Assembly: GCA_004369085.1 (NCBI GenBank) | Contig: ML210213.1 | Span: 10,539 to 74,538, forward strand | Direction of reading: 5' to 3' | DNA length: 64,000 nucleotides | Source: Coprinopsis marcescibilis | Taxonomy: Eukaryota; Basidiomycota; Agaricomycetes; Agaricales; Psathyrellaceae | In this document: positions 1 to 64,000 of the stretch, one piece after another | Numbering within the stretch: position 1 is the stretch's first letter | Layout of the letters: every line of letters starts with the position of its first letter | Made by a program: the position numbers and the translations under genes | Notes under the pieces: model-generated | What the model saw: the letters and a program-made list of their open reading frames with translations, nothing else | Told to the model about the DNA's origin: nothing | The model's database searches: none

Positions 1-1
1 C

Positions 2-106
2 TCGAACCGCAGCGCCGAAACCGAGGCCGCCAGGGTTTCAAGCACGAGGAATATCAAAGCCGTCCGGGAGCTGGCCATCGCTGGTGAACTGAGCGGGCGT
101 CGTTAA
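2..106 (+). CDS. 3' end of an unidentified CDS (partial)
   Basis: Reading frame 2 is open from the window edge to a TAA at 104-106 and encodes 34 residues ending in AIAGELSGRR. The composition is charged and alanine-rich, as in a helical C-terminus, and the frame stops cleanly before an A-rich stretch. No domain can be recognised from so short a piece. A chance open frame cannot be excluded, because 34 codons is not significant in this GC content. Confidence 0.35.
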   Translation, partial: SNRSAETEAARVSSTRNIKAVRELAIAGELSGRR

Positions 107-963
107 AAGCAAAAAGAAATGGTGAGGGGGATGGGCGTTCGGTCTGAACGAAATATGTATGTGGCGGCAAGCGAAAGCAGGCAAGGATCAGTAATGTATG
201 TACATTTAAGTCAACACTGCCCTATTGGAAAGGACTGGGAAGGCCACAAGACCAACCCCAAAGCGAGATCCATAATCCCGATTACGCACATGGGAACGGT
301 TAGAGGATGCCGCAATGAGCGGCGCCATACGCTGCCGAGTTGCAGGGGCACATCACGATCCTGATAATTGGTTCCTGAACTACTTATCCCGTTCTCCTCC
401 TTGTTGCCGACATGTCACCTGCTCTGTATGTAACGCTTCATCTTCATTAAGAACCACAGCTGGCCGTCTTCACACATGGAACAACGAAGAACGAAGAACT
501 AAAAACGACATACACACCCAAAACCCATGTGTCAGCCCGAGGAATTGCAGGAACTACCACCGGTTTCAACAAGACTTGTTTCAACCCGATTTTCAAGCGC
601 TTGGAATACAAAATCCGGTGCATTCATTCCATCAAACAAGATAGATCCTTTGATGGCGGTGAAAACCGCACTTATCGGCATTGGCGTCCACAATCCTTTC
701 CTTCCTTACACTTACTCCACCCCAACTCTATTCAAATTTCCATCGCAACCCGGTCCAACAAACACTAGTCACTCCCGACAACCGTGACACCAACCCGAAA
801 AACCCCAACCTCGAGCAACTACACAAAACCGTCAACACCTTCACTTTTAATTAGGTAAACCAAAGCGATAGCCACGGGCCAAACGTCACGCTTTCTTTCT
901 AACCTCCATACCAATACCCCACACCCCAATCCGACCCAAAGGCCAGCGAAGCGCTCGCCACTC

Positions 964-1129
964 TACATCACTGTTTTCGGGTCAGCGGGATAAAGCTCGA
1001 TAGCGTGGGATAAGGGTGGATAAGGGTGGATAATGGTGGATGAGGGTGGCTATCCACCCTCATCCACCATTATCCACCCTTATCCCACGCTATCCCTCGC
1101 TATCCCACTGACCCGTGTTTACTGATGTA
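964..1129. repeat. Long imperfect inverted repeat (hairpin or MITE-like)
   Basis: TACATCA at 964-970 is mirrored by TGATGTA at 1123-1129, and CGGGTCAG at 979-986 by CTGACCCG. The inner arms are built from a 10-bp unit, GGATAAGGGT and variants, and meet at about 1049-1052 with almost no loop. The left arm carries one more 10-bp unit than the right arm. The whole could fold into a stem of about 80 bp. It resembles a MITE or another non-autonomous foldback element, but no target-site duplication is obvious. Confidence 0.75.
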
Positions 1130-1435
1130 GGAGAACAAGATTCCAACTTGCACGGAGTTGCGGTTCCGCGGCTCCACCCCACAGCGCAAACCCATTACAA
1201 TGTATTACTTAATATGCGACCTATCGGTCGATAAGAGTCACTGACACTGACAACTCGCGGAATAGATGATAACGCGAACAAGCAAGTACCAAGCGAGCAA
1301 TCCGGTCCAAACACCACTGCGCGCTGCCACTCGAGGTATAATATAATACATAAACACCCATTGCATATAATACCGATAACCAACCACCACAAGAGCGTGG
1401 AAGTGGAATACACGGAATTGGTTTCTACGATATCA

Positions 1436-1501
1436 GTCCCAACTTCCAAGTAGTACACACAGATAAGCGTCCCAACTTCTAAATGGCACACACAGATAAG
1501 C
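1436..1501. repeat. 33-bp tandem duplication
   Basis: Two adjacent 33-bp units (1436-1468 and 1469-1501) both begin GTCCCAACTTC and end CACACAGATAAGC, with about four internal differences. It lies in noncoding DNA upstream of nothing identifiable. Confidence 0.8.
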
Positions 1502-1775
1502 GCCAACAAGATCATCGATCATTTCAACCCACACGATCCCAAACGTCAAAATCTTCCTCCGACCGGAGAAAAGAAGCCCTTCCAACGATCCAGAACCCAA
1601 AGGGCACCCGCAAGAACCCAGAATCCAGAACCGACCTCCTTCCATACACTGCCATACATTTCCATATACATCCAAACTTCCTCTCACATATTACAATTCA
1701 ATATTCATTCGCCTCATCCAAAAAAAAACAAAAATCGAAACCCACACCACGTGCACTACACAAAATTCACAACCC

Positions 1776-4700
1776 CTAACTCCTCTCGCGCTCCTCCAAC
1801 ATCGCCCTCGCAACAGCCCGCATAGTCTCACTAACAGTAGGCTTCACCACCTCTCTCCCTCTTCCCACTTGGCCATTCCCACCCTCCTTACCCTCCTCAC
1901 CACCCTCTTCATCTTCTTCCCACTTGCGCTTCCTCGCCAAAAAATGCAAATACTCCAAACTAGGCCTCGCAGCCCGATACCGCGCAACATCAACAGGCGG
2001 CGCTCCAAACCACAACACCTGATTCGTCTCCGGATCCCGATCGAAATATTTCGCTAAACATAAAAACTTTGAGTCATCCTTGCCATAAAGAAGAACAGAT
2101 TAAGGAGAAAGAGAAACACCGGTGGCACGAAACAAGAAACGAAGCGAACCATACTAGGTTCCAATCCCACCCACCCACCCATCCATCCATTCAGCGAACC
2201 AAAGAACCCAACTCCGCGAACCCACCCAACCCCGCCCAACCCACGCACGCCCACAAAAAAAAAAAAAAACTCACCAGTCTCCCCCGGAAGTTTCTCAACC
2301 TGCCCAACACCTCCAACAGCACCCAACCCCCCAGCAGCATTAACAATCGATCGATCAACCACCGGTCTCTGCATCTGCGCAAATCCTGCCCCCTGCTGCT
2401 GCTGCTGGCTCTGTTGGTGTTGTTGTTGTTGCTGGTGCTGTTGAAGTGGCACACCCGCATACGCCCCGTGCGAGTAGTACCCAGGCGTGAGAGCCGCGGC
2501 AGGGACGGCCTGCCTCGCACTCACAGCATTCGCTTCTCTCCTTCTCTTCCCCGCCCCGCCAACCGCCGACACCCCCGCCGCCGCCACCGCCGACAAATCA
2601 TCACCCCCATCCCCAACCAACCCCCCCGGAAACTTGCTCTTCCCACCCCCTCCCTTGCTCAAAAAAGGACTAGGCAACCTCGCAGGATACACCATCCTCT
2701 CAAACGGATAAATCGGCATAAACTCCACACTCTTCCTCACTTCCTCCGGCACGCACGAATTCCAGTTCTTGATCTTCACAAAGATCCGCTCCCGGTCGTT
2801 GTACCGCGAATCGCACACGTACAGCGGCCAGCCGACGTACCAGAACGGTGGGCGCGGCCGCCCACGGACGTGCCGCGCTGTGAATTGGCAGGCGATTTTT
2901 TCGATGATGTCTTCCACTGGGTGGTCTGCAAAGTGGCCTGGCAGGTAGATAGATAGATAGGTTAATGAATGAATAAAAAGTTGGCTTGATACGCACTCGT
3001 TTTGAACACTTCTCTTTCCCAAAACTCTCGGTTCGGTGGGTGAAAAGTCTAAGAGTGAGATCAACACCAGCCATCGCTTCCAAACACACAGCTCTCACCT
3101 GTTCAGGTCTAAAATACCACGAAACCGTAATACCCTGCTGACCCTTCTTCGATCTAAACCAAAAAGTTAAACTTATATACACCAACAAAGCAACATGAAG
3201 AAACCCGACTCACGGTTCCTCCGACACCCAACACCTAAAAATCTGGCCAATAATCGGCCGACTGGGATCATCCGGATTAGCCAAATGCAGCCAATCCGCC
3301 AACCTCACACTCCACCCCTTGTAATGCAGCTCGTCCACAAACACCCGGTCCTTGGTCAACACCCGATGCGTCGTAACACTCGGCACACCCTCGCTATCCG
3401 CCCCATGCACCGGCTTCACAATCCCCGGTCCAGCGCGCAGCGCCGCGAAATGCGTCGTCGAAACATAGGGCGGTCCAGGCGGCGGATGGGGGGAAGTCAG
3501 GGAGTGGTATAGTCGCTGTATACTGCGGTGTTAGCTTGGACACCCAAGGGGTTGAAAGGCACTTGCCTGGAGCAGCAAGACGCGTCCGTAGGGTTCTCCA
3601 CCAGGTTCGTGCCACCTCCGCGCCTTTTCAAACATCCTCGCCATATCCAGGTCAAACTCCTTCGCAGTCGCATACCCATGCGCTCGCGCCCGCGTCTACA
3701 CATCCCAAACTCAGTTCCCGCACACACTCCAAACGAAGAAAAGCTAAAAGCCGCACCTCGACCATTTTAAGGGATATCTGACCTGCAAACGACAAATTCG
3801 GTATGACCGGGTCCTCCGGTACCTCTTCCAGCGCAACCGCCAATCGATTCCCCCTACCACTCAACGTCAGTCCCCACACAAAAACCAAGCAAAAAAAAAC
3901 GCACACCACATCCTTGTGCGACTTGACAGCATGCACGATATCGCTCATGCGTTCCTGCAGCAACCAGCCATGAGCACGACGCTTCAGAGCAACAGAAGGA
4001 ACGGATATCTCACAGGTACAGCAAACTCCATCCACCCGTGCTCACCAAAGCCGGGCCAGCGAGGGAGGCCGCGCTCTAGCTGCCGCGCAATCTCCTCGCT
4101 GAGCGGGTCGCGGTCCATGGCGGGGTCGCCGTCGTCGTGGTCGTCCGAGTCGGGTGACATGATGTCCACGTCCACCTCGGGCGAGGTCTGCCGGCGGGGG
4201 GTGTGCGTCGGGTGGTCGGCGGGCATTGGTTGTTGTTGTTGCTGATTCTGCTGCTGATTCTGCTGTTGGTTATGCTGTTGCGGTTGTTGGTTATGTTGCA
4301 GTTGGTTATGTTGTTGGTGTGGTGGGATCGGAAGAGGCGGGGCAAGTCTCACACCCTCTACCTTGCCCACGCCCACCCGCGATCCACCCTCTTCCTCTTC
4401 CTCCTCCTCAGGCGCGTCATGCACCCGCTGCGCAGACGACGGCGGCGGCGAGGAGCGCACAGACGGCAGACACGCTCGTTTCCTCCACTCCGTCTCCAAC
4501 AGCGTCTAGTAATAAATGAACGAATGAATAAATGCACCAACACGCGAATAAATGAATGAATAAAAAACTCGCAAAACGTACCTTGAGCACTTCAGCATCT
4601 TTAGCAATCTGACTCTCAGGCTCGTTATAAAAGAGCGCGTTCCAGAAGACGAGGCTGAGGTCCGTATACACATCCCCCGCGTCCTTGTACCGTCCTTTTT

Positions 4701-4985
4701 GCACTCCGAGCTGGATGTTGCCGAGGCAGCGGGGTTCCGGTATGATCTGCGCGTTGCAAGGTCAATTTTAGATGTTAGGTGTTATGAATGCCTGGGGGGT
4801 GAAAGGGAAAAGGCAAGGGAAAGGCAAGAAAGAAGACCTACCTCGTAGTACTGCGGCCAATCCGTCCTGTCCACCAGTTCAAGAAACATCGCGGCAAGCT
4901 GGCGTTTCCCGCGCACCGACGTCGCAGCCAGTAACGCCTCGATCACCTCCTCCAGCGCACTCTTCTGCTGCGCCGTTATCGTCAT
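1776..4985 (-). CDS. RSC1: RSC1/RSC2-like chromatin remodelling subunit (two bromodomains and BAH)
   Basis: A predicted nuclear subunit of the RSC (SWI/SNF-class) nucleosome remodeller, probably reading acetyl-lysine and binding nucleosomes. Joining exons on the minus strand from ATG 4985 (MTITAQQKSALEEV) gives, in order: bromodomain 1 (RTDWPQYYE, then IIPEPRCLGNIQLGVQKG and ALFYNEPES); an acidic and polyQ/N linker (about 4200-4450); a degenerate second bromodomain (MSDIVHAVKSHKD to AKEFDLDMARMFEKARRWHE); and a BAH domain (VFVDELHYKGWSVRLADW, SWYFRPEQ, NREFWEREVFKTS). A conserved post-BAH segment (WYVGWPLYVCDSRYND, KIKNWNSC) follows, then a Gln-rich stretch and a C-terminus containing WFGAPPVDVARYR. 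Bromo-bromo-BAH order is diagnostic of yeast RSC1/RSC2. Most introns are 50-100 bp. One, after LLLQ at about 3571, appears to be GC-AG. The paralogue assignment (RSC1 or RSC2) cannot be made. Confidence 0.88.
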
Positions 4986-5814
4986 CCTATCCCAGTTCCT
5001 ATTCCTGTAAGTAGTGCTATTGTCCTGCCCACGCGAATCATAAATACATCCTTCAGCCAAAACAAATTGTCGCATAACAAAGTGGTTACTACTTACCGTT
5101 GTTTAAGCAATTAGCGATTATCGGGTGGTTAAGCAAGGGGTGGAGAGATTATGGAGTAGATGAGAGCAAATGGGAGGGGTACTAGCGTGCATTCATAGTA
5201 AACAGCAAGATAGTAGAGATTTGAGTAACTAAACTTGCCGGCCCGAGAGATCCACGTGATCCATCATCAATGTCACGCACACAAACGCGACGCGCGACAA
5301 TAATTTCACCTCGGTCCTCGAATTTGAATGATGAATCTCGATTCTCGATTCAATCTCGTTTTTCCAATGGCGTAAAAGCTAAACAATTTCCATTCACACG
5401 GAGCACCCACGCAGCAGCAGCACCACCTCGCACCACTACATACTATACAAGATTTCAATCACACAACCACCATTCGTAAAAGGCATAAATGTCGTTTTCA
5501 TCATACACGCGTCAGGTTTGAAATTGAAATTGAAATTGAAATTGAAATTGAAAAGAAAAAGGCAAAAGCAAGAACTTGTATATGCGATAGCAAGGAAGGA
5601 AGAGGGAAGAGTAAGGGTCCGGTCTAGTAGCTACTTACAGATCCCGGGTCCACGGATGGAAACCCCATTTCCCAAACCAAAAAAACAGAAACAAAAACAC
5701 TCCAACCACATCATCGACCGCCACCACCCAGGTCCCCCACCCCACCTCATCACAAAAAAAAGCTTCCAAGTCCCAGGTATATGGTAAACCCATCCAAAAC
5801 CGTCCAACACAAAC
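4986..5814. other. Intergenic region between two minus-strand genes
   Basis: This holds the promoter and 5' leader of the RSC1/2-like gene (about 4986-5250) and the 3' region of the zinc-finger gene. A hexanucleotide microsatellite lies at 5518-5554. No coding exon is convincing. Confidence 0.6.
5518..5554. repeat. (AAATTG)n microsatellite
   Basis: Five full AAATTG units at 5521-5550, with partial units on both sides, followed by an A/G-rich tract. Noncoding. Confidence 0.9.
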
Positions 5815-7455
5815 TCAAAAGACAAGGATCCGCCCGACCATGAACGCACTGGCACTCCCGCCGGAGCCAAAATTGAGCTTGCTGGCCTCGCGCGGCTTGA
5901 GGCCCTGGTTCTGCGGCAGGCCAGGGCCAGGTAGGACGCCGTCCCAGCTCTCGGGGTGGTACGGCCGCGGCGACGTATTCTCGTCCCACGAATCCCGCTC
6001 CTCCTTGGGCAGGCATCGTCGTACCGGCGGCATCGGGACCTGCACCGTCCTGTAGAAATCATCCGAGATGAGGTTGAACTGCAGCAGCGAGAGCGGGACC
6101 CAGCGCGAGGGCGACGGCGCCCTGCGGCGGCGTTTAGCAGGTTTCGCCCCGTTACTGCTGCTAGTGGTGGTGGTGGGGATTGGGTCGTTGAAAAGGGGGG
6201 AAGATGCGGAGGAGGATATTGAGGGGGGCGCCCTGCCTCGCTGCGGCGGCGAAGAAGATGCAGATAAGGATACGGACGGTCTTTTCTGGGCGGGCGGGCT
6301 CATCTCCGGCGACGTAGCAACAGGCGAGGCCTGCGGAGAACTACCCGCCCCAGCATCCTCGCCGCCCGACGCAGACTCGGAGCACGACTTGCTGCTCGCA
6401 GCCATATTCACCGGCTTGAGCACACAGCGCTTGACGTGTCTGTTCAGGTTGGACGCAACCCCAAACCGCCGCCCGCAGATTTCGCAGACAAACGCTAAGC
6501 AAACAGCAACGGCAGCCACCATCAGCCTCTCGCCGGCTCCTTTTAAGCCCACCCACGCACCTTTTTCGCCTGTGTGAACAAGCAGATGCTAAAGCCAGAC
6601 CACGAGGGGTAGCTATTGAGTAACAACAACGCCTTGTACTTTGCCAGAACGCTTACCTTTCGTAGAGTGCTGGGACGATCAAAGCTGCGATTGGGAATTC
6701 ATCAGCCATGTAGTAGCTACAACCCCTTTCTATCGAGCCGCTTACCGTTTATGACACATGGTGCATGCATGTTTCTTCTCCCGCGATGTACTGTTTTCAG
6801 GGACGACGACGCTGGGTTGAGGAGCTGGCACAGGCACAGGCACAGGCATGGCAGCAGCAGCAGCAGCAGCACCCGCGGACCCATCATCATATCCGCCCTG
6901 CCCCCCATCCGATCGCGACCTCCCATTCAGCAGCACGGCCATCGCGGCAGGCGTAGGAAGCGGAGGCCCAGGCGAGCGCACAATCGCAGCAGCAGCAGAA
7001 CCCTTGCTTTTTATCGCCAAAAAGCTCACTTCTGGTGGAGCAGGAAGCATAGGCACAGGCGCAACAACCCCATGCGCCAAACCTTGAGCCTGCTCTTGCT
7101 GCTGCTGATCCTCCTCCGCCCAGCTCCAGCCCGCATCGCCAAAGTACCCCGGCGCAGCATCCTCGCCGGCGAACAAGCTCCCGCTCATCGAGCCCCCGGA
7201 GAATCCCAGCCCGGTGGCGTCAAACTCCTCCCCGCTCGTCGTCGCTGATGCTCGGTATGCTGGTCCTCCGCGGTAGAGCCCATCAGGTGCGAGCGCATAG
7301 CTCTGTGAAGATCCCCCCAAGAAGCCGTGCGTAAAATTGACCCCGGCGAGGTAATTAGGAGGGTAGAAGGAGGGGTAGGCCCCAAAGGCCTCGCGCTGCT
7401 GCTGGTTCTGCTGCTGGCCATGGAGGGCGACGACGGCACCATACTGCGTCTGCAT
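5815..7455 (-). CDS. Two-zinc-finger C2H2/CCHC transcription factor
   Basis: Likely a nuclear DNA-binding regulator. Four exons: 7455-6746, 6657-6684 (28 nt), 6561-6588 (28 nt) and 6494-5815. The spliced finger region reads KKHACTMCHKRFDRPS, then TLRKHLLVHTGEK, then AFVCEICGRRFGVASNLNRH followed by VKRC. Finger 1 is a canonical C2H2 with a TGEK linker. Finger 2 ends His-x3-Cys, a CCHC variant. The N-terminal 230 residues are low-complexity (Q, G, A, P; poly-Ala, VPVPVPVP). The C-terminus has a conserved-looking block, RWVPLSLLQFNLISDD, then a Pro-rich segment ending at the stop at 5815-5817. Target genes are unknown. The finger pair has the general layout of fungal regulators such as AZF1/MSN-type proteins, but I cannot assign an orthologue. 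Confidence 0.82.
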
Positions 7456-8651
7456 CGCAACGGATGGGCAAAAGGCGCGGGACGAACGACAGTTCGACCC
7501 AGCCTCCCCCCGCTGTTATATATTCCACCGATCCTCCCCGTATGTAAAAAACGGTACTTTCGCCCGTTCACGAGAACGAGGCAGCTGCCAACAACTGGGC
7601 ATCACCCAACCCACCCGACTTCGCAGCGGTTTGACGTTGGAAACGCGGAGCTTCAGACGAACCACGGCTGGTTTCTATTTTGCCATTAGGATCAGCCAAG
7701 TCCCAAAAGCTTAAATCCTCGATTCATTCAGCGGTGGTTCTAATCATAATTGCAACCCCCTTATGATCGATGGTTCTTCCCTCCCAGCCCCAATCGGATC
7801 GCTTGTGCCTCATGCCCAACCCACATGCCCCCATGTTCCAAATCCGCTCATGACCTGCCATCTTGATAAGTCCAAACCGTGACCCCCAAAACTTTCCAGA
7901 ACAAATCGCCACCTTCAAAGAACCCAATTGACAGCCCACGAAAAAAAAAAAAAACCTGGATAGAAACGTAACAAGCGCCCTTTTGACACTGTTACCTCAT
8001 CGCAAGAATTTGTTGCCTTCATCCCCACCTCAAGGCCCCTCTTCTTATTCAGACAGGGAAACCCAAGCGCTTAGCTGGGCCCAACCGCTCAGCGCACCGT
8101 TCCGCAACGCGTCCTACTACGGGCTTCGGTGATCAGGCTGACCTTTGAATTTCGGATGGACCCTAGCCCTGGTCTCGGATTTCATTCCTCCCAACCCAGA
8201 CTTCTGGCCAGACACCGCCGCTGCGTATTTGCTTATCTGCAGCAAGGCGGCCTTTGTACTAGTGCACTAATGTACTTAAAACATGACACGTGCGCTTCGA
8301 TCGCGAAGAACGTTAATAATAACCCAGACGTTCGTACGCAATAAACGAGCAGGACTCTGACGGCTCTGGGGTCCAAATGTCAAAACGGTTAAACCCAGGC
8401 GAAGCAGAAACAGGGTCGAACAGAAATAATTTACATTAATACGACCGTAATTCTCTGAAAGAACAAAAAAAGCTTTGATTCCCAGTCAAGTCCAAATCGA
8501 AGCTATTCCAAAAAAGAACTCCGCCGTCCGCTCTTTCAAAATACAAAATAAGACAAACGAAAGCAAGATCGGCCTAGGTCGTCCCTACTAGTTATGTTAA
8601 CGTATGTACCACCAAGTAAAAATAGTGCCCCGCAAAAACCATTGCACAACA
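7456..8651. other. Intergenic region
   Basis: Promoter of the zinc-finger gene (about 7456-7700) and 3' flank of the GH71/99-like gene. There is a poly-A run near 7940-7954. Small open frames are present, but none has a start context, splice partners or recognisable residues. Confidence 0.5.
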
Positions 8652-11600
8652 TCATTTCGTAAACTTGCTCAACAACTTGCTCCCAGCTAAAAAAAAACCA
8701 ATCATTAGCTCAATCTCTACGAATGAACAAAAACCTACTCACATTGCGCCAAACTACCCACCCCACTCTCCAGCTGCTCCCGCGTCTTGCGTCCCGCAAC
8801 TTTATCAACCGCAGACCACGCAAACCCCATCGCACCCGCCCCCGCTCCCGCAAACCCCGACGACCCACCCGGTTTTCCATAGCTCCCATATCCATTACCA
8901 CTATTACTATGACTATTCCCCGGCCCTACAAAAAAAAAACCAAAAAAACACGTTAAACCACTACCAAAATAACCCATAAAACTTACGTGGCGGCAAAGCA
9001 GGCGGCGCCTGCCCAGTCCCAGGAACCCAAGGCGCAGGCTGCTGCATCTGACCTCCACCAACCGCGCCCTCACCCCCAAAATACCCCACCGGCGGGGGCG
9101 GCCCATACCCTCCTTCCCCATACCCCTCCCCATACCCCTGCGCGACAGGCCCTGATTGGAAACTATGCGCCAACGGCATCGCACTCGCACCATACTGGCC
9201 CTGTCCTCCCTCACCCCCAAGCGCACTAGGGAAATTCGGCACCTGCTGCTGCTGGACCCCATACCCCGAATGCCCATACCCCCCATCCGAATACACATTC
9301 GCATTCGGGAACCCACTCACACCCACCGCCCCCGGACTCCCAGGAGCACCACCACTCGCACTCCCACTCGCACTCCCATGCCCCGACCACGCCAACGGAT
9401 ACGCCCCCGCACCACCACCACCACAATATTCGCCTCCGACACCGGAATTACCAGCAGGAGGCACAGACGTCGACGGATAAGACCCAGCGGGGAACGCAGG
9501 AGGTGCACCCGATTGCTGATACCCCCCATAAGCCTGCGGGCCATACGACTCCGAGATCGACGTTTGAGACATCGCGCCGGGTCCAGGGAATCCGGGCATA
9601 TAAGATGAATTGTGGGTATGGTTATGATTATGATTATGTCCAGGTGCTCCGTATCCGGACGGACCCGAGGGCATGATTCCCGTTGGCGCATAAGCAGCTG
9701 CAGCGGCAGATGACGCTGAAGATGACGCTGAAGGCTGAGCTGATGAAGCGGAGGACGAAGCGGAAGACGAGGGGTGCTGGTAACCCGGTCCGTAGGTAGC
9801 TGCGCCTCCTGGTGCGCTCGAGGCGCCATAGGGGCCCATCTGAGCCGGAGGCTGAGGCGCACCCCCAGAATAGGACAAAGACCCTCCCCCAAACCCTGTA
9901 CTCTGCGGACTGGTACTCCCAGAAGAGCTCTGAGGTCTATTGGCCATACCCGGTCGTCCCTGCCCAAGCGTCGCAGAATGATGCAGCGGCGTAGCGTTGC
10001 TAGAAGCACCCGGCCTCGAGTAGCTAACCGTCGACGAGTGCTGCAACGCCGTGCCGCCGCCTGGACCGCTGGACGCCGTGAAAGTCTGCGGCCTCGTCAA
10101 ATTAGCCCCACCGACATACCCAGACCCATTCGCTCCACCCAACCCCGGACCACTGCTGCTCGCGGGAGTGGAATTCCCGGCCATTCCCGCTGGCCACTTT
10201 GCAGGTGTCCACTGCGCGTGCTGCCACGTTGCGCTGGAGGCCTGGTTCGGCAGCGTGGTGGACGTGGATCCGGGAGAAGTAGACTGCGGAGGCGAGTACG
10301 AGGCCTGAAGCGAAGGATTAACGTTGGATGCACTCGTGTGGGGACGTGTGGGCGGCCGTCCTTGTTGCTGTGCCGCTGGATGAGCGGGATGGACTGGCGG
10401 CGGCGACACGGACGGGTGCCCAGGTTGGTACCCACCTGGTGCAGGTCCGTTCAGATCCACTCGTCCGAAATTGTTCGCCAACTTTGACACTGGGTCGGAA
10501 TGAGCCGTCGCGATCGGGGATGCATTAGGGTTCCCATACGGCTGGGACCCATGCGCATGTCCAGTTGGATAGGTGTGTGCGTTGACTGGCGGAGGACCGC
10601 TGAAGCCCGGACGATCCGAAACTGGCGGCTGGACGTTGGATGTCGGACCGACATGCCCTGTTGTTGTTGCTGCAGATGGGCCATAGGGTGCCATTCCAGA
10701 AGGAGCCGTTGGGCCTGCCCCAGCCACAGTCGATGATCTCGCAGGTTGGGCGGTCGGTGCAGGCTTGGGATCATCCATCTCGAGCGAGTATGGAGGTGGC
10801 GGAGGCTCATCGTCCTTGCCCTGCAGAGAAGACGACCATTGCTCATACGACTGATCTTTGTTCATTGCCCCAGCCCCGCTAGTACCGCCACTCCCAGCAG
10901 CCGTCAAAGCTACAGCGGGGGCCTGTCCCGATGAGCAAGGTTCGGCCGATGGGACGAGTATATCTTCGTACTTGGGACGTGTGCCCCAAAAGTCTTGCAA
11001 TTCTTTGGATGGGAACGTTTCGAAAGGCCTTCTTTCTCCTCGCAGGACCTCGGCAGCAAACCCACACACACGCATGTACCTAAAATGAGACAGAGATATT
11101 AACACACGTCGTACAAGTGCGATGGAATAGAGTAATACGAACCAATCAGAAGGAAGGTCCTGTCCCTCCTGGTCAAGTGCTAAGAAGGACCAAGTGTCCG
11201 ATACAGGCAGGTTGCGTTTGTATGAAACTGCGGGCATGAACGCTGTGCCTTCGTCGTATCTAACAGAAGATCAGACCGATTTCAATCCGATAAGCAATCT
11301 TCGTCACTCACTCGTCCCACATTGCACCGTACATGATACGTGCGCCAACCTTGTGGGCATTGAACACTTGTTTCCAAAGGAAACGACCGCCTTTCCGAGG
11401 GGCATCGTTGAACCCCCATTTCCCCTGGGTGAGATTGTTGGCCTACACCGCGATTAGTTCTGTATCAAATGAAATTGTTGCATTCGAAACTCACGGAACC
11501 GCCTGGCCATACGACTGGTATATAGTCCACCTTCCGTGATCCGCTCTGTTCATTGTGCATCTGAACGAGCTCGAAGTCTCCTTTCATCCTATTCTCTGTA

Positions 11601-12742
11601 AAAGAGTCCGCCTCCGCTTCGCTCTTGTAACGTCCGACAGTCCACGGAGAGATAGCGTCGAATTCATTCAAGAATAAATCTCGGAAGACTGGGTTTGAAT
11701 CTGCATCGCCCTCCGCGGTACGCCATTGAGATGGTGTTCCTGCCATGAGATAAACACCTCCAGGGGTCGTATTTCGGAAGAACTGGGTGATCGCATGAAC
11801 CAAGGCAGGCGTATGACCACCTTTCTCAAATCCGAAACCTGGGGGCATATCGGCGTTAGCAGAAGGCCGGAACGCAGCAAGGAAACGACCCACCCCAGAG
11901 TGCCACCACGGGCTTGCCATTCTCCTTGAGATAGTTCGGACTGTTCAAGACCCCTTTCTTCTGCACGAGATGCAGCCAGTCGTGCTCCAAAACACGCTGT
12001 ATGCGCTCAGCAGGAACGCCAGTCACGTCGTACCTGCCAACGAGGTCAGACACGTCGAATAAAAGCTGGAATACACGTACATGATTGCGAATACTCTGCC
12101 CTCACGCTCCGCAGCCTCGCGTACACGGTCACCAATTTCGTCCCGCAGACGTCGAATCCCTTCAGAGCCAGCCTCGAGGTCGCATTGTGTTGCAAACCGC
12201 TGCAAAAAGGCACCATCAACCCCGTGTTCGCCCATCCACCGGAAATGTCTGTTAATGAGAATCAATTATGTGATTAGGGGTTACCACTGTGGGCGGAGAT
12301 ATACCTCTGAACCGTCTGTGCATTGCGGGACGAGAACAGCATAACCTGCTCGCCGTTCTTGTGCTTTAGACCTGGTGCCGGATAAAGCTCTGAAGAGTCG
12401 TAGCTCGATACATCTGGCCATAAATCGAGATGTGGGCGTCCGCCTTCAGGAATCGGTTTGTCAAACCAGTGCAGCCATCCATGATGTCCAGGATTGATAG
12501 CTTCGCCATCGCCAGCACAAGTGAACCTGAAGGATTGCGCATACAGTCGGTCAGACCGTCGATCTCCGCACATAACCCCCTTTGCACGCTCACCATCCCT
12601 GATAACCAACTAGAAATTTGCCCTGGATCGTCGAAGGGTTAGCCCTGCCGTACTGTTATTAACTGGCTCTTAACATCGTAGAAGACAACAAGTACCTTTT
12701 TAACACACGTTCAGCCACAGCGCTGGAACTTGAGCTTGCCAT
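8652..12742 (-). CDS. GH71/GH99-like glycoside hydrolase with a long disordered C-terminal tail
   Basis: The N-terminal half (about 480 residues) reads as the catalytic (beta/alpha)8 domain of GH71/GH99-like proteins. After ATG 12742 (MASSSSSAVAERVLKR) come FLVGYQGW, GHHGWLHWFDKP, HLDLWPDVSSYDSSELY, RHFRWMGEHGVDGAFLQRF, KPVVALWG, GGVYLMAGTPSQWR, FDAISPWTVGRY, IPVVWPGGS and ARIMYGAMWDEYDEGTA. Family knowledge points to alpha-glucan or alpha-mannan hydrolysis, but the substrate is unknown. There is no signal peptide, so a cytosolic location is inferred. After FWGTRPKYEDILVP the frame continues for about 700 residues of Pro/Ser/Gly/Ala/Gln/Tyr low complexity. It ends in a more ordered segment (AWSAVDKVAGRKTREQLE, then GSKLLSKFTK) if a final intron is removed. 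The exon 11237-8961 is continuous through the domain-tail boundary, so the fusion is real in this assembly. The gene shares a 236-bp divergent promoter with the kinase gene at 12979. Confidence 0.8.
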
Positions 12743-12978
12743 TGTCGATGATGGTAGAAAATAGGAAAGAAGATCGATTCAGTGAGGGTCCGGGCGCATC
12801 ATCCTAAATATACAGCAAGCGCCAAACCGCATGCGGCTGTAAAAGGTCGTCGACGTTGACGGCTGTGCAGTGTGCGGCGCCGTACAGTCCGTGTACTGAC
12901 CCCGACGTCGCTTGACTCATCGACGACGTGGGTACCTGAAAGCTGGGCAGGTCTTTCTCCTCTCGTCCATACCCTATC
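12743..12978. promoter_or_regulatory. Divergent (bidirectional) promoter region
   Basis: Only 236 bp separate the start codon of the GH71/99-like gene (minus) from that of the YFH7-like kinase (plus). The interval must carry both 5' leaders and core promoters. No canonical TATA box stands out. The arrangement suggests co-regulation, which is inference. Confidence 0.55.
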
Positions 12979-13804
12979 ATGAACACTGAAGCACACAACC
13001 TAGCCCAATACCTGGTCGAGCGGCTTCAATCGTGCGGTATTCCAAGTCCATTTGGCGTCATATGAAAACCAAATGGGTTTTACAGCCTCCCATCGCCGAA
13101 ACGCTTGATTGTGGGGCTCTCAGGAATCCCTGGATCCGGGAAGTCGACCCTGGCACAGCTCATCGTCGGCTATGTCAACGACATTCTCCGGGCAATGAAA
13201 TCGGATGGAAACGAGATCAACGATGACGGTGCTTGCGCGGTCGTCGTCGGGCTCGACGGATGGCATCTCACCCGAACCCAATTGGATGCATTTCTAGACC
13301 CAGGTCTCGCCCACGCACGACGAGGAGCGCACTGGACCTTTGACGGTTCAGGTTACGTGCAATTCGTGACATCGCTGCGGTCAGAGGGCCAAACTACCGT
13401 GGTTTTCGCCCCATCGTTCGACCACGCAGTCAAAGATCCAGTTCAAGACTCCATTTCGATTCTACCAACACAGAGAATCGTCTTAATTGAGGGTCTTTAC
13501 GCATTCCTGTCAATAGAGCCATGGCAGGCCGCGAGCAGCCTTCTGGACGAACGCTGGTGGCTCCAAATCGACGAAAGTGAGGCTCGGAAAAGGCTCGCCA
13601 AACGTCATGTTGTCAGCGGAATTGTCGATGACGAGGAAGCTGCTTTGCATAGGGCGGATCACAACGATTTACCCAGTTTGTCCAGGCTTCCCTTCTTTCA
13701 ACATGAAATGTGCTTCCTAACAAAGTTTCGTAGACGGCAGGTTTATCCAAGAGAACATGTTGCCTCCTACCAAAGTAATTGGACAGGCCGCTTCTGGAAC
13801 ATAA
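12979..13804 (+). CDS. YFH7-like P-loop kinase (PRK/uridine kinase superfamily)
   Basis: An ATP-dependent kinase of the phosphoribulokinase/uridine kinase superfamily, related to yeast YFH7. Exon 1 starts at ATG 12979 (MNTEAHNLAQYLVERLQS). A donor at 13032 and acceptor at 13085 join it to LPSPKRLIVGLSGIPGSGKS, which contains the Walker A loop GxxGxGKS. VVVGLDGWHL follows, with the acidic residue of the sugar-binding region, then GAHWTFDG, FAPSFDHAVKDP and RIVLIEGLYAFL. ARKRLAKRHVVSGIVDDEE is the lid region. A last intron (about 13674-13730) joins DHNDLP to NGRFIQENMLPPTKVI, matching the family's conserved NG-FI-ENLLPP ending, with stop TAA at 13802-13804. Without that splice the frame runs on into nonsense. 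The physiological substrate is unknown. Confidence 0.85.
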
Positions 13805-14627
13805 GTAGGTACTTTGGCACGCCCAAGAACCACATGTGTATGACAGGTGTCCAATAATATGCTTGACGATCCTACCGCCTGTCTGGAGTGCAAATCCTTT
13901 GAGTGCCACTGTCACCGAGTGCCATCTGGCAGGATTATCGCCTTGGCCGAGCTATTCAGAATCGAAAGACAAGAAAAATGTACATTTGTACGACTCTACG
14001 CCTCCTCATTGCAGGTACTAGGTGCCTTTTTACCTCAGAATCAATATAGGAACCCAGTTCAATTATCAAACACCTTGACTACATCTACAGCCTCTCCCCG
14101 TTCATCGTAGTACCTGTTGGAACTACCCGTCAGGGCGACCTCTTATTGGTGCTTCTCCTCGTTTCCAGCAGCCGCATGTCTGGCTAGGTGATAGGGCTGC
14201 GTATTTTCAAGCACTAACATCAGTCTCCCTGTTACGTCTTGAGTTCTCCGGAAACCACATGCTTTACCAACACAGGATTGCGCGTAAATGTCCCCTTCTT
14301 TTCCTCATCCAAGCCTGCACGCCGGTCACCCATTTCGATTGGACTTCTTCTCACTGGCCTTCCAAGCTAATTGTTTATGCACGAATGGACCATTGACCAA
14401 TCCCAACCGTCCCAGGCTGAAGCAGAGGTGGATGACTCGGTGTGACGCAATTCGTTACATTGGCATGCAAATCCTACGGGTGCATAATGCACCTGCAGGG
14501 CCCAAATTAACACAGAGACCGCATGCCACCGGCAGACATACATAGTAACATACACATACAAGACATACAGAAGGTAAAACTCGCCACGATACCCAGAAAA
14601 TACAACACATATCTCAAATCCTCGAGC
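13805..14627. other. Intergenic region (convergent 3' ends)
   Basis: 3' flanks of the plus-strand kinase and the minus-strand VID28 gene. Short open frames here show no splice partners or recognisable residues. Confidence 0.55.
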
Positions 14628-17600
14628 CTACATCACGTACCCCTCTCCATGCTCCAACCAATCCAACGCTCTCCTCGCCTTCTCATACACATCCTTATCC
14701 ACATCCAAAGCCGGGTGCGGTGGGTGTCCGTGTCCAGGCCTATGTCCGTGTCCAAGGCCATCAGAACCAACCCCGCCAGGCGGTAACCCCCCAATCCCCA
14801 ACCCAAACGAGCCACCGCCAGGCGACGATGGCGACATCATCCCACCAACGCCCATCCCCATTCCACTCAAATCAGCCAATCCGACACCACCACCTTGAAC
14901 ACCAGCGCCAGCACCTACAACCGGCGAAAACACAGGAGTCGCATAGCCATGCAAAGACCCCATACCCCCAAACGAATGCGAATGGTGGTGCAAATGGTGG
15001 TGATGATGATGATGCACATGTGAATGCGGATGCGGGTGATGGTAATACGAATGCGGGTGGACGTGGTACGTCGTAGGTGAAACCCCCATTGCACCTATCC
15101 CAGCACCCATACCCACACCACCAGCAGATGCGCCAGTGGGACTGATAGGTCCACCGCCTGGAGACCCAGCACTACTCCCAACAGAAAACGGCCCAGTCAC
15201 ACTCCTCTGATGCATGACGGACATCATGCCCATCCCCCTTGCAGGGCTCACACTGACGCTCATGCGATCACCCCCAGTGGTTCCTGTCCCTCCAAGCGGT
15301 AAGGGATGCAGATACGGCGGACTCCCAGGCGACACTGGCCCAACACCAGCTGAGGTGTGGCCATGAACACCGGTACCACTCCTCCCAGAAACAGAAACCG
15401 GAGCCCACTCACAAACCCTCCTCAAGGTCTCCCCAACACCTCGACTAACCATAACCCTTCTCCTCTCCCTTCCACCCTCTCGCTCCAGCACAAGCTGCAG
15501 TATGCACTGCACAGCCGGCTTGCGCACCTCACTTCCCCGTTCTGCAATCACAGTCCTCAACCCTTCCAACAACTTGGGGTGGTGTAGGATCAACGATGTC
15601 TCCCGCGGGGTGCCATTGGCGAGATTGGCCAGCACACCAGTGGCCTCTGCGACGACTGCAGAAGGCGAGGATGGTGTATGAAGGACCGTGGCGATCGAGT
15701 CCAGCAAGTTGTTTGAGGGTGTCAGCGATGCGTTGGATACAATCATTGACGAGGAAAGGGAAGGCTGGAGGGGACAGAGTTCACGGAAAACCATTGTAAT
15801 CCCTTCGTCATGCTCCGCAAGGTTTTTGACAATGTTGTACGCTTGTTCTTGTATGTCCTCAACAGGATCGTGAAGGAATCTAAACAACATTCAGTCATAG
15901 AAATATCCTACTTGGCAGTCTTGTACTCACGTAAAGAGATCTCTCCATCCAAAGTGGCTCATGATGTCCCGCTTCGTCTCGCTCGTCGACTTGTAAAGCA
16001 GGTTCTTCACCGCCCACATGGCATTCAACTTCAAAGACAAGCTGTAAGGTTCATCGTCTGTGGAACGAATGAACGTCATCAACCGGCTCATCACGCCTCC
16101 TGCCAGAAATCCCTAATCAAAAATTAGCAAAAGCATCCTATACTTCCGCAAGGGGCAGCTCACCGGCCTAAGAGGCGAGAATTCCATAACAATATTGCAC
16201 ACGGCCTTCAACGCAGCATCCACTACCCTAACGTCCTCGTATCCCACCATCTCTTCAGGCGACCTTGAAAAATCCGCCCCTGTCCGAATAGGCTTCTTTA
16301 TCACATCGAATACCGCCAGTCCAAGCTTGCTATCCACAATGTTTGTCCTCAGAACGCCTACTCCCCTTGCCAGCATCCTGACGACTTGGCACGCAGCATA
16401 CCGCACACCGGGATACTTGCAAGTTAGGGACACGCTGATCAGAGGCAGTAGTTGGTGCGTATCCGAGATGGTTCTTCGAACGTCTGTGTCAAACAAAGCA
16501 AGAGTCGCAGTGGCCGTTAATGCTGCCTATAATCAATGTCAGTGATGAAGGCAGATGCGAAGGGCTACAAGACAAACCTCGCGCAACTTGGACAGTCCTT
16601 CGGCCTCACTCTCATCCCATCCCTCCTTCAATTCCGCCGGTGTGGTCTGCTTCAAAATCTTGGCCAGTTTCTCTAAACACCCTCTTTCATAGGCAAGCTG
16701 GCCGAGTTTCCGGTCCTCCGCGATCAGATAATCTGGCTCCAAATATGAGCAGAGGGTCTCCACAAAAGGCAGTTAACAACTCACAAAGTACGAAGCAAGT
16801 CTTGGTAACGTTGGCCATTGGTTCGGACCCTGACCCGAGAACACGATTGACGATGCTTAGCACACTCTTTACACATGCATCATCAGCCATGTGCGGATGA
16901 CTGCATGCCCTGACGATACGTGCGGCGCTGAGGGTGCAAGTTAGATAAGAACCTCGAGCGGTGACGGTGGCGTACCATATGCATGCAGCGAGCTGCACAT
17001 CCGCGCTACGCGATTTTGTGAAAGAGTGAACAAGAGAAATCGCCGTAGGAGCTGCAAGGAATCAGCGTCTATAGAACAAACTGAGGTGTAAACCCACCAT
17101 CCGGATGGACCTGTCTAGCCAACACTGCAGCAACGACGGCGTTGTCCTTGGAAAGCGCAGCCAACGCATCCAAAGCAGCTTCTTGCAACTATATCACGGC
17201 TGTTCAGATGACGGGTTTCTCCAAGAAATACCAAAACACCGACCTTGGTGTCCTTGGTCGCCAGCAACCCAACAAGTGCCCTCACAGTCCACCCGCCAGT
17301 CGTCGCTACAGCGACATCCACCGCTGCGCCTCCAGAAAACACGGGTTTCTCCCAGCCTCTGTTCTTCCGTGGCGCAGCATCCTCTCCTTCCTTGAGCTTC
17401 TGCCCAATCCTCTGTTCTGGGGGAACCCACTCAACAATGACCTTGCGCTGTTCCGGAAGTCGGACGGTGGCTGCGACGAGTTGTGCGATGGATGTAGAGA
17501 TGGAGGAAGACAAAGAACTTGACAAGAGAGGCAGGTAGATGTCCAATGAATTAATCTGAAAGCGAACGTGAGCGACGTCAGAAGCGGACCAGACAGAAAC

Positions 17601-18188
17601 GCACGTTCAAGATTTGCCCCAATGCCTCTTTTGCCTCCACCAGGATACTGCTGCGTTCGGTAACAGGGATACCGTATAGTGGTGGGCCAACAATGTCGGC
17701 CAAACCCACTGAAACGGTCTTCAACGCCCGGACAAACGCAGAGCGCAGCGCCACGGAATCCTGGGGTGTGAAATTGGAAATAGCGAATATGAGGGCCCGT
17801 GGTGCATCATGCTGCAGTAGACACCCAAGGGTAGATTCCGGGCCTGTACATCCGACTTCAGTGCATCTCCTTTGCATCCACTGCAACATCATTCCTACCG
17901 TAAGCTAGCGATGATATGATGTGCGCGGCCTCTACACGCATCGATGATATTTCAGCAGAGTCGTCATCTGGCGACTTTGGAGGTGGAGGATTCAGGTAGT
18001 CTACAAGTCTTTTAGTCAGTTATCAACCATTCATTCAATAATTGACAACAGGAAGTTGTTACTTACGTTCTAATGACCCTCTGATCTCTACCCAAGTCCC
18101 TCTTGGCCAGTGGATTCCCAATGACGGAGTTCCTAATTCTTTTCAGGTCTGCCAGGGTAGGCACCGGGGGCATTATTAGTGAAGCCAT
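14628..18188 (-). CDS. VID28: Armadillo-repeat GID/CTLH E3 ligase subunit (VID28/GID5, ARMC8)
   Basis: A scaffold subunit that docks substrate receptors on the GID/CTLH ubiquitin ligase, which in yeast degrades gluconeogenic enzymes. It starts at ATG 18188 (MASLIMPPVPTLADLKRI). About ten exons follow and encode ARM-type helical repeats: PRALIFAISNFTPQDS, VALRSAFVRALKTVSVG, LKLNAMWAVKNLLYKS, TKRDIMSHFGWRDL, then FLHDPVEDIQEQAYNIVKNL and AEHDEGITMVFREL. The last two are the best matches to ARMC8/VID28. A fungal-specific insert of about 230 residues near the C-terminus is rich in Gly, Ser and His, with a run of about 9 His interspersed with Ser/Pro. After it the fold resumes with KARRALDWLEHGEGYVM and the stop at 14628. 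The next gene upstream (GH47) is in the same orientation. Confidence 0.85.
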
Positions 18189-18577
18189 GTCCTCTGTCTG
18201 CCCACCGAGTGTAGATTCTGATGTATGGTTTCTATTCCTTGGAATCCTGGGAATGCACAAAGGATATGTCTGTGGTGTACAGATCTTTGCGTCCGTTAGG
18301 TGAGTCGTTCAGAGGCGACGAGGAGCAAGTAGTGCGCGGTGGCGACAGCGGTGGTCAACGTCAGTAGACGATGAGCAGATGGTGGTTGACGACGACCAGA
18401 GTAATCTGGTCGGCGTCGGAATCATCACTGCGAATTCTGGCTTAGTCATCGGAGGAGTTGCCCCTATCCGTTTAATGTGCTGAAGGCGGTGGCTCGATCG
18501 ATGCGAAGTAGTGACTTAAAGTTCACGTTCGACTGTAACAGCTTAGCATGGAGTGATAGTATATGGTACACGCTCTA

Positions 18578-20798
18578 CTACGAAAATCCTGTCCGAATGT
18601 TGGGTGCGAATTTTGGTAATGGGTGAGCTTCTGTGTTGAACACATATCCTGTTTTCCATCGACCAGCCGGTTAAACATTTAGAATGAGAGAAGCCAAAGT
18701 CGCAACTTACGGTCTAGAGGTATCACGGAGGACTCCGAGAACAGCAGGTAGAGATACTTCAGAGTCTCGCTCTACAGAGTATATATCAGTAGCAATACCA
18801 GCACAGATGCAACATGAATAACATACCAAAAAGAATGACTCCATCTTATCCTCCTTCGCACTCTCCACGTTATTCACATCCAACACTGTCACGTATCCGC
18901 CAGTTTCCACCTTCGCATGCTTCTCAATGGCCTGGAAGATTTTCCATCCATAGTCGCGATAGCGATGGTCTCCGGTGAGCCTGAACGCAATGAACAACGA
19001 CTCAACAGTCTCTGGCCGCAGCATGTATCGTGCGTCGTACGACGGGGGTCCCAGTGGGTCCTCCATCCCTTTGACATACCAGTCTTTGTGCCGATTTTCG
19101 CTGGGGTCCCGCTCATCGTCTGAAACGTAAAAGTGCACAATCTCGGGTGACAGACCCCTGTACCAAATGTCAGTCATGTCGTAGTAAGGGCGATTGAGGG
19201 AGTACCTACGTGGCGGTATCGTAAGTATCCATGCACGTCTCGATGAGTTCGTAGCCGACTGTCCAATCGCGCTTCCCTGTCTCGCTGAGCTCCGAGGAGT
19301 GGGGTGGTACAGACACGTTGTCGATTAGTGCACCAGCTGTAACTGCACCGAGCATCAGGGAACCACCCAGGAAGCACACGAGGTGGTCCTGCTTTGGCGA
19401 AATATCCCAGTCACTGGAGAAAAGATGAGTGGAGTTCGCGAATAAGAGTGACCTGCATACACTGGTTGTCCGTACATATCCCTCGCAACTAGCAGTTCGC
19501 TAGTGTAAAGGTGCTTCTCGTGGAGGCCCTTGTGCAGTAGGTGGTCATAGATCCCTGTCATTGCAATTTCATACATCTCGCGATAAACGTCCTCTGTTCG
19601 ATTCGTTTGAAGATACTGCTTCCTGCAAGGAGGTCAGGAGTCTTGTAGTTCTCCAAGAGTCAGGTCACTCACAAAAGATACTCGTAATATGAATCTCCTC
19701 TCGAGCCCAACCTGATTTCTGACGGAATATACTGCCCCGTATCCGCACTACAAAACGCGTTAGGACAGAACAACGCAGTGGAACATCACTCACTCCATAT
19801 GAATCGGCACCAGGCCACCCTCCGGATCCGCCTTCTTAATCACGTCCATAACCCTCTCTGCCTTGTACCAAAACTCGGCCTCATCCGTCAGATGCGCCAG
19901 GTACTTCAACTCGAGCTGAAGCGTCGCTGCTTCCGCCGTACTGACCATGCTCTTGAGCCATTCCTCTCCTACACCCGTCCTCCGCTTCAAATTAACCATG
20001 GGCAGCGGCAGCCCGCTCCTCGTTTGAAACGCAGGCAAGATCCTTTCCCCAAGGTCTTTCGCCTTTTCCAAAAGTACGGGATCGTTCCCAGATAGATGAT
20101 ACGCAGACAAGAGTCCACCAAGCACCCGAATGGTTGTCTCAAACGTATTGAAGCTGTCGTCCCGCTCGAATGTGAGGTTCTCGGCTATCCAGTCTCGTGC
20201 ACGCTTGTACTCGTCTGCCAGACCCATGATTTGCATGGTGTCTATTGCGTCGACGATCGTATAGCCTATCCCGCCAGCCTTGGAAAGCTCTGTCCCCTTC
20301 TTCTCTATGGGGTGGTAGTTGTCGTAGCCCATTGCGTCTCGTTCTGTGTGGTCAATTAGCTCACCGTTGCAACACTTCGAAACAATACGCACCATATGCT
20401 GACCAGGCATACTGTAGACCGTGTCTTAGTAGTCGAATAATAGCTAGGAAGCCATTCAACTTACCCTGAAAGCGTCCACAATTGCATCCCGTCGTTCGAT
20501 ATCAACGTCATAGTCAGGGTCGATCCTGGCATTCTTTGCAGGGACGGCCTTCCATCCACCTCTTATTCCGGCTATTCCGGTGTACTATCACCTCGGTTAG
20601 AAACCAAAAGACTACAGAAAAGTGTCATAGACGCACCCAATATACAATGCCCAAAACCAGAGCACCCAATCCCACCCATTGCACCGTTTTCGACCTTCCC
20701 TTCCTTCGTGCCATTGTTTTTGCGAGTTTCTTCTCTGCCCCGTTATGCTGGGCCTCACGCTGGCCCGTAGTACGTTTCCTGAGTTCAGCGTCTGCCAT
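18578..20798 (-). CDS. MNS1: ER class I alpha-1,2-mannosidase (GH47)
   Basis: Trims alpha-1,2-mannose from Man9GlcNAc2 N-glycans in the ER. The start at ATG 20798 gives a short basic cytosolic tail and one membrane anchor (WVGLGALVLGIVYWV, about residues 41-55), as in a type II ER protein. Domain hallmarks follow in order: GWKAVPAKNARIDPDYD region, GGIGYTIVDAIDTMQIMGL, DDSFNTFETTIRVLGGLLSA, YDTATGLSPEIVHF, RPETVESLFIAFRLTGDHRY and DVNNVESAKEDKMESFF. After two further introns come ETLKYLYLLFSE and YVFNTEAHPLPKF. The last motif is the conserved GH47 C-terminal T-E-A-H-P that helps bind calcium. The C-terminal exon ends NIRTGFS with stop at 18578-18580. At about 600 residues it has the usual family length and looks intact. 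Confidence 0.92.
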
Positions 20799-21189
20799 CT
20801 AGGTCACTGTAATGCATTAGAACAAGAGTAAATACGTGGCCAGTTCGTTCGCAACATGCCCGGGGCGCAATGCAACGCCAAGCTGGTTTACGGCAAAACC
20901 TCCGACCCGAAGTCTTATGTAATTCCCACGACTTACAAAGTTACATAACCGCATGATTCCGTACGGTTTGGGTACAGTACTCTCACTGGGGCTCTCAGAG
21001 TCCAGACTCAGAGCAACTTCTTGAGTGGCAGAGCGCTAAAAAACTTGGACTCGAACGAAGTTTTATTATACGAGAATGTTGGTACAATATTGGGTCCGAT
21101 GTTTGAACCATCTACCCAATGAAATATGATGCAATTAAATCAGTCGTTAGGGGGAAACTGTACATAGTCCGAGTCATTGTGGGGACAAA
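20799..21189. other. Intergenic region between minus-strand genes
   Basis: Promoter and 5' leader of the GH47 gene plus the 3' flank of the ISG12-like gene. No coding exon is supported. Confidence 0.6.
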
Positions 21190-22202
21190 TTATCGCCTGC
21201 GTGTAGATGTATATACGGCGTAGTTGACTGGGATGTCTGCCTCGCTTGCCTGGTAAGGGGGAGGGGCGTCGCCACCATCGAGGTTTGGAGAAGGCGGCCG
21301 GGAATGCCTATCTTCCTTTCCCAAATGAGAAGTATCTGCTGTATTTTCTTCAGAAGTGCTGGACACGTACGAAGCAATCCCTGTTCCCACAGCTGATACA
21401 GATGCAATGATTGTTCCAGCAGCTGGAAGGACCGCTGTAGCCCCGATCGACTGCAGCAGCGAGAAAAGCCCGGTGGTGGCACTACCGTAGAAGATCGACT
21501 GGAGTGCTGCGGCGAAAGACCCTGCGAAATGGTCAGCCTTGCTCGAGCAATATGCTTGATTTTATTAGACAAACCTGCAGCCACGCCTCCAGCAGTAAAC
21601 CCAATTGCGTTGAGGGCCAAGATCCCCAAAGCCGGGATTAACACCACCGAACCCCCAACCACTAACCCCGCACTAGCTGATGCAGCAATATGGGGATGAT
21701 CTTTCCGGAATTGCGCAATGGCGTCTTTGGCCTTGTCCATGGGCCCAGTCTCCTTCTCTTCTTCAGAGATAACTATAAACTCGTGAGTGATCTATTATTC
21801 AGGGAAAGCCAAGCTACTTACTGCGCTCAGCTTCAGCTAACAAGTAGATCTACATTAACAGCAGGCTCCAAAGTCGCATAAGAGATACGCACCAACAACC
21901 CGCTCAATATCATCCTTGAAGTCAGCCCACTTCCAATACTCATCGCCCGATTTCTCCACATACTTGGCTTGTCGTTCCTCCATGACAGGCTTCAAGTCCC
22001 CGGATATGAAGAATATACCGACGCCCGTCCACTGGGCTTCAACGATATAATTCTCCTCGCAAGCCTCTTCGACGATTCTGAACCAATCCGATAGGTCTTT
22101 CGAAGAGCCTTTGAATACCGGATACCTGCGGGACCTGGCCATCCAGTCCGTCAGCCGGTCCCGAAGCTCCAGCGAAGATATGGGCATCTTGGTGATGATC
22201 AT
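21190..22202 (-). CDS. Interferon-inducible 6-16 (ISG12/IFI27-like) membrane protein with a fungal N-terminal domain
   Basis: The start at ATG 22202 (MIITKMPISSLELRDRL) gives an N-terminal domain of about 105 residues of unknown fold (LTDWMARSRRYPVFKGSS, VEAQWTGVGIFFISGDL). It joins through a 15-nt exon (21822-21836, AEAER) and a linker (IISEEEKETGPMDKAKDA) to the hydrophobic Ifi-6-16 module: AASASAGLVVGGSVVLIPAL, NAIGFTAGGVAAGSFAAALQ, ATTGLFSLLQSIGATAVL and AAGTIIASVSAVG. The Gly/Ala-rich helices and GFT-GG-AAGS signature match the animal ISG12/IFI6 family, whose members act at mitochondria or ER in apoptosis and immunity. The role in fungi is unknown. A polar C-terminal tail contains PPPYQASEAD and ends at 21190. 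The divergent neighbour is a metacaspase. Confidence 0.78.
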
Positions 22203-23399
22203 GATAGCTCAGGTCTTTGAGGTAGCTTTTGTAGCTGGTGGTAGCTGTTAAGCCCTCGGTCCTTTAGCAAGAGTCAGAAAAGGGGTGTCTACATCATCAC
22301 CACGAGGCGGTTTGTGATGACAGCAAAGGCTCGGAACCGCACGATCTGAGACAAGAGAAAATGGAGAAATTGAGGAGAAAAAATGAGACTTCCTGAAATT
22401 ACCGTGAAGCCTCTGGCCAGACTATTCAGACCGTTGAAGCACAAGCAAGTAGAAGGAAGTAATCAGGAAGACCGAGTGTAATGACTGTGTCAAGGTGCTC
22501 CGAGAGGTCGCGGCATTTGTACCTGTATATTGGGCGCCACCGGCATGATTGCCTGACTCGGCCGGACTCCAACTTGGAAGTTGCCCTTTGTGAACTCGCT
22601 TTTATTACAACCACTCAGATCCACCCCCAAAAGCAGTACTTTTGACTTATAGTCTCAGTCTTTCTGCCGTGATACCGGTAACTTTATAAGAATAGATGAC
22701 AACTGAACCCAGGAGCACAGGACGGAAGCAACACCTTTGTTTCGTGCAAATTGCGGTGTAGTCGAATTTGCACAGCGAAAGCGAAGGGAGAGTCGAATGT
22801 GTACTTCAGAAGATACTGGGAAGTATGATGAAATACACCTTTATGCATTATTGTGAGCACATGATTGCACACCAATTATTGTCGGCTGACCTTTTCATAG
22901 TTGTATAGTATTGTCGTTCCAGTACTGTCTAGCTACGCCCACAGCATGCCTACCCTGCGCTGAGCTCGTTTATTGTTGTCGAACGAGGGGCACTCGACAT
23001 GTATGGACTTGAACATGTAAGCTCTTGCCTTGGTCTCTTAGTCATTTGCTTATACAGTACACCCAGAAGATTCCCCCTCCCGAGTCAGCACCAAGTCAGC
23101 ACCTTTCTGTATTTGCGCCCGAACCTGCCGGAGGGAGGCGGTACCCTCGCATAACGGCAGCGTCACAGCTGTCCAGACGTCCAATCTTTGACCAATTTAC
23201 AATTCACCCCTGGGAAACTGATGTCGGGCTTCAGACTGGGCAACCTCCGAGAAAGAGTTTAAAAGGAAAGGGTTGGCGGACGTAGTTTCACACCTGACCT
23301 CTGGGATTCTTCTTAGACATAAACCACCAAGACCCAGTCTTCGACCGCCTATCTCGACTTTTACGACACCCCGACTTCGTTAATAGTCATCTAGTCAAG
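22203..23399. other. Divergent intergenic region between the ISG12-like and metacaspase genes
   Basis: About 1.2 kb with no supportable exon. It should contain both promoters. A possible TATA-like element (GTTTAAAAGG) lies near 23258-23267, about 140 bp before the metacaspase ATG. Confidence 0.45.
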
Positions 23400-25770
23400 A
23401 TGATGTGGGATTTAAGCGGTGGAAGTGGAAGTGGACGGCGATCCCCGTATCCTCCTATGCATAGTCCAGGGTACGTTTTTCCAACCACTCGACTGCAAAG
23501 GATATCACGACTAACGTTCTGCGCAAATATTAGATTCCCTGCACCGTAAGTATAATGCACATCCGAGTAAGTATCTCAAGGCGACTAACGTTTCTTTAGT
23601 CAGCCGTATGGACAAGCAGCTTATCCTCACTCAACGACGCCGAATATTGGGTCTTCATATCCACCAGCCCCGTCCTATGGATCATCGTAAGGCCTTGTTC
23701 TATTGCCATTTGTACTGCCGTTAACCTGTCTTATCAGCCAAAACCCTCCGTATAACTCGCATTCAAAGTAAGTTCCTTAGCGCTCACTATTCCAAGTCCT
23801 AGATGTGAATTCCCTTCAGTTCGTTCGACCAATATCACACATCAACCTCCAAAGCAATACAATTCCCATCTACATCCCACTACAGCGTACCTCCAGGCTC
23901 ACATGTCGTAATCCACCATTCCAAGCATCGCTCTAGCAGTCACCAACGACAGCGGCGCCACAGTCACTCTGGAAATGCACTCCAGGCTCCTGCGCCAGTG
24001 GGCAATGTCCCCCAGGTGCCTATATACCCTTCAAGCTCTTACCTCAAGCCTGCTATAACCTATCCGCCCGCTTTGCGACCTATGGCTTCATCGAGCAAGA
24101 TCCGCCCATCTAGCAACCAACAGAACCATGTCAGCTTCGAGAAGCCAGCGAATAAGCTCACCAAGCCGTCTCACAGCAGCCAGCCGACCTCTGGGTCAAA
24201 TCCGCGCCGCAAGGCCCTTTGCGTGAGTCACCTCGCCATTTTCGCCTGCGGCTTCCTTTTTTTCGACTCAACGGATCTTCAGATCGGTATCAACTATAGG
24301 GGTCAGAGCAATGCCCTGAGGGGTTGTGTAAACGACGCCAAACGCGTCAGAGAGTTCTTAATAAGTGTGTCTTGCCGCATGGAGCTCGATTCTGCATATG
24401 CATCTGACGGTTCCGCTTCTAGAGCAGGGCGGTTATTCGCCGGATAACATCGTTTTACTCACTGACGACGTAAGCGATCCCCGGCAACTTCCAACCCGCA
24501 AGAACATCATTTCTGGCATGAAGTGGTTGGTCCGGGGCGCCGAGTCTAATGATGCACTTTTCTTCCATTGTGAGTGATTTCTGCTGTGGATCAATCAGTT
24601 CACGCTGGAAGGCATATTTAACTCAACGGAATAGATTCTGGCCATGGTGGACAGACCCGCGATTTGGATGGTGACGAAATAGATGGATTCGACGAAGGTG
24701 AAGACTGTTGTCCGCGATATTTCCTCGGCTTCCTTCTGATGTTTAATCCAGTTATCTTCCCTTTGGACTTCAAGAAGAACGGGCACATTACTGACGATGT
24801 ACGTGCTGTTACCTACTCTGTAGATGTCCATTCTAATGGCCACTTTAGGAGATGCATGAGCTTATGGTGGGAATGCAAATGCATGCTTGTGTAATGTGAA
24901 TGACGTTGCTGATGCTTGGGCTGTCGATAGGTTAAACCTCTCCCCCACCACTGCAAATTGACTGTAAGTGATTACTTCCGCTGAGGAAGTGGGGAATAAG
25001 AACGCTAACTGTTCGAGTGTTTAGGCCTTGTTCGATGTAAGCTTTCAGACTCTTGTTAAGCGATTGCCATATTAATAAAATGCATATAGGCTTGTCATTC
25101 GGGAACAGTACTCGGTAAGCGCCTATCCCCTTCATGATTATGCAGGTTCTCATATTCAACTGCATAGATCTTCCATACATCGTTAGTTTCTTAAACATGC
25201 GTGCATGTGATATTCGTTGAATTGAACCCTCCCTTTAGTATTCCTCGAACGGCCGGCTGAAAGGCAGCCAAATCAAGGACAAGCGCAGGATTGACAAATA
25301 CACCAAGGGTGATGTGGTAAGTGGCTTTTTTGTAAAAAGGGTTTCTCGCGCGGCGCTGATCCCGTCTTTGATGCGTAGATCTCATGGTCTGGGTGTAAAG
25401 ACGGGCAAACGAGTGCAGATACGTTCCATGGCAATGTCGCTGTAGGAGCAATGAGTCATGTGAGTAGCTCAGGAGAAATTTCTACCCCGACGGTTGAGCT
25501 AACATCTGTCTACAGGCCTTTGTAACTTCACTGAGCAAGTCGGTTTATTCCTCTCAGCTATTTCATTTAATGATCTGTCAACAGCGGCCAAACCCCAACA
25601 AAGCTACCAAGAGCTCTTACGCTCTGTTAGGCTGATCCTTCATCCTAGGTTTAGTCAAAAGCCTCAGTTGGGAAGCTCGCACCACATAGTACGTTCTCTG
25701 TTTTCCCTCGAAACGGACATCAATTTACGGTGCTTGCCTCCAGGATACGAGCCGCAGATTTGAATTCTAG
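23400..25770 (+). CDS. MCA1: Type I metacaspase
   Basis: A Ca-dependent Arg/Lys-specific cysteine protease of clan CD, linked in fungi to stress, aggregate clearance and programmed cell death. By eye it has 19 exons from ATG 23400 (MMWDLSGGSGSGRRSPYPP). The N-terminal prodomain is Pro/Tyr/Gln/Ser-rich (about 200 residues). The p20 core reads KALCIGINYRG, LRGCVNDAKRVREFL, GGYSPDNIVLLTDD and ALFFHYSGHGGQT (catalytic His). Then DGDEIDGFDEVIFPLDF, MVKPLPHHCKLTALFDACHS (catalytic Cys; Ala replaces the commoner Ser before it), GTVLDLPYIYSS, ISWSGCKDGQTSADT and a C-terminus ending HIDTSRRFEF, stop 25768-25770. Very short exons include 23534-23545 (12 nt), 25025-25036 (12 nt, ALFD), 25090-25114 (25 nt, holding the catalytic Cys) and 25168-25181 (14 nt). 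One intron after VTSL seems to be GC-AG. All key residues are present. Confidence 0.92.
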
Positions 25771-25953
25771 AGAAGTCAGCTCATGCGCTCTATTTATGCG
25801 CTACCCCGTTCGGTCCAGGACACTGCCAAACAAGTTCTAATACGTCGGTGAAGCGTTGTACTATGTATACTACTTGACAACTTAATTCTGATCTCTTCCT
25901 CGTCATTCATGCGTCATCTTCGTTTCGCAGAGAGGCTACTCTCTTCGTGAAGA

Positions 25954-26941
25954 TCATCTTCGTCGGGGCGTCAGCGATTGAGCCATGGAAAGATCGTGGG
26001 TAATCATCTTCCTGGCCTCTTTATCACAGCGACGTCTGACTTGGCAGACCGGTAGGCAATAGTCCAAGATGAGGGGAGGGTTTTCACCCATATATGTTGC
26101 CGGGGTATGTGTCATCGACGTTGCCTTTTTGTTACAGTTCCAGCATCTCCATCGCCTTTTGCCTCTCACTTCGGCGTCGTGCTTGCGGACCAGACTGTCC
26201 AGAAACAGTGTCTCGGCCTTCCCTGGGGTTCTGTTCGTTCCGAACATATCTGCCGGCATTTGTTCGTTGTACACGAACTGCCCTTTGTCGGGGAGTTTCG
26301 CCGCTTCATCGGTGAACACCTGGATCCGGTAATTGATGGATCGGAGGGCGGGACTGGAAGGAGGGGGAGGGGCACTTGGTTGTTTTTGCTTTAGTTTTGG
26401 TTCTGCAGGCACTGGGGTCTCGCCGATCGGGTCAGTTTCTCCTAGTGCGCGATACTGCTCCCAGTACCTGTCCGCCGCCTCCAGGTCGCTTACACCGTAC
26501 TTGCTCCGGGCGGCACGATGTACCATCTTGAGAAAGAGGGCATGATCTCGCTCAGGGCGCAGCTCTGCATGTTCGAGAACTTGGGCGCAGTCCTGGAAGG
26601 CTTCCAGAAAAGATCCTGGTTACCGACAAAGGTGAGACAGCTGAGCTGCGACAACGAGGAGGAGAGGACTGACGGAGCTTCAAGTAGCAAGCAGCTCGGT
26701 TTGAGCGAACCACTGCCAAGAGATGCCTAGGTACATCCGTATTGGCCCCGTAGTCGTAGATGATTCTGGAGTATATGTTGAGCGCTTGCTGATATTCTTT
26801 CGATTGGTACCGCTCATTTCCCATCTCTTTCAAGGATTGGGCTAGCACAAGAAGTTAATAATTAAGGGCATGAAGTTGGAACGGCGGGAATTGTATCTCA
26901 CCAGCAGTCTGCGCCGTTGAACTTGTCTGAGGAGTAGCCAT
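25954..26941 (-). CDS. TPR protein with a C-terminal Cys-rich (zinc-ribbon/MYND-like) motif
   Basis: The start at ATG 26941 (MATPQTSSTAQTA) is followed by a 60-bp intron and a TPR-type helical region: AQSLKEMGNERYQSKEYQQA, LNIYSRIIYDYGANTDV, VRSNRAACYLKL, DCAQVLEHAELRPERDHALF and SDLEAADRYWEQYRALG. Then come a proline-rich linker and a C-terminal domain with RWRCWNCNKKATSM and YCLPVCQVRRRCDKEARKM. The cysteines (C-x2-C, then C-x3-C-x4-C) plausibly bind zinc. TPRs suggest a chaperone or scaffold partner, but no specific function can be named. It converges on the metacaspase gene, whose stop is only 184 bp away. Confidence 0.7.
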
Positions 26942-27471
26942 TTTCGTTTCGTTGTCGAAGGGTTTCTTGAATTGCGAGTAAAAGGCGCGTCATTTCGCGA
27001 GTAAGTACATGATGAGGATTGGCACTTACTGGGGTTTCTTTTGGTTGTCGTTGGATGGTTCAAACGTTCAAGAAAAGAGTCAACATTCAACGTTTAACGT
27101 CGACATGTTTCAAAACGTAGCTGAAACCGTACGTCACTGCGAGTTTGAGATCGATCAGCGCAAGTGCTGAAACCGAGCCGATCGGAGAAAGAGAAAGGAG
27201 TTTTGCACGTGCTACTTCCCTGTTATGTACAACTTCGTAGTCAAAGGTACTAGTAAGAGACGAGTGGTTAAAGATAAATTATTATTATATACAACAACTG
27301 AGAAATAAACCTAATTGGACCTCCACCATGAAGACGAATCTACGGTTATGTGCTAGAGAGAAAATTGGTAGCACACACATAATTTACGCACCGAGAAAAA
27401 ATGTAACGTTGTTAAATAAGTAAATATAATAAGGAATTAGACTTTGAAAGGAAGATGAATGTGAAGACGAA
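26942..27471. other. Intergenic region
   Basis: 5' flank of the TPR/Cys-rich gene and 3' flank of the F-box gene. It includes an AT-rich stretch at 27270-27430. No supported gene. Confidence 0.55.
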
Positions 27472-28986
27472 TTATTCTGAATCTGACGCCTCGCTAGTGT
27501 TCGGAGAGCCAACGACCTTGATCCCACTTTTATCCAATCTTGCGTGGACATCCGAACTACTTGGCGGACAAGCATTCCTGACATATTCAATGGTGACATT
27601 TTTAAAAGGTTTCCCGCTCCCACACACCGATCTGTTCACGACCATCTCGACGAGAATAGCCTCATTGGCGTCCTGGAAGTAGAGATCCGTTAGCGAGGGG
27701 CAGACGCAATGGACGTTGGACCCAGATCGGCGGGTCGGTTCCTCTGTCTGTGGGGAAAGAGCAAGCAGAGCCTCGTCCGGGACGTCTGAGCACCAGAGTT
27801 TGGAGAGATGGGGGAAGCATCGGAAGAAGCGCGCGAAATGGTCTTCGGTCGAACGGACGGATTGGAGCTGGAGGTCTCGAACGTGTTGAAGGGGAATCGG
27901 GTTGGTCAAGGTAAGCGGTCCAGAGAAGCTCGCCCGTTGCGTGGGTTGGGATGTGTAAAGCCACTCCAGGATATCGCTGCTGTCGTGGGTTTCCAACGGA
28001 TTTACGGTCTTCGACACGTCCTCGAGGAAGACTTCCTTCAATGCGGGGAGATGAAAAAGTGACAAGAGGGTAGTGGAGTATTCCATGTCGATGAAGCCGA
28101 AGGAAAGTTTCTCCAAGTTGTGAAGCGGAATGGTGGTGACGGTGGTCGTATCTGGCGGGTCCAAAACAGGACCCCAGCCAATAATCGAAAGGTCGACGAG
28201 CTCTGGGCAATTGTTCAGGATAGCGACGAACTGGTGAATTGTGGGCATCACATCGCTTGCATGGTACTTGAACTCGAGTCGGTGAAGGTTTTGAAGTGGG
28301 GAGTTGTCCCAATCAACGTGAACCCCGACCAAGGATACTTCACGTAAACGCGGAACGTACTCTCCTCCGAATAGCGAAAGTGGAGAGCGCAATGATTCGG
28401 GCTGGAATGATTGTCCATGGGCAGCAAAATAAGCGTTGCATCTTGAAAGTGACAGAGATTCGAGCATGGGGAGATTCCGGGTCTCGTTGGTGGAGCGCAG
28501 GAAAGTGTAAATTGGAATCCAGGTGTCGGTGAGGATATCAAATTTTCTCCAACGAGTTGCTTGAGGTTGAAGAAGCTGAACGATGGAGTCCATGGTGGAC
28601 GATTGAAAGCGGTGAGAATCCTCCTCCCAGTCCCATTCGGGATCGCGGAAGTCGAGAAGGATCGACAATGGGTGGCTGGCTGAGCGTTCGAGCGCTATTG
28701 CAGCATATACAATCTGGCCATTGCTGACTGGAAAGGTGAAGACGATTCGACTCCAAAGGCCCGCGGTAGCGATAGCGAGCTCCCTCCATCTTCTACACAC
28801 TTGAACTATTCGCGAGACGAAGGATGGGTCCTCCTCTGGATCGAGTATGATTAAGGAAAAGACGTAGGCAAGGATTTCGTTGGGAAGTTCGTCCATTGGA
28901 TGGTGAGCTGCCCACTGGGAGAGGCGACGACGGGGGTGACCTGGCAGCCGAGAGAAGAAGTTGCGCAGTCTGAGGAATACCTTCAT
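27472..28986 (-). CDS. F-box protein with degenerate leucine-rich repeats
   Basis: A single-exon frame of 504 residues from ATG 28986 (MKVFLRLRNFFSRLPGHP). An upstream in-frame ATG at 29130 would add 48 unremarkable residues, and I prefer the inner start because the F-box then sits near the N-terminus. The F-box reads MDELPNEILAYVFSL, FVSRIVQVCRRWRELAI and TAGLWSRIVFTFP. The rest has LRR-like strands (LPMLESLSLSRC, VPRLREVSLVGVHVDW, CPELVDLSIIGWG, HLSKLWCSDVPDEAL). Such proteins usually recruit substrates to SCF ubiquitin ligases. They are much expanded in Agaricomycetes and the target is unknown. Confidence 0.75.
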   Translation of the reverse strand: MKVFLRLRNFFSRLPGHPRRRLSQWAAHHPMDELPNEILAYVFSLIILDPEEDPSFVSRIVQVCRRWRELAIATAGLWSRIVFTFPVSNGQIVYAAIALERSASHPLSILLDFRDPEWDWEEDSHRFQSSTMDSIVQLLQPQATRWRKFDILTDTWIPIYTFLRSTNETRNLPMLESLSLSRCNAYFAAHGQSFQPESLRSPLSLFGGEYVPRLREVSLVGVHVDWDNSPLQNLHRLEFKYHASDVMPTIHQFVAILNNCPELVDLSIIGWGPVLDPPDTTTVTTIPLHNLEKLSFGFIDMEYSTTLLSLFHLPALKEVFLEDVSKTVNPLETHDSSDILEWLYTSQPTQRASFSGPLTLTNPIPLQHVRDLQLQSVRSTEDHFARFFRCFPHLSKLWCSDVPDEALLALSPQTEEPTRRSGSNVHCVCPSLTDLYFQDANEAILVEMVVNRSVCGSGKPFKNVTIEYVRNACPPSSSDVHARLDKSGIKVVGSPNTSEASDSE

Positions 28987-29481
28987 ACTTGAGGCCCCTG
29001 TGTGAGCATGAAGTCGAGTTTTTGAAGGAGCAACCTCATCAACTCCTGGGGCATTGAAGAGGTAGTCATGCGAGAAGACACCGAGATATTTATGAGAGCC
29101 AGACAATGCCGGCGGATCTGTGAGCGTCAATGCATGTCCCCAAGGTGCTAAGCAAAACTCTGTCGCATCTTACCATCAATGTCTAAGAGAAGAAAGATAA
29201 CAAGAGAGTTCGGAACCCCTGGCGTATGTGGCGATGCGAATTGAGGAACAGCTTCACGTTACCTATCCTCTTATTCCAAAACCGTTACACCCCGAAACGC
29301 AGCACAAAAAGTTACTAATTGGTCGTGTTAGGAACTGTAGGCGCAACTATTTCTGATGTGTTCGCAACCAAATGTCGAGCTCTCGAGGCGTGCGAAAGGT
29401 AGCTAAGTTCTCGTCAAGAAACGAGGCGATGGCCTTGTTCTTTGAAAGGTAAGACCACCCGGTCATTGAATCTTCACATTG
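28987..29481. other. Intergenic region
   Basis: 5' flank of the F-box gene up to the tandem duplication. No coding exon is supported beyond a possible N-terminal extension of the F-box protein to 29130. Confidence 0.5.
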
Positions 29482-31223
29482 GACTGAGGACGTTGAGTCG
29501 GAGTTGGGCAATGCCACGAGGCATGCCAAATTCAAGACATAAGTTCTCGGAGAACTAAGGGCTGCGGACGCACCTGGATGCCTAGTGTACATAGTGGAGC
29601 GATTCGCGTCGGAAAGACTGAGTTCATCGAATCAGGGCGGCGATTTTCGCGAATAGCCGAGATTTTGCTCCTTCGAAACCTGTGTCATAGACTCGTAGAT
29701 CATCTTTGTCCTTGAAAGAAACACAAAACAACCGAGGAGATGTTTGAGTCTCCAACTCGAGAATGTTACTCCAGCGATCCCTTCATGGTGCTTACTGAAA
29801 GCGCATCCATATTCAACCTTGCGAAGACTCGCAATTGAGCCCCAAAACATATAACAGATAACAGCACTTACATACTTCCAAGCCACTTGTGACGGTCTTC
29901 TAAGCTCAAGTTTGGGGTTAAAGTTGGAAGCTAAATGTGCCTGAACAGTAGATTCGTGAACCAGGCGTAATCAAGTTCGGTATCGATGATCGATCAATGT
30001 TCAGCGTCCGGGACGTCGGGTCACCGCCGATCGGCGGCCGGCCTAGCAAGAATCGTTTCAGAATCGGCGCGGAAACGCCCACTCTGACCAGGGGCCTCCA
30101 GGGGGGACAGGCGGCAATTAACGTCCAGACTCCGCAGCATTCATAGGTAAAACTGACGCTTGCCATGAAGAGCCCTGAACTACTATGGTCAACGTTCACA
30201 GTCAATAATTATAGAGCGTTTTCCTGCTGCAACTCCACCTAGTCTTTTGCTATTATACAAATAGAGTTCCAGTTTGAATGAGAGTTCGAATTATAAAGGC
30301 ATCATCGAGAAGCAACCCCAAAACAGCCTGACGTAAGCAGTGGATTTGATTAACCACCCAATACTTAGGAGTAGATAAAGAAGGCTGTGGAACTCACATA
30401 CGGCAAAAATGCATAAGTCTAAGATCAATTCGCATGCCGAATCTCCGCTGCCAGCAGGAGGTTCCTTCTCACTCCGAAGCTGCTGCCGCCTCTGGATCTC
30501 GATCCTATGTTGTGCAATGAAATGAGATGTGGGAAGGCTGAGTGAATGAGAATGAGAATGTCGCTAACGCGATAAGCATATCTATTGCTTGGGGGGGCTC
30601 TGTAGGTCGATAGCACCCAGGTGGGAGGTTGTTTTGGTGAGGTGCGTAGTATACTGCCGCCGGTTCTCGAGTCAAGTTGTCCAAGACACTTGGGGGTGGT
30701 GGCTGATAGCTGGAAGCAGTGGCATATGGCGGCTGGGGGCGAGGAGAAGGAATGCTATTCATCATTTCTCAGCATTGTTAACTTCGAAACGCTTACCTGC
30801 ATATGGCGGTAGATGGTAGCTGGGATGCAAGGTGGAGGGCTTTCGTAAGGGTCTTGGGTGGTATTCACAACTGGTAACTTAAATGCCACTTTGTTATGAG
30901 CCCGATTGGGCCAAATAGTACCCTGGTAGTCTTGCATCGAATCTATGGTAGCACGATGTGGTATGCCGTGAAGTCGACGTATGTAGTAATGCAGCGCTAA
31001 GGGAGGTCAAGGGCAAAATCGGTCTACTCCAGTTTATGAAGAGTCTGAATCTGCTTCTATTTGGCAGTACTGTGCATTGATTCAGATCAAGGGCAAAATG
31101 GGTCTACTCCGGCTTATGAAGAGTCTGACTCTGCTTCTATTTGGCAGTACAGTGCATTGATCCTCGAAAGTTGGGAAACGATAAAGAACCTAAAATAGGA
31201 TCCATGGGAAACATTCCGGGATA
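29482..31223. repeat. Tandem segmental duplication, copy A
   Basis: This segment of about 1.74 kb aligns end to end with 31233-33431. Both begin with CGTTGAGTCGGAGTTGGGCA and end with GGGAAACATTCCGGGAT. Small substitutions and short indels are spread along the length. Copy A lacks two blocks present in copy B: about 50 bp near 31866-31917 and about 57 bp near 32880-32935. It has an extra partial tandem repeat of about 75 bp at 31010-31160. It includes a GC-rich block (about 30000-30100) that is especially well conserved. Confidence 0.85.
30505..30937 (-). pseudogene. Frameshifted copy of the Pro/Gln/Tyr-rich gene at 32669-33172
   Basis: Exon 1 (30937-30797) encodes MQDYQGTIWPNRAHNKVAF and continues to IYRHMQ. 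After the same 42-bp intron, exon 2 starts at 30754. A run of five G at 30735-30739 replaces four G in copy B, shifting the frame just after the splice. The downstream sequence encoding QPPPPSVLDNLTREPAAVYY is still readable in the other frame. Copy A also lacks the Gln-rich insert of copy B. It is therefore likely inactive, unless an alternative splice restores the frame. Confidence 0.55.
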
Positions 31224-32226
31224 TCTTCGTCCACTGAGGGCGTTGAGTCGGAGTTGGGCAATGCCACGGGGCATGCCAAATTCAAGACATAAGTTCTCGG
31301 AGAACTAAGGGCTGCGGACACACCTAGACGCATAGTGTACATAGTTGAGCGATTCGCGTCGGAAATACTGAGTTCATCGAATCGGGGCGCCGATTTTTGC
31401 GAATGGCCGACGTTTTGCTCTTTCTAAAGCTGTGTCATAGACTCGTAGATCGTATTTTATCCTTGAAAGAAAGACAAAACAACCTAGTAAGTGTTTGAGT
31501 TTCCAACGCGAGAATCTTACGTTACTCCAGCGATCCCTTCATAGTGACTACTAAAAGCGCATCTATATTCAACCTTGCGAAGACTCGCAATTGAGCTCCG
31601 AAATATATAACAGATAACAGCACTTACATACTTCTAAGCCACTTGTGACGGTCTTCGAAGCTCAAGTTTGGGGTTAAAGTTGGAAGCTAAATGTGCTTGA
31701 ACAGTAGATTCGTGAACCAATCGTGAACCAAGCTTAATCAAGTTCGGTATCGGTGATCGATCAACGTTCAGCGTCCGGGACGTCGGGTCATCGCCGATCG
31801 GCGGCCGGCATGGCAAGAATCGTGTCAGAATCGGCGCGGAAACGCCCACTCTGACCAGGGGCCTCCAGAGTCCAGGGGCCCTATTCAAGTCCATCCGAGG
31901 CAGGCCAGGCTTATGTAGCGGCAATTAACGTCCAGACTCCGCAGCATTCATAGATAAAACTGACGCTGGCCATGAAGAGCCCTGAACTAATAGTACGGTC
32001 AATGTTCACAATAGATCATAGTCAATAATTATAGAGCGTTTTCCTACTGCAACTCCACCTAGTCTTTTGCTATGATACAAATAGAGTTCCAGTTTGAATG
32101 AGAGTCCGAATTATAATGGCATCATCAAGAAGCAAGCGACCCCTCCGCATAACTCCAACGAAAGAGGCTCATATTGTGACCTCACAACAGCCTGACGGAA
32201 GCGTGAGTTTGATCAACCATCCAATA

Positions 32227-32531
32227 CTTAGGGAGTAGATAAAGAAGGTTGTGGAACTCACACAACGCAAGACAGCATAAGAACAATGCGCATGTCGAAG
32301 ATCCGCAGCCAGGAGGTTTCTTCTCAACCTGAACCTGCTGCCGCCTCTGGATCCTATGTCGTGCAATGAAATGAGATGAGGGAAGGCTGACTAAATGAGA
32401 ATGAGAATGTCGCTAACGCGATGTTAAGCATATCCGTTGCTTGGGGGGGCTCTGTAGGTCGATAGCACCCAGGTGGGAGGTTGTTTTGGTGAGGTGCGTA
32501 GTATACTGCCGCCGGTTCTCGAGTCAAGTTG
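32227..32531. repeat. 305-bp contig-end overlap, left side of the gap
   Basis: Begins CTTAGGGAGTAGATAAAGAA and ends GTTCTCGAGTCAAGTTG just before the N-run. By eye it is identical to 32542-32846. It is most simply an unmerged contig overlap rather than biology. Confidence 0.9.
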
Positions 32532-32541
32532 NNNNNNNNNN
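32532..32541. other. Assembly gap (10 N)
   Basis: Ten N between two identical 305-bp sequences. The gap size is a placeholder. The true distance between the flanking contigs is probably negative (an overlap). Confidence 0.95.
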
Positions 32542-32846
32542 CTTAGGGAGTAGATAAAGAAGGTTGTGGAACTCACACAACGCAAGACAGCATAAGAACA
32601 ATGCGCATGTCGAAGATCCGCAGCCAGGAGGTTTCTTCTCAACCTGAACCTGCTGCCGCCTCTGGATCCTATGTCGTGCAATGAAATGAGATGAGGGAAG
32701 GCTGACTAAATGAGAATGAGAATGTCGCTAACGCGATGTTAAGCATATCCGTTGCTTGGGGGGGCTCTGTAGGTCGATAGCACCCAGGTGGGAGGTTGTT
32801 TTGGTGAGGTGCGTAGTATACTGCCGCCGGTTCTCGAGTCAAGTTG
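32542..32846. repeat. 305-bp contig-end overlap, right side of the gap
   Basis: An exact copy of 32227-32531 that continues into unique copy-B sequence. It contains the 3' part of the small Pro/Gln-rich gene, so that part appears twice in the window. Confidence 0.9.
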
Positions 32847-33172
32847 TCCAAGACGCTCGGGGGTGGTGGCTGATAGCATCCACTTGGTGGACCGGGACCT
32901 TGTTGCTGTGATGGTTGGTGTTGATGGTTGGAAGCAGTGGCATATGGCGGCTGGGGCGAGGAGAAGGAATGCTATTCATCATTTCTCAGTATTGTTAACT
33001 TCGAAACGCTTACCTGCATATGGCGGTAGATGGTAGTTGGGATGTAAGGTGGAGGCCTTTCGTAAGGGTCTTGGGTGGCGTTCACAACTGGTAACTTAAA
33101 AGCCACTTTGTTATGAGCCCGATTGGGCCAAATAGTACCCGGGCCAGTACCCTGGTAGTCCCGCATCCGCAT
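32669..33172 (-). CDS. Small Pro/Gln/Tyr-rich protein of unknown function (intact copy)
   Basis: Two exons, 33172-33014 (53 codons, MRMRDYQGTGPGTIWPNRAH onward) and 32971-32669 (100 codons plus stop), separated by a 42-bp GT-AG intron with phase 0 preserved. The protein has 153 residues. It contains KLPVVNATQDPYERPPPY, SNHQHQPSQQQGPGPPSG, CYQPPPPSVLDNLTREP, AAVYYAPHQNNLPPGCY and RPTEPPQ, ending SLISFHCTT. Two PSGCY/PPGCY-type repeats are visible. No domain or signal peptide is recognised. An alternative 3' exon structure is possible. The intact frame in this copy, against the frameshift in copy A, is the main support for it being a gene. Confidence 0.45.
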
Positions 33173-33431
33173 CGAATCTATGGCTTGGAAACCAGTAACA
33201 CGATGTGGTATGCCGTGAAGTCGACGTATGTAGTGATGCAGCGCTAAGAGAGGTCAAGGGCATAAATCTGTCTACTCCAGTTTATGAAGAGTCTGACTCT
33301 GCTTCTATTTGGCAGTACTGTGACATTGATCATCTGGAAAGTTGGGCAACCATCGATGAGCGTGAGTGACTCCCTGCTCGAGTGGTGATAAAGAACATAA
33401 AATAGGATCCATGGGAAACATTCCGGGATTG

Positions 33432-34091
33432 TCGCTGATTCAAAAGTCTCATTACAACAATACAACATGATCAGAGGCCAGAGGCCAGCGCCAATGAAAG
33501 GTATCATCCGAGAATTCGAAGGTATCAGGCCAACCAAGTGCCACTCGTTCTATGTCCAATTATAATGTCGGTTGTGCGCCCGCTGATTGCGGCTGATAAG
33601 ATAATTCAATGTAAACCGGTAACCTTGGTCGTTCAGAACATTGCTTTTCTTCATATCGTTAAATCATTATTCAGTCCCCAGTAAAGAGGGGAATGCCGAA
33701 CTGCTGCCGCGGCGCTTTGCTGTCAACTCCGGCATTCCATTGTCAGTGCGCTTTGTCCAGATTCTTTGCGTGTCTGTAGTTTGGAGGTCGTGAAAAGTGC
33801 TTAGACCCTGTTTCCAGACCAGTGAAAATGGTTGCCACGAGGGACCAAGAGGGCCCTTGGTGATGTGGCGTTGCGCCTTTACCGAGCAAGTCAGCCCAAG
33901 CAAGCGCGTCGAGGAGCCACAAAGCAAGACTTGTCGTCAGTGTCGCGATGTAAACCTGGATGGACCGGGCCAAAGGCCACCAGCCTTAGCGCATTGTCCT
34001 ACCCCAGAGCGGGTATAAATACCTCGAGCTTATTTTCAGTTATCCTTAGCTTCATAACCCACCAACTTTCCAACCAGCCACCTTGCTATAA
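33432..34091. other. Intergenic region with a TATA box
   Basis: No exon is supported. A TATAAAT at 34014-34020 lies 72 bp before the ATG at 34092 and is the likely core promoter of that gene. Confidence 0.5.
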
Positions 34092-34760
34092 ATGACCACT
34101 ATTCTTGCTCGTCGGAACGCACAAGACCTGCACAGTACTGCTGGTATCGACTTGGACCACTATCACAGAAAAATGAATAAAAAGTCCAAAGTCGTCCCTT
34201 CGGCTTACAGAGATCTAGCAAGGATCCACACACTTTTCTTCCACGATGTGGGTAGCAGTCTCACTGAACCCAGCCTCGGGGTCTCCATGTCGCGATGCTC
34301 GTATAAAGGAGAGGGCGTCGAATTCCGGCACTCGTGTGTAAACAACTTGCTCCCCCCGCATTTGCAGAGTCACGGAAACAGTTCACACTTCCGAATCTGT
34401 GTAAGCTATCCTTCCTCTTTTTAAATTTAAAAGCAGCACACCAATGAACCGTCTAGTGGCCCGGATATGAGAGTGTGCATTACACGGGAGTCATTAAGCT
34501 CGCCAGTACCATGGGAGACTTGGCGAGCCAGATAGCCTTGACATTCAGCCAATTCATCGACAGGGTGCGCCAATTAGCTTGGGTTTTCTCTTATCGTTGT
34601 ACTGAGACTTTCACAGCATTATAAGGATTTCCATGAGGAGGAAGGCGTCACTGGTATCCTACTTGGACCTTCTGGCGTGCAATTCGGGGACGTGCGTCTC
34701 TGCAGCATCTTTTATGATGGATTATTCTGGAATATGGAGGCTGAATACGTTCATGATTGA
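34092..34760 (+). CDS. Hypothetical protein, 186 residues
   Basis: Three exons join in frame: 34092-34400 (103 codons), 34457-34564 (36 codons) and 34617-34760 (47 codons plus TGA). Introns of 56 and 52 bp have GT-AG ends and phase 0. A TATA box lies 72 bp upstream. The N-terminal half is basic and poorly conserved in style (MTTILARRNAQDLHSTAG). The C-terminal part looks folded: WPGYESVHYTGVIKLAS, TMGDLASQIALTFSQFIDRH and DFHEEEGVTGILLGPSG, ending FWNMEAEYVHD. I do not recognise a family. It converges on the alpha-glucosidase gene, whose stop is 93 bp away. Confidence 0.55.
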
Positions 34761-34853
34761 ACTGAGCGCTGATATATTTTTATTATTTTGTACGATGGTG
34801 CTTTGCTTTGCTTTCAGCTTTTTATTTGACCCATTAAATTAACCCTCCATCTA

Positions 34854-39301
<4,448 letters not shown>

Positions 39302-40033
39302 ATGACCAGCTTCTTCCACCGGCTTGCTGGTTCGGGAACCGTCTCTCCCTCCTTTGACTCGCCACCGACTTCAGGCCGCGGATTGCAGCGACTTCAACGC
39401 AAAATCAAAGCCTTACGCCCCGCAGAGAAGCCATACATTCGTCGTGTCGGCTCACCTCGCCCCCTACCCAATTCATATTGGGCCACCCCGCTGCTCGTAG
39501 CATGCGAATACCCCTGGACGCCCAAAGACCCCAACAATCCCAAGCTTGACGATCTTCTACGAGTTGGCGTGCGGACGTTCATCGATCTCACAGAAGACGG
39601 TGAATTACTACCATACGAAGATATCCTTTGTAAACGAGCTGGTTTGCTTGGGATAGACCCTTCGACAATTGAATACCACCGTTTCCCAATCCGCGACCGC
39701 TCTCTGCCAAACTCCATTGACTTCATGGATCAGGTATTTATTACCTTGCGATTGAATGAGCAGAGAGGCCGCGTCAGTGCTATTCATTGTCGGGGAGGTA
39801 TCGGGAGAACTGGGGTGGTTGTTGGGTGCTGGCTTGTGGAGAGTGGTGCCGCTTGCTCCGGGGAAGAGGCTCTGCGAATCATCGACGCTGAGTGGCGAAG
39901 CGTAGAGAAATGCAACCGTTATCCTCACAGCCCTGAAACTGGTCCCCAGTTCGATTTTGTCTTCAATTTCGAGCGTAGGAGCCCGATCCCTAAACTCTCA
40001 GCGAACAGAGCGGAGGTCGTGTGCCGAGCTTGA
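39302..40033 (+). CDS. Dual-specificity protein phosphatase (DSP-like)
   Basis: A single-exon frame of 243 residues from ATG 39302 (MTSFFHRLAGSGTVSPSF). A TATA box lies 143 bp upstream, so the open frame further upstream is probably leader. The catalytic loop AIHCRGGIGRTGVVVGCWLV has the Cys-x5-Arg signature of cysteine phosphatases. Upstream, VRTFIDLTEDGELLPYED and PIRDRSLPNSIDFMDQV supply the expected general-acid loop (Asp in PIRDRS). WPA-like substrate loops are absent. Substrate is unknown. Related proteins in bacteria and fungi act on Ser/Thr/Tyr phosphates or nucleotide-derived phosphates. Confidence 0.85.
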   Translation: MTSFFHRLAGSGTVSPSFDSPPTSGRGLQRLQRKIKALRPAEKPYIRRVGSPRPLPNSYWATPLLVACEYPWTPKDPNNPKLDDLLRVGVRTFIDLTEDGELLPYEDILCKRAGLLGIDPSTIEYHRFPIRDRSLPNSIDFMDQVFITLRLNEQRGRVSAIHCRGGIGRTGVVVGCWLVESGAACSGEEALRIIDAEWRSVEKCNRYPHSPETGPQFDFVFNFERRSPIPKLSANRAEVVCRA

Positions 40034-42619
40034 TGCCTTTCGCCATCAGGTATGATGTATATCCGCTTTCCCCGTTGTCGACATTATAGTAACGCAACCT
40101 ACCCACCTCTAGACCATCTCATTCCCATTGCATTCAAGTCTCAGCTAGACTGCGGGTATCTACTAGATGAATGAGCCCAAAACTCTACATTTCCACCACA
40201 CTGCATTTACGACCTTTCATGCCCCTGCATTTTCCTCAATCACATTGGACTGTACTAGCTCCACGTTTTTCTTTGCGCATCTTGGTACAGCCCACATTCA
40301 CGTACTATCTCATTCACAATTTTTGTAAACACTCGTAAATCCTAGGCTAGGGCTGATTAATGAATGTCATTTCTCAGTTCACAGATCCTGCTAGACGTCC
40401 TCGCCATGCCTCCCGTAGAACCTTCCGGTGACGTTCTACGTAGCCATTGTACATCCGACCAGGCCGGCGGTCATACCAGGGTTTTAACAGCACCTTGATT
40501 TGCAACGAGGTTGGCAACGTTATCATTGGAGCCTCGCACGAAAAGCTCGTACTGAAGGTGAAGGACACACGATTGGCGACCAGATTGTTGCGATAGCAGG
40601 CCTCTTGACTCCCATGGACCGTCAGGTAACTAGCATTCCTCATGTCTACCGCCTTTTTGATACGAGGTGAGCTCAGGGCTCACTCAAGGACTTTTTCATC
40701 GACTAACACTAGGGTTAAGGGCTTTTCAGCGGGTCAGTTGGCCTCGACCTCGCACAGATACCTGTGAAAGTGTCTGATGGTGTGCAATAATGGGTCTGCG
40801 GTGGTCCAAATCGCAAAGCAACGGAACTGGATTGGTTGGGAGTTAGCGCCAAGACACCCAAGGACAAAGGGCTTCGGGAGGATCTCCGCATGCCCCTATT
40901 GGGCATGTGGCTGTGCTTTTAATAGAATTTGACGCGAGACGCGCTCTTCAATTAGCGCCCAATCTGCTCAACCAGAGTGACTAAGAGGCGACTGAGATAC
41001 AAGAGTAGCATTGTCCTACCAAATACTGCTCGGCGAAGGTACTGAGTCCAGTACTTCGGCGAAATGTGTCCTGTAAGGGTCTTATGTGACGTGGATGAGT
41101 CAAGAGCATTTCATTCGGAATGTGACTCACGAACTGGCATTGTGATCATTCCCTTCAGCTTCATAACCACTCATAACCACTCACAGCAGATCACTTTTGA
41201 TCCTCCTTCGTACAAACAGAATGATAAAAAGCATGAGCTTACACTCAAGGGTGCGGGTCAGGATAGCGGTGCTGCCCGAAAGCTCTGTCGCCTTGGTAGC
41301 CTTTCTGGGAATACCAAGGATAGACCATTAACGGGAATACGCGAGGGCTCCTTGAGCCAGTGCAACTGGTTAAAGCTTATCATGAAAACCAACTCTCACA
41401 CATTGGGCTCCTATCTCGAAATGTATCATTCTCAAGAGCCACCGTTCTCACAGCAGGGTGGAGTACTGCGGCATGCGGCCTGCAAGCCAAATTATCTCCC
41501 ATTTATGGAAATCTCCTCTTCTGGGGTAGGTTTCGCAACCCGGACAGATTCCGAGAGCTAGAGTCGTTGAGCACTTCTTTAAGTGCTGACGAGGACCCTG
41601 TGAGACTGACCCACATACATAGACATACACCTGGATTCCCTAGTAAGCTCACAAAACCTTGTCAGTCAATTAGATCATTCTTATCCTTGCCAGTAATCAG
41701 CTGGAGATTACTGGCTCAAAAAACAGGCTCTCCGGTTAGCCAGCTTCGCCGAATGCCCTAGTGTATGCCAAATATACCATGGTTAGAACTTAGAGAGCAT
41801 CTTTCTTCAACTCGGGTACATGCAGTATTCAACAGCTTTAGACCCTCGGGCCTCGGTATGCCGTCGGACTCTAATCACCTGTCAGGTATTGTTGAGAATG
41901 AACAATGTTAACACACCCCGGACTAGATCCCGGACGGTTCTTTTGTCAGGTGGAAGGAGCTCATCCAACTCATACTTCTCAGCTGTGCATCTCTTAAATG
42001 GTGATAGAAGAACATATATCAATCATATTGGCTCCATAGAGGTACCCATGTAAAGGATGTAACTACGAAGGAAAGGGCAAGTCTATGTGCTTCCATAAAG
42101 TAGGAGCTTCTATCTCCACCAGCAGCCCGATATATATAACCTTACAAGTCGCAGTCCCTTAGAAACGCAGGATGTGTTCCGGATGTGTGCGATGATTTGC
42201 AATGATGAGTACCACAACAGACGGCTATCCTTACAGCTATCTGTAGACAGTACTTGTGCACATTAGACAGTCGAGGTAGGTTCTCCATAAACGCCACACT
42301 TGTACCCTACCTCACGAGGGTAATGGAGGTAGAGTGTAGCTTGGCAGACACTGTTATACACTGATAGCTGGTTCACCTTGAGTGAAACACATCTACAATA
42401 CAATGTTTATCAATTCCGTCCTTGAACTCATTGATACCCATATGATGCAAGTACCCGAGTACTCCCCGGGGTCTGGGAGTTTAAAGCGATCACCGAAGAC
42501 AGTACGACTCGTATAAGAGTTGCGACCTTGGGTATCCAGCCTATTCCAGCCCTTTCAACGCCAATTCTCTTGTACACTTGTCACACCAAGCCCTGTGCCT
42601 CTCCTATTTATATATCCCA
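40034..42619. other. Gene-poor region upstream of the pheromone-like genes
   Basis: About 2.6 kb without a convincing gene. An 89-codon minus-strand frame at 40374-40643 ends WRGRLAGSVN and is protein-like near its C-terminus. It has no recognised family and could be antisense to the phosphatase 3' region. The 41-42.5 kb stretch contains only short frames full of stop codons. Confidence 0.45.
42512..42518 (+). promoter_or_regulatory. TATA box of pheromone precursor gene 1
   Basis: TATAAGA lies 108 bp upstream of the ATG at 42620. A second TA-rich element (TATTTATATATCCC, 42605-42618) directly abuts the ATG and is probably leader. Confidence 0.45.
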
Positions 42620-42712
42620 ATGGATGCATTCGTCGAGCTCGTGCAAGACTCAACTCGTCACTTTCCTATCCCTATTGCCGCTGCGGTACCACCGCCATGC
42701 ATCATAGGTTGA
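42620..42712 (+). CDS. Putative lipopeptide mating pheromone precursor (CIIG CaaX box)
   Basis: An intronless frame of 30 residues starting MDAFVELV and ending PPPCIIG followed by TGA. The Met-Asp-Ala-Phe start is common in basidiomycete pheromone precursors. The terminal Cys-Ile-Ile-Gly fits a CaaX box for farnesylation, removal of the last three residues and carboxyl methylation. Between them lie DSTRHFPIP and a run of Ala/Val/Pro, so the mature peptide would end in ...VPPPC. At 30 residues it is short for the family, whose precursors usually have 35-70. It lies 1.2 kb upstream of a second gene of the same type on the same strand. Such genes are routinely missed by gene finders. A chance frame is the main alternative. 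Confidence 0.55.
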   Translation: MDAFVELVQDSTRHFPIPIAAAVPPPCIIG

Positions 42713-43937
42713 TGTCGACGTCAGAACCGGTGCGTACTAGACAGCACAATAAGTAACGGCTCTTCTTAAACTTCTAATAGGAGTTTCTGGCAAATTCTGC
42801 CCCGAAACCCGAAACATGGCTCGAAATCGACGGGTTGGATCTGTGGTTTGAATTCTGAGAAGCAGATGCTTCAGTATCTTCCGGTTTTAGGAGCTGCCTC
42901 TAGTATGGACAATGGTGCTCGAGTGACTTGTAGCCGCGACAAAGTGTTTGTGTTTACGAAGCTGTAGACTGTATTTGTGCGCTTTTGGTTTAATATATGT
43001 TCAGTAATCAAAGTCTCCGAACCACAGCGATAGGGAGCAGCTATCACATTCTAAGTTTGAAGATTCTGTGCGGGTGAACAGAGGATCCGCCGTTCAATCA
43101 TGGACCTGCTTATCAGCATGGCTGTGTTTAGCCGAACTAGTAAGCGCACAATTAGCGCCCAGTGCTTGATGTGAGTTTGCAAGTGCACAGCTTTGTGTCT
43201 AGTTGAAGGTGAGCAAAATTTACCCCTCGGCTTACAGATACCACAGCAGCATGGGCGAGGAACCACTTGAGCGAGCAAAACAGAGAAAACATGAACAGAA
43301 AGATGAATGATCGGTGATGCCATTGCGCCATCCCCAGTCGACGTTTCCAGATAGAGAAGGAAGCCCAATACAGGTGACATCCTTCCTAGACCAAGTGCAA
43401 TAGTCATGTTCGTGTCTGTGCTTCTTATCTGCCTATTGTCAGACCCACCTTTCAATTGGCATGCCACGATTAACGCCAAGCCCAATGGAAGAAGGGTGCT
43501 CAGCTTTGCGCCTCGCGACGGATGTTTAGCGAAGAGCCGAGCTGAGTCAATGGATTATGATTAATTCACTCAAAATATATTACGTAGCTTTATGCCCTCG
43601 GTGAAGCGCGCTTGTTCACAGGTTAGAGGCGTGGTGTAACTTTGTTCTCGTTTGCTACGATGCAGGTAGCCTTTGAATAAACCGAGGTCATGCAACGTTC
43701 AGTATCGCTCTCCGCTGATGATATCGGGGAGATCATGGATCTAATGCTTGATCCGCGTCCTTTTCAAGACTCAAAGGTCTTCATGCGAGCTCGGAGCCTT
43801 TCAGGCGCTGACATCCCGGGAGATTTCCGAGCCTACTGAAGGTATAAAAGCAGGTATATCGTCGAGTAGGATTCTGTACCAGCCCCACAACACACACGAA
43901 CGACCAGGCTTCTTCCCCACCTCTCGTACTCTGACCA
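42713..43937. other. Spacer between the two pheromone-like genes
   Basis: No supported gene. A 144-codon minus-strand frame (43051-43485) has hydrophobic stretches (VLGFLLYLETS, HVFSVLLAQVV) but also Cys-rich and stop-flanked segments. It lacks residues I would expect of a STE3 receptor. Confidence 0.45.
43843..43849 (+). promoter_or_regulatory. TATA box of pheromone precursor gene 2
   Basis: A perfect TATAAAA 95 bp upstream of the ATG at 43938, at a similar distance to the element upstream of the first pheromone-like gene. It supports a short, intronless, strongly expressed transcript. Confidence 0.6.
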
Positions 43938-44081
43938 ATGGATATCTTCACTCCTCTCACTGTCAATGAAAACAATGTCGAGGCAGCCACTACTACTACT
44001 TCGAAAGGGGCTCCAGCTGTCCCTGCAAACGAGCACACCATCGCCATGGTGCCTCCGCCTGTGTCTTGCACGATTGCTTAA
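43938..44081 (+). CDS. Putative lipopeptide mating pheromone precursor (CTIA CaaX box)
   Basis: An intronless frame of 47 residues starting MDIFTPLTV and ending MVPPPVSCTIA followed by TAA. Cys-Thr-Ile-Ala is a good CaaX farnesylation box. The length and polar, low-complexity pro-region (ENNVEAATTTTSKG) are typical of basidiomycete precursors. The charged pair in PANEHTIAM sits about 11 residues before the Cys, where N-terminal processing usually cuts, giving a mature peptide of roughly HTIAMVPPPVSC or shorter. The PPP shortly before the Cys is shared with the gene at 42620. A strong TATA box lies 95 bp upstream. No receptor gene (STE3) was found in the window. Confidence 0.65.
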   Translation: MDIFTPLTVNENNVEAATTTTSKGAPAVPANEHTIAMVPPPVSCTIA

Positions 44082-44828
44082 TTGCTTCACAAGACTATTC
44101 AATGCAATGCTCATTAATATGCCTCCCTCAATGATTTTCGTACGTCCCTCTGTTATTGGTTGAAAAACTGGACTATGTGCTTATCCCGCGGTATATTTAA
44201 CATAGACGGCTTTATGAACACGAACAAGCTTGAACTGTAGAACTTTTGTTAGAAAGAACTACTGTGCGCATCAGCAAAAGCCAAGGCGCGTGTGAGGCAT
44301 GGCGCGGATGTGGGGAGGCTGGCGCGTGTGGGCACACTTTGCTACACGCGCCATCAGGCGAATGAAGAGACGTCACTATACTCGAAATAACTGTAGTATA
44401 GAGGAGTGACAATTCTCTTTGGACTCTACCACCATCCTCTTTTAGAACGAGCTGCAGATAACCATCTATTCCAGTTATTCTCTCCGATCCCAACAAAGAC
44501 CAAAAACTAAGAACTGAAAGGGTAGTAAAGGCTTATTTTCATTTGGGATTATATGTGTATGGACTGGGAAGTTGAGCTTGAAGGCTCAGTGCGACACCAA
44601 GCACAGGCTGAGGCTGCTTACCCTTTTGATCCTGTCAATGCTGGAAGAATTGTGGAAGAAAACTTTACTTGTCACGGCAGGGTTCGAACCCGCGATCATT
44701 TGAATTACATAGCCATCATCTACTTCGATCTCCGCTTCAAAATGACACATTCCGGTTGAATGCGAATTGTAACCGTTCCTTGTTTCTGTCCTTCAAGGCG
44801 TGCAGCTTTGAAATTCAGCTTTGGTACT
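44082..44828. other. Intergenic region
   Basis: 3' flank of the second pheromone-like gene and promoter of the RS-rich gene. GGGTTCGAACCC (about 44681-44692) resembles a tRNA T-arm or B box, but a full tRNA does not fold (see rejected items). Confidence 0.5.
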
Positions 44829-46233
44829 ATGTACAGCGATCGGATTCTTGACAAAGGGCTTAACGACAAGCCTGGTGAGTACAGTCAATGCCTAACCCGA
44901 CAGTTTGCGTACTCACTTACCTCCCTGATCATACCCATGCCAACTGCGGAAAACATGCAACGACTCGTGTTCTTTGGTGTCTCTAATCGGACAACTATGA
45001 CGCTCTGATGTTATGACTGGGACTCTTAACAATCCAGGTCATGAGAAGCATGGTAAGGAGCGAAGAGAACGATGGGAGGATGGAGAGAGGGAGCGTGACA
45101 ATCGCTCAGACTCCACTCGTGATTCTGCCCCAAAGTCCCGCTGGGACGATAGGAGACCAAGGACAGACTACGTGAGTCCTCTAGCTCGTTATGACCGTGC
45201 AAAATGCCCTGACGCAATCCAAACAGACGAGAGAACCCGATTTTAGACGGGAAAGCCTCCATTTTCCAAAAGATTCCAGAAATACGGACCATCATCATCT
45301 AATTCGTGGAAAAGGATCAGCAAGCGACGATTTAAACTCTGGAACACACTATAGAAACTCCGTACGTTATCCTGACCTTCACGAACGCCATCCGCCTAAC
45401 CTGTGAAGTACACGTATTGCATATGTCGCCAACGTTGCTCGCCCGCTGCTTAGGATTCGTCGAAGGAGCCCGAACGGACAAATGGTTATTCCTCTCGTCA
45501 CCGTGACAGGGATGGCCACAAGGGTCACGAAGACGACAACCGTAGGCTGGATCGGCATTCTAGACACGCAGGTTCTAAAGCCGACAGTCCCGAACGCTCC
45601 CGCCAACGTTCGAGACACCACAACCATAGAGGAGAACACGAAGACGCAGACGATCATGCACATCGTAAAGAACGGGGGACGTACAGAGATGGCGTTGATC
45701 GGGTTGACAAGGACAAGCCCACCGGGGAGCATTCTCCAGAACGAGGAAGAACGTCCACCCGGCGTTCACCATCCTCTCCAAGCCGTACCACCTCTTCCTC
45801 TTCTTCTCGGGCCTCAAGCAGCCGCGAACGTCAGCACTCTTCAATCAAGCGCCGACCTCGTCACAGGTCGAGGTCCCACTCCCCTCGAAGCAGGAGCCGT
45901 GACAGATCCTCCAAGAAGGACAAGCACCGAAGCACGAGCAAGGACGGGAGAAAGTCCAAGAAGCGGGATCGCTCAGACTCTCGTGACCGGGACCGCAAGA
46001 GGAGGAGGAAGAGGGAGAGTAAACGAGACAGGGAGTCGGACAGGGAAGAAAGGAGAAGCGTGTTGACCGGCAAAAAGGTTCGGATCCGGTTACGTGGGAG
46101 GTTATCGTTGTCCAATACTAACCTCCTATCTTGTTTACAGATCAAGCTCAAGGTCAAGAAAGATCGTGGAGACCATGAACGCGATGCGAACAGGCAGGAT
46201 CTCCTGCAGTTCTTGAACTCTACGTTTGAGTGA
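44829..46233 (+). CDS. Arg/Ser-rich (RS-like) nuclear protein
   Basis: I infer five exons. A short exon from ATG 44829 (MYSDRILDKGLNDKP) joins GHEKHGKERRERWEDGERER after a 5' intron ending at about 45040. The intron then ends in frame, giving SRWDDRRPRTDY, TREPDFRRESLHF and DSSKEPERTNGYSSRHRDRD. A long basic region follows with many RS, SR, RD and KK dipeptides (RSRSHSPRSRSRDRSSKKDK, SDSRDRDRKRRRKRESKRDR). The last exon gives IKLKVKKDRGDHERDANRQD followed by LLQFLNSTFE and stop at 46231-46233. RS-like sequence suggests a role in pre-mRNA splicing or nuclear speckles, which is inference from composition. No RRM domain is visible. If the 5' exon is wrong, the start would be ATG 45015. Confidence 0.65.
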
Positions 46234-46425
46234 TGCTCAAGCGTGAAACGCATGCTCTCTGTTGGATTGCTGGTTATGCATAAAAGTACAGGCTACTAGG
46301 TGGGGGTGGGTGTGTCGTGTTCGTAGAGTATTATTCTAGTTGGTGCTTTGCTTGTTCTGTCGAAGTTTGAATACCATTTGGATTCATGCTGTTTCTTGCA
46401 AGTGTATATTATGTGGATAGGCATC

Positions 46426-48511
46426 TCACAATCCATAATCTTCGATGAGGTCCCGGATGCCCTCTCTGGTGCTTGCAACCCGTGGTTCCAGTATGACTTT
46501 GAAAGGAAGAGGGTGTGTGTTGGCAGACTCTGTAAAGGCGAGTTCGTCAATGGGTGATTTCGGGTCAGCTTTGATGTTGAAAGCCCAGTGGACGAGGGCG
46601 GTGTTGATGAAGACGGATCTAAGGATTCCGAAGAGGTCAGACCGTACTCGCTTGAAGAACCGGAGCTACACATACGCAGCGGCAATATGCTGACCAGGAC
46701 AAATTCTATGGGGCGAGATATTTCGGATTAAATGAGGTAGGGGAGGACGAGCGGATAAATTGCACGTACCGGCGACCAAAGCCGAATGGGTAGGATTTCA
46801 TGTCCTCCTTGAGCTTTCCGTCAGCGGTTAGCCAGCGTTGAGGGTTAAAACGTTCTGGATCCGGGAAGTATTCTGGGTCCCGTCCAATCGCCCTGTAAGA
46901 ACATGATCAGGATGAGGTGTACATGATTCAATCGATGCACTCACCAGATGTTACCGATAACAGCCGTCCCTTTTGGAATTACATAGTTTTGCTGATGAGC
47001 ACATGGTGTTAATTGGAGTAACGTCCAAAGCTTGGGGCTACGGAACTTACCCAGACGATGTCTTTTGTAGCTTTATGAGCGAATCCTGTGCGTCAATGGA
47101 AACCTCCAATCAGCATCAATCCGAAGAATCCGTGATTATTCTTACCTCCAGCGCTCACAGGCCTCCACCTGAGTGTCTCCAGAACGAAGGCCATGGTTTG
47201 AGGAAGCATATGCTGATCCGAAAACGTCGGTGCTTTGCCTTTCCCAATCACCTGGTCGAGTTCTTCATGCACACGCCGCTGAGCCTCTGGATAGCATGCA
47301 GCAGCGAGGATTCCAATGCTGATCGCAGAAGCCGTCGTATCAGATCCAGCACCAAACATGCTCCCGGCAAGGTAAGCTGTTTCGTCGTCCGAGAGCTCGA
47401 GTTCTGCCTGTCGTTCCAGAAGGTACTTTCCAAACGATTGCGGAACCTCTTCTCCTCCATCCTATTCCGATGCCCGCTGTTAAGGAGGCTAGCGAGACAG
47501 AAAAGAGAATGTGGCGGCTTACTATTGCTTTCTTTACTTCGTTCAGTTGCCGTTTAAAGAGGGCTAGTTCTTCTGCATGACCGTCTTTGAGTTCTTTGAG
47601 GTAGCCAGGGACGTAGCTGCGTGCGAGTTGTGGGCAAGCGTGGGTTTTGCAGGGAGTAATGCTTACCGCAAGAATGGGTAGACATCCACACGCCAAACAC
47701 CTGGTCGAAGCGTGTTTCCGAGACGTGTTAGACAACGATTAACTGCCTGAACATCAGGATCGTGATATGATTTGGGGTGTCTTCCATATGCAAGTGCCAT
47801 GACCACCGATGCCGAGTATCTGAGAAACAACCATCAACATGAATCTTCGTTACATGTTGAATGTATCACCTCTTTGCATGGTCCTGGTGTTGTTCTGGAT
47901 CTTCTATGAGGTCGATGATATGCTGACGTGCTTTGCTCATGAGAACTGGCGAGTAGGATGCGACGATCTTTGGCTGCAAGTGTGCGTGAAGCGCTCTGAT
48001 AATGCGGTTAGAAGACGACAGACAGTACTCCAAAATACATCATCCGCACCTTCTCATCTTCTTGAACCGCTCGCCGGCCGGTGTGAGTAGCACTCGCATG
48101 CCTCCCGAAAGTGTTTCTCCAGCAGAGATGGACAAAGGCCGGTCCACGAGCGCGGCACCCTCCTTTTCCATAATTTCCACCGCCGCTTGCATCCGTCCAA
48201 TCACGACGACGGTCTGGAAGCCTTGACGAAGTGCGAAGACCGGCCCATACTGCTTCGTCCATTCTTCGAATTTGCGATAGGCACTTGAAGATACCGTTCT
48301 GTAAGACTGCAGTCTGTCTACATAACGGGGGCTCCACTCACAAGGCTGTAGGTATCGCGTTGCCAAGAATCGGGTGTCCTGGTGGGCCAGGGGGGAGCAG
48401 AGATTTAAGTGACCTGCTGCGATATTTGTGAATCAGGCCAACGAGGGCGAGACACAGAGCGACAGCAGCGATTGTCGAATGTTTAGCGAGCAGTGGCCAG
48501 AGGGTATCCAT
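46426..48511 (-). CDS. Cytochrome P450 monooxygenase (class II, microsomal)
   Basis: The start at ATG 48511 gives a membrane anchor (STIAAVALCLALVGLIHKY) and a proline hinge (LPPGPPGHPILGN). Then WTKQYGPVFALRQG, VVVIGRMQAAVEIMEKEGAA and DRPLSISAGETLSGG. Later come I-helix GAGSDTTASAISIGIL, the ExxR motif in FVLETLRWRP, and YFPDPERFNPQRWLTADGKL. The heme loop FGFGRRICPGQHIAAAYV is formed across an intron whose acceptor lies only a few codons before the Cys ligand. The commoner Arg after CPG is Gln here. A final intron joins SVFINTALVHWAFNIKADP, and the protein ends REGIRDLIEDYGL with stop TGA at 46426-46428. The frame and motifs look intact. Substrate is unknown. Basidiomycete relatives often oxidise xenobiotics or secondary metabolites. 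Confidence 0.88.
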
Positions 48512-50071
48512 TGTGAGATGGGATTAAGATCCGCTTGGGAGAGGCACAGTTATGTATGAGGAGCCTGGGGAGGAAAAGATCCGAGATGACATCTCCAAGC
48601 GGAGAAGAACGCAAGGCCCCTGGATGTGGATACAAGGGGGAGGCTATCTGAATCATGTCTCGCACCCCACGCGCCTCGCTATCGAAGAATCATCGAGCTG
48701 TCGGCTTCGGTCTGAACTATTCCTGTACCTCAGGTCAAACTATAGGCTGGAGATACTAGGAGCGCGAGTGTTTACTTACCGGAGAACCAGAGTATAAATG
48801 GAGCCTTTGATATTTCTACGTGAATTGCATTGAAAACGCGACGAATTCAGTCGGGTTTGAAGCGAACATGACCTACGAAGGTACCGTCCGTGCATTTCGC
48901 TTGGCGTCCTTGAGCGTCGGACACGCACCACAGCTAAATCCTAGGTCACACAAAATGGTTTGCACGTCCGTATATGGCCGGCTAAATTGTTGAAGCGGGT
49001 AGGTTAGCGTGAAATGGATTGGAATGTTCGTAACAATGGAGGGCTCGGGCGGATCTGAATTATGTGCACCATTCATTAGTACAGCAGTTGCACAAGTGGG
49101 CACCGGTCACCACTCACATGGAATTTCTGGGCCTGATCCCATAGTACTCTGGTAGATATCAGTGACCCGCCGAGCAAAGAATATCGGGGCAGTGGCAAAC
49201 TGCATCAAGACGAGGGAGTCAAGACGTCCTAGGCAAATTTGGAGGCTCGGGAAGACCAAAACTTTGCATTTTCAAGAACCTGTCGCTTCCAAAGTAGTTT
49301 CTCGGATACCCATGTGCACCTGAAGAGCTGAAAATCCTTTTGCGCAGAATTGGTTTGACAACCGTGAGTGCCAGCCACTGACCCGGGGCCCTGCCAAACT
49401 TGAGGATCCCGGGGCCAATAGCTTTACATTCAAGCAAGCACAAATCGCTTCATACCGCCAAAGGCTTTGAACCGTCGCAGACTCGATGCTAGCCTAGCAC
49501 AGTTTCAATTGTTTGAAGCAAACCAAAAGAGGAACTCACTAGGGAAAATTTGCAGATGGCAGTAGTATTATATCGCCTTTGTCCACATGTAAAGTTGTCT
49601 AACTTTAACTGGGCCGCCGTGCGCTTAGGCATGCCATTGGAGCTGCTACCCAGCATTGTTTCGCGATTGCTCCGATTACCCGCAGAACCTTTGAGGAGAA
49701 TATCTTACGCTAATATGGAACTTCCGTTCATTCACGTCGACTCCACTCCTATGTGTACCTTATCTAATCTCAGATATACCCTAATCTAATCGTATAATCT
49801 ATCCCACGGACAACTTCGAGAAGGTAAGCCCCGTATCAACATTAACTTGCACCGAATAAACAGACGACCTTCAGGATTTCAACTACCATTGGATTCCAGC
49901 TAGTTTCAACTGTGGGCCTGTGCCACTCCGGTGCTTGGTCGATGGCATTCACATCAATCAAACATACGGAAGTCATCAAACTTACCGACCATTGTCCTCG
50001 ATCCAAGCGCGTGGGTATATATACCCAGCGCTCGCCCTCAGAGGCTTTCTTCCTTACAAGCATCTTCCACA
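48512..50071. other. Intergenic region
   Basis: P450 promoter at the left and F-box promoter at the right (TATA-like TATATATAC near 50016-50024). One low-confidence minus-strand coding fragment lies at 48890-49224. Nothing else is supported. Confidence 0.5.
48890..49224 (-). CDS. Hypothetical protein fragment
   Basis: Two putative exons join in frame over a GT-AG intron of about 63 bp. The first reads LMQFATAPIFFARRVTDIYQ followed by STMGSGPEIPY. The second reads PPEPSIVTNIPIHFTLTYPL, then SRPYTDVQTILCDLGFSCGA, ending KRNARTVPS at a TAG. The sequence is protein-like, but no start exon or family is recognised. It may be the 3' part of a gene whose 5' exons lie around 49250-49450. Confidence 0.3.
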
Positions 50072-51178
50072 ATGGCCAGCATCGAAGCACTCCCCACAGA
50101 GCTCCTCTCAGCAATTTTCACGCTGTCTATCAACTCGACTCTGGCAGCAACCAGGCCTACTAGCAAGGAATTCTATCTACCTTCTCTCACGACAAGCTAC
50201 GACACAGTGAGGAATATATCCACGACATGCACAAGCTGGAGGCGCATATCGTGCTCTCTGAAAGACCTTTGGACTAGAGTTCACTTGGATACTGCAATGG
50301 AAATCAGTGCTGAGGCCATCCAAGATTTACATGCGGTATTCGCGAGATCGAATACTCGGTCGCTCCATTTCGACTTCACTGGTCCTTCAGGGCGGTCTAA
50401 CATTATCAACAACGCAAAAAAATGGGCCTCTCTCATATCGTCAGACGCTGCCAACCGTTGCAAATCTTTACGGATCGCTTGCAGCTCGGAAGACGCTGAA
50501 CTCGTGTTGAAGCTTTTGTCGCGCTACGGTCCCCCGAAGCGTCTCCAATGCGTGCACATTATTCAAGAATCTGGTTCGCCTACTATCGATCTCTCTTTAG
50601 TCGACTATACACGTCTACAGCTCTTATCTGTCCGAGGAGATGGTGTGTTACCGGTCGGGCTTCCACATTGGGGATTGGACAATGTGGTCCTTCAGGACGT
50701 TTCTATTTCACAAAGAGAGCTAAGGATGTTGATCACGGCTGTTGCTGTCCGACACCTTACCCTGCGAAGGGTACAAGTTCCCCCTGGCCTTGACTTTGAC
50801 ACGGCGACACCAGACGACTATGCTGAGTGGCTCGACTATTATGCCAGCCATGCCCGGCTCGAATACCTTGAACTTGACGATATAATCGACGAGTTTCCCA
50901 CTACCAGCAGCCCAAACCTCAACCACGCTTCATTTGCTAGACACATCCTGATTCCATACACTGCGAGAACTCTTAAGCGTGTCAAACTCACCAATGTGTC
51001 CACGGTGATGGGAAATGGACTGGCTTCTCTCTGGGACCAGCCATTGCTGGCATATCCCGAAGTGAAACGCGTTGTGATAAGGTTCAAAGACGAAAATTCG
51101 ACGGCCAGTCTGAGAAATGCGCAAATTGACTTCGCAGATGTTACGAAGCGTGTGTTCCCTCGAGCTCATCTGCTGTAG
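50072..51178 (+). CDS. F-box-like protein
   Basis: A single-exon frame of 368 residues from ATG 50072, chosen over the upstream in-frame codon at 49931 because a TATA-like element lies at 50016-50024. It starts MASIEALPTELLSAIFTLSI, a typical F-box N-terminus, and the box continues with VRNISTTCTSWRRISCSLKD and LWTRVHLDT. The C-terminal part has irregular LRR-like strands (RLQLLSVRGDGVLPVGLP, VRHLTLRRVQVPPGLDF, LEYLELDDIIDEFPTT) and ends at 51178. Probably an SCF ubiquitin-ligase substrate adaptor. Target unknown. Confidence 0.75.
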   Translation: MASIEALPTELLSAIFTLSINSTLAATRPTSKEFYLPSLTTSYDTVRNISTTCTSWRRISCSLKDLWTRVHLDTAMEISAEAIQDLHAVFARSNTRSLHFDFTGPSGRSNIINNAKKWASLISSDAANRCKSLRIACSSEDAELVLKLLSRYGPPKRLQCVHIIQESGSPTIDLSLVDYTRLQLLSVRGDGVLPVGLPHWGLDNVVLQDVSISQRELRMLITAVAVRHLTLRRVQVPPGLDFDTATPDDYAEWLDYYASHARLEYLELDDIIDEFPTTSSPNLNHASFARHILIPYTARTLKRVKLTNVSTVMGNGLASLWDQPLLAYPEVKRVVIRFKDENSTASLRNAQIDFADVTKRVFPRAHLL

Positions 51179-51249
51179 GAATGATGAACCTGGCTCACGG
51201 GATTACATATACAGATACACAGGTAGAATTACTTTACAACATCAGGAGT

Positions 51250-53932
51250 TTAATTAGAACCTTCTCTGCGCCTTTCCCGTCTGCACTTGCAGATATGGTT
51301 AAATAAACACATTAATTGTAACTCCCCCGTGGAAGATCCCCACGGATCTTGCGACATTACTTTCCTGGTAATTTCGACGGCCTCAGAGCTCGGACCGCAG
51401 GCCAGCTCGTAGTTCCCTAGCTTTGCATAACACAGTGCCCATTGCCTGAGCAACCTTGCCAGATTTCCTAGGCGTCTATCGGGAAATAGGTGGGTTTGAG
51501 GTACCGAAGTCACCTGAATGAGATATGTTGTTATTTCCTCCAAGATGCCGGCCTCTTCTGTATAACACTCAGAGATGTCCAATTCATGACAAATGATCAT
51601 GAACAATTCGGCCAAATCCGATGGTAGGTTGGGATCGAACGTTTTACCCAGGTTCACTGGTGATGCAGTTTGGATGGCCAATCCTTCTCGTGCAACAGAA
51701 ATAGCTTTTCCTAGCTGCTTAAACTCCAGTAAGAACCCTGCGTACGTGATGAGAGAGTGCGTAAGCTGATCTTGCTTTCTGTTTCCCAGCTGGCGCCAAA
51801 TACCGATGGATTCTTCGATTGCAAGTATCGCATCGTCGTATCGTTTATCGGCAGCGTAGAAAGAGGCCATTCTTTGGAGAAGTCCTGATATCGTGTCCAG
51901 CTCCGATTCATATGCTTCAAGTTTCAAGTCCTCCTTGGCCGAAAGTGAGCGGCGAATTTGAATGACCTTCCCGACTGCAAAGGCAGCCTCCGCATACCGG
52001 CCGCAAGCGTTGTACGCGATAAAGAGGTTATGGAAACTGTCCCTGAGACTGAGCTCGATGGTTGGGCTGGTACGTGCTGCCGCCAACCTGGCTTGAATCT
52101 CTGCAGCGGCTTCGCCAAATTCGATCGCCTTGGTATGGTTGCCGAGGCATTCATGATACAGAGCGAGGTCGTAAAGCGAAGTCGCAAGGGTAGACTCGTA
52201 GGTTTTTGGATCCTGTGACACCAAGTCCCGACGAAGTGGGACAACTTCCTCGACAGCTTCTATAGCGTCGTGATATCGGTGGCACCAATAATAAGCGATC
52301 GATAAGCTGTCGAGGGAGTCGCACAGATTTCTTTGGTACTGGTGGTCCATAGAGAGCAGTGTGCGAGTCAGCGCCACAGCCTCCCTCCGCATATCAATCG
52401 CCTTGTCTCTTTGGGATAGCTTTTCCAAAGCTGTGGCGCGGTCCTCGAGTACCATTGGGAGTTCTGTTTGATAGGACAAGGTGTTGGGTTCCAGGGCAAT
52501 GACTCTACGATAGACCTCGGTAGTTTCAGAAAGAGCCTTTTCAGCACCCGAGTACCGCTCGCAGGCTGAAAGCGACGTTGCTAGCACGTGAAGGCACACT
52601 GCAAGGTCGGGTTCGTACTTGTTTGCGTCCACATTGACCAATTTGCGGCACGCCTCCACGGCCTCTGTCGCCACCTCAACCGCCGATTTGTAGCCGTTCT
52701 TGGAAAGAGTGCTTGCGAGAGTGCGAAGCATCTTGACGAGCGTTGGTAGAAACCTGTCTTCGTCCACCGTCATCAGCTCCCGAGAAATCTTGATCCCTTC
52801 TTGAGCGATTTCTAGCATGCTTTCGTATCGGCTCAGGGAATAGAGACAGATTGCGTGCATGCGCATAGCAAGCGCAAGCGCTTCTCTGGCCCCGGAGTCT
52901 TGTGTAACTTCGCAGATCTGCTGGCGTAGCTGTACAGCATGTTCAATGATAAGAACTGCTTCTTGAGACCGGCAGCACTCATCGAGGCAGGTTGCCATGG
53001 AGAATAGGCACTGAGCTAGTGGCTCGGCCCACGATGGAAACAAGGTCGTCAGTTTGGAGCCTGGCGGGGATATTGACTGTTAATAAGAATTGTCAGTACG
53101 TATATGCTGCCACACGGTGTGAGTCGATTCTTACCTGAACGAGTGCTTGTAGATCGGGAACAACTTCTCCCAGCGATGCAGTAACCTCCAGAAAGCTTCG
53201 AATGTTCGGGAAGAGGATTTCGGTTACAAGCGTTACATGTGACTTTTGAAACAAATCGGAGGGGATGGCGAGCAAGTGGTGGAGAAGGAATTTGCAGCTG
53301 TACCATAGTGGCTCTACGATATCGCCCTTCTTGAGAAGCGGAATGCCCGGGACGTGGAAGATGTCCCATTCTCCCTCTGTGTAGCCTAGTATTGGGACGT
53401 TTGTTTTGTTGAGCTGCTTGCCGATAGTGAGGAGTAGCAGGCGTCCAAGGTCGAGGTTCTGTTTCTTCGAGTCAATTCTATACGGAGAAGGGGCTCTGGA
53501 GGTAAGATATATCTTGATGGAGTCATTGATGAGTCGAATGGGCTTGTGTATGTCGGTTGAGTCTTGATTTAGGAGAAAGGGTCCCATTCGGGTACATATC
53601 GCCTGTACTGACGCTATGTCGAGGCCTTCGTGCCCATCATATATCGAGACAATTGCAGCGGGCGAGAGCGGTTCTTTGAGGGTGACAATCGCTCCAACGA
53701 CGGTATGGTATAACTCGATTAAGTCAGAATTGGGTCCTATGTGTGTCGCAAGAACACGATCATAGAGCGTCTCCATCTTTGTTTCAGCATCTACGTCTCC
53801 TTCGAGACACTCATTCGATGATCCATCCGCAGCAAACGAGGATAGAGAAGCTGTCTGCGGGAGTCGTGCGCCTGTCGCATACTCCCAGAGAAAGGGCTCC
53901 GCCGCCTCAAAAGAATTAATCCCACTCGTCAT
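51250..53932 (-). CDS. NLR-derived protein: post-NACHT module plus TPR array, lacking the P-loop (paralogue 1)
   Basis: Two exons: 53932-53135 and 53076-51250, with a 58-bp GT-AG intron. The N-terminal 266 residues (MTSGINSFEAAEPFLWEYAT onward) match the region that follows the ATPase in fungal NACHT-type STAND proteins: LYDRVLATHIGPNSDLIELY, VVGAIVTLKEPLSPAAIVSI, CTRMGPFLLNQDS, IRLINDSIKIYLTSRAPSPY, LGYTEGEWDIFHVPGIPLL and SFLEVTASLGEVVPDL. About 600 residues of degenerate TPR follow (AVLIIEHAVQLRQQICE, AIDMRREAVALTRTLL, AIEAVEEVVPLRRDLVS, AILAIEESIGIWRQLG). No Walker A or Walker B motif is seen, and upstream DNA is occupied by the ChaC gene. It could be a truncated receptor, a decoy or adaptor, or a 5'-decayed NLR. 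Confidence 0.7.
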
Positions 53933-54451
53933 CGCGTTGGTTTCTGCAGTTTACAACGCCATTAAGGAGATGCAGACTGGAAGAAATATTCCGCCACTTA
54001 CCTGACTCTGAGGTTTCGACGTCCACTTTAGCGTTCACGAGATTTCCGGATATTCGTATTGAATTCCGCGTTCTGCTCAACGTAACCACGCCAGGTGAAC
54101 AGGTTCTTAAGTGGGATATCGAGGTGATGAGTTTCAAGAAGAAGTAAGATCGATAGGAGTGGGTACAGATTTCGAGACTTGCAGTAGACGATGAAGCACT
54201 GAAATGTGGAAGCTATGTAGGTTTACGGGCGTGTGGGAGTTTGATGACACATTGCCGCATTACTTTCGAGTACGGCTTGGACCTGACATGAAGAGTTCAA
54301 AACGGCGCTTCAGATGGTTATCTTCCGGAATCTGCTGTCGAAATAAGCACGCAAAAATCAATCGTCTTGATTATTAGCGTCGAAAACAGAGGTGTTCTAT
54401 AAGGCTGAGAATTGCGGAATCCATTATATTGACCGTTTACCACACGGGTCA

Positions 54452-55660
54452 CTATGTACTTCCCAAATCCAACCTTTTCACCATGTCCTATTGGAGACCA
54501 TGTGAGCAATAATTCAACTTACAAATTGGTAGTAGTTGTGCTTACCTCCAACGTAAAAAGATGCGAATCAAACGAATTGGGTGACAATTCTCGTACCGCC
54601 TCTGCTAGTTTATACAGATACTCCTTATTGGGACCCGATGGGCCAACAGAGCGCCAGATTCGATCAGAGAGATCACCCAAGGGTTCAGAACCGACTAAAA
54701 ATCATAGTTAGCATTTGTACCATCTAAAAGAAGCATTGTACGGACTGAAAGACGGATTGTCATCTCGTCCAACATAGCACTTCATTGCGTCAGAGCCAGA
54801 GATACTTCTTTCCATAATAGAAAAAACACACAAAAGCCTGGACAAATCGAATTGAGCTAACTCGTCGCATTATGATTATGTGGAGTAGCGAAGGACTCAC
54901 GTCGTGAATGATGATAGTATCCTTTCCATTAGCATCTACACCGTACACGTCCAGTGTCTCTAACGTGTACCCGTCCTAAAGAAAGAGCAATGCCTGTTTA
55001 CGATCTTGTAGATGTGAGTACTGCTGGGACAAACCTTCTCTCTATAGTCTATTTCAAGGTGTGCGTCAACGTCAACAGGCGGACTAAAAAGCCAGAGCGG
55101 AACACATACCTAGATAATCGCGCACTTCAGCCACGTAAGCTGGATCAATTGTGTAGGCAACTCCTGTATATCATGTAAGTGTCTTTGACGTAGATTCAGA
55201 TTTCTACAAACCCCAAACGGTATCTTCATCTGGGAAAGCGTCCTACCTGACGTGTGAGTACTGGGTCCCGGTAAATGCAGATGAGGCCCACCGATTGCGA
55301 GATTTTGTCCCAGTCTCTCTTGTGAACCAAGGTGACCACTCGTCCAGGACTCTAAATTTAAATGTAAGATACTTGAGCGGTGCAGTGCGGCAGCAGCTGT
55401 TCTTCCTGACCTCTGGAGTTCCCCGATGATCGTGCGATTTCTGGGAGAATCTCCGTACATAGCCCTTCAGGAAACCTGGAGCTATGGAAGCTTGATAAGC
55501 CTCGAGTTAACGGAGCTTCGAGATTCGTACTCTGCGCAATGACATGCGGTGGTGGCTGTAGATCCTGTCAGTTAAAGCGTCCTAGAGCTCTGGCAAACGG
55601 AAATACCTTGAATATCAGAGATCCGTATCCAAAAACGATGAAAGGACTTTCAGATGTCAT
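54452..55660 (-). CDS. GCG1: ChaC-type glutathione-specific gamma-glutamylcyclotransferase
   Basis: Converts cytosolic glutathione to 5-oxoproline and Cys-Gly. No long frame exists, because the gene is cut into very short exons, but these join well. ATG 55660 gives MTSESPFIVFGYGSLIFK, with the YGSL substrate loop. Then PPPHVIAQ (25-nt exon), TPGFLKGYVRRFSQKSHDH, RGTPESPGRVVTLVHKRDWD, DEDTVWGVAYTIDPAYVAEV, DGYTLETLDVYGVDANGKD, CYVGRDDNPSFIGSEPLGDL, SDRIWRSVGPSGPNKEYLYK and AEAVRELSPNSFDSHLFTLE. It ends DMVKRLDLGST with stop at 54452. This order and spacing are those of ChaC/GCG1. The join around 55000-55120 (between VRDYL and DGYTLE) is uncertain. Family knowledge fixes the reaction. Confidence 0.8.
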
Positions 55661-56573
55661 CCCAGGATGAAATCGTTAGTCAAGCCTTGAAGCAAGGAAA
55701 TCGGCTACCCTTGCGAATTATGATATTTGATGCCGGGTTTGATCCGGCATTTCGGAGTAGGAATATCGCCCAGAAAAAAAAAAAAAATTCGACTGTTCGT
55801 TGGCTCTGCCAGTTCCCTGGGGAAGAGCGAGAAAGAGTATGGAGAAAGGATCTTGAATGAAAAGAATGAATACGTATGTGACAAATATCCTTTTCTAAGG
55901 AAACACGCTGGCTGGGGTAGCTTCTACAGGACGAATGAGAGCCCATTTGGGACGCGATATTTGACGGTCGAATGGTGAATGTTCGTGGCTCAATTGCAAG
56001 GGGCAAATGCCTCTGCTAGCCACCCTAGAGCAATTCAGACGCAAAAAGGTCGCCTAGATATATGGGACCTCAAAGTGCGCTTCCAAATTCGAAGACATAT
56101 ATCATCAAAGATCGCGCTCTTCTGCTGAGATGCTTCCCCCAAAAGAAAGTTGTAATTGGCGATATATGGAGGATCTAGCCTTGGATAATCAGACTCTGAT
56201 GTAGTAAGGTCAGGCACTTATCACAAGACGAGCGATAGTCTATACACACCAGGTTTCTACAACGAGCTCAAGACGCTTTCCACCTGCCCACTCCCCTGCT
56301 TTTCCTGAAAGCCCTTTCCCTCTTTCCACTGATGGATCCCGCGGCTTTGAAATGCATTTTGTATTGGCAAAGAGGACACACGCAGTCGCCATGCACAAGA
56401 AATCCGAATCAATCCTGTCCGACAGAACCGGGGTAAACATGCTAAGGCCCAAACACTAACTGCAGACTGGAATGAGCGAGCTTGAAACCTATTAAGTCAG
56501 AATAAATTATCATGATACTAAATGATCTACGTACATGCCATGTCAGACGCTGGTAGAATACACAGGTATGGAC
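55661..56573. other. Intergenic region
   Basis: ChaC promoter (a 13-A run near 55775) and 3' flank of the TRM2 gene. Short frames only, none supported. Confidence 0.55.
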
Positions 56574-58475
56574 CTAAGAAGCCCGACGAAGCACTGCTAC
56601 ACTCTCCACGTGTGCAGTCTGGGGGAAAAGGTCGAACCCTCGCACGCTTTCCAGGATGTATTTGGGCCCCTTGCCCGTTCTGCCAGCCTCCATGATCTGC
56701 CCAACGTCCCTCGCCTGAGTGTGGACGTTACAGCTCACATAAACAACGGACTTGGGACCAAACTCCAAGAGCTGCTTTATGAAAAACTCATCGCAGCCCT
56801 TCCTTGGGGGATCGATCAACACCGCAGTCTGGTCTTTGGGGAAGTCGGCTACCACAGCAAATATCTCGCCTGCGTTGCCCGCACGGAAGGATATCTTGTC
56901 CGTCGAGATGTTGTTGAGCTCGGCGTTTCGAGTAGCGCAACGGATCGAGTCCGGAGACAACTCGATTCCAGCGACCTTCTGGAAGGATGGGGAGAGGACA
57001 ATGCCAAACAGGCCAGCCCCGCAGTAGGTATCGACGAGATGGGTGAGGTCTGAGGGTGTGGTGGCGATTGGTGGGAAGATTGCATCCCTCACGTAGTCGG
57101 TGAGGGGAAGGAGGACAGAGTTATTGTTTTGGAAAAAGGAGCCGCCAATGTATTCGAATATCCAGTCGCCCACTCGTTCTCGAACCATGTCTTTCTGCCC
57201 TGTCACACATACGTGCTTGTTGAAGGCGTCAGAAAGACGGTCCACAGGGTCAACAAAAGTGTCAAGAGAGTCTCGGAACAGCAGCGAGACACCTTTTTTG
57301 TACGTGTGGATTTTTCTGTACAATGGGAGGTCAGCAGAAGGAAGGCTTCGACGACAGCATGAGACCTACTTTATCACGTCCTCGCGAGTTTCCTTCATTT
57401 GATCGTTGATGATAGGCGTGGCTATTGGACAATCTTCAATGTCCAGGACTTTTTGTGTCCCAACTCGATTGAACCCAATGTTCAACCAGTCGGGTTTGCT
57501 CGTAGGCGGTTTAAGGGATGTGTTGCGGAGGTGTTTCGGCGGGGCCTCGAAATGGGGAGTCAACTTGGTACGGTATTGGTACTGCAGGGGTGAGGGCGCT
57601 GTCGACAGAACCTCTGGCATTTCTTCGTTGGAGAGGTCTGCACGAGATGTAAGGCAGGGTGTTACTGCGAATAGCTATGACATACTCGAATAGTTCTGGA
57701 ACGCTTTGACGACCACGTTCCGTTTAAAGTCCAGTTGCGTTTCGTATGACAGCATCTGGTATTGGCATCCTCCACACGTGCCAAAGTACTTGCACTGGAT
57801 CCTCGAACTATCTCGCAACTCTGAGTTGGGCGTAATGACCTCCAGCAAGTCACCAAGTGAGTGGAGTCGTCCGTGTCGGTATATCCGTGCCCTGATTCTC
57901 TCGTTTGGTAGGGTAAGAGGGACAATTACTGTCCATTTCTGTGACGAATCTGTAGAAACAGCAATTCCATCGCCTACAAAAATGTCAGAACAATGTCCCA
58001 GTGTACTGGTCACACAACGCGCACCATTCGAGCCCAGGACTTTTACCTCCAGTTCCACCTCTTGCTGGAACGCAAAAGGACTATCGTAAGCCTTTTCTTC
58101 TCTGATCAGGCCTTCCACGACGTCGCTTCCCAGCACAGCGACGATATCCTTCCATAAAACATCATCCGACGAACATGGTTCAGGAAATTTTTCGAGCTCC
58201 CGTTTTCTCCTAGCTTCCCGCTTTCTTTCTCGCTTCACAGATACGAACTTCTTGTTCTCGACTTCCAGAATATTGATTACTTCTGTGCGCGGCCGTTTTG
58301 AAGCCGGCAATTCCTGCTCGGAATCAGACAAATTGCGCACCTGCCCGACCCGTTCCTGTTCAGCCATTGAAGTCATCGAAGTTCTGAAATCCCGAGTAAA
58401 CGCGCGCAGGTTGCTGTATTTGAACCTTTGAGAAAGCAGGTTCAATTGCCGGGGAATTATGAAGGAAAAATGCAT
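56574..58475 (-). CDS. TRM2: tRNA (uracil-54-C5)-methyltransferase TRM2
   Basis: Makes 5-methyluridine-54 (ribothymidine) in tRNA with S-adenosylmethionine. The open frame starts at ATG 58475 (MHFSFIIPRQLNLLSQRF). This first stretch is basic and hydrophobic and may be a mitochondrial presequence, with internal starts at MTSMAEQERV. A lysine-rich segment and OB/TRAM-like region follow (VKVLGSNGDGIAVSTDSSQ, VPLTLPNERIRARIYRHGRL), then a Cys cluster YFGTCGGCQYQML. The SAM domain has DTYCGAGLFGIVLSP, GIELSPDSIRCATRNAELN and AVLIDPPRKGCDEFF. The catalytic Cys is in VVYVSCNVHTQARDVG. It ends HVESVAVLRRAS. Introns of about 50 bp are removed; one (about 57975-58025) is in frame. All signature residues of the TrmA/RlmD family are present. 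Confidence 0.92.
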
Positions 58476-58940
58476 AGCCAGTCACAATTCTCCAATTGCT
58501 CCGCCAAGGATGGGTCGGGATATTCCGAGGCGGAGATATAATTTAAACAAACACGTTCAGGATCCGCTTGATGAGTTAGTCTTGCCGATTCTCGGCGAAC
58601 CAAACATATTCCTCTTTTCCTTGTTTCTCCCTTCCATTACTGATTGGTATTCGCTTGTACATCGGCGAGTCTGACTGACCTGCATAGAACCTGGATCAAG
58701 ACAACAGTCCATTGCTAATAATCCGATTTTCTTCGCTCTGCTGATAGCCTGGCAGACTTGGATACTTCTGTACAAGTGTCTGCGGCACAGCCTCGAATAG
58801 TAGGCTTTATGGCAGTTGTCTCCCATCGACGGCACCGTCACGGTGACATCTACAGCAAATCGACGGTGCTGTCTGTCCACGTTGTTGACCTTTATCATTC
58901 TACTCCCACGTAGGAGAGTCGATTTCGTGGTTCAACTCAC
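58476..58940. promoter_or_regulatory. Divergent promoter region (TRM2 and TPR paralogue 2)
   Basis: 465 bp separate the two start codons. No TATA box is obvious and no coding exon is seen. Confidence 0.45.
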
Positions 58941-61776
58941 ATGGACGAAGGCAAGCAGAGTGGCTTGCTTTCAAGGGTGCTGAGGAAGATGGGTAACGTG
59001 AAGCTGGTCAAATCACAAGGCAGTATAGGGGTGGTCCAGGTAGAGGATATGACTGGTATGTTATTTCCATTAAGTTCTGCGAATCTGAACTGCAACATCG
59101 TTATAATAGAATCATTGTGTAGTTGGACACCGAACAGCGAAGACTGGCAACTGTATCGCAACCACTATTCGGAATTGGAGAAATACATAAAAGGCACACC
59201 GACGGGACCAGTCTCCTCTCGAACCCCGTCGGACCTTCCAGAAGGCAACGAATATGACCACCGACAGGGAGGTCTCGATGCTTGTGCCAACCTCGACAAC
59301 CTTTATCTACAAATCCTGGAAACGCATCTAGGAACGAATGAGGCTCTTATAGAAGATTATCGTGGCGTCATGGGAGCTATAGTCACTTTACAAGCACCGC
59401 TCTCAACCAATGGCCTTGTCTCCCTATGCGGTCGGGCATTGATGGGACAGGCAAAGGTAGACCGGGTCTGCATGCGTATGCGGCCTTTCCTCAGCGGATA
59501 CACGTTCAGCCTACCGCACCAACCAGTTCAGATTTTGCACGAGTCGATACGGTATTATCTGACTCAGAGGGCTCCCCTTCAGTATCGCCTACATCCACTG
59601 CCAGAGCAACATGAAAAACTCTCCAACCTAATCCTTGCCGCCATCCAGGATCAGGTCAACTCCAAGAAGATTCCTGAGTTAGGATATTCAGGAGGAGATT
59701 GGGATATATTTGACGTTCCAGCAATACCACATTTGGAGGAGAGCGTTTCGGAGCACCTGCGGTATAGTTGTATGTTCTTGGTCGATCATCTCCTCGCCAT
59801 AATACCGGCGGGGACGATCCAAATGGCTCTCATACAAAGGGCTCATCAAATCATCCTTTCGCACCCCCGATCCATTCTCGAACTCTCTGCGTCATTGGGT
59901 AGAGGGAGTGACTTGTTACCTCTAATCAGCCTTGCACTGGTGAGGCTTATTGCAATGGTCTGCTCGTCCAAGATTGATTCAACTGTTCATGCAGAATAAT
60001 TTGCCCAGCAGCGCGGATCACGGGATACCCTGGCTCAGGCCTCTCCCTCCCATACTTCGGAGAATCGCGACGTGCCTGCTGGAAGACGCGCGACCCAAAG
60101 AGGCATTACCCCTCCTCCGAGAGGCCGTCGACATTAGCCGGCGGATTCTCGATGTTGAACAGCCCACCCCAGAAGCAGAGCAAGAGTTGATTATTTCCTC
60201 ACGAGAGTTGACCTACTGCTTAAATTTCCTGAAGCAGTACGTGGAGGGACGTTTGGCTCTCGAAGACTTAGTCGCACCTACTCGTCGGCTGGCGATTGCA
60301 GATCCAGAACGATTTGCAGGGGTGCTGGGGAGGGTTTTGCGGTCACTCTCCCTTCCCATTTCCATGACTGGCGGTAGTCCAGCCGCCCTCCTGCTCTCCA
60401 AAGAAGCAGTAGAGATCCATCGGAGGTTGGCGCAACAAAACGAGCCTCGATACGTTGGAGATCTCTCAGCCTCGCTTTTCGCATTGGCAGACGACTACTC
60501 AGATCTGAAGATGTACAACGAAGCCAAGGAGACGACCCGCGACGCTATTGAAAAATGCCGTCGATGCAATACCCTCAATCCCAAATCATCCACCTGCCAG
60601 GCTCGGACTGCAGCAACCCTCCGTTTTCTGGGTTCCATGGAATCAAAGCTTGGGAATACAGAAGCAGCAATCGAAGCGATGAATGAATCCGTCGCTATTC
60701 TTAGGCGTTTAACGGGCGTAGTGGATTCGCGAAAGTACCACGAGTCGCTTGCAAAATCGTACGAAAAGCTCGCCTCGCATTATTCTTCGGACGAGAAATA
60801 CCATGAAGCTATCGAAAATGTCAAACGATCCATTCTAATCCGGCGAATGCTAGTCGAAAGGGACCCGCAACAGTTCAAAGCCAAGTTGGCGAAGTCCCTC
60901 GATGACCACTGTTATTCGCTAGGACGGCTCCGTCAGCATCGCGAGGCGGTCGATGTGGGTGAAGAGGCTGTCGTAATCCGCCGTGACCTGAACACGGAAG
61001 ATCCGACGACGCAGAATAAGGCCGATCTCTCATGGTCACTCCTTCATCTTGCCCGTCAAAAACATCATTTGGATTGCTACAACATCGACAGCTTGAAATT
61101 CAGTCAAGAGGCTGTCGCACTTCGTCGGCAACTAACGCTCGTTGAAGACACCAAGTACGAGGGAAGGCTCATCTCATCCCTTGTAACACATATTGCTTGC
61201 CTTCGAAAGCTCGATAGGTTCTGCGAAACAAACGCGGCCTTCGAAGAAGCCATCACCGTTTCACGTCGGGTCGTTTCTAGGACATGGCCCGAGACGTCAA
61301 ATCAACTGCAGCTGGTAGATCTGCTCAGCGACTACGGGTCAGTGCTCGCAAGCATCGACCGCCTGGACGAGAGCATTTGGGTGTACGAAGAAGTGGTCAA
61401 CATCCTCCGCTCGTTAGGAGCATCAAGCCCTGAGTCAACACATTCCTACTCCAGGGAACTGCTCAGTGGCCTAGATTCGCTGAGCAAGTTGCTCGACCGC
61501 GGTTCGCGCATTCAAGAAGCCGTTCAAGTGGTCCGGGAAGCCATCGATGTGCGGCGTCAACTTGGGGTAGCGTCAAGTAGGAGTAAGCACACACTTGGAG
61601 AGCTTCTTCGTAACTATGCTTGGTTCCGTGCAAAGACGGGTGAATACGCGGAAGCCTCTGGTCCAGATATGATCGAGGCGATCCAACTGCTGAGGTCCGC
61701 TTGGAGTGCTCAGGACGAAGTTCAACCAGCATTGCTTTTCCACCATTTATGTAAGCGCAGACTGGACAGTGGATGA
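58941..61776 (+). CDS. NLR-derived protein: post-NACHT module plus TPR array, lacking the P-loop (paralogue 2)
   Basis: The start at ATG 58941 (MDEGKQSGLLSRVLRKMG) is followed by a likely in-frame 57-bp intron near 59056-59112, which if spliced gives VEDMT joined to ESLCSWTPNSEDW. The module is parallel to paralogue 1: LYLQILETHLGTNEALIEDY, VMGAIVTLQAPLSTNGLVSL, CMRMRPFLSGYTF, ILHESIRYYLTQRAPLQYRL, LGYSGGDWDIFDVPAIPHLE and SILELSASLGRGSDLLPLIS. An intron at 59940-59994 (GT-AG, phase 0) leads to NNLPSSADHGIPWLRPLPPI and about 590 residues of TPR-like helices (ALLLSKEAVEIHRRLA, AIEAMNESVAILRRL, AIENVKRSILIRRML), ending at 61776. No Walker motifs are present. Confidence 0.72.
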
Positions 61777-61872
61777 CAAGGAGCATGATGTACGTAGCCG
61801 CTTACCCCTATTCGCACGGGTCAATGCAGTATCTCGTACAGATTCGAATTACAAACCAGTACAAGTCATTGC

Positions 61873-64000
61873 CTAGCTACTCTTGACCCTCTTTCGAATC
61901 ACATGTATACATAGAGCCTTAAATAGCCTACATGAATAAATGTCGGGGCCAAAATCCGGATTCAGAAGCTCCAGCTTGCGGAATGCGTCCAATGCTTCGG
62001 AAATCGTGGAAAGTGCATCTCCAAAGCGTGTCATTTGAGCAAGGTACCATGCATGGCGTAGTAGCCGATACGCAAAGCCAGCGTCCGACATTTCAGAGGT
62101 ACTCGGGGCCGATGAAATAGCTTTTCGATTAAGTTCGATTGCTTCCCCAGAGGCTGCTACTGCATCTTCGTAGCGCATAATGGCACTGAGGTTGTCGGCT
62201 AGGTGACATAACGAGCCCGCCAGTTCACTCTCAAGCCTGAGGGTGTTCCTGAGACCGGGTCCCGAGTCCGAGTCCGAATCCATGGCTGACAATATCCGAC
62301 GCTGAATGGAGATGGCCTCGTGCCCCACCTCGATCCCCTTTTCCACGCACTGGGTCCGCCCAAGAGCCCACGAATAGTTATCCAGACACCCAGCAAGTGA
62401 CACCTCGAATTCGAACTTTGTGCCGATTTCTGAGTTCTTGCTCGTTAATTCTCGTCGAAGAGAAACAACCTCTTCGAAGACCTTCAGAGATTCGGGGATA
62501 CGGTCGCACGACGCCAGGTATCCTGCGAGGCTCTGAAGCGCCAGTGTGAGATAATTCTTGTCTTGGGAGGTGGAGTTGGGACCTTGAACACGCTTCCGAC
62601 GGATGGATATGGCCTCTTCAATGGTGCTGATGGCTTCGGCGTAGCGCTCACACCGAGCGTAGCTGAACGCCAAATTGTTGAGAGTAAAGTCAATGTAGCT
62701 ACCATCTGATGAGGATGGATCTTCAGCAGCCAGCCTTCGTCTAATGAGAGCAGCCTCTTCGTATGGTGGTATTGATGCTATGAATTGCCCCAATACTCCG
62801 TAGTAGGAGCCCAGCCGATGGAGAGAGTGTGCCAGAACCGGCTCGAAAATCGGTGGGTTCCCCTCTGCCAACTCTCGGTGAACTTGAACCAGCCCGATCT
62901 GCGCCCATGTGGCCTGAGACGTCTGGTTATGTTTTTCGAACCATACAACCAACGTATGTAATGCCCTTGCGTAGTCCTCGCGGTAGCTGGAATCCTCAGA
63001 CGAAAGTCGGTAAAGCATGGCGATTCCTTCCTCGCGCGCCTCCAGCGACTCTTCATACCGGCCTGTTTCATCCAAGAGCCAAGCCAGAGCCATGCAGGCA
63101 TTTGCGGCATCTAACACAATCGATTGGTTCGAAGAGATGCAGCGTCGATATGACCCTATGCACTTTTGAATTGTGGAAATGGCGTCCTCGAAACGTTTAG
63201 ATGTCCTCTGGATTTTGGCTTTCCAGCGGAGCGAGGTGGCCAACTCCTGCTCGTGGTGAAAGTTTCCCGGCTCTGCAGAGCTAGCAACCTCACTATGAAT
63301 CTCCACAGCTTCCTCGAGGTGCTTCAGCGCGCGCTCGTCCTCGCCTTTCTCTCCTAGTGAATAAGCAAGCCGACGAAGTGAGGTTGCCAAAAGTGATTGA
63401 TACTCGTTCGAGCCCGAGTCGTGGGCGACCAGATCGCGAGCATGCTCGACGCCCTTTTCCATCAGCAGGATGCTCTCGTCGAAGCGTTCGAAGCTCTCCA
63501 GACACAAAGCACAGACTCGTATCGATGTCACGAGGTCTGCCTTGGCTTGGTTCGCCTCAGGGGAAGGATTCCCTTCCGTAAGGTGGGTTCGCAGGATTAT
63601 CGCCTCCTGAATAAGATGGATTGCTTCTGATGTCCGAAGGCTCTCTTCCAAACACTCGGCCATCGCGTGCATTGTGCGCGCAAGTCCCACCAGGTCTACA
63701 GAGGGTCGAGCGTCAATAGCTTTGGGGCTACCGGGATTTACGCCCTGGTTTCTTTACATGAGGATACGAAACATATCTCGAGGGTGGGATTACTTACCAG
63801 ATGCTTCGTTAGGGAAGGTAAATCAACGACCTTGCCCAACGAAGCGGTAATTTCTAGAAGTTGCTGCGGATAAGTGTGGACAAGATCGCACACATCGGTC
63901 TTGAGGGGTTCTTGCATTGTCTCATATGCCATCTCAAGGAGATGGTCGACGATTCGCGTGCAGGAGTACCACAGTGATTCTGAAATCGCGTCTTTGGCTA
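61873..64000 (-). CDS. NLR-derived protein: post-NACHT module plus TPR array (paralogue 3, 5' end beyond the window)
   Basis: The 3' exon 63744-61873 and the preceding exon (63798 to beyond 64000) are separated by a 53-bp intron (63745-63797, phase 0). The visible N-terminal part (AISESLWYSCTRIVDHLL, then LLEITASLGKVVDLPSL) matches the end of the post-NACHT module in the two paralogues. About 600 residues of TPR-like repeats follow (AIHLIQEAIILRTHLTE, ALKHLEEAVEIHSEVA, AISTIEEAISIRRKRV, VFEEVVSLRRELTSKNS, AVAASGEAIELNRKAIS). It ends IRKRVKSS and stop at 61873. Its 3' end converges on paralogue 2, 96 bp apart, giving a tail-to-tail pair. Whether an ATPase domain precedes it cannot be seen here. 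Confidence 0.7.

Follow-up and report, generated by a model that had tools for sequence, protein, structure and literature searches.

Two pheromone-like genes in the window

The window analysed here is a 64,000-nucleotide stretch (C68:10539-74538) of the 36.3-Mb, 448-contig draft genome of Coprinopsis marcescibilis (Agaricales, Psathyrellaceae). It holds two small plus-strand genes, neither with an intron in its coding part, which look like real lipopeptide-pheromone-like precursor genes missed by annotation. P1 (42620..42712, +) encodes a 30-aa precursor with an MDAF start and a VPPP-CIIG end, and P2 (43938..44081, +) a 47-aa precursor with an MDIF start, a Glu-His (EH) site, and a VPPPVS-CTIA end; the two starts lie 1,318 bp apart. 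Both frames, with their MD starts, PPP before the Cys, and CIIG and CTIA ends, are present exactly as a first-pass annotation had described them.

CaaX endings by themselves are frequent. The window contains 5 ATG-to-CaaX combinations against a mean of 1.5 per shuffled window, and 34 of its ORFs of 20-150 aa have a C-x-x-x end, 10 of which pass an aliphatic filter. It is thus the MDxF start, together with the signals on either side, that carries the weight. P1 and P2 are the only members of these 34 with an MD start and the only two MDxF...CaaX ORFs (25-80 aa) in the window, vs. none when the whole window was shuffled 200 times with dinucleotides preserved, which bears out the proposal that such a pair is unlikely to arise by chance. 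Alignment with 10 other precursors from the same genome leaves the M, D, and F columns invariant, and P1 and P2 align with 13 identical residues, MD, F, VPPP, and Cys among them. A recent tandem duplication was considered and rejected, as regions 42401-42960 and 43701-44330 share no DNA match beyond 9-12 bp.

Judged by its sequence, P2 is well formed, with its EH processing site, and P1 is weaker. P1 lacks a charged dipeptide, its CaaX box (CIIG) has Gly at the X position, and its 30 aa make it shorter than all 23 other precursors tabulated (34-65 aa, P2 included). Gly is not among the CaaX X residues named in the accessible part of PMC12387193.

Predicted products

In P2, Glu-His directly precedes a predicted 11-residue product, TIAMVPPPVSC (residues 34-44). 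Cleavage dipeptides ER, DR, EH, NH, EE, and DE, together with MDS/AF starts, are described for Agaricus bisporus in the accessible part of PMC8305134. Direct reading of P1 finds none of the dipeptides on that list; a cut after Arg-His would be predicted to give 13 residues, about FPIPIAAAVPPPC. Both predicted products contain proline and no Gly.

By analogy with known lipopeptide pheromone biology, each gene would give a short mRNA and a precursor with a farnesylated Cys. The last three residues would be cut away and the Cys carboxymethylated, and removal of the N-terminal part, in P2 after Glu-His and in P1 perhaps after Arg-His, would leave proline-containing peptides of 11 and 13 residues, respectively. 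The lipopeptide would then be exported and, if it signals, may act on a receptor of the STE3 type whose gene lies elsewhere, perhaps one of the non-mating receptors. Farnesylation, export, and receptor binding of these products are what we infer from the pathway.

Relatives and dispersed precursors in the genome

Neither P1 nor P2 scored against any Pfam family at E up to 10. A genome-wide search with PF08015 (fungal mating-type pheromone), also to E 10, returned 21 matches with P1 and P2 not among them, although the overall precursor design is alike. In searches of the genome, P2 matched only itself, with E values up to 10 allowed, and P1 matched itself and one weak site on C10 (E 0.08). The C10 site was rejected as a relative of P1: it falls within a long frame, an ATG ORF of 194 aa, and no mini-gene of the MDxF-CaaX type is listed at that place. 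Among 5.8 billion proteins, no candidate shared three 5-residue words with P2; this collection does include annotated C. marcescibilis proteins, in line with the earlier suggestion that these genes had escaped annotation. P1 is too short for a standalone search of the protein collection and entered only as a row of a 12-sequence profile (P2 included), which yielded 13 proteins at E up to 1 from 117 candidates, with PPP in none. A literature search found no paper containing both “Coprinopsis marcescibilis” and “pheromone”.

Many other MDxF...CaaX precursors stand on contigs without a match to PF02076 (STE3): two on C86, three on C122, and others on C37 and C71. Contigs C56, C47, C176, C132, C216, and C141, likewise without a STE3 match, carry a two-unit precursor family, and C85, C16, C418, and C31 contribute further precursor matches, recorded as matches only. 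Same-strand precursor neighbours 1.1-2.1 kb apart occur on C47, C56, C86, and C176, resembling the 1.3-kb spacing of P1 and P2; the C122 precursors lie about 4 and 10 kb apart, and other dispersed precursors stand alone.

Promoter and 3′-UTR layout

The first-pass annotation had noted a TATA box 95-108 bp upstream of each gene, and both were recovered: TATAAA at 43843..43848 (+), 95 bp before the P2 ATG, and a TATA-like TATAAG at 42512..42517 (+), 108 bp before that of P1. Splice signals further predict a 3′-UTR intron for each gene. The candidate intron of P1 (42730..42780, +; 51 nt, GTGCGT...TAATAG) would start 17 nt past the stop, and that of P2 (44140..44205, +; 66 nt, GTACGT...ACATAG) 58 nt past the stop.

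A uniform rule, TATA[AT][AG] 81-125 bp before the ATG and a consensus-like intron starting no more than 120 nt after the stop, was applied to 24 distinct precursors including P1 and P2 (28-75 aa, an MDxF or in one case MDISLD start, a CaaX end, and enough flank); some of these genes had already been inspected when its TATA range and donor list were chosen. The TATA box was found in 20 of the 21 precursors off the STE3 contigs (18/19 without P1 and P2, 85-123 bp before the ATG) and the predicted intron in 11 of 21 (9/19 without them), where 12 of the 19 other dispersed precursors are close two-unit paralogs and so not independent. P1 and P2 each carry both features. The controls, 336 ORFs of 28-75 aa from the window, gave the TATA box in 12 cases, the intron in 17, and both in one. 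The comparison group of STE3-linked precursors is small (three genes) and scored 0/3 for either feature under the uniform rule; one of them has a TATA at -158/-160, outside the uniform range. A looser donor rule gives a candidate intron in 1/3 of these genes and at 15% of 4000 random positions; the strict donors of that same comparison give one at 6% of the random positions.

That both ORFs are chance occurrences from which no peptide is made is a reading we consider extremely improbable. It would sit with the commonness of CaaX-ending ORFs, the lack of Pfam matches, and the lack of a database relative for P2, but it has to contend with the empty shuffles for MDxF plus CaaX and with the joint occurrence of TATA box and predicted intron in both genes vs. 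1/336 controls.

A 7-mer screen of upstream regions brought up a further element post hoc, ACAATA/TATTGT, which serves as a lead only. We take it to be an HMG-box-like element. It lies within 400 bp upstream of 18/19 other dispersed precursors, 0/3 STE3-linked ones, and 41/337 controls; P1 has it at -225 (window position 42395), and P2 does not within 400 bp, its nearest copy being at -504. The ACAAAGG core of the Ustilago-type pheromone response element does not occur in the 400 bp upstream of P1 or P2, nor in those of six other single-unit dispersed genes. The shorter forms ACAAAG (-298) and CAAAGG (-268 and -166) occur, within this set, upstream of P2 only.

The weaknesses of P1 raise the alternative that P2 is a working pheromone-like gene and P1 a degenerating or chance copy. 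The short length, missing dipeptide, and CIIG end of P1 agree with this, as does the absence of a common DNA match longer than 12 bp between the two regions. Set against it are the intact P1 frame, with its TATA at -108, the 51-nt consensus-like intron past the stop, and ACAATA at -225, and the 13 residues aligned between the two precursors. We regard a defunct P1 as a possibility of some substance, though an unlikely one.

Genomic setting and the mating-locus question

On contig C68 (144,443 bp), P1 stands at position 53,158 and P2 ends near 54,619. PF02076 has no match anywhere on this contig, over 53 kb on one side of the pair and about 90 kb on the other; genome-wide, its matches are confined to C24, C40, and C210 and fall into six groups, read by us as six receptor genes. 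In a Homeobox_KN family search, C68 likewise gave no match, and matches fell on C1 and C171 only. The first-pass annotation had proposed a mating pheromone locus with STE3 genes to be sought just outside the window. Its recognition of lipopeptide-pheromone-like precursor genes stands; the mating locus is not supported, as C68 shows no STE3 match and the TATA and predicted-intron layout is that of the scattered precursors. On the lack of STE3 and Homeobox_KN matches on C68, the mating-locus reading was set aside.

The three STE3-linked precursors, on C210 and C24, lie about 1-5 kb from STE3 matches, and one C210 gene is an exact match to the database record “pheromone precursor Phb2.2 B1”. These STE3 matches and precursors stand close to contig starts (C24:906-4066 and C210:313-6189), and the draft may have split this strain's B/PR locus between contigs. 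A locus that looks fragmented in this way leaves some room for P1 and P2 as B/PR mating-type genes, with C68 lying near the STE3 cluster and split off from it in the draft, and their divergent, non-Gly-rich products would fit the very distinct B-mating-type precursors mentioned in the accessible part of PMC4101180. The contig ends, however, are 53 kb and 90 kb away with no STE3 match on the 144 kb, and P1 and P2 share the promoter and predicted 3′-UTR layout of the dispersed genes, which the three STE3-linked precursors lack under the uniform rule. We therefore hold a mating-type identity to be very unlikely.

The neighbours that were scanned offer no link to mating. They are a DSP-type phosphatase at 39302-40030, a piece of a P450 at 47093-47359, a frame at 49904-51175 whose F-box-like match is weak and falls short of its cut-off, and a frame at 56574-57365 resembling a tRNA (uracil-5)-methyltransferase. 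The pair had been placed in a gene-poor gap, a fair description as far as a Pfam scan of eight open frames from 40377 to 45005 shows, with a best E of 0.045 (two of the frames overlap P1 and P2 in other reading frames). By eye, long frames at 51250-53950, 58914-61776, and 61873-63753 have a tetratricopeptide-type repeat look and are probably a local gene family. Similar-looking adjoining frames lie at 53093-53950 and 58914-59999; the former has no Pfam match.

Relation to known pheromone-like genes

Pheromone-like genes outside mating loci are already in print, for A. bisporus (PMC8305134) and, by similarity, for Pycnoporus cinnabarinus (PMC4101180), as far as the accessible parts of both papers extend. 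In A. bisporus they are described as scattered, with loose linkage to the mating locus at most, and three of four have an EST-supported 3′-UTR intron (PMC8305134, accessible part). P1 and P2 probably belong to this kind of gene, as divergent representatives of the “non-mating-type” pheromone-like precursors that lie dispersed in the C. marcescibilis genome. We favour this assignment because of the MDxF starts and CaaX ends, TATA boxes at the distance seen in the class, intron splice signals, the same-strand pairing, and a contig without a STE3 match. Counting against it are the missing Pfam match, the P1 sequence (no dipeptide, CIIG, short), products that are not Gly-rich, and the lack of ACAATA upstream of P2. 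On this assignment P1 and P2 are new, divergent members of a class that is itself published.

Like the non-mating precursors of A. bisporus, Coprinopsis cinerea, and Laccaria bicolor, as far as the accessible text describes them, P1 and P2 are short, with an MDS/AF-type start and a CaaX end. The 3′-UTR introns would be a further likeness to A. bisporus, where three of four are EST-supported; in P1 and P2 they are predicted. The non-mating-type peptides of these three species are given as Gly-rich, e.g. with the consensus GGGSGNGAYC (PMC8305134, accessible part). In P1 and P2, by contrast, the core is VPPP and the predicted product free of Gly, and P1, unlike the precursors so described, has no charged dipeptide. 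Agaricomycete B/PR mating-type precursors such as Phb2.2 B1 also share the MDxF start, the CaaX end, and mutual divergence with P1 and P2; the differences from them lie in the missing STE3 match and the layout set out above.

The function of mushroom non-mating STE3-like receptors, pheromone binding included, is described as unknown in the accessible part of PMC8305134, and a pairing of P1 and P2 with the receptors of this genome would bear directly on that question. One quite doubtful extension of the dispersed-class assignment is that P1 and P2 serve a private signalling channel of proline-rich farnesyl peptides, as ligands that have diverged from both the mating-type and the Gly-rich peptides and pair with a STE3-like receptor outside the main cluster, e.g. 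the single one on C40. If so, the mushroom would have a lipopeptide signal separate from mate choice. Unannotated, putatively TATA-driven precursors missed by Pfam also suggest that the peptide side has been under-counted, and the common promoter and predicted 3′-UTR layout offers a route to further precursors.

A two-unit precursor family

In the two-unit family, the first unit ends in CVIA, CVVA, or CVVS and is followed by QRP and a second unit within one ORF, as in the 57-aa example MDSFIVLP...YCVIAQRP...YCVIA. A CaaX box in this internal position should require cleavage before it can be prenylated. Fourteen genome matches span the entire 57-aa query, 12 of which were read, and similar two-unit proteins are present in the protein collection (P0001, P0007, P0008, and P0014). 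No report of such a design in mushrooms was recognised in a literature search judged by titles and abstract starts, with subscription papers mostly outside its reach. Tandem units with CAAX-like spacers are described for the rhodotorucine A precursors in the accessible part of PMC3068285.
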